Source of the DNA: a virus
DNA: 22,065 nt
Direction: 5' to 3' (one strand)
IMG/VR virus record: IMGVR_UViG_3300032223_001650
Coordinates: 1 to 22,065 of that record
Shown: positions 1 through 22,065 of the stretch, in pieces
Layout of the letters: every line of letters starts with the position of its first letter
Position numbering within the stretch: the stretch's first letter is position 1
The notes under the pieces: generated by a model
What the model saw: only the letters and a program-made list of their open reading frames with translations
What the model was told of the DNA's origin: nothing
The model's database searches: none
Translations under genes and position numbers: made by a program

Positions 1-228
1 CCTCGCTTTCAGCATTTCATCTGCAATTTCGTAGCTGATTCTTGCAACTACAGGCGGCTTCAACTTTGCATCCGGTGGCATAGACGCTAACCATCCTTGC
101 ATCGCCTTCGCCGCGAAGTAGTCACGCATGGACATGCCGGGAAATTGTTGAGTGTCCTCGTATTCCGCGAGTTCTGCATTCCATACCCTGTTTTGCGGGA
201 ACGCCGGCCCTCCATCCTTCTTGCTCAT
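1..228 (-). CDS. Conserved small phage protein, 3' truncated by window edge
   Basis: The first 76 codons are visible; the reading frame runs off the left edge without a stop. The protein starts MSKKDGGPAFP and contains GMSMRDYFAAKAMQGWLA at about residues 31-48, followed by YEIADEML near the visible end. This pattern (KDGGPAFP, then GMSLRDYFAAKAMQ, then YxxADxML) is one I recognise from many short uncharacterised proteins of phages and prophages of Proteobacteria; no biochemical role is known to me. The ATG is preceded by a GGGGGA Shine-Dalgarno. It overlaps the 21-codon ORF upstream by ATGA, so it is probably translated by coupling in the leftward operon. Family membership is fairly sure; function is unknown. 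Confidence 0.85.
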   Translation of the reverse strand, partial: MSKKDGGPAFPQNRVWNAELAEYEDTQQFPGMSMRDYFAAKAMQGWLASMPPDAKLKPPVVARISYEIADEMLKAR

Positions 229-290
229 GCTTCCCCCTTCCCGTTGCGGGCGGCGTCTATGACTGCATCTATCCTCGGCGTATCACTCAT
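225..290 (-). CDS. Very small hypothetical ORF (21 aa)
   Basis: A 21-residue ORF begins MSDTPRIDAVIDAARNG. It has a GGGAG Shine-Dalgarno upstream, starts 10 bases after the preceding stop, and its TGA overlaps the next ATG (ATGA), the same junction used by its neighbours. The first residues resemble the start of longer phage proteins of the type MSxTPRTDAxI, so it may be a shortened relative or simply a translational coupler for the downstream gene. Only spacing and overlap support it; there is no domain evidence. Confidence 0.5.
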   Translation of the reverse strand: MSDTPRIDAVIDAARNGKGEA

Positions 291-300
291 GTTCGCTCCC

Positions 301-723
301 TTACTCTTTCGGTTGGCATGCTCTAACTCGCTCAATATTGACTACAGATCCGTCTAGCTTCCCTTCCTTTACCAGACGCTCGACTATCCTCAAATCGAAA
401 GGCTGCCCATAGCAAGTATCATTTACACCTCCGGTCCGATAAATCCTGTGGTCCCCGTGTGCCGATGTATAGCGGTAACCAGGAGATCGCCACAATGCAA
501 GGAATTCGCGTGACTTCCTCGCGTACTCGTCCTCGGTCAGAGGATTCTCACCAAACCGGCCTCCGTTTGCACCGAAGATGGCAATGACAGGCTTGCCGCC
601 GATCTCCCTATGTTCCGCAACCACGCCCCCGCCTGCGGGCGTTGCAACCTGCACCGGCCAATCTTCAGGGTATGCCTGCAATGCCTTGAGGAAGTCCCCG
701 ACTGTTTTAAGCCTTGCATTCAT
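301..723 (-). CDS. Hypothetical phage protein, two-part (140 aa)
   Basis: The N-terminal half has a pattern I recognise from small phage proteins: TVGDFLKALQAYPEDWPV, then a Gly-rich stretch, EHREI, and FGANGGRFGENPLTEDEY at about residues 50-67. The C-terminal half, about residues 70-140, is not recognisable; it contains SPGYRYTSAHGDHRIYRTGG and a basic end. There is no signal peptide or membrane segment. The start at 723 is supported by GGGGAGGAG directly upstream and by a 4-base ATGA overlap with the preceding gene's stop. It lies in the leftward chain of small accessory genes. The reading frame is secure; the function is unknown. Confidence 0.8.
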   Translation of the reverse strand: MNARLKTVGDFLKALQAYPEDWPVQVATPAGGGVVAEHREIGGKPVIAIFGANGGRFGENPLTEDEYARKSREFLALWRSPGYRYTSAHGDHRIYRTGGVNDTCYGQPFDLRIVERLVKEGKLDGSVVNIERVRACQPKE

Positions 724-905
724 GGCTCCTCCCCGCGTGATTCCGCATCCTCTCGCGCATATTCCTCCCGATTCAATTCCGCCTCGGTCGGCATATCGAT
801 TGCCTCGCGCATACGTCTGATGTGCGAGACAGTCTCATCTGGCACGCTTGGGCTAAACGCGTTCAGTATGTCGCGCAGTTGCGGCGGTAAATTATCGTTC
901 CTCAT
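720..905 (-). CDS. Small acidic hypothetical protein (61 aa)
   Basis: I chose the ATG at 905 (protein MRNDNLPPQLRDILNAF...) over an in-frame upstream start at 938, because a strong AGGAGG Shine-Dalgarno lies just before 905 and the previous gene ends there in an ATGA overlap. The protein is hydrophilic and rich in Glu and Arg, with a charged C-terminus ending SRGEEP. No motif or membrane segment is visible. Its own stop overlaps the next gene's ATG, so it sits in the middle of a translationally coupled run. Function unknown. Confidence 0.7.
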   Translation of the reverse strand: MRNDNLPPQLRDILNAFSPSVPDETVSHIRRMREAIDMPTEAELNREEYAREDAESRGEEP

Positions 906-1051
906 GCTGCCCTCCTTTTCAGTGCTTTCGATCTCCAAGTAAATACCTCGGGTAACGGCGTGGCCAACTTCTTAACCCTGTTCACAGGATGGCACACGTA
1001 CCGCTCACCGAGCCATTGAATCGCGGCTGCAAGTTTCTCGGCGTGGGTCAT
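902..1051 (-). CDS. Small basic hypothetical protein (49 aa)
   Basis: The protein begins MTHAEKLAAAIQWLGERYV and ends with a basic tail (WRSKALKRRAA). The frame is open further upstream to 1138, but the start at 1051 is preferred because it forms an ATGA overlap with the preceding gene's stop, the rule throughout this stretch. Its TGA again overlaps the next ATG. A possible amphipathic helix followed by a basic patch could bind nucleic acid, but that is only a composition argument. No family is recognised. Confidence 0.6.
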   Translation of the reverse strand: MTHAEKLAAAIQWLGERYVCHPVNRVKKLATPLPEVFTWRSKALKRRAA

Positions 1052-1173
1052 TTTCCACCCCACATCGCATAGAGCGTACACAGTAAGGCCCATGCAAAGA
1101 ACACGCCTAGCAGGCCACCACATGCAAGCAGCGCCCATCCTAGCGCCTTCGGTGCCCTCTCGCGGTCACTCAT
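1048..1173 (-). CDS. Small single-pass membrane protein (41 aa)
   Basis: A short charged N-terminus (MSDRERAPK) is followed by one hydrophobic segment of about 27 residues (ALGWALLACGGLLGVFFA and on), ending GGK. This predicts one transmembrane helix, N-terminus probably inside. The start at 1173 makes an ATGA overlap with the upstream helix-turn-helix gene; an alternative ATG at 1191, six residues earlier, has the better Shine-Dalgarno (GGGAGGAAG), so either may be used. Small one-helix proteins in phage early arms include superinfection-exclusion and inhibitor proteins; nothing here decides between these, and no lysis gene is adjacent. Confidence 0.6.
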   Translation of the reverse strand: MSDRERAPKALGWALLACGGLLGVFFAWALLCTLYAMWGGK

Positions 1174-1352
1174 CGTTTCGTCGTCGCCCATTTCTTCCTC
1201 CCGTCCTTCGGTTTCTCGGCATCCTTCGGAATCAGCCAATCACGCGCAACCTTGTACGCACCCTGAACACGCCCAGCGCGAACAGCCTGACGCACGCTAG
1301 ACTGACTCATTTCCCATCGTTTTGCAGCTTGCGGTATCGTCATTGCTTCCAT
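1170..1352 (-). CDS. MerR/excisionase-like helix-turn-helix protein
   Basis: The protein (60 aa from the ATG at 1352) has the plan of short winged-helix proteins of the excisionase / HTH_17 type: TIPQAAKRWEMSQSSVRQAV (helix, turn, recognition helix), then RAGRVQGAYKVARDWLIP (wing and closing strand), then a basic tail. Such proteins bind DNA as excisionases or small regulators. The start at 1352 is preferred over ATG 1364 because GGAG lies 6 bases before it. The gene follows a roughly 80-base gap and heads a coupled run of small genes. It could regulate the leftward operon or assist recombination; no integrase is visible, so the role is open. The fold call is moderately sure. Confidence 0.7.
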   Translation of the reverse strand: MEAMTIPQAAKRWEMSQSSVRQAVRAGRVQGAYKVARDWLIPKDAEKPKDGRKKWATTKR

Positions 1353-1435
1353 TCCATTCTCCATGTTAGGCGGGCACCCTTATTTACAAGTCCAAGAGTA
1401 TTAAGCATGTCGGACACTCATGCACCCGTGTTTGG

Positions 1436-1669
1436 TTAAGACGCGCCAATCTCAGACAGCAGCGCCCTTATGCGCTTGGGGATGTTTAGCCTGCCTTCTT
1501 CCTCAAGCGCAAAGGCTGCTTCCTTCAGCGCATCAATAAGCCTTGCGCGGTCCTTTTCAAAGTTAATGCATTGATTCTTAAGCACGAAGTAGCGCCTCTC
1601 CCCCGTGTAGGCAACTAGCAGTGAATCCGTTACCGGCGTGCCTGGGGGATTCGCGGGCGTGTATTTCAT
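1436..1669 (-). CDS. Hypothetical protein (77 aa)
   Basis: The protein begins MKYTPANPPGTPVTDSLLVAY. Its C-terminal half, about residues 37-77, is rich in Leu, Ala, Glu and Arg and probably helical (FEKDRARLIDALKEAAFALEE). No motif is recognised. The ATG overlaps the previous gene's TGA (ATGA), and GAGG lies upstream. It is followed by a roughly 80-base gap before the helix-turn-helix gene, the largest gap in this part of the arm, in which I see no convincing promoter or terminator. Confidence 0.75.
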   Translation of the reverse strand: MKYTPANPPGTPVTDSLLVAYTGERRYFVLKNQCINFEKDRARLIDALKEAAFALEEEGRLNIPKRIRALLSEIGAS

Positions 1670-1863
1670 AACGTGGCCTCATCAATCTCGTTAAGTTTCT
1701 CTATTTCCTGCTCGCGCTCGCTGACCGGCGCTACCCGGTCAAAGGGCCACGGTTCGGAAGGGTTCAGGGCGCTGCGGTCAGGGCACCAATCTACGCCCGG
1801 ACTAATGCTCCACCCATCTTGATCTTTGTCCCACGTTGCCACGATTTGGCTGATGTTTATCAT
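1666..1863 (-). CDS. Hypothetical protein (65 aa)
   Basis: Starting at ATG 1863, the protein reads MINISQIVATWDKDQDGW and has a Trp-rich N-terminal half and an acidic helical C-terminus (SEREQEIEKLNEIDEATL). The frame is open upstream to 2013, but that part overlaps the LPD29 gene and has no ribosome site; 1863 has GGGGGCGAG just upstream. It begins 10 bases after the LPD29 gene's stop and ends in an ATGA overlap with the next gene. The DKDQDGW segment resembles a Ca-binding loop by chance length only; I do not call a family. Confidence 0.7.
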   Translation of the reverse strand: MINISQIVATWDKDQDGWSISPGVDWCPDRSALNPSEPWPFDRVAPVSEREQEIEKLNEIDEATL

Positions 1864-1873
1864 TGCTCGCCCC

Positions 1874-2737
1874 CTATGCGCAGGCGGCGGATATGCCGCG
1901 TTGTGATGTGCCAATGGTGTACGTATGCCGCTCCAATGCCCTATGCATTTCGCGCTGCATGTCAATCCCGGACTGATTGAACCGCCACATATTGCCGGTC
2001 TTATAGTCCTCAATCGCCGGGATTTCGGCAGTCAGGCCAAACCGAGCGCACAAGCGGCGAATAGCCGATGTAATGGCCGCGTCCGAGTAATGCCGATTCC
2101 ACATGATGTACTTCGACGCGCCGAAAGTTTCATTCCACGGTGAGGACTTGTATTCATAACAATCTGTCATTCCGTCAAAATGACCATCTGAGTATTTGTT
2201 AATGATATTTTTAACTTGCTCAGTTGTCGGACCATCGGTCCAGTGCACATCAATAGAATTACCGCCCGAAAACTTGCGGGTTTTCACGCTGAACGTGATT
2301 CCAGGAAACTCCCGCTTTAGTTCGGAGCGTATGTTTTTTGCCGCTGTCACACAATCGCCGCCTTGGATAAGGTGAGGGTTTTCTTGTTTGATGCGCTCCA
2401 CTGCGGCAGCAAAAATCTGCTTTGCAGAGGTTGTGCGCGCCTGTTCTGCCGCCTTCGCAGCCTGTACTCCTGCCTTCAGTATTTCGATATGGTCAGGGCT
2501 GGCAATCTCGCCCCATTGGATTTCGTATCGGTTCCCGTGCAGCATACAGGCGCGGATTTCCCGCCCATCGTCAAGGGCGAGCGTATAGGGGCCGTATTCG
2601 TTTCCCGTGATTTCAACGACCGCCCCAATGCCGGAAGGGTTCGCCATGTCGCCGTTATAGCGAACAATCTGCCCTAGTTGCACTTGCGGTATTTTGATTT
2701 CCTGCATACCGCCTGCCAGGCTAAACAATTTACCCAT
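1874..2737 (-). CDS. LPD29-domain protein (287 aa)
   Basis: I place the start at ATG 2737 (MGKLFSLAGG), which has GGAGG 6 bases upstream. The N-terminal third (about residues 20-85) has LGQIVRYNGDMANPSGIGAV and DGREIRACMLHGNRYEI, a beta-rich segment with a GxGAVV turn. A helical, Ala-rich linker follows. The centre (about residues 130-210) matches what I know as LPD29, a large-polyvalent-protein-associated domain: AAKNIRSELKREFPGITFSV, SGGNSIDVHWTDGPT and HFDGMTDCYEY are its signature stretches. LPD29 proteins occur in phages and mobile elements; no activity is established to my knowledge. The C-terminal 75 residues are unrecognised. It is the largest gene of the left arm. Domain call fairly sure, function unknown. 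Confidence 0.8.
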   Translation of the reverse strand: MGKLFSLAGGMQEIKIPQVQLGQIVRYNGDMANPSGIGAVVEITGNEYGPYTLALDDGREIRACMLHGNRYEIQWGEIASPDHIEILKAGVQAAKAAEQARTTSAKQIFAAAVERIKQENPHLIQGGDCVTAAKNIRSELKREFPGITFSVKTRKFSGGNSIDVHWTDGPTTEQVKNIINKYSDGHFDGMTDCYEYKSSPWNETFGASKYIMWNRHYSDAAITSAIRRLCARFGLTAEIPAIEDYKTGNMWRFNQSGIDMQREMHRALERHTYTIGTSQRGISAACA

Positions 2738-2779
2738 GATTGCCTCCAATAAATCCGGGGTTGGCCCGGCCCGGTAATG

Positions 2780-3043
2780 TTAGGTTCCGTTCCAGCTTCC
2801 GGCGTGCTTTGCCGTTATTTTTGCGTCCTCGGGGTCATTGATTGCGTACTGCCAGCCATCGCGCCACGCGCTGATAAACGAGCGCGACCATGAAAGCTTG
2901 CCGGACGGTTTGCGCTTGTTTTGGTAGGGGCAATCATCAATGCCACGCCCTTCCAATGCTGAATGCATGCCTTTAAGGAATGCGCCACGGTGGGCGCGAT
3001 TCCACAATCCGAAGTTACTAGGCAAGCTTACGAGCGAAGCCAT
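2780..3043 (-). CDS. Ribosome modulation factor (RMF/CrpP)-like protein
   Basis: The middle and end carry the RMF-type pattern: an AHRGAFLKGMHSALEGR stretch, then DDCPYQNKRK, then SWSRSFISAWRDGWQYA. In Escherichia coli RMF the corresponding order is RGY..G..GR...CPYQ....WL.GWREA. RMF binds the small ribosomal subunit near the anti-SD region and makes inactive 100S dimers; CrpP-like relatives also exist. Here the protein is 87 aa, longer than the roughly 55 aa of RMF, with about 20 extra residues at each end. The start at 3043 overlaps the preceding gene by 16 bases and has a weak ribosome site; the internal ATG at about residue 26 would give a shorter, more RMF-sized protein but would cut the motif. 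An effect on host translation is inference. Confidence 0.7.
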   Translation of the reverse strand: MASLVSLPSNFGLWNRAHRGAFLKGMHSALEGRGIDDCPYQNKRKPSGKLSWSRSFISAWRDGWQYAINDPEDAKITAKHAGSWNGT

Positions 3044-3168
3044 TGATCGTAAGACTTGACCGGCCAGCCAAGCGATTCAGCGGCGGCAACATATATTTGA
3101 TATTCCGCATCATTGGTGCCGCGCTGCTGTGTCTGCCAATTTGCATTTGGGATAAGTCTGTCGTCCAT
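3028..3168 (-). CDS. Small hypothetical protein (46 aa)
   Basis: An ORF from ATG 3168 to TAA 3028 encodes MDDRLIPNANWQTQQRG... ending SLGWPVKSYDQWLRS. It has a perfect GGAGG Shine-Dalgarno six bases upstream and fills what would otherwise be a gap between the clamp region and the RMF-like gene. Its 3' end overlaps that gene's first 16 bases. The protein is hydrophilic with three Trp residues; the C-terminal part looks like a short helix. No family recognised. Confidence rests on the ribosome site and the packing of genes. Confidence 0.65.
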   Translation of the reverse strand: MDDRLIPNANWQTQQRGTNDAEYQIYVAAAESLGWPVKSYDQWLRS

Positions 3169-3179
3169 TGTTGCCTCCG

Positions 3180-3245
3180 TTACTTAACTGAGAAAATAAA
3201 GCGGGCCAGCTCGCCTGCCAGCGCCTCGCGGGTTTGGCGGGTCAT
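3180..3245 (-). CDS. Very small hypothetical ORF (21 aa)
   Basis: A 21-residue ORF starts MTRQTREALAGELARFIF. The ATG lies 2 bases after the clamp gene's TAA, with GAGGCGG of the clamp's 3' end as a possible ribosome site. The ORF stops just before the Shine-Dalgarno of the 46-aa gene. It would form one amphipathic helix. It may be a genuine micropeptide, a coupling ORF, or chance; only its position supports it. Confidence 0.4.
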   Translation of the reverse strand: MTRQTREALAGELARFIFSVK

Positions 3246-3247
3246 GA

Positions 3248-3922
3248 TTACGCCGCCTCTGCAATGGGTTCAGCCACAACCGGCGCAACCGGCAATTCCG
3301 GCAGGCTTTCCCGTGCCCAAGCCCCATCCTCAGCAATCGCGGCAGGCAAAACCTTGTTGCTGATGGGCATGATTACCGCGACCATTTCCGATGTGATCCT
3401 AGCCAATGCAGCGCCCTGGCCGTTATAGCCGATGCCGAAGTGTCCATCTTTATTTCCGAAGCATTCCGCCGCTTTGGCGCACCGATACAGGTAAGCCGCA
3501 TTGAATTGTGCAGCTTCGCCCGATAATTTAGATGGAATGACGCGGCGGTAATCCGGAAACAGTCCATCTATTGCCTTAAATATGACAATCTGCCCCGAGA
3601 ATTCCGCCCTCATCTCTTGATCCGGCTTTGCTGCAATGTCATCCGGCACAGTGAGCGTAATGTCATTCAATGCCTTGCTGGCCGGTTTGATCTTGAGCAA
3701 TGACGCGACAGCATCAGACGGCATGATGAGCTTGCAGACGCCCGTATTCTCGTCTTTTGCATCACGCTTATGCACGCCCATCGTATGCCCGTCGGTTGCG
3801 ACTAGGCGCGTCTGAAGCGTATTTGCTTCGATCAATACGCCATTGAAATAATACCGTGTGTCGTTCACGCCAGAGAAAAGGGATACTGCCTTCAGTGCTG
3901 CGCGGTCAATGATGATTTGCAT
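3248..3922 (-). CDS. Two-domain DnaN-like sliding clamp (224 aa)
   Basis: The sequence aligns by eye to domains 2 and 3 of the bacterial DNA polymerase III beta clamp. Residues 21-50 (DTRYYFNGVLIEANTLQTRL then VATDGHTMGV) match the E. coli stretch RYYLNGMLFE...VATDGHRLAV at the start of domain 2. Residues 122-130, FPDYRRVIP, match the domain 2/3 junction FPDYRRVLP, and VAVIMPIS (181-188) matches the C-terminal YVVMPMRL. Clamps encircle DNA and tether polymerase. Bacterial DnaN has about 366 aa in three domains and dimerises; this protein lacks domain 1 entirely and adds a Pro/Ala tail of about 36 residues. AGGAG precedes ATG 3922, and the leader carries the CCACCACAGGAG box shared with other genes in this arm. 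The family is clear; its oligomeric state is inference. Confidence 0.88.
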   Translation of the reverse strand: MQIIIDRAALKAVSLFSGVNDTRYYFNGVLIEANTLQTRLVATDGHTMGVHKRDAKDENTGVCKLIMPSDAVASLLKIKPASKALNDITLTVPDDIAAKPDQEMRAEFSGQIVIFKAIDGLFPDYRRVIPSKLSGEAAQFNAAYLYRCAKAAECFGNKDGHFGIGYNGQGAALARITSEMVAVIMPISNKVLPAAIAEDGAWARESLPELPVAPVVAEPIAEAA

Positions 3923-3946
3923 TTTGTGGCTCCTGTGGTGGAAGGA

Positions 3947-4255
3947 TTATTGTTGCGGTTCGGTTTGGGAAATGTGGAATACGGTTGTCATTCTCGGTTT
4001 TTTGCCAATGGGCACATTCTCTCCGGGATCATTCTTTTTGCTCATTTCTACCCAAGTGAAAACTTTTACTCCGTGCTCACCTTTGCGCACTACTCGCCCC
4101 AGTGCTTTCCATGCGTGAAACGTCAATACATTTTCCCTTGGTGCAATCTGTTCTGCCGGTATTCCCTTGGCCTGAAAACCTGCGAAGATTTGCGGGTAAT
4201 TCGCCCATGATTGCCCATTCTGTGCATTGGCTAAGGCTTGCTGTTGGATGTTCAT
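3947..4255 (-). CDS. ArdC N-terminal-like ssDNA-binding protein (102 aa)
   Basis: The protein matches the N-terminal (ArdcN) domain of the antirestriction protein ArdC: NYPQIFAGFQAKGIPAEQI (about residues 19-37), NVLTFHAWKALGRVVRKGEH, GVKVFTWVEM and the closing PRMTTVFHISQTE. In ArdC this domain binds single-stranded DNA and is followed by a metallopeptidase-like domain; here the protein ends after the first domain, so no HExxH site is present. It probably coats or recognises ssDNA during early replication or DNA entry. The start at 4255 has GGAGG and lies behind the conserved hairpin/CACCAC leader; an open frame extends upstream to 4540 but covers the neighbouring gene. It sits directly upstream of the clamp, consistent with a replication role. 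Confidence 0.85.
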   Translation of the reverse strand: MNIQQQALANAQNGQSWANYPQIFAGFQAKGIPAEQIAPRENVLTFHAWKALGRVVRKGEHGVKVFTWVEMSKKNDPGENVPIGKKPRMTTVFHISQTEPQQ

Positions 4256-4261
4256 TTTGTT

Positions 4262-4322
4262 GCCTCCTGATGTGGTGATTAAAACTGCACTGGACAGGCC
4301 GCAGCCTGTGCGCTGGTGCTGA
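4262..4322 (-). promoter_or_regulatory. Intergenic leader module A1 (hairpin plus CACCAC..AGGAG box)
   Basis: This lies between the 81-aa gene's stop and the ArdC-like start. Read on the minus strand it has a stem ACAGGC/GCCTGT (4294-4309, loop of 4), then CAGTTTTAATCACCACATC, then AGGAGG. The same order recurs at 5264-5329. It could be a terminator/attenuator (T-run only four long) or a translation leader; the function is not shown. Confidence 0.5.
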
Positions 4323-4568
4323 TTAATATCCTCTAGTGGCGGCGTAGATAATTTCCCATGCCGTTTCGTCCGCGTCGCTTGCCATCGCCGCGAGAATCCG
4401 TTGATGCGCCTCTCCATCGATGCGGTGCCTGTATACATGGTATCCGCCCGTGTTTCCAACCCAGCGCACGCCCGCGAGCGTTGCCACTGTGCGATCGGGA
4501 TAGATGCGGGCGATGTCGGTGCAATTGTCGTAGATGCCAACGCTGGTATCGCGTGTAATGGTTTGCAT
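4323..4568 (-). CDS. Hypothetical protein (81 aa)
   Basis: The protein begins MQTITRDTSVGIYDNCTDIA. Its centre, TVATLAGVRWVGNTGGYHVY, looks like beta strands, and it ends in a helix (AMASDADETAWEIIYAAT). No family is recognised. The ATG at 4568 is preceded by TAGGAGA and by the mini-ORF leader at 4571-4606, whose stop lies 2 bases before this start. It lies between leader modules A1 and B1, so it may be expressed by the same scheme as the 143-aa gene at 5330-5761. Confidence 0.75.
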   Translation of the reverse strand: MQTITRDTSVGIYDNCTDIARIYPDRTVATLAGVRWVGNTGGYHVYRHRIDGEAHQRILAAMASDADETAWEIIYAATRGY

Positions 4569-4570
4569 GT

Positions 4571-4606
4571 TTATCTCCTAGTGGTGGTGGGTACTGCTGC
4601 GCCCAT
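4571..4606 (-). promoter_or_regulatory. Leader module B1 with 11-codon mini-ORF
   Basis: On the minus strand an 11-codon ORF MGAAVPTTTRR ends in TAA 2 bases before the 81-aa gene's ATG, and the gene's AGGAGA ribosome site lies inside the mini-ORF's end. The first part is identical over 23 bases (4584-4606) to 5776-5798, where the mini-ORF reads MGAAVPTTSGE. No Shine-Dalgarno precedes the mini-ORF, so its translation is uncertain. The repeated sequence itself is certain. Confidence 0.5.
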
Positions 4607-4619
4607 CTGAATGTATGTC

Positions 4620-4916
4620 TCAGGCAGGCAAGTCGCCCATCGAGACAAGCACGTCGCGGAGCGCATCGGCGGCCCCACCGGACCCATGCCCGCTGATCTC
4701 ATCCAAGCCGGTGATGGCCTCTTGGGAGCTCAGATAGACGCGCATGGAGCTAAGGTCTTGGCGCGTGTAGTCTACCCAAGCGTCGAAGTCGCCCCCATGT
4801 GGGGCGCCCCCGTCGCGTGCAGCATCAGCCGACATCCTATTCACGGCATCGAATTCGTTAAAAGCGGACCAAGCAATCGGCCGTTGCTGGTGGGGTATTT
4901 CGACGATGTAGATCAT
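4620..4916 (-). CDS. Hypothetical acidic protein (98 aa)
   Basis: The protein begins MIYIVEIPHQQRPIAWSAFN. It has an acidic, Ala/Gly-rich middle (SADAARDGGAPHGGDFDAWV) and a C-terminal Gly-rich turn followed by a helix (GGAADALRDVLVSMGDLPA). No family recognised. The start at 4916 has GGGAG upstream. Unlike its neighbours, its leader (4917-4993) lacks the CCACCAC box. That leader contains a possible 16-codon ORF ending in an ATGA overlap with this gene, which I do not annotate. The reading frame is likely real from ribosome site and packing. Confidence 0.7.
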   Translation of the reverse strand: MIYIVEIPHQQRPIAWSAFNEFDAVNRMSADAARDGGAPHGGDFDAWVDYTRQDLSSMRVYLSSQEAITGLDEISGHGSGGAADALRDVLVSMGDLPA

Positions 4917-4993
4917 GTTATTTGCTCCCGAGTAGTTGCCAACGAAGCCCGCTGGCTTAGCATTCCGTGCGACCCGGTTAGGGCCGCAGAGAA

Positions 4994-5263
4994 TCAGAGC
5001 ACGAAATTCATCAGAGTATTGGCGTACAAGTCACGCTGCCCAGACACCTTCCCATGCTCTGTGTTGATGATGGTATAGACAGGCTCAAAGCGCCCGAACA
5101 GTTTGTTAAATGCTTCGCAACGGTACTCAATGCCGACATGCAAACCCTCGGACAAATCGTCATCGCCATCACATGTAAAGATATGCTTGGCAATGGTTGC
5201 AGTCTTGAACAGGCGATACTTGCCCGGATTTGCTGCGAAGTCTTTGGGGTCATACTTGTTCAT
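4994..5263 (-). CDS. Hypothetical protein (89 aa)
   Basis: The protein starts MNKYDPKDFAANPGKYRLFK and continues with IAKHIFTCDGDDDLSEGLHV and IEYRCEAFNKLFGRFEPVYT, suggesting a small alpha/beta domain with two Cys residues. I recognise no family. The ATG at 5263 has CAGGAGATAACAGA before it and sits behind leader module A2 (hairpin and CCACCACCAC box). It is one of several small genes with shared leaders in 3900-5800 and is probably co-regulated with them. Confidence 0.75.
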   Translation of the reverse strand: MNKYDPKDFAANPGKYRLFKTATIAKHIFTCDGDDDLSEGLHVGIEYRCEAFNKLFGRFEPVYTIINTEHGKVSGQRDLYANTLMNFVL

Positions 5264-5329
5264 TCTGTTATCTCCTGTGGTGGTGGATTAAAACCGAACT
5301 GCACAGGACGGGGCCTGTGCGCTGAGGTT
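5264..5329 (-). promoter_or_regulatory. Intergenic leader module A2 (hairpin plus CCACCAC..AGGAG box)
   Basis: Second copy of the hairpin leader. On the minus strand it has a perfect 7-bp stem GCACAGG/CCTGTGC (5301-5320, loop of 6), then CAGTTCGGTTTTAATCCACC, then ACCACAGGAG. Compared with A1, the outer context CAGCGCACAGG and TTTTAATC is kept while the loop differs, as expected if the stem structure matters. Confidence 0.5.
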
Positions 5330-5761
5330 TTAGGCTGTCACTTTCATGCGTGCATTTTCTTCCGTGGCGAGCTGATACAGTCGGCACAGTTGCGCAACCT
5401 CATCCACGTCGGCGGAGATATTTTTGCCATACCCGTCGCAACATTCTGACCATACGCCGTCGCAATCATCCGGCATCATGCTGATGCACTGATGTAGTTT
5501 CCAGCGCATGTTAATACCGGCCATGTCATGCAACTCTTTCCGGTAGGCTTGCAACATTGGCCTATCGGCCAAAAATGCCTGCTGATGTGCCTTTTGATTC
5601 TCAAAAGCGGTTTCTGGGGTAACTCCGGCTTTGAGCTTTGGACCTAGTTTCCATCCAAAGCCTGAATTCTTTAAAACTGTGCCATCCGACATATATCTTT
5701 TAGCCGATGACGTGAAATAAACCGTGCCGATGATGCTGCCGTGCGATGATAGTTTTGCCAT
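5330..5761 (-). CDS. Hypothetical protein, first gene of the leftward arm (143 aa)
   Basis: The protein begins MAKLSSHGSIIGTVYFTSSA and has a beta-like N-terminus (KRYMSDGTVLKNSGFGWKL). A helical middle, residues about 45-95, includes NQKAHQQAFLADRPMLQAYR. A Cys-containing segment follows (CISMMPDDCDGVWSECCDGY, about residues 92-111, four Cys) and then a terminal helix. The Cys cluster could bind metal but is not a recognised zinc-finger spacing. It is the first gene on the leftward side of the divergent region, so it is probably transcribed early. CAGGAGA precedes ATG 5761, and the mini-ORF leader B2 ends 1 base before it. No family recognised. Confidence 0.75.
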   Translation of the reverse strand: MAKLSSHGSIIGTVYFTSSAKRYMSDGTVLKNSGFGWKLGPKLKAGVTPETAFENQKAHQQAFLADRPMLQAYRKELHDMAGINMRWKLHQCISMMPDDCDGVWSECCDGYGKNISADVDEVAQLCRLYQLATEENARMKVTA

Positions 5762-5762
5762 G

Positions 5763-5798
5763 TCATTCTCCTGATGTGGTGGGTACTGCTGCGCCCAT
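5763..5798 (-). promoter_or_regulatory. Leader module B2 with 11-codon mini-ORF
   Basis: The minus strand encodes MGAAVPTTSGE and a TGA one base before the 143-aa gene's ATG. Its 5' part is identical over 23 bases to the B1 copy at 4584-4606. A possible -10 hexamer (TATATA at 5798-5803) touches its first base. If that promoter is used, transcription would begin inside the element and the mini-ORF could not be translated; the two readings exclude each other. Confidence 0.45.
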
Positions 5799-5919
5799 AT
5801 ATATGCAACTGCTATGCCCGACCAATGGCCTATTTAGCTAACTAGCTGTTTCGCCTAACAATATATTTATTCACTGCCAATAAACGCCCAATTACGCTAT
5901 GGCACACCGATTGCTATAG

Positions 5920-5936
5920 GTGACGCTCAGCGTCAC
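5920..5936. promoter_or_regulatory. Palindromic operator-like site O1
   Basis: GTGACGCTCAGCGTCAC is a perfect palindrome with 8-base arms around a central C. Its size and symmetry are typical for a dimeric repressor. A related site lies 44 bases to the right (centre to centre). Confidence 0.6.
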
Positions 5937-5963
5937 ATTCTGACCAATGTGACAATCTACGGC

Positions 5964-5980
5964 ATGACGCTGAACGTCAC
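5964..5980. promoter_or_regulatory. Palindromic operator-like site O2
   Basis: ATGACGCTGAACGTCAC matches O1 at 14 of 17 positions and keeps the outer arms TGACG/CGTCA. The centre-to-centre distance of 44 bases is close to four helical turns, which would put two bound dimers on the same face of the DNA. No repressor gene in the window can be assigned to it, though the helix-turn-helix protein at 1170-1352 is a candidate. Confidence 0.55.
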
Positions 5981-6124
5981 ACTGCCCAATCTTGCCCACC
6001 ATAAACCCGCTTGCAGTGATGCCCTGCCTCTGGCCATTGTTATCAGTTCTATCACATAGCAACTGCACCTAACTATACCCTCTAAAACACGTTGGCGGAC
6101 ACTAACATATCACTAGCTCTTATT

Positions 6125-6141
6125 TGTCCGCTAGTGACTGA
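6125..6141 (-). repeat. 17-bp repeat, copy 1 (inverted)
   Basis: Read on the minus strand this is TCAGTCACTAGCGGACA. It matches the plus-strand copy at 6318-6334 with one mismatch and the copy at 6185-6200 more loosely. Its GCGGACA half also pairs with GCGGACA at 6095-6101, and its CTAGTG with CACTAG at 6111-6116, giving local inverted repeats. Confidence 0.6.
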
Positions 6142-6165
6142 TAGAGGACACGATATACATTACCA

Positions 6166-6188
6166 GACAATACTAATTAGGTATTGTC
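6166..6188. promoter_or_regulatory. Perfect 8-bp inverted repeat, operator-like
   Basis: GACAATAC and GTATTGTC flank a 7-base centre (TAATTAG). The right arm runs into the 17-bp repeat copy at 6185-6200. Likely a protein-binding site in the divergent promoter region; it could also fold in RNA. Confidence 0.5.
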
Positions 6189-6200
6189 CGAAATGACTGA
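6185..6200 (-). repeat. 17-bp repeat, copy 2 (inverted, degenerate)
   Basis: TGTCCGAAATGACTGA on the plus strand is parallel to TGTCCGCTAGTGACTGA at 6125-6141, one base shorter and different in the centre. The conserved ends TGTCCG and TGACTGA suggest half-sites. Confidence 0.45.
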
Positions 6201-6234
6201 TCGCGTGTGCGAGGTATTTTTACAGCCTAGCTTT

Positions 6235-6264
6235 TTGACTACTTCTCGACACTTTTCTTGCAAT
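6235..6264 (+). promoter_or_regulatory. Candidate rightward sigma70-type promoter
   Basis: TTGACT (6235-6240, 5 of 6 consensus) is separated by 18 bases from TGCAAT (6259-6264, 4 of 6). It points toward the small terminase, with a start expected near 6271. It would give a leader of about 500 bases before the terminase start. The -35 is good, the -10 is weak. Confidence 0.35.
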
Positions 6265-6317
6265 ATCCTTACATTATGCCTCTCTCCCACTCTCCCATCC
6301 TCTCTAGACGAAACGCC

Positions 6318-6334
6318 TCAGTCACTAGTGGACA
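6318..6334 (+). repeat. 17-bp repeat, copy 3 (direct)
   Basis: TCAGTCACTAGTGGACA is in opposite orientation to the two copies at 6125-6200. It lies at the left edge of the GC-rich island, so the repeats flank the candidate rightward promoter. Confidence 0.55.
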
Positions 6335-6360
6335 CCTGATCTGCGCAGGGTCGATTGCTA

Positions 6361-6600
6361 TCATTGGCCTTGCGCGGCGTGCGTGCGCCTGGATGGGCAA
6401 GGCATAGGCTCCGGACCGCCAGATCGGCGCAGCCTGGCCGAGCTCGGGCCGGACGGTGCGAAGGCAAGGGATCACACCGGAAGGCGCCTTGCATGGTCGT
6501 TGTGTGCCCGCGCTCCCGGCAAGATACCGACGCCGATGGGCTGGCGAGCTGGCGTGGTGCATGGCATGGGCTGCGTGCGCTCGCTTGCCCTGCATCGATC
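6361..6600. other. GC-rich non-coding island
   Basis: Three consecutive 60-base rows here (6361-6540) contain 42, 43 and 41 G+C (about 70%), against 22 of 60 at 6121-6180. The island holds perfect palindromes CCGAGCTCGG (6438-6447) and AAGGCGCCTT (6481-6490), and GGGCAAG near 6395 can pair with CTTGCCC near 6584. Open frames on both strands have no ribosome site and a composition expected from GC-rich noncoding DNA. It could be a structured RNA, a transferred segment, or part of a packaging site. Confidence 0.45.
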
Positions 6601-6684
6601 ATGTTAGTGTGCGCTCACTGGGGCGGATATGTTAGTGTGTACTCACTGGGGCGGTTGTGTTAGTAAGCGCTCACTGGGGCGGGA
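6601..6684 (+). repeat. Three 28-bp tandem repeats upstream of the small terminase
   Basis: Three units start at 6601, 6629 and 6657, exactly 28 bases apart. Each has TGTTAGT, then a near-palindromic core (AGTGTGCGCTCACT, AGTGTGTACTCACT, AGTAAGCGCTCACT), then GGGGCGG. A degenerate fourth unit (GTTAGTGCTCACC) lies at 6692-6704, off phase by 5 bases. Direct repeats just before a small terminase gene fit a terminase-binding (cosB/pac-like) site; a replication iteron or operator array is also possible. Confidence 0.7.
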
Positions 6685-6782
6685 AAAGATAGTTAGTGCT
6701 CACCAACCTGGGGTACACCCCCCATGCAGCAAGAATGCTTATGCATATATCCCTTCCCATATTTTTGCCCTAGAATTTGGGC

Positions 6783-7481
6783 ATGGATACATTTGAGGCA
6801 AAAGCGGTGGTGAGTGAGGAGAAGCAGAGGCGAGTGAATGCGCTGTCTGCGGCTGCTGGACGAGGGGTATCGGAGAGGGTGAGGAAGGTAGCGGCGAGTA
6901 TGTTGTTGGATATAAATCGTTTTGATGGGTGGGTGGAGGAGAGGGGAGGGGAGGAGGGGTTTATGAGGTGGTTGTGTGCGCAGGTAGCGGAGGGGTGTAC
7001 GTTGAAGGGGTTGAGTGTGGAGTATTCGGCGTCGTATGGGTTGCTGTGGGAATTTATGTCGAGTGTGCCGGAGAGGTTGGAGAGGTATTATCGGGCGCAG
7101 AAGGGTGTGGCAGATGCGTGGGTTGGGGAGGTGGTGGAGATAGCTGATGACAAGGGGGAGGATGTGGCGGAAAGGAAGTGGAGGGGACAGGCGAGGATGA
7201 TGGTGGCTGGGAAGTATGACAGGCCGAGGTTTGGGGAGAGGGAGCAGGCTGGGGTGGTGATAGACATGAGGGACAGGAAGAATCCGGAGGAGTTGTTGGC
7301 TGAGGTGAGGGCGTTGGTGGGTGGGAATCCGGTGCTGGCGGGGAAGTTGGCGGAGTTGGGTGTAGGAGGGATGGTGGAGGAAGTGCTTGCGGAGGTGGTG
7401 GAAGTGGGGGAGAATTCTGACGCGGCTGCTGAGTTTGATGAGGGCAGCGTGGAGATTGATCCGAACGAATTGCCTATTTAG
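6783..7481 (+). CDS. terS: Terminase small subunit (Sf6/Nu1-like)
   Basis: The 232-aa protein has the layout of small terminases. An N-terminal helical DNA-binding part includes MRWLCAQVAEGCTLKGLSVE and YSASYGLLWEFM (about residues 60-90). Then comes the characteristic motif RLERYYRAQKGVADAWVGEV, EIADDKGEDV, AERKWRGQARMMVAGKYDRP, RFGER (about 97-158), as in Sf6-type proteins with ...IAD...R...W...K..P..YG. The C-terminus is acidic. Small terminases form rings that recognise the packaging site and hand DNA to TerL. The ATG at 6783 is chosen although no Shine-Dalgarno is visible; a TTG at 6777 is the alternative. The coding strand is strikingly G-rich and C-poor (30 G and 4 C in 6961-7020), with almost no C at third codon positions, unlike terL. 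It follows the 28-bp repeats directly. Confidence 0.8.
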   Translation: MDTFEAKAVVSEEKQRRVNALSAAAGRGVSERVRKVAASMLLDINRFDGWVEERGGEEGFMRWLCAQVAEGCTLKGLSVEYSASYGLLWEFMSSVPERLERYYRAQKGVADAWVGEVVEIADDKGEDVAERKWRGQARMMVAGKYDRPRFGEREQAGVVIDMRDRKNPEELLAEVRALVGGNPVLAGKLAELGVGGMVEEVLAEVVEVGENSDAAAEFDEGSVEIDPNELPI

Positions 7482-7491
7482 GGGATTTGAG

Positions 7492-7695
7492 ATGCCGAAG
7501 GATATTGGTGGTACGAACGGGATGCATATGTCGAGTGGGAAGAATCCTTTCACTGGTGGCGGGGGTAAGACTCCGCGGCCTAAGACGGCTCGGACTGTTG
7601 GGGTGGGTAACAACCCTGGTGGTGAGGGGCATATGGTGAGTGCGAATTCTGCGATGAAGCAGAAGCGTAATTTGACTGGACCTGGGAAGGCATAA
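7492..7695 (+). CDS. Small Gly-rich basic hypothetical protein (67 aa)
   Basis: The protein begins MPKDIGGTNGMHMSSGKNPF and is rich in Gly, Lys, Asn and Pro with a basic C-terminus (NSAMKQKRNLTGPGKA). It looks disordered. AGGGGA lies before the ATG, 10 bases after the small terminase stop. It resembles in composition the 66-aa protein at 8315-8515. A role as a small virion or DNA-associated protein is possible but not shown. Confidence 0.65.
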   Translation: MPKDIGGTNGMHMSSGKNPFTGGGGKTPRPKTARTVGVGNNPGGEGHMVSANSAMKQKRNLTGPGKA

Positions 7696-7697
7696 TC

Positions 7698-7889
7698 ATG
7701 GCGATGACATTGGGGCAGTACATGATTGTTCGTGTGACGCCGGATGAGAAGTCGTATACGTACTGGACGGTTGATCCGGCGTATGGTGGGCCTGCGTTGC
7801 CCAATGAGCCGCCGCAAGCGACGCGGACGACTTCATCCTCGACGTTGGGGACTGCGGTGCAGAATAACATGCCGACGCTGAGTACGTAA
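7698..7889 (+). CDS. Small hypothetical protein (63 aa)
   Basis: The protein begins MAMTLGQYMIVRVTPDEKSY, likely a short beta hairpin, and then becomes Pro/Thr/Ser-rich and probably disordered. It starts 2 bases after the preceding stop, with GGGAAGG upstream, and ends one base before the next start. No family recognised. Confidence 0.65.
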   Translation: MAMTLGQYMIVRVTPDEKSYTYWTVDPAYGGPALPNEPPQATRTTSSSTLGTAVQNNMPTLST

Positions 7890-7890
7890 C

Positions 7891-8070
7891 ATGACGATCC
7901 GGGTGGACAAGACCGAGGACGGTTATGTTTGCCGGGTGCTGCCTGAGCGTGAGTGGGTAGCTGACGTGGATCACACGTTTAACTTGGCTGACTTGGTGGC
8001 GGTGGGTGAGTTTCTGAAGGCGCAGTTTGAGCCGGTGGATGCGCCAGTAGTGGTTGACGCGCCAGTATGA
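7891..8070 (+). CDS. Small acidic hypothetical protein (59 aa)
   Basis: An ORF from ATG 7891 to TGA 8070 encodes MTIRVDKTEDGYVCRVLPER followed by WVADVDHTFNLADLVAVGEF and a Val/Asp/Pro tail. It starts one base after the previous stop and ends in ATGA overlap with the next gene, which supports it despite a weak ribosome site. The fold looks like beta strands followed by one helix. Unknown function. Confidence 0.65.
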   Translation: MTIRVDKTEDGYVCRVLPEREWVADVDHTFNLADLVAVGEFLKAQFEPVDAPVVVDAPV

Positions 8071-8318
8071 AATACGAGTACGCGGGCGGCGTGATGGATC
8101 ACGAGCGGCCAATCATTGAGCGGTTTGAGAATGAAGTGCTGCCGTATGTGATGCGTCACGGCCCGTTGATTGGAGAGATGGCGATGCAGGGGGACATGGA
8201 TGCGGAGCTTGTGATCCGGTTCCAGCGGGCATTTTGCGAAGGCGATCCTGCGTGGCGCGTGATTAACTTCAAGAAGTTATGCGAGTACCTGAAAATTGTT
8301 GAGAGGAAGATACAGTGA
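8067..8318 (+). CDS. Hypothetical helical protein (83 aa)
   Basis: The protein begins MKYEYAGGVMDHERPIIERF and is largely helical: ENEVLPYVMRHGPLIGEMAM, ELVIRFQRAFCEGDPAWRVI, FKKLCEYLKIVERKIQ. It overlaps the preceding stop by ATGA and the next start by GTGA. No motif recognised; it lies in the tight string of small genes between the small terminase and the glycosyltransferase cassette. Confidence 0.7.
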   Translation: MKYEYAGGVMDHERPIIERFENEVLPYVMRHGPLIGEMAMQGDMDAELVIRFQRAFCEGDPAWRVINFKKLCEYLKIVERKIQ

Positions 8319-8515
8319 AAAAGACAAAAAGCTTGCCAGAGACTTCCGGGAAACAGACGGGTAAGGGGTTGAAGCCGGGGCTGAACATGGCAGATACCGG
8401 GAGCGTGGTGAATCAGGTACGCGGGGTGGTGAGTTTTGGGCGTATGTCTGTGAGCGGAAACGATCCCAAGCGTAACGCGATGGTGAGCGGGAACGGTTCA
8501 CGCAAGAGGGGCTGA
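8315..8515 (+). CDS. Small basic hypothetical protein, GTG start (66 aa)
   Basis: The protein starts at GTG 8315 with GAGAGGAAG upstream and overlaps the previous stop (GTGA). It is Lys/Gly/Ser-rich and basic (MKKTKSLPETSGKQTGKGLK ... NGSRKRG), probably disordered, and similar in character to the 67-aa protein at 7492-7695. Its TGA shares a base with the ATG of the first glycosyltransferase (TGATG), so it is coupled to that cassette. Function unknown. Confidence 0.7.
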   Translation: MKKTKSLPETSGKQTGKGLKPGLNMADTGSVVNQVRGVVSFGRMSVSGNDPKRNAMVSGNGSRKRG

Positions 8516-9570
8516 TGCCTGCGGGGTCGTTACTTGATTTCTCTCAGGTATCGCCGGAGGAAGTCAGGGGAGTAAAGAGGGGGCGTCCTATCAATTGGGA
8601 CGCGCTGGAGTTGATGATTCGCACAACCGAGGGGACTGACCTGCAAAAGTCCCTGATGCGAAGGAAAATATTCAAGGCCATCCAGAAGAACGGCATAGAG
8701 AGCCTTGCTCCGCAGTTTCGGTTTCACTATTGCTCGGCCCGTATTGCGCTTGGAGACTACAGCGATTACTGGGGCTGGGAATTCAGAAGCGGCACTGACA
8801 AGGGATCAGAGGATTGGTCCGCGCATCTGTTTTGGGATGAGACTTGGCTCCCTAAATGGGGCGGTGGAAACATCAATAGGCTGCTGGTGATGGGTGAGCA
8901 GGGCTTGGGGGATGCGATATTCCATGCGTCAATGCTGCCTGAGTGCCTGGTGCGCGTGAACGAAGTGATTTTCGAGACTGAAAATCGTCTGCATGGGATT
9001 CTGGAGCGGTCGTTCAAGCGACTAAAATGCAGACCAGAGCGCGAGTTTGAGGACAGGCGGCGCGATTATGGCGTGATCGATGCGTTTATACCTGCGGCTG
9101 ATTTGATGAGGATGTTTCGCAGACACGCATCGCATTTCCCGAGGAAACCGTTCCTGAAACTAGATGAAAAGCGCGTGTTTGAGATGCGCGGATTCACCGG
9201 CAAGACTGCTGTTTCGTGGAAGGGGCGGCAGGGATCGATAGACCCGATGGATTTTGGGTTGGAAAGCCATCAGATGATCTCAGTGCAATATGGAGAGAGT
9301 AACGCCGATATACCTGAGCCGCCGATTGATTTGAAGAACGACATTGAAGGCGTTTTGGCGGTGCTGGATGTGTCCAAGGAACTGATTACAATTCCAACTT
9401 CTGTGCATCACATGGCTGGTGCAATTGGTAAAAAGACTTCAATTATTCATCCGACGATCCACGGCGAAGAAAATCAGATCAAGTGGGACGTAACGCCGGG
9501 TCCATCGCCGTTTTATCCGAATGTCACTGTCTATAAGGACGTGAGAGAGTGGAAAAGCACATCCCTATAA
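8515..9570 (+). CDS. GT-B glycosyltransferase, GT9/GT41 (TPR-GT)-like
   Basis: The 351-aa protein carries hallmarks of the heptosyltransferase/TPR-glycosyltransferase superfamily. LLVMGEQGLGDAIFHASMLP (about residues 123-142, EQGLGD core) opens the N-terminal Rossmann domain. TAVSWKGRQGSID (231-243) opens the C-terminal one. GVLAVLDVSKELITIPTSVH and HMAGAIGKKTSI (279-310) match the nucleotide-sugar site pattern D...LDLVI..DT..AHLAGALG. These enzymes transfer a sugar from a nucleotide sugar; the acceptor here is unknown. The start has GAGGGG upstream and shares a base with the previous stop. The N-terminal 100 residues have no TPR repeats that I can see. It is the first of three glycosyltransferases set between terS and terL. 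The fold is fairly sure. Confidence 0.75.
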   Translation: MPAGSLLDFSQVSPEEVRGVKRGRPINWDALELMIRTTEGTDLQKSLMRRKIFKAIQKNGIESLAPQFRFHYCSARIALGDYSDYWGWEFRSGTDKGSEDWSAHLFWDETWLPKWGGGNINRLLVMGEQGLGDAIFHASMLPECLVRVNEVIFETENRLHGILERSFKRLKCRPEREFEDRRRDYGVIDAFIPAADLMRMFRRHASHFPRKPFLKLDEKRVFEMRGFTGKTAVSWKGRQGSIDPMDFGLESHQMISVQYGESNADIPEPPIDLKNDIEGVLAVLDVSKELITIPTSVHHMAGAIGKKTSIIHPTIHGEENQIKWDVTPGPSPFYPNVTVYKDVREWKSTSL

Positions 9571-9713
9571 CGTGGATTGATGCGCGGGAGGTTGAGGAGT
9601 ACACGCATCGAGAGGACTTTTTCTGTCACTATGAAAAAGAGAATGTAAAAGAGATTGGTGTGCTGATGGACCCGAGGACGCATAAGCCTGTTATGAGGGT
9701 GGTATGTCGGTAA
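9549..9713 (+). CDS. Small hypothetical protein, GTG start (54 aa)
   Basis: A GTG at 9549, inside the end of the preceding gene and with AAGGA upstream, opens a 54-codon frame: MEKHIPITWIDAREVEEYTH ... MDPRTHKPVMRVVCR. It fills the space between two glycosyltransferases, overlapping the first by 22 bases and sharing a base with the next micro-gene (TAATG). It is charged, with His and two Cys residues. No family recognised; gene packing is the main support. Confidence 0.6.
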   Translation: MEKHIPITWIDAREVEEYTHREDFFCHYEKENVKEIGVLMDPRTHKPVMRVVCR

Positions 9714-9808
9714 TGCCGGATCACATCCCATCAGATGCAGAGGAAGAAGAAGTGCCTTGGGACTGCGACAACGGGTACGAGTACGAAATGGGTGGAGATG
9801 ACGAATGA
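9713..9808 (+). CDS. Very acidic micro-protein (31 aa)
   Basis: ATG 9713 to TGA 9808 encodes 31 residues beginning MPDHIPSDAEEEEVPWDCDN. Thirteen residues are Asp or Glu and none is Lys or Arg. It overlaps the previous stop (TAATG) and the next start (ATGA), so both junctions are of the kind seen for real genes here. It could act as a DNA-mimic or inhibitor, or merely couple translation of the two glycosyltransferases; neither is shown. Confidence 0.5.
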   Translation: MPDHIPSDAEEEEVPWDCDNGYEYEMGGDDE

Positions 9809-10491
9809 TCTCAATGGTGATGCCGTATTGGAACCGCAATGCTGCGACTAATCGGGCGATGTGGTTGATCGAGAAGCAATATAAAGACTTGGATTTGGAG
9901 ATTGTAATTGTTGACGACGGAAGCAAAGAAGAATTCATTCCAGAGGGCGATTGGCCTTGGATTAAGATCATTAAACTACCTCGCAAGGATGTTGCGATGG
10001 ATAGTTGTGTTCCGATCAATCGTGGCGTCCAGGAATGCACGGGCGATATTATCGTCTTGACCGGACCTGAGATGCTGCACATCAATCCGGTGTTGCAGGA
10101 GATGCAAAAGGAGTTGGAAGCAACCGGCCCGATGGGCTATGTATCGTGCGCGGTGTGGTATGAGCGGGATAAGCAGTGGCATGCGCACTCAAGTTTGGTC
10201 AGGGATGGACAACGAGACAACTACAAACAGCCCGTGAATTCAGCGTTTCACTTCTGCACAATGCTGTACAGAACCCTGTGGGACAAGGCCGGTGGGTTTG
10301 ATGAGGAATACCGCGATGGCTCGCACTGGGATGACCCGGACTGGGTAAATCGAGTGGCAAGGGCTGGCGCGGTATTCAAGATCAGGGACGATCTGGTGAT
10401 TGAACACACCAGAGATGGCGCGGAAACCTGCTGGCCTTCGGGGGGAAACGACCGAAACAAAGCACTATTTATGAGGAAGTGGCCTCAATGA
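9805..10491 (+). CDS. Glycosyltransferase family 2-like (GT-A)
   Basis: The 228-aa protein starts with the GT2 pattern ISMVMPYWNR (2-11), then LEIVIVDDGS (31-40), the nucleotide-binding first half of a GT-A fold. NRGVQECTGDIIVLTGPEML at 72-91 stands where many GT2 enzymes have a DxD; here the motif is the xxPExxH variant, which I know from some phage and bacterial GT2 proteins. FDEEYRDGSHWDDPDWVNRV (about 169-188) is the acceptor/catalytic region (DD pair). The C-terminus ends FMRKWPQ. It transfers sugar from a nucleotide sugar to an unknown acceptor. The start overlaps the micro-gene by ATGA, and the end overlaps the next glycosyltransferase by ATGA. Confidence 0.85.
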   Translation: MISMVMPYWNRNAATNRAMWLIEKQYKDLDLEIVIVDDGSKEEFIPEGDWPWIKIIKLPRKDVAMDSCVPINRGVQECTGDIIVLTGPEMLHINPVLQEMQKELEATGPMGYVSCAVWYERDKQWHAHSSLVRDGQRDNYKQPVNSAFHFCTMLYRTLWDKAGGFDEEYRDGSHWDDPDWVNRVARAGAVFKIRDDLVIEHTRDGAETCWPSGGNDRNKALFMRKWPQ

Positions 10492-11114
10492 TTACGATTG
10501 CCTGCGTGAAGTCCAAGCCCTATTACAACCGGCATGACGTACACAAGCTTTGGGACATGGTTGAACGGAACATAACCATTCCTCATCGCTTTGTCTGCTG
10601 GACCGATGATAGTCAAGGGTTGCGCTGCAAAACAAAAAAGCTGCCAGCAGGGCTAGAAGGATGGTGGGCAAAGCTTGCGATGTTTAAAGAAGGTTCGATG
10701 GATGGCAAAGTCTTATATCTTGACCTTGATACGCTTGTTGTTGATAGCCTGGATTTTGTCGGAAATTACAGTGGAGATTTCGCCATACTCAGGGATTTCT
10801 ATCGGCCTGAAGGCTACGGTTCGGGGGTGATGCTGTGGAACAAGCTTCCAACACACATATGGAAACAATGGTCAAAGCTTCAGACGTTTCATCCGGACGG
10901 AGATCAAGGAATCATTGAGCAGTATGTAGAGAATGCGGATCGCTTGCAGGACGTTTATCCTGACAAGTTTCTAAGTTATAAGGTTCATTGCGATAAGGGA
11001 ATTCCGAAGGGATGCGCCGTGGTGTGCTTTCATGGGTATCCAAAGCCGGAGGACTTTGACCCCGAACACTGGGTTCAACAAATCTGGAATGGGCAAAAGG
11101 CGCTGGCCGCATGA
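10488..11114 (+). CDS. Glycosyltransferase, GT8-like with DxD motif
   Basis: Starting at ATG 10488 (an ATGA overlap; a GTG nine bases earlier is less likely), the 208-aa protein shows a GT-A fold. It has ITIACVKSKPYYNRHDVHKL at the N-terminus, FVCWTDDSQG (35-44), WWAKLAMFKEG, then KVLYLDLDTLVVDSLDF (74-90) with the metal-binding D79xD81. YGSGVMLWNK follows, and near the end CAVVCFHGYPKP, matching the FHG.PKP ending of GT8/glycogenin-like and related phage transferases. The donor is expected to be a UDP-sugar with a divalent metal; the acceptor is unknown. Its stop overlaps the terL start, tying it to the packaging operon. Confidence 0.8.
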   Translation: MITIACVKSKPYYNRHDVHKLWDMVERNITIPHRFVCWTDDSQGLRCKTKKLPAGLEGWWAKLAMFKEGSMDGKVLYLDLDTLVVDSLDFVGNYSGDFAILRDFYRPEGYGSGVMLWNKLPTHIWKQWSKLQTFHPDGDQGIIEQYVENADRLQDVYPDKFLSYKVHCDKGIPKGCAVVCFHGYPKPEDFDPEHWVQQIWNGQKALAA

Positions 11115-12577
11115 GTGCTGTATTGAAAGAGGACGCAGAGCTTAAAAAGCTGACAAGGCTGATGGCAGACCTTGAGCATTCTCTTTCAATCAATAAGCTT
11201 TCCTACTACAAGCCCTATCCCTACCAGATCAGGTTCCACAACTCCAGAGGGCAGGGGACTGACAAGCCAGCATCGCAGCGGTTGCTGATGGCGGCGAACA
11301 AGATTGGCAAAACCTATTGCACGGCGATGGAAACGGCCTATCACGCGACCGGGCAATATCCTGATTGGTGGGAAGGGACTCGATTTACCACGCCAGTTGA
11401 AATGCTAGTTTCCGGAATGACCAATGACAGTGTGCGTGACATTGGACAGCGGGAGTTGCTCGGGAACCCTACGGATATTCATTCGCTAGGCAAAGGGACC
11501 ATCCCGAAGAAGTCTATTGGAAAACTACGCACGAAAGTTGGCGTACCCAATGCTTACGATTCTGTCAGGGTCAAGCATGTTACTGGTGGTGAATCAACGA
11601 TTTACTTCCGCGCCTACGAGCAGGGCTGGAAAAAGTTTCAGGGGATTAAGTTCAGCGCAATCTGGCCCGATGAAGAACCGCCAGCGGAGATTTGGTCGCA
11701 GTTGATCCGCGCAACACTGACAAACCAGCAGGCCATCATCTATTGCTCGATGACGCCAGAGGAAGGAATGACTGAGATTGTCACTCAGTTTATGGAGAAC
11801 TTGCAGATAGGGCAGGCGCTTATTACTGCAACTTGGGATGATGCGCCACACTTTTCTGAGGAAGAAAAAGAACAAAGGTTGGCCGCACTGCGCCCTCACG
11901 AGCGGGAGATGCGATCTAAGGGTATTCCGTTACGTGGTGCTGGACTGGTATTCCCTGTGCCTGACGATAACCTACTTGTTGAGCCTTTCCCCATACCTAA
12001 GCATTGGCCGCAGATTGTGGGAATTGACTTTGGTATTTCGACGCAGCACCCGTTTTCAGCGGCTCGGTGGGCATGGGATCGGGACAATGACATTAAGTAC
12101 CTGATTGCCGAGTTCCAGACCAGTAACGACCTTCCAGCGGCCCACATTGACGCGATCAACACATGGGGAAAATGGATTCCGGTGTCGTGGCCGCATGATG
12201 GAGCGAACCGGGAAAAGGGGACTGGGGATGAATTGCAGCAGACTTACCGGAAAAAGGGCCTGAATCTGCTTCCTTGGAAGGCCACGAATCCGCCAACCGT
12301 GGGACAGAAGGAAGGAGAGGGCGGAAATTCGGTTGAAGCATCGATTTTGTCCATGCTGGACGATATGTATCAGGGCAGAATCAAGGTTTTTCGGACCTGT
12401 CCTACGTTTTTTCGAGAAAAAGCCTTGTATCACAGGGATTTGAAGGGCAAAATCGTAAAAATGCACGAGGATTTGATTTGCGCCGCAAGATACGGCCATA
12501 TGATGATTCGCCATGCCAGGGTCATTTCCATTCGTCCCCCTGTGCAAAAATTACCTTCGGGTATCCGGCAATGGTAG
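11111..12577 (+). CDS. terL: Terminase large subunit (packaging ATPase/nuclease)
   Basis: The 488-aa protein is a complete TerL, the motor that cuts concatemeric DNA and pumps it through the portal. ATPase domain: Walker A variant AANKIGKT at 61-68, Walker B AIWPDEE at 183-189, coupling motif YCSMTPEEG at 211-219. RNase H-like nuclease: IVGIDFGIS (D306), VSWPHDGANREKGTG (D363) and KMHEDLICAARYG (D454), the three acidic residues expected. Length is typical. It starts in an ATGA overlap with the GT8-like gene and is followed by the portal after 9 bases. The unusual point is that glycosyltransferases, not only small packaging genes, separate it from terS. Confidence 0.95.
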   Translation: MSAVLKEDAELKKLTRLMADLEHSLSINKLSYYKPYPYQIRFHNSRGQGTDKPASQRLLMAANKIGKTYCTAMETAYHATGQYPDWWEGTRFTTPVEMLVSGMTNDSVRDIGQRELLGNPTDIHSLGKGTIPKKSIGKLRTKVGVPNAYDSVRVKHVTGGESTIYFRAYEQGWKKFQGIKFSAIWPDEEPPAEIWSQLIRATLTNQQAIIYCSMTPEEGMTEIVTQFMENLQIGQALITATWDDAPHFSEEEKEQRLAALRPHEREMRSKGIPLRGAGLVFPVPDDNLLVEPFPIPKHWPQIVGIDFGISTQHPFSAARWAWDRDNDIKYLIAEFQTSNDLPAAHIDAINTWGKWIPVSWPHDGANREKGTGDELQQTYRKKGLNLLPWKATNPPTVGQKEGEGGNSVEASILSMLDDMYQGRIKVFRTCPTFFREKALYHRDLKGKIVKMHEDLICAARYGHMMIRHARVISIRPPVQKLPSGIRQW

Positions 12578-12586
12578 AGGTTGTAA

Positions 12587-14809
12587 ATGGCTGAGACTAC
12601 GGTTGCAAAAACATCGACCATGAGCAGCGACGGGAAACCGGCTGACGAGGTAAAGCCGCTGTTCAAGGCTAAGAAGATCACGAAAGCCGATTGGTCAAAG
12701 GTTGAGAAGTTCTTGAAAGAGGACTTGGAAAACCGAAAGTTGTCAGATTTCCGCAAGACTCACGAGAGCATTTGGAAAGAGGTTGACCGGCAGGTTGCCA
12801 TGCAGCCCATGCTCAAGGTTAACCGTGACGGTGCCGAGATCGACATGGGCTGGCACAACGTCATTGAGTTAGGAGAGCTTTCCAAGGCATCTGAGAACAT
12901 CGCAGCCGATGTGGTGAGGATTACCTTCCCCCAGTCCCGTTTTTGGTTTGAAGCCCATTCTGACATTGTTGAGAGCATGGATTGGGACGATGACGGGAAC
13001 AAGAAGGTTGATCCAAAGCTTCAAACCGGGGTAGATGGTCGGTTGCGCTCAATGATGGTTCACCAACAAAAGGATTTTGGGCTGGAATCGTCTTGCGAAC
13101 TGTCGATTAAGGAAGCTTTGCACCACGGCAGTTATGTGGTTGAGGTGGACTGGGAAGAACAGGATTTCATTCAGGACGGGGACAAGGTAAGCACCAAGGG
13201 TGCGCCGAAGTGGATTCCGCACTCGATGTGGAACTGCTACCCCGATCCAAGCCCGTCCGTCATTGGCACGAGCATGTTCTATACCGGGAGCATGTTCATT
13301 GAAAGCTACATGCCCAGGTACAAGTCCGAACAGTGGATAAAATGCGGAGAGGACGGTTGGATGCCCTCCCAGTGGAAAAAGGTGTCCAAGGATGAGCATG
13401 TGCTTAAATCAGGCGGTCAGGAGCGAAAAACCAAGGATGTGAAGATCACGACCTACTGGGGCGATGTGGCAATCGAGCGAGACAATGAAACGCTCTTTTA
13501 CCCAAACCATAAAGTCAGGCTGTTCAACGGGACCATTGTGTATATGGCTCCCAACAAAATTCCCTTTAAAAACATTATCTTTGATGGGTACGAGCGCATG
13601 GATGTACGCGATCCGTACTATATGTCGCCCATCATAAAAATGTCGCCCATGCAGAAGTTGGCAAGCACATTGACCAACAAGTTCATGGATGGGGTGGAAT
13701 TGCACATCGAGCCGCCTATTGTCTATGACGGGAACGATCCGGACTTCGTAATCAACGGTGGGCCTGTGATTGCGCCGGGAGTCAAGGTTTCGACCAAGGG
13801 CACTGCCAGCTTCAAGGAAATTCAGATTGGCGACCTGAAAACGCCGCTTGAGGCTTTGCAGTTGTGCCTGTCTGAGATGAAGGAAAAGCTTGGGCGTCCC
13901 GGCAAGGATGTTGGAGATAGGGCAACCAAGGCCGAGGTAGTCAAGAATTCGCAGGACCAAGAGGTGTCGCTTGTCCGATTCATTGGCAGGTTTGAATCCT
14001 CGCTCCGCTCTTACCTGTACATGCAGCACGCCTTTAATCTTAGGGAATTGAAGGACATATCTTTTTATTCGCCCGAAATGTCCGATCCTGACTTCATCCG
14101 GATCAAGAACGAGGATTTGCCTCGCTCAGTACATTTTGAGGTTGTGGGTAGTCGTGGGGTGCTTGGAGAAGAAGAACGTAGCCAGAAGATGAGTGCAGTT
14201 ACGGCATTTGCTTCTGGCAATCCGTTGTTTGCGCCCCTGCTCAATGCGCCCTCGTTGCTTACCAAAATGTATCAGGATGCGGGGGTGAAGAACGCCGAGA
14301 CATTGCTGGTCAATCCGGGCGACTTGGACCCGCTCACGCTTGCCGCCAAGCTCAAGCAAACCATGCAGCTTACGCAGCAGCTTGCCGCGCAGTTGAAGGA
14401 TGAGAAGTCCAAGAATCAGTACAAGATGACCAAGATTCAGGCCGACCAGCAATTCAAGATGCAAAAGCTTCAGGCCGACCAGCAGGCCAAACAAGCAGCC
14501 GCACAGGCAGCGCACCTGAAAGATATGGAATCGGCCCGTCAGTTCAATGAGCAGCTAAAGCAGGACATGAAAAAAGAGCGTGATGAGTTTGTGGCGAAAA
14601 TGGCAAAGATCGAGGCGGATATGCAAAAGTCCGGTCTTAATTTCCACAACTCACAACTGGATAGGCTTACTCAGCAGCAGTTGAATGAAACCATCGACCA
14701 GAAGCTTGCTTCGCACAAATCAGAAATTATTGAGGCCGTGAAGTCGAGCAAAACCACCCGGATCAAGAAAGACAAAGCCAGCGGTAGTTATGAGGTTACA
14801 CAAGAATGA
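12587..14809 (+). CDS. Portal protein with long coiled-coil C-terminus
   Basis: The 740-aa protein is in the portal position directly after terL and has portal-like content. The N-terminal helices (DWSKVEKFLKEDLENRKLSD) are followed by a wing/stem core with PKWIPHSMWNCYPDPSPSVI at about 200-220. DPYYMSPIIKMSPMQKLAST and NKFMDGVELHIEPPIV lie at about 345-385, and EMKEKLGRPGKDVGDRATKA at about 430-450, the region leading to the long clip/stem helix. The last 150 residues are Gln/Lys/Ala-rich coiled coil with an 11-residue repeat (MTKIQADQQFK, MQKLQADQQAK), similar in kind to the barrel extension of P22-type portals. AGAGG precedes ATG 12587. Portals form dodecameric rings at one capsid vertex. 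The family call relies on context plus these features. Confidence 0.85.
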   Translation: MAETTVAKTSTMSSDGKPADEVKPLFKAKKITKADWSKVEKFLKEDLENRKLSDFRKTHESIWKEVDRQVAMQPMLKVNRDGAEIDMGWHNVIELGELSKASENIAADVVRITFPQSRFWFEAHSDIVESMDWDDDGNKKVDPKLQTGVDGRLRSMMVHQQKDFGLESSCELSIKEALHHGSYVVEVDWEEQDFIQDGDKVSTKGAPKWIPHSMWNCYPDPSPSVIGTSMFYTGSMFIESYMPRYKSEQWIKCGEDGWMPSQWKKVSKDEHVLKSGGQERKTKDVKITTYWGDVAIERDNETLFYPNHKVRLFNGTIVYMAPNKIPFKNIIFDGYERMDVRDPYYMSPIIKMSPMQKLASTLTNKFMDGVELHIEPPIVYDGNDPDFVINGGPVIAPGVKVSTKGTASFKEIQIGDLKTPLEALQLCLSEMKEKLGRPGKDVGDRATKAEVVKNSQDQEVSLVRFIGRFESSLRSYLYMQHAFNLRELKDISFYSPEMSDPDFIRIKNEDLPRSVHFEVVGSRGVLGEEERSQKMSAVTAFASGNPLFAPLLNAPSLLTKMYQDAGVKNAETLLVNPGDLDPLTLAAKLKQTMQLTQQLAAQLKDEKSKNQYKMTKIQADQQFKMQKLQADQQAKQAAAQAAHLKDMESARQFNEQLKQDMKKERDEFVAKMAKIEADMQKSGLNFHNSQLDRLTQQQLNETIDQKLASHKSEIIEAVKSSKTTRIKKDKASGSYEVTQE

Positions 14810-15834
14810 ACCTGTTAAGCGCTGTCAATTATGACCCTGCTGTTGCTGTAACAAAGGCAACCAGCGCATTATTGGCGATGACCGCAGTAGATACAACCAA
14901 TCTCAGATTAGCAATTACAGTACCCTCTCATGGAATTGTCCGGTTCAGGCTGCAATGCAATTTGTCCGGCGCAACCACGATGCCGCAAATTTTGCTTGGG
15001 GTACTGAATGGAGCCACTGTTCTTGGGAGGCAGGTTCCTTTAGCCGCATTGCCCGGAACTGCGCTTGCTACGACGAACGTACCCCTTGTGGCTGACTTTA
15101 TTGCAACCGGCCTTACCCCCGGAGCAATGAATGTTGACGCTGCGTATGGTGTGGAAACCATTGTTGCTGCAACAAATATTCACTATGGCGGACCTAACGA
15201 TACCACCGTAAATAATGCATGGGGTGGATTTGCATTTGAAGCATGGGACCCAAGGCCGGTGCCAACAGCTACGCCGGGAGCGGCAAACGGGTTGCTGATT
15301 TGCGGAAGTAATGCGGCAACGACTGTAAATATTACGGGAAGTTTAAGTGGATCGGTAGGAAGCGTAACCGGATCAGTTGGTAGCGTCACTGGGCTTACGG
15401 CATCTAATCTTGATGTTGCTGTTTCTAGTCGGATGGCTACATTCACTTTGCCAACCAATTTTTCAAGCCTCTTGATTACCAATGTCGGCTCAGTTACAGC
15501 AGGGACTGTTTCCGACAAAACGGGATATAGTTTAAGCCAAACATTCCCGACCAATTTCTCATCCTTGTCCATAACTGCGGGTGGTGCGGTTACTGCGGGC
15601 ACGGTCAGTGATAAGACAGGGTATGCACTAACATCTGCTTATGACGCAGCAAAAACAGCATTGCCTGCCAGTTCATATACCGCGCCTGATAATGCCAGTG
15701 TGGCCGCTATTAAAACAAAAACAGATAGCTTGGCATTTACGGTATCTGGGAAAGTGGACTCCAATTTACTTTATGTGAATGGGTCCGCAATAACCGGCAG
15801 CGGAACCAGCGTTAGCCCTTGGGGACCGGCATAA
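14806..15834 (+). CDS. Repeat-containing virion structural protein
   Basis: The 342-aa protein is Thr/Ser/Ala/Gly/Val-rich and almost lacks charged residues, typical of beta-structured virion proteins. The first 160 residues look like one beta-sandwich domain. Then come a short repeat GSVGSVTGSVGSVTG and two 32-residue units beginning PTNFSSL at residues 216 and 248 (216-247 and 248-279), each ending near AGTVSDKTGY. The repeats agree in protein but have diverged in DNA (15451 and 15547, 96 bases apart), so the duplication is old and selected. The C-terminus is TGSGTSVSPWGPA. It may be a head decoration or an appendage protein. The start overlaps the portal stop by ATGA. Confidence 0.65.
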   Translation: MNLLSAVNYDPAVAVTKATSALLAMTAVDTTNLRLAITVPSHGIVRFRLQCNLSGATTMPQILLGVLNGATVLGRQVPLAALPGTALATTNVPLVADFIATGLTPGAMNVDAAYGVETIVAATNIHYGGPNDTTVNNAWGGFAFEAWDPRPVPTATPGAANGLLICGSNAATTVNITGSLSGSVGSVTGSVGSVTGLTASNLDVAVSSRMATFTLPTNFSSLLITNVGSVTAGTVSDKTGYSLSQTFPTNFSSLSITAGGAVTAGTVSDKTGYALTSAYDAAKTALPASSYTAPDNASVAAIKTKTDSLAFTVSGKVDSNLLYVNGSAITGSGTSVSPWGPA

Positions 15835-16262
15835 TGGCCTCAGCATGGGGAAATAGTTTTGGCGTTGCTTGGGGAACGTCTTGGGATATTGGCAGCACCC
15901 CTCTTACGCCTCCCGCGCCGAGCGGTGGAAACTCTGGAGCCGATTCGCAATGGACCCCACCTCAATGGCTGCTTGACCAATTATGGGATGAGGAACTTCT
16001 CAAAGAAGAAAAGAAGAAACTATCAAGCAAAATCAAAAAGATAGCCAAAAAGAAAAGGGAGTTGCAGGTAAAAATTGCAAAACCTTCGCAAGACATTGAC
16101 TATTCAAGCATAATTGCAGCAATTCAGGCACTTGCGTCACAAATGGATGAGTTAGTTAGGGCTTACAAGCAAATCAACGGAGCCATTGTCCAGTTTTACG
16201 AGGAACAAGAGGAAGATGAAATGATGTTGCTGTTGACCATTGTGAGCAGGACATTGCATTGA
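15834..16262 (+). CDS. Coiled-coil hypothetical virion-operon protein (142 aa)
   Basis: From ATG 15834 (overlapping the previous stop, TAATG) the protein begins MASAWGNSFGVAWGTSWDIG, a Trp/Gly/Ser-rich opening. A Pro-rich linker follows, then a strongly charged helical segment (about 55-95, EELLKEEKKKLSSKIKKIAK) predicted as coiled coil, and a second helix with an acidic end (FYEEQEEDEMM). No family recognised. The aromatic N-terminus continues the theme of the previous protein's SPWGPA end, hinting at an assembly tag. Position between portal and scaffold suggests a virion or assembly role. Confidence 0.65.
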   Translation: MASAWGNSFGVAWGTSWDIGSTPLTPPAPSGGNSGADSQWTPPQWLLDQLWDEELLKEEKKKLSSKIKKIAKKKRELQVKIAKPSQDIDYSSIIAAIQALASQMDELVRAYKQINGAIVQFYEEQEEDEMMLLLTIVSRTLH

Positions 16263-16447
16263 ATACCAAAGTTGCCCACCCGGAATTGTTTCAAAACCAG
16301 CATTACTTGGACCTTTTGTCCAAAGTGGAGGCGCTTCGCCCGATGGTGCCTGCATATGACCCAAGATCGGACAACGTAGAGCAAATGAAGTACGAGAGCG
16401 CACGGCTTGAAATGTTCAAGCTGATGATGAGAATTATCAAACCCTGA
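16259..16447 (+). CDS. Small hypothetical protein, probable TTG start (62 aa)
   Basis: The frame opens with TTG at 16259, overlapping the previous TGA (TTGA), with AGGA about eight bases upstream; no ATG lies near. The protein MNTKVAHPELFQNQHYLDLL ... ESARLEMFKLMMRIIKP is helical with hydrophobic repeats. It ends 12 bases before the scaffold gene. Function unknown; the order portal, small genes, scaffold is common in phages. Confidence 0.6.
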   Translation: MNTKVAHPELFQNQHYLDLLSKVEALRPMVPAYDPRSDNVEQMKYESARLEMFKLMMRIIKP

Positions 16448-16459
16448 TGGAGTTAAACC

Positions 16460-17146
16460 ATGAGCGATGAGACAAACGATGTTGTCGATTCTTCCCAAAC
16501 CAACGATACGGCATCTGAACCGACTCTTGACGATGTTTATGCATCGGTAAAGTTTGACGAACCAGCAGCACCAGTTCAGGCCGCGCCAAGCATTCCGGCA
16601 ATCCCCAATGTTCAACAGGTTCAGCAACCTGTGCCTTCAGCAGTTCCTGATCCTTACGATTCGGAAGCGTTTAAGGCGTATATGGCTCGGCAAGAAGCCG
16701 GGACGACTGAGTTAAAACAAGCCCTTTCAAGCACTATTGCCTTCCTGTCTAACGCACAACAGGAACAAGCAAAAAAGGCTATTGAGGCAGACATTCAAGA
16801 TGCTGTGAAAACGGTCAATGAAGTAGTTGGATTCGACAAGCCGAAAGTGGTCGAGGCCATGCTTGATGCAAAGGCACGTGAGGACGTTCGTTTCAAAAAG
16901 CTTTGGGATAACCGCAAGGCCAATCCTACTGCATGGAACAACGCGCTCAAAGCAGTCTCAAGAGAGATTGCAAATGACCTGTCGGTGAAAGTTGATCCCA
17001 ATTTGACCAAAGCGCAGCAAGCAAGGCGTTTATCGCAAAGTCAAATGGCGACAACGAGCAAGGACGAACCGGATGAGTCTTGGAACAATATGAGCCAGGA
17101 CGATTTCCAGCGCAAATGGGAACAAATGGTATCCCGAGGCGCGTGA
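16460..17146 (+). CDS. Capsid scaffold protein
   Basis: The 228-aa protein directly precedes the major capsid gene and has scaffold composition. An acidic, disordered N-terminus (MSDETNDVVDSSQTND) is followed by a Pro/Ala/Gln-rich linker (about 35-65). A long helical Lys/Glu/Ala-rich body includes STIAFLSNAQQEQAKKAIEA and DIQDAVKTVNEVVGFDKPKV, and the C-terminus is basic-aromatic (DDFQRKWEQMVSRGA), as expected for the capsid-binding end. Scaffolds guide shell assembly and then leave the procapsid. GGAG precedes ATG 16460. No protease gene is seen beside it. The identity rests on position and composition, not on a sequence motif. Confidence 0.75.
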   Translation: MSDETNDVVDSSQTNDTASEPTLDDVYASVKFDEPAAPVQAAPSIPAIPNVQQVQQPVPSAVPDPYDSEAFKAYMARQEAGTTELKQALSSTIAFLSNAQQEQAKKAIEADIQDAVKTVNEVVGFDKPKVVEAMLDAKAREDVRFKKLWDNRKANPTAWNNALKAVSREIANDLSVKVDPNLTKAQQARRLSQSQMATTSKDEPDESWNNMSQDDFQRKWEQMVSRGA

Positions 17147-17147
17147 G

Positions 17148-17166
17148 TTCCTGCTAGTCGCAGGAA
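17148..17166 (+). promoter_or_regulatory. Hairpin overlapping the capsid gene's Shine-Dalgarno
   Basis: TTCCTGC and GCAGGAA pair over 7 bp around a 5-base loop. The 3' arm covers part of the GGAAGGA ribosome site (17163-17169) seven bases before the capsid ATG. In RNA it could occlude the site until ribosomes leaving the scaffold gene, or a bound factor, open it. Confidence 0.6.
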
Positions 17167-17175
17167 GGATTAGAA

Positions 17176-18267
17176 ATGGCTACCGTAATCACGACAAATG
17201 CAACCTATCTAACTCAGCCGATTAACTACGTGCTGATGAAGGGGTTGCTGCAAGCTGCACGCAAGAAACTCCCTTACTTCAACGGAACGCTTCCGGGCGA
17301 TCTGATTAAAAACGGCGGTTCGTCTGCCGTGAAGTGGGAGCGTATCAACAACCTGACCGCCGTTACTACGGCATTGGGCGAAGTTACTGGCAACTCCTCG
17401 TTTCTGTTTGGGCGTGCGCTGGTTACTCCGACTTATTCATCTGTTACCGCAACTGCCGCCAAATACGGCAATGCGATTCAGGTGACTGAGGAAGTTGACC
17501 TGTTCAACGTCAATACCCGCAGTGCAAAGCTCATGGACACCCTCGGCGCGAATGCTGGTGAGTCCCTGAATACCATTGCCAAGGCGGAATACGACAATGC
17601 CACCCTGATTCGCTATTGCGCAAATACGGCTGGTGGTGCTGCTACTTCCGGCAAGTCCTATGTGTCCAGCAAAATGGTCACTACCGACTTGCAGTATGCG
17701 GTGAACACGCTGAACGCAAACGCTGCAATGCCTTTCACTCCGATGGCAACCGGCTCGCGCAACATTGGCACAAACCCTGTTCGGGTTTCGTACTACGGGA
17801 TTACGCACGTTGACTCCGAGGAAGATATTCGGACGATGACGGGCTTTATCCCTGTTGAGCAATACGGTGGCTACACAGAAACCATGCCTTTTGAATTTGG
17901 CGCGGTGAATGGTATTCGCTGGTGTTCCACTCAGGTTGCTACAATTAACCTGTCTGCCGGTAAGAAAACGGCGACTGGCTATCGTGGATCGACCAACATC
18001 AAGAACGACGTTTATACGTCTTACGTATATGGTCGTGAAGCGATTGGTACGGTTGGCCTGGGCAACATGCACGCGAGCAATTCGTATGAGATGTATAACC
18101 CGAAGTATCCTCCCGCTGTTGAGGTGATCTTTAAACCGGCTGGTTCGGCTGGTGCGGGTGATCCGTACAATGAAATTGCATCGCTGGCGTGGAAATCATG
18201 GTTCGTTGCCAAGATTCTCAATTCAAACTGGATTGTGAAGCTGTTCCATCTGGCAACCAAGCTGTAA
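17176..18267 (+). CDS. Major capsid protein, N4-gp56 family
   Basis: The 363-aa protein matches what I know of the N4-gp56 capsid family. The N-terminus has ITTNATYLTQPINYVLMKGL and LLQAARKKLPYFNGTLPGDL. KWERINNLTAVTTALGEV (about 54-71) and a spine-helix region with EEVDLFNVNTRSAKLMDTLG (about 105-124) follow. The P-domain/A-domain stretch includes YYGITHVDSEEDIRTMTGFI and VEQYGGYTETMPFEFGAVNG, and the end is SNWIVKLFHLATKL. This HK97-fold subunit forms the shell. GGAAGGA lies upstream but can be covered by the hairpin at 17148-17166. The gene is followed by another strong hairpin. Codon use is more C-rich than in the small terminase, as expected for a highly expressed gene. Confidence 0.92.
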   Translation: MATVITTNATYLTQPINYVLMKGLLQAARKKLPYFNGTLPGDLIKNGGSSAVKWERINNLTAVTTALGEVTGNSSFLFGRALVTPTYSSVTATAAKYGNAIQVTEEVDLFNVNTRSAKLMDTLGANAGESLNTIAKAEYDNATLIRYCANTAGGAATSGKSYVSSKMVTTDLQYAVNTLNANAAMPFTPMATGSRNIGTNPVRVSYYGITHVDSEEDIRTMTGFIPVEQYGGYTETMPFEFGAVNGIRWCSTQVATINLSAGKKTATGYRGSTNIKNDVYTSYVYGREAIGTVGLGNMHASNSYEMYNPKYPPAVEVIFKPAGSAGAGDPYNEIASLAWKSWFVAKILNSNWIVKLFHLATKL

Positions 18268-18273
18268 TGTAGT

Positions 18274-18301
18274 CAACGGGGCGGGGAAACCCGCTCCGTT
18301 G
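18274..18301 (+). terminator. Strong hairpin with GAAA loop after the capsid gene
   Basis: CAACGGGGCGGG and CCCGCTCCGTTG form a 12-bp stem (one G-U pair, 18280 with 18295) closed by a GAAA tetraloop. No T-run follows, and the next gene's ribosome site GGAGAG begins two bases after it. It is better read as an mRNA-stabilising or attenuating hairpin than a full terminator. Confidence 0.55.
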
Positions 18302-18315
18302 CAGGAGAGCAAGAA

Positions 18316-19035
18316 ATGCAATTCATTGACTGCGTGAACAGCATTCTGAGGTTGAATGGCTTCATCCGTGGCGATACGGATGCATTGGTCACATTCAATG
18401 ACGCAACGCACAATTCAACATCGCAGCTTGCCCAAATTGCGGTGCAGATGGAAATATCCGAATTAACCAGTCGCGGCCTGCTGCCTTACCAGCACAACAT
18501 AAACGCGACCCTGACAATGCAGACTGGAGTGAGGTCGTACAGTTTGCCCAATGACTTTATTCAAATGTGGGGCGATCCGCCCTTCTTTTATGACTCCATA
18601 GCAGAGTTTCAGGTTTTCGAGTTTCAGGGCGGCGAAAACAACCTGAGAAATTGCATCCTGACTTACAGGACCGATCCGGGGTATCCACTGTGGTTTTATT
18701 TCGAGTTGGGGACTACACAGAAGGTTTCTTTTTACCCAGTTCCGGATGCTCCTAGAAATGGGCTGGTGTTGAAGTTTGACTATTCTGCATCGGTAAATGT
18801 GGTGAATAGCACGGACACAATTCCCTTGCCGACCATTGACCAGCAATACTCTTTTACTGGCATGGCATCAAGGCGGTTCAAGTTCCTCTATGAAGGCAAG
18901 GTAGATCAGCCGGTGGATGACGACGCTGTTTATCGCGGTTACAGATCAACTTTGTTTTCCCTGATTAAAGGCAAGCAGCCAGCCACTAGATACGGGAATG
19001 TCTATATTTCCGGCGCTGGCATGTCGAGGTTCTAA
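18316..19035 (+). CDS. Probable head-tail adaptor/connector protein
   Basis: The 239-aa protein lies between capsid and tail-hub genes, where podovirus adaptors are found. It begins MQFIDCVNSILRLNGFIRGD, with SQLAQIAVQMEISELTSRGL (about 36-55) in the helical part and SYSLPNDFIQMWGDPPFFYD (about 75-94), the YSLPxDFxxM signature I associate with portal-adaptor/tubular proteins. Beta-rich segments follow, then a helical C-terminal tail with a basic patch. Adaptors bind the underside of the portal and seal the filled head. GGAGAG precedes the ATG. The exact family (T7 gp11-type or P22 gp4-type) cannot be fixed by eye. Confidence 0.6.
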   Translation: MQFIDCVNSILRLNGFIRGDTDALVTFNDATHNSTSQLAQIAVQMEISELTSRGLLPYQHNINATLTMQTGVRSYSLPNDFIQMWGDPPFFYDSIAEFQVFEFQGGENNLRNCILTYRTDPGYPLWFYFELGTTQKVSFYPVPDAPRNGLVLKFDYSASVNVVNSTDTIPLPTIDQQYSFTGMASRRFKFLYEGKVDQPVDDDAVYRGYRSTLFSLIKGKQPATRYGNVYISGAGMSRF

Positions 19036-20690
19036 TGCCACTTGGAGAACAAAAAACAAACGATACGCTTCCGGAGAGATATTCGGACGCTTCTGATCCG
19101 CCTGGAATATCGCTTAAGTTCCCGTTTGGTTTGAATGAGAACTTGGATCAGGATGTGGGGGAATGCTCGGACGGGTACAACTTTGAGCTTGCTTATGGGC
19201 AAACAGGCATGGTCCCAAGGGCACCTTTTGATTTAAAAGGGACTGCGCCTAATGCCGGTGCCATAACCGGCATAATGCAACTGGTTAAGCGGGACAATAC
19301 CCAAACCACATTGATTGCTGCCGGGAACGTCCTGTACAAGTGGGATGGTGCCTCAAGCTGGACAAACAAGGCCAGCATTACCGCGCCAGCACTGCTGAGG
19401 GACACTTACTGGTCCTTGGGGGATTACTCAATCGTCACTGACATTAACCAGAATAACGTGGTTGGAAAGTGGGATGGTTCAACCTATGCGGCATTGACCA
19501 CTACGGGACTTGCATCGGCCCTATACGCAAAATATGCGATTGTCTTTCTAAACAGGGTGTGGTTGTTCAATATCAAGTACGGCTCCAGTTCCTATCCGCA
19601 CATGATACTGGCGTGCAAGTTTGAGGACCCGACGAACTGGGACATATCTACCAGAGGTGGGCCGACTAATGTTGGGGGCGGTTCATTTGCTACCGGGCTT
19701 GAGGCTTTTTACCTGTTGGTTCCAGACCTAAAACCTATCAATGGCGTCTGTCTTTTTGCCAATCAACTGATTATCTCTACCGATACCGGCAGGTTGTGGA
19801 ATTTACAAGGCACTTCATCCTCAACTTTCCAGTTTGTTGATTTCTACGACAACTCTCCAGCGGTGGGACAGGAAAATGTCGTTACCATCGGTAATGATGT
19901 GGTGTTTGCTCGCCAAGGTGGCGCAATCGCGCTTGTTTCTGCAACGCAAAGCTATGGCAACGTATTTACGGGCAATCTATCGTCATGGCTTCCAGATACC
20001 ACTGCAAACCTCAATGGGTTCAGCCAGATTGTCTATGACGTAGCAAACCAGAAGGTTTTCTTCTTCACCACCGGAAAGGTGCTTGTCCTTTACAAAAACC
20101 TTTTGGCGCAGGACAGGTATCAGGTTCTTTCTGGTAAATCGCCTTGGTCTATTTACACCACGCTTGATTCAAGTCAATTTACTACGCAAGCGGCGAAGTT
20201 CATGTTTATTCCCGGAACCACGAATTACAGCGTCTATTGGGGGGATTCTACTGGTCGAGTAATGGACATGAACGGGACAGGCGTTAATGGCGATGCCGGA
20301 AGCAGCATCATCCAGAGCTTCAGAATGTCGCGGCATTACGGGAATGATACTGTGCAGCCGTGGCCTTGGACTCGGGAAAACATTACCGGCCACATCAGGT
20401 ACAAAAGAATAAATCAGGTTGATTTCACGGTAGGACTGATTTGGGACGAGGAATTCTCCAGCACTCAAAATACTGTGACGCTGAAAGGTCAGACAGGAGC
20501 AGACACAGCACCTTACTTTGGTGGGACTTTTTACTACACCAAAACTTCCTATTACAGCCAAGGATTCCAGTTCAAGAACTACATATCGGGTATCAACATT
20601 GATCCGGGTGGCAAGGGACCGGGGTTCTATATTTCTACCTTTGCCTCCTGCAACTCAACTTACGAGGTAACGAGCATTGATCTCGAATGA
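19035..20690 (+). CDS. Tail hub/nozzle-like beta-propeller protein
   Basis: The 551-aa protein starts at ATG 19035, overlapping the previous stop (TAATG). It is Gly/Thr/Ser-rich with repeated beta segments of propeller type: TTLIAAGNVLYKWDGASSWT, SIVTDINQNNVVGKWDGSTY, ANQLIISTDTGRLWNLQGTS, NDVVFARQGGAIALVSATQS and SQIVYDVANQKVFFFTTGKV. This matches tail nozzle/hub proteins of podoviruses (P22 gp10, T7 gp12 class), which sit below the adaptor and carry the fibres. The C-terminal 150 residues form a further beta domain ending STYEVTSIDLE. Context and architecture agree; the precise family is not proven. Confidence 0.7.
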   Translation: MPLGEQKTNDTLPERYSDASDPPGISLKFPFGLNENLDQDVGECSDGYNFELAYGQTGMVPRAPFDLKGTAPNAGAITGIMQLVKRDNTQTTLIAAGNVLYKWDGASSWTNKASITAPALLRDTYWSLGDYSIVTDINQNNVVGKWDGSTYAALTTTGLASALYAKYAIVFLNRVWLFNIKYGSSSYPHMILACKFEDPTNWDISTRGGPTNVGGGSFATGLEAFYLLVPDLKPINGVCLFANQLIISTDTGRLWNLQGTSSSTFQFVDFYDNSPAVGQENVVTIGNDVVFARQGGAIALVSATQSYGNVFTGNLSSWLPDTTANLNGFSQIVYDVANQKVFFFTTGKVLVLYKNLLAQDRYQVLSGKSPWSIYTTLDSSQFTTQAAKFMFIPGTTNYSVYWGDSTGRVMDMNGTGVNGDAGSSIIQSFRMSRHYGNDTVQPWPWTRENITGHIRYKRINQVDFTVGLIWDEEFSSTQNTVTLKGQTGADTAPYFGGTFYYTKTSYYSQGFQFKNYISGINIDPGGKGPGFYISTFASCNSTYEVTSIDLE

Positions 20691-21495
20691 TTACGGGGAA
20701 AAGCGCAAAGCAGAGCGCATCAAGCGGGAAAAGCTGTTTAAAAAATCCCGGCCTTTTGTTCGCCCATTGGACCCTGAGAAAGATATGTGGGTGCTTTGGG
20801 CGGCGTATGACCTTAAATCATTCCCCAATCTCCCTGAAAAGCTCAATCCTTCGCAATTTACGCAGTTGATTCGTAATACGGTCAAATCTCGATCTGCCGC
20901 ACTGGTGATTGAAGATGACTGCAAATACTTCAAAAATGGCCGGGGACCTGTCTGCTTGCTGCTTGTGGATAACTATGGGTGGCGCATTGAGCCATTTGTG
21001 GACTTCTTCTTTTGGGCCACTCCGAGGATCAAGCTTCGCGCCAATGTGGCCTTTTTCCAGAAAATCAGGCATGACTCAGCCGTGGGCGTCTGTCTGGTCA
21101 AGGCACATGAGAAATACTCCAATTTATTCAATAGAATGAAAGACTATGGTGTTTTGTCCCGTTGTGGCAAAATTCCGTATGGCTATCCAGATGGGGACGA
21201 ATACCTTTACCAGATAAGGGGCAAAAATGCCGGGGTTAATGGGATTAGACGCAATGGCGAAGTTCAACGGGACGATAGAGTACAACGGACAGAAAATCCC
21301 AGTCCAGCAAGGCCAGTTCCAGATAGGGAACCAGAAGTTCTTCGTCAGCCCGAACGGGAAAACTCTGTTGGATCAAGCCAACAACAAGATAGCGACGATT
21401 CAATCCGGGAAAGTTCGCCCGCTCCAGTAGTGCCGGTAATGCCAGTCATTCCGGCAAGTAGTTTGCGAGAAGTAAGACTGAGAGATTGGGCATAA
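20677..21495 (+). CDS. GNAT-like phage protein with overprinted C-terminal tail
   Basis: The frame opens at TTG 20677 (GAGG about nine bases upstream) and overlaps the tail-hub gene by 14 bases; the next in-frame Met is far inside. Residues about 60-185 (RNTVKSRSAALVIEDDCKYF, PVCLLLVDNYGWRIEPFVDF, FFWATPRIKLRANVAFFQKI, YGVLSRCGKIPYGYPDGDEY) resemble a GNAT-like protein commonly found at this position in related phages. The acetyl-CoA loop is not obvious, so activity is uncertain. After about residue 185 the protein becomes a disordered Pro/Arg/Glu/Ser/Gln tail, exactly where another frame encodes the 67-aa gene. The true end may therefore be an accident of overprinting. Confidence 0.6.
   Translation: MISNDYGEKRKAERIKREKLFKKSRPFVRPLDPEKDMWVLWAAYDLKSFPNLPEKLNPSQFTQLIRNTVKSRSAALVIEDDCKYFKNGRGPVCLLLVDNYGWRIEPFVDFFFWATPRIKLRANVAFFQKIRHDSAVGVCLVKAHEKYSNLFNRMKDYGVLSRCGKIPYGYPDGDEYLYQIRGKNAGVNGIRRNGEVQRDDRVQRTENPSPARPVPDREPEVLRQPERENSVGSSQQQDSDDSIRESSPAPVVPVMPVIPASSLREVRLRDWA
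21227..21430 (+). CDS. Small hypothetical protein overlapping the GNAT-like gene (67 aa)
   Basis: This frame lies entirely within the 3' end of the preceding gene, shifted by one. It has its own Shine-Dalgarno (AAGGGG five bases before ATG 21227); an internal ATG at 21254 is an alternative start. The protein MPGLMGLDAMAKFNGTIEYN, GQKIPVQQGQFQIGNQKFFV, SPNGKTLLDQANNKIATIQS looks like a compact beta domain, and FNGTIEYNGQKI/KFFVSPNGK is a pattern I recognise from small phage proteins. It appears more protein-like than the tail encoded by the other frame, so I think this gene is real. Function unknown. Confidence 0.65.
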   Translation: MPGLMGLDAMAKFNGTIEYNGQKIPVQQGQFQIGNQKFFVSPNGKTLLDQANNKIATIQSGKVRPLQ

Positions 21496-21496
21496 A

Positions 21497-22065
21497 ATGG
21501 CGACTTCCCCGAACATTTTCCAAGACCCTAATACCGGCCAATTGTCGTATATAGGGCCAGATGGAACGCCGGTTGCCTTCAATTTCTCCGATCAGGATTA
21601 CCGCTACTCTAACGGTGGAGCAACCACAGAGGTACTAAACCCATTGACCGGGCAATGGGAACCCTCTGCAATGGTTAACACTGTTAATTCCTCTGGCGGA
21701 ACGGGAATCGGGGTTCCCCTGAGCATTGCTCAGAGTTCCGGGCTTTCCTACAACATGGCTCCAGGCTTGGATACGGGCACTGGGGGCGTACTTAGCAGCA
21801 TCGCCGGTGGTGTGGGAGACATGTACAAGTCGGGCGCTCTAACGCCGATCCTGTTAGCCGCAGGGGCAGCTTACGGGCCTAGCCTGATGAGCAGCCTTGG
21901 CGTTAGCACGCCGACTACAGGCATACCCGCGCTAGACCAAGCGATGCAAAGCCTTACAAGTGGCTTTCAGGCAGGGACACAGGCCGGAACCGCTGGCGGG
22001 ACTCAGTTGGCGTCAAATCTTGGCGCGACAGACATTAGCAGCGGTTTTGGGTTAAGAACCTCTAC
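21497..22065 (+). CDS. Probable internal virion/ejection protein, 5' part only
   Basis: ATG 21497 opens a frame that runs to the window edge, 189 codons so far. The protein begins MATSPNIFQDPNTGQLSYIG and continues with a Gly/Thr/Ser-rich beta part. A hydrophobic Ala/Gly-rich stretch (YKSGALTPILLAAGAAYGPS, about residues 110-129) may insert in a membrane, and the rest is low-complexity (GFQAGTQAGTAGGTQLASN). Proteins of this kind after the tail hub in podoviruses are usually internal virion (ejection) proteins. The start lies one base after the preceding stop; the ribosome site is weak (only GAGA, about 13 bases upstream). Assignment is by position and composition. Confidence 0.55.
   Translation, partial: MATSPNIFQDPNTGQLSYIGPDGTPVAFNFSDQDYRYSNGGATTEVLNPLTGQWEPSAMVNTVNSSGGTGIGVPLSIAQSSGLSYNMAPGLDTGTGGVLSSIAGGVGDMYKSGALTPILLAAGAAYGPSLMSSLGVSTPTTGIPALDQAMQSLTSGFQAGTQAGTAGGTQLASNLGATDISSGFGLRTS

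Follow-up and report, generated by a model that had tools for sequence, protein, structure and literature searches.

A soluble, exchangeable glycosyltransferase cassette between the terminase genes of environmental phages, probably acting on a virion protein

To our knowledge, glycosylation of the virion has been demonstrated for few phages. Mycobacteriophages carry glycans on subunits of the capsid and the tail tube (Freeman 2023, as cited in PMC12619734). In bacteria, FlmG glycosylates flagellin in the cytoplasm as an O-glycosyltransferase and binds its acceptor through its TPR part (PMC7591256). Phage P1 carries the glycosyltransferase-like gene pmgQ, which is nonessential for growth (PMC10695390).

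The window analysed here, the whole stretch of 22,065 nucleotides of viral DNA, carries at 8515-11114 a GT9-like (GT-B), a GT2-type and a GT8-type glycosyltransferase gene together with two micro-genes. We give a probability of about 0.6 to the reading that they form a soluble and exchangeable cassette for glycosylation, through which a virion protein, probably one of the head, receives a variable glycan; the target is one that we infer. A literature search found no published description of this arrangement, which does not prove that none exists.

Architecture of the cassette

The features that bear on the argument are the following.

6601..6684, no strand: tandem 28-bp repeats, three copies, just 5' of terS (repeat search)
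6783..7481, + strand: terminase small subunit, terS (phrog_1482, E 4.6e-7)
7492..8515, + strand: five small genes (7492-7695, 7698-7889, 7891-8070, 8067-8318, 8315-8515)
8515..9570, + strand: GT9-like (GT-B) glycosyltransferase, the conserved first gene of the cassette (AlphaFold2 fold; homology to the GT domain of TPR glycosyltransferases)
9549..9713, + strand: micro-gene m1, 54 aa (ORF and overlap)
9704..9808, or from the ATG at 9713, + strand: micro-gene m2, 34 aa, acidic (conserved motif)
9805..10491, + strand: GT2-type glycosyltransferase (PF00535, E 5.6e-9)
10488..11114 (ATG), + strand: GT8-like glycosyltransferase, homologue of phage P1 PmgQ (phrog_1962, 4.3e-34; fold)
11111..12577, + strand: terminase large subunit, terL (PF03237, 4.2e-24; PF17289, 1e-14)
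12587..14809, + strand: portal protein (phrog_332, 7.6e-17; phrog_1216, portal protein, 2.2e-8)
14806..15834, + strand: Ser/Thr-rich (24%) repetitive protein in the portal-capsid interval (composition)
17176..18267, + strand: major capsid protein (phrog_1357, 6.8e-35)

A preliminary description of this DNA had reported three different glycosyltransferases in a chain of overlapping genes that ends in the terL start. Folds and family searches bear out the enzymes, and the junctions can be read directly: TGATG at 8513-8517 into the GT9-like gene, a 22-nt overlap between this gene and m1, TAATG at 9711-9715 between m1 and m2, and ATGA between m2 and the GT2 gene (9805-9808), between the GT2 and GT8 genes (10488-10491) and between the GT8 gene and terL (11111-11114). 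Such overlaps are common in phage operons, and what is surprising about this block lies elsewhere. Its position between terS and terL also holds, but terS is not directly adjacent to it, since five small genes separate terS from the glycosyltransferases.

We regard m2 as a real gene because its acidic motif, E-E-x-(I/V)-P-W-D, is conserved in the relatives L003, L004, L005 and L006; m1 has no family match in Pfam or PHROG searches. An alternative, longer start of the GT8-like gene is the GTG at 10479. The 28-bp repeats are a possible regulatory or packaging site, and Rfam and tRNA scans of the whole window gave no match. The small genes at 7492-7695 and 8315-8515 encode small, basic proteins rich in Gly, Ser and Asn, whose conserved homologues occur in L003 and L005. 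A RiPP-like reading of the locus (small Gly/Ser-rich peptides with radical-SAM, methyltransferase and glycosyltransferase enzymes) was dropped because of narrow distributions: no relatives other than L003-L008 have the radical-SAM gene, and profile searches picked up the s5-like peptide in the window, in L003 and L005 and in their duplicate loci, but nowhere else.

Folds and relatives of the three enzymes

The GT9-like protein (AlphaFold2, pLDDT 89.7) finds its best PDB folds among heptosyltransferases and TibC (Z 14-14.7), with scores of 14.1-14.7 over 211-220 residues for WaaC, WaaF and a Veillonella GT9, and of 14.0-14.2 for the protein heptosyltransferase TibC. It has no Pfam match, the PF01075 profile included, and for this reason we call it GT9-like instead of GT9; a second GT9 present in relatives does match PF01075. 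Among 21 GT9-like sequences, Q129, G130, G132 and D133 are invariant and form a Q-G-x-G-D loop, in which D133 is presumably the catalytic Asp, as judged from general knowledge of heptosyltransferases.

Among the cellular proteins tested, the closest relatives of this protein are bacterial TPR glycosyltransferases (TPR-GTs), to whose GT domain it is homologous. The GT9-like profile is matched at E 1e-10 or better by 33 of the 115 genomes in the class of genome G012, and the matches that were sampled are TPR-GT proteins; in Eilatimonas, one TPR-GT gene overlaps a gene for NeuB, an arrangement reminiscent of the FlmG-NeuB pathway. By analogy, protein-acceptor transfer by FlmG-type relatives suggests that the GT9-like enzyme, too, probably has a protein acceptor. 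The TPR array with which FlmG binds its acceptor is missing from the window protein: no TPR is recognized by Pfam and only ~110 residues precede the GT domain, which counts against the virion-protein reading. Two further observations were counted on that side, namely that the GT9-like fold is equally close to LPS heptosyltransferases and to TibC, and that pmgQ is nonessential in P1.

The predicted structure of the GT8-like protein (pLDDT 94.0) has the glycogenin/LgtC fold (GT-A, Z 17-18), with D79-L80-D81 (D-x-D) and H182-G183 invariant. It has no Pfam match and is homologous to P1 PmgQ (5.1e-31). Structure comparison, in which the assignments of the preliminary description could have failed, thus gave glycosyltransferase folds for both the GT9-like and the GT8-like proteins. 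The GT2 protein scores 36.6 bits against PF00535 (curated cut-off 23.3); no central D-x-D stands out on inspection by eye, the sequence there reading LTGPE. In relative L084, the GT8 domain bears an extra N-terminal domain, itself with no Pfam match. A sialyltransferase-like reading of another set of proteins (cluster 6, L092:10002-10571 and relatives) was rejected, there being no match to P1 pmgO.

These families also nourish the main rival explanation, in which the target would be the host surface (LPS core or capsule), altered in lysogens or at a late stage of infection so as to block superinfection or free the progeny from receptor-bearing debris. Enzymes of the GT9, GT8 and GT2 families, epimerases, a DegT aminotransferase and a match to Capsule_synth are what one would expect of LPS and capsule loci, the GT9-like fold is close to that of WaaC and WaaF, and one relative, L083, is annotated with an integrase, cro and dicA, so that some members are probably temperate. 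We nevertheless consider it unlikely. The TPR-type relatives point to protein acceptors, sigma-70-like promoter matches in the cassette region show no excess over chance, and the cassettes contain no flippase, polymerase or membrane-anchored glycosyltransferase. Indeed, among 207 cassette-region proteins, hydropathy reveals no multi-pass membrane protein; six have a 19-residue stretch with a Kyte-Doolittle mean of at least 1.6, and only one 46-aa ORF resembles a membrane segment. The recurrence of homologues behind the capsid genes of unrelated lineages (see below) is a further argument against it.

Conserved position, exchangeable cargo

The order terS, small genes, GT9-like gene, variable cargo, terL, portal is kept in 26 other records wherever the contig extends; more distant terL relatives do not have the cassette arrangement. 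The GT9-like gene comes first, and the highly variable cargo behind it consists of glycosyltransferases, methyltransferases, radical-SAM enzymes, aminotransferases and sugar epimerases that are swapped from one relative to another. By Pfam content these are sugar- and methyl-transfer enzymes, different from the upstream neighbours of terL in relatives lacking the GT9-like gene, which served as control. The GT9-like gene stays in place at 29-94% identity and its divergence tracks that of terL (Spearman 0.52, 0 of 5000 permutations, n=21), meaning that the gene moves together with the core of the phage. A random insertion without conserved order, an outcome that the preliminary description had named as fatal to it, is not what the relatives show. 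Across the lineage, the gene set is a variable cargo behind one conserved gene and no fixed trio; stepwise building of a glycan by exactly these three enzymes, as first proposed, is something they might do.

The variability of the cargo could mean that the terS-terL gap is simply a tolerant insertion site, collecting unrelated moron genes with individual roles. This is improbable given a first gene that keeps its place and tracks terL, a cargo enriched in one enzyme class relative to the control, and the fusion of a GT2-like part to GT8 in relative L087.

Adjacency to the packaging motor genes raises another question, that of a glycan built on hydroxymethylated phage DNA during packaging. DNA-hypermodifying phage glycosyltransferases are known (Pyle 2024, cited in PMC12619734), and relative G001 has a predicted 203-aa protein in which an SSPPCQ motif, as in C5-cytosine methyltransferases, was seen by eye. 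Nevertheless, the thymidylate-synthase/hydroxymethylase family (PF00303) was found in 0 of 12 long relatives, whose records may be incomplete, while the control was positive in 9 of 14 genomes; Tet_JBP (PF12851) matched 0 of 12 relatives, though in this case the control was silent as well. A Pfam scan of 30 other genes of G001, the closest long relative, and of 8 window genes gave no base-modification enzyme. DNA, one of the targets initially envisaged, is therefore disfavoured, and we hold this reading to be very improbable.

The full cassette occurs in no known isolate among 50,697 phage records, where two metagenome-assembled records, MW202713 and MW202512, carry it. A contig scan for close prophages in bacterial genomes found only a 35% terL in Eilatimonas, plus weaker MAG matches.

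Recurrence behind capsid genes and a model for virion glycosylation

Distant GT9-like homologues (~440 aa) with an N-terminal TPR region like that of FlmG occur in a second lineage (B), where, in 47/47 loci in which both are seen, they follow the major-capsid gene on its own strand at a distance of 0.37-1.5 kb; these loci are phylogenetically narrow (they form 10 groups at 95% MCP identity and a single group at 70%). At one of them, L109, the TPR homologue is followed by a methyltransferase and then by a virion protein gene, and MW202512 has capsid, TPR protein, FkbM methyltransferase and GalT-like genes in that order. In a third lineage (C), an unrelated capsid gene is followed at 0.5-1.9 kb by a GT8-like homologue in 26/26 loci, the 27 MCPs forming 14 groups at 70% identity. 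GT8 is accessory there: behind the capsid gene of the isolates Mx8, BUCT555 and ppBjS10J-1, no glycosyltransferase is annotated. Placement near head genes suggests late co-expression, without fixing the target. The homologues behind the capsid genes of these two further lineages lend independent support to the earlier proposal of a substrate that is present when the particle is assembled, the acceptor itself being a matter of interpretation. Since the same enzyme types stand behind the main shell-protein gene of unrelated phages, the phage probably sugar-coats its own particles.

The virion-protein reading can be put as follows. The late packaging/head operon would contain a cassette for cytoplasmic protein glycosylation. 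Its GT9-like enzyme, related to bacterial TPR protein O-glycosyltransferases like FlmG but trimmed, would probably start a glycan on a virion protein during the synthesis of that protein, the likeliest acceptors being a protein of the capsid, a head fibre or a decoration protein. Extension of the glycan would then fall to the GT2 and GT8 enzymes. In relatives, the extension part would be replaced by other glycosyltransferases, methyltransferases, radical-SAM enzymes, aminotransferases and sugar-nucleotide enzymes, and related phages would therefore display different glycans. Enzyme activity, sugar identity, order of action and protein acceptor are what we infer in this scheme. Within the window, speculative acceptors are the major capsid protein and the Ser/Thr-rich protein at 14806..15834, for which family searches gave no match.

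More tentatively, and at somewhat under even odds, this may be a widespread, previously undescribed head-coating route in tailed phages: a phage-adapted TPR-type O-glycosyltransferase would start the head-protein glycan, an exchangeable cassette would make it vary like bacterial serotypes, and three or more unrelated head modules would have taken up enzymes of these families. If the virion-protein reading is right, the late operons of several lineages of environmental phages contain a cytoplasmic O-glycosylation route of the FlmG type, in which the locus stays fixed and the glycan changes fast. Sugar-coated phages could then be recognized from sequence, by a TPR-GT, complete or trimmed, adjoining capsid or terminase genes, and bacterial viruses would offer a testable instance of glycan diversification.

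Among known systems, the gtrABC O-antigen conversion cassettes include a membrane flippase and a membrane-bound glycosyltransferase, neither of which is present in the phage cassettes. TibC, WaaC and WaaF share the GT-B fold with the phage GT9-like protein, at only 7-14% identity. FlmG of Caulobacter and the bacterial TPR-GTs are, like the phage enzyme, soluble with a homologous GT-B catalytic domain, the link passing through TPR-GT relatives, as FlmG itself was not aligned. The TPR region, absent from the window protein, is kept N-terminally by the phages of lineage B; the window gene has no neighbouring NeuB, and its proposed acceptor is a virion protein instead of flagellin. The pmgO-pmgP-ppp-pmgQ region of P1 has a homologue of the window GT8-like gene in pmgQ, with the sialyltransferase-like pmgO nearby, but does not lie between terminase genes and has no GT9-like gene in the stretch examined. 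The glycosyltransferase genes of the window lie inside the head/packaging module, as in phage virion glycosylation systems. As far as the cited account of mycobacteriophages goes, glycosyltransferases are phage-encoded in both cases, and the glycans there sit on capsid and tail-tube proteins of the virion. What sets the present system apart from theirs is the location of the glycosyltransferases between terS and terL of a podovirus-like lineage, with a GT9-like enzyme of TPR-GT type in first position, followed by exchangeable tailoring genes.

Enzymes and junctions between the terminase genes

All three glycosyltransferase ORFs, both micro-genes and every junction read in the window as in the preliminary description. 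Its placement of the block between the terminase genes also stands, except that five small genes intervene after the small terminase gene.

Features of the window
301-5761, minus strand: leftward early-type genes
3248-3922, minus strand: DNA polymerase III beta-clamp-like gene
3947-4255, minus strand: ArdC N-terminal-like anti-restriction gene
6601-6684: three tandem 28-bp repeats (ATGTTAGTGTGCGCTCACTGGGGCGG..), non-coding, immediately upstream of terS; possibly a late-gene regulatory or packaging site
6783-7481: small terminase gene, terS (phrog_1482)
7492-8515: five small genes between terS and the glycosyltransferase block
7492-7695 and 8315-8515: two small basic Gly/Ser/Asn-rich proteins, kept in close relatives, with alike C-terminal motifs (MVSxNxxxKxR-like)
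8515-9570: GT9-like gene
9805-10491: GT2 gene
11111-12577: large terminase gene, terL

The junctions (TGATG, a 22-nt overlap, TAATG, ATGA, ATGA, and ATGA into terL) are overlaps of 1 nt, 4 nt or longer. Overlaps of this kind abound in phage operons and on their own carry little weight. The GT8-like gene would most simply start at ATG 10488. Micro-gene m1 has no known relative; m2 has an acidic E-E-x-(I/V)-P-W-D motif that is kept in close relatives, showing that it is a real gene.

Family matches and folds support all three proteins as glycosyltransferases. The GT2 protein matches PF00535 (5.6e-9). The GT8-like protein matches phrog_1962 (4.3e-34), its D-L-D motif is invariant, and its predicted structure (pLDDT 94) lies nearest to glycogenin (Z 18.1), Skp1 galactosyltransferase (Z 17.8) and LgtC (Z 17.4). 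The GT9-like protein, which had no match in the Pfam search, is identified by fold: its model (pLDDT 89.7) aligns over 211-220 residues, at Z 14-14.7, with TibC, a heptosyltransferase acting on protein, as well as with GT9 heptosyltransferases. The Q-G-x-G-D loop of the protein does not vary among 21 relatives. Beyond family and fold, we infer the activity, sugars and acceptor of these enzymes.

A conserved enzyme with exchanged cargo

Searches of viral contigs with terL and GT9, plus one phage record, gave 26 further records carrying both genes, including a few near-duplicates (e.g. L004-L006 and L083/L102). By local profile searches and gene calling, the order is kept wherever the contig reaches: terS, small genes, GT9-like gene, variable cargo, terL, portal. 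The cargo is exchanged, with matches to second GT9 enzymes, GT2, GT8, radical SAM/SPASM, FkbM and other methyltransferases, a C-methyltransferase, DegT aminotransferase, Nudix and Capsule_synth. In one relative (L087) GT8 is fused with a GT2-like C-terminal part; in another (L084) an N-terminal domain without Pfam match precedes it. In a third (L094), two SDR epimerases and a TPP-dependent enzyme in split form (5593-8980) lie downstream of terS and ahead of the GT9-like gene; this phage appears to bring its own genes for making sugar nucleotides. A 2OG-Fe(II) oxygenase (PF13640; L095:895-1458) lies right upstream of another GT9-like gene and could hydroxylate an acceptor. In G001, the closest long relative, a GARS/PurD-like ATP-grasp enzyme (L243:3630-4928) lies amid late virion genes.

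GT9-like and terL distances are correlated (Spearman 0.52; 0 of 5000 permutations), as expected for a core gene. Relatives devoid of the GT9-like gene served as a control: the proteins encoded ahead of their terL (79 proteins) included small terminases, lysozyme and others, and the cassette-type enzyme set was absent, apart from single matches to O-antigen ligase (Wzy_C) and, weakly, to radical SAM. Most likely, this exchangeable cassette serves to glycosylate the virion, and its conserved enzyme carries out the initiating step.

Glycosyltransferases behind unrelated capsid genes

GT9-like homologues (25-31% identity, within L106-L161) also belong to phages in which portal (phrog_1216), scaffold (phrog_3927) and capsid (phrog_1328) all differ. 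In all 47 loci with both genes, the glycosyltransferase lies 0.37-1.5 kb downstream of the capsid gene and is co-oriented with it. These proteins are mostly of ~440 aa, with an N-terminal region that reads as TPR-like; the 47 capsid proteins form one group at 70% identity and ten at 95%. One such gene is L109:8452-9774, from a metagenomic phage lineage of which this analysis found no cultured member. In the named record MW202512 the row runs capsid, two small genes, TPR protein, endonuclease-annotated ORF, FkbM methyltransferase, GalT-like gene.

In 26/26 loci, GT8-like homologues stand behind a capsid gene of still another family (phrog_9953), and the 27 capsid proteins of this lineage form 14 groups at 70% identity. 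Here the glycosyltransferase is accessory; Mx8, BUCT555 and ppBjS10J-1 have none annotated at that position. The window capsid profile had no significant match among the capsid proteins of either lineage.

Target of the cassette and known systems

As to the acceptor, kinship with bacterial TPR glycosyltransferases, recurrence beside capsid genes and the lack of membrane proteins in the cassettes favour a protein. GT9 and GT8 enzymes typify LPS loci, which makes action on the host surface possible, but no flippase, polymerase or membrane glycosyltransferase turned up in the cassettes. DNA, also proposed initially, is an unlikely target, because 12 long relatives yielded no gene of the thymidylate-synthase/hydroxymethylase family (the control worked) and Pfam gave no base-modification enzyme in 8 window genes and 30 other G001 genes; for G001 the scan took in genes of at least 80 aa apart from the 748-aa replication protein. 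A TET search matched nothing in the 12 relatives, its control being silent as well.

We found no description of the position, the TPR glycosyltransferase origin or the modular cargo in the literature searched; glycosylated virions have a precedent in mycobacteriophages (cited in PMC12619734). The phage GT9-like profile matches 33 of 115 sampled genomes of the class of an Eilatimonas genome, and the sampled bacterial matches are TPR glycosyltransferases. The homologue in Eilatimonas and a NeuB gene overlap, an arrangement resembling the flagellin glycosylation pathway of FlmG. That cytoplasmic enzyme O-glycosylates flagellin, its acceptor, which it binds through its TPR part (PMC7591256).
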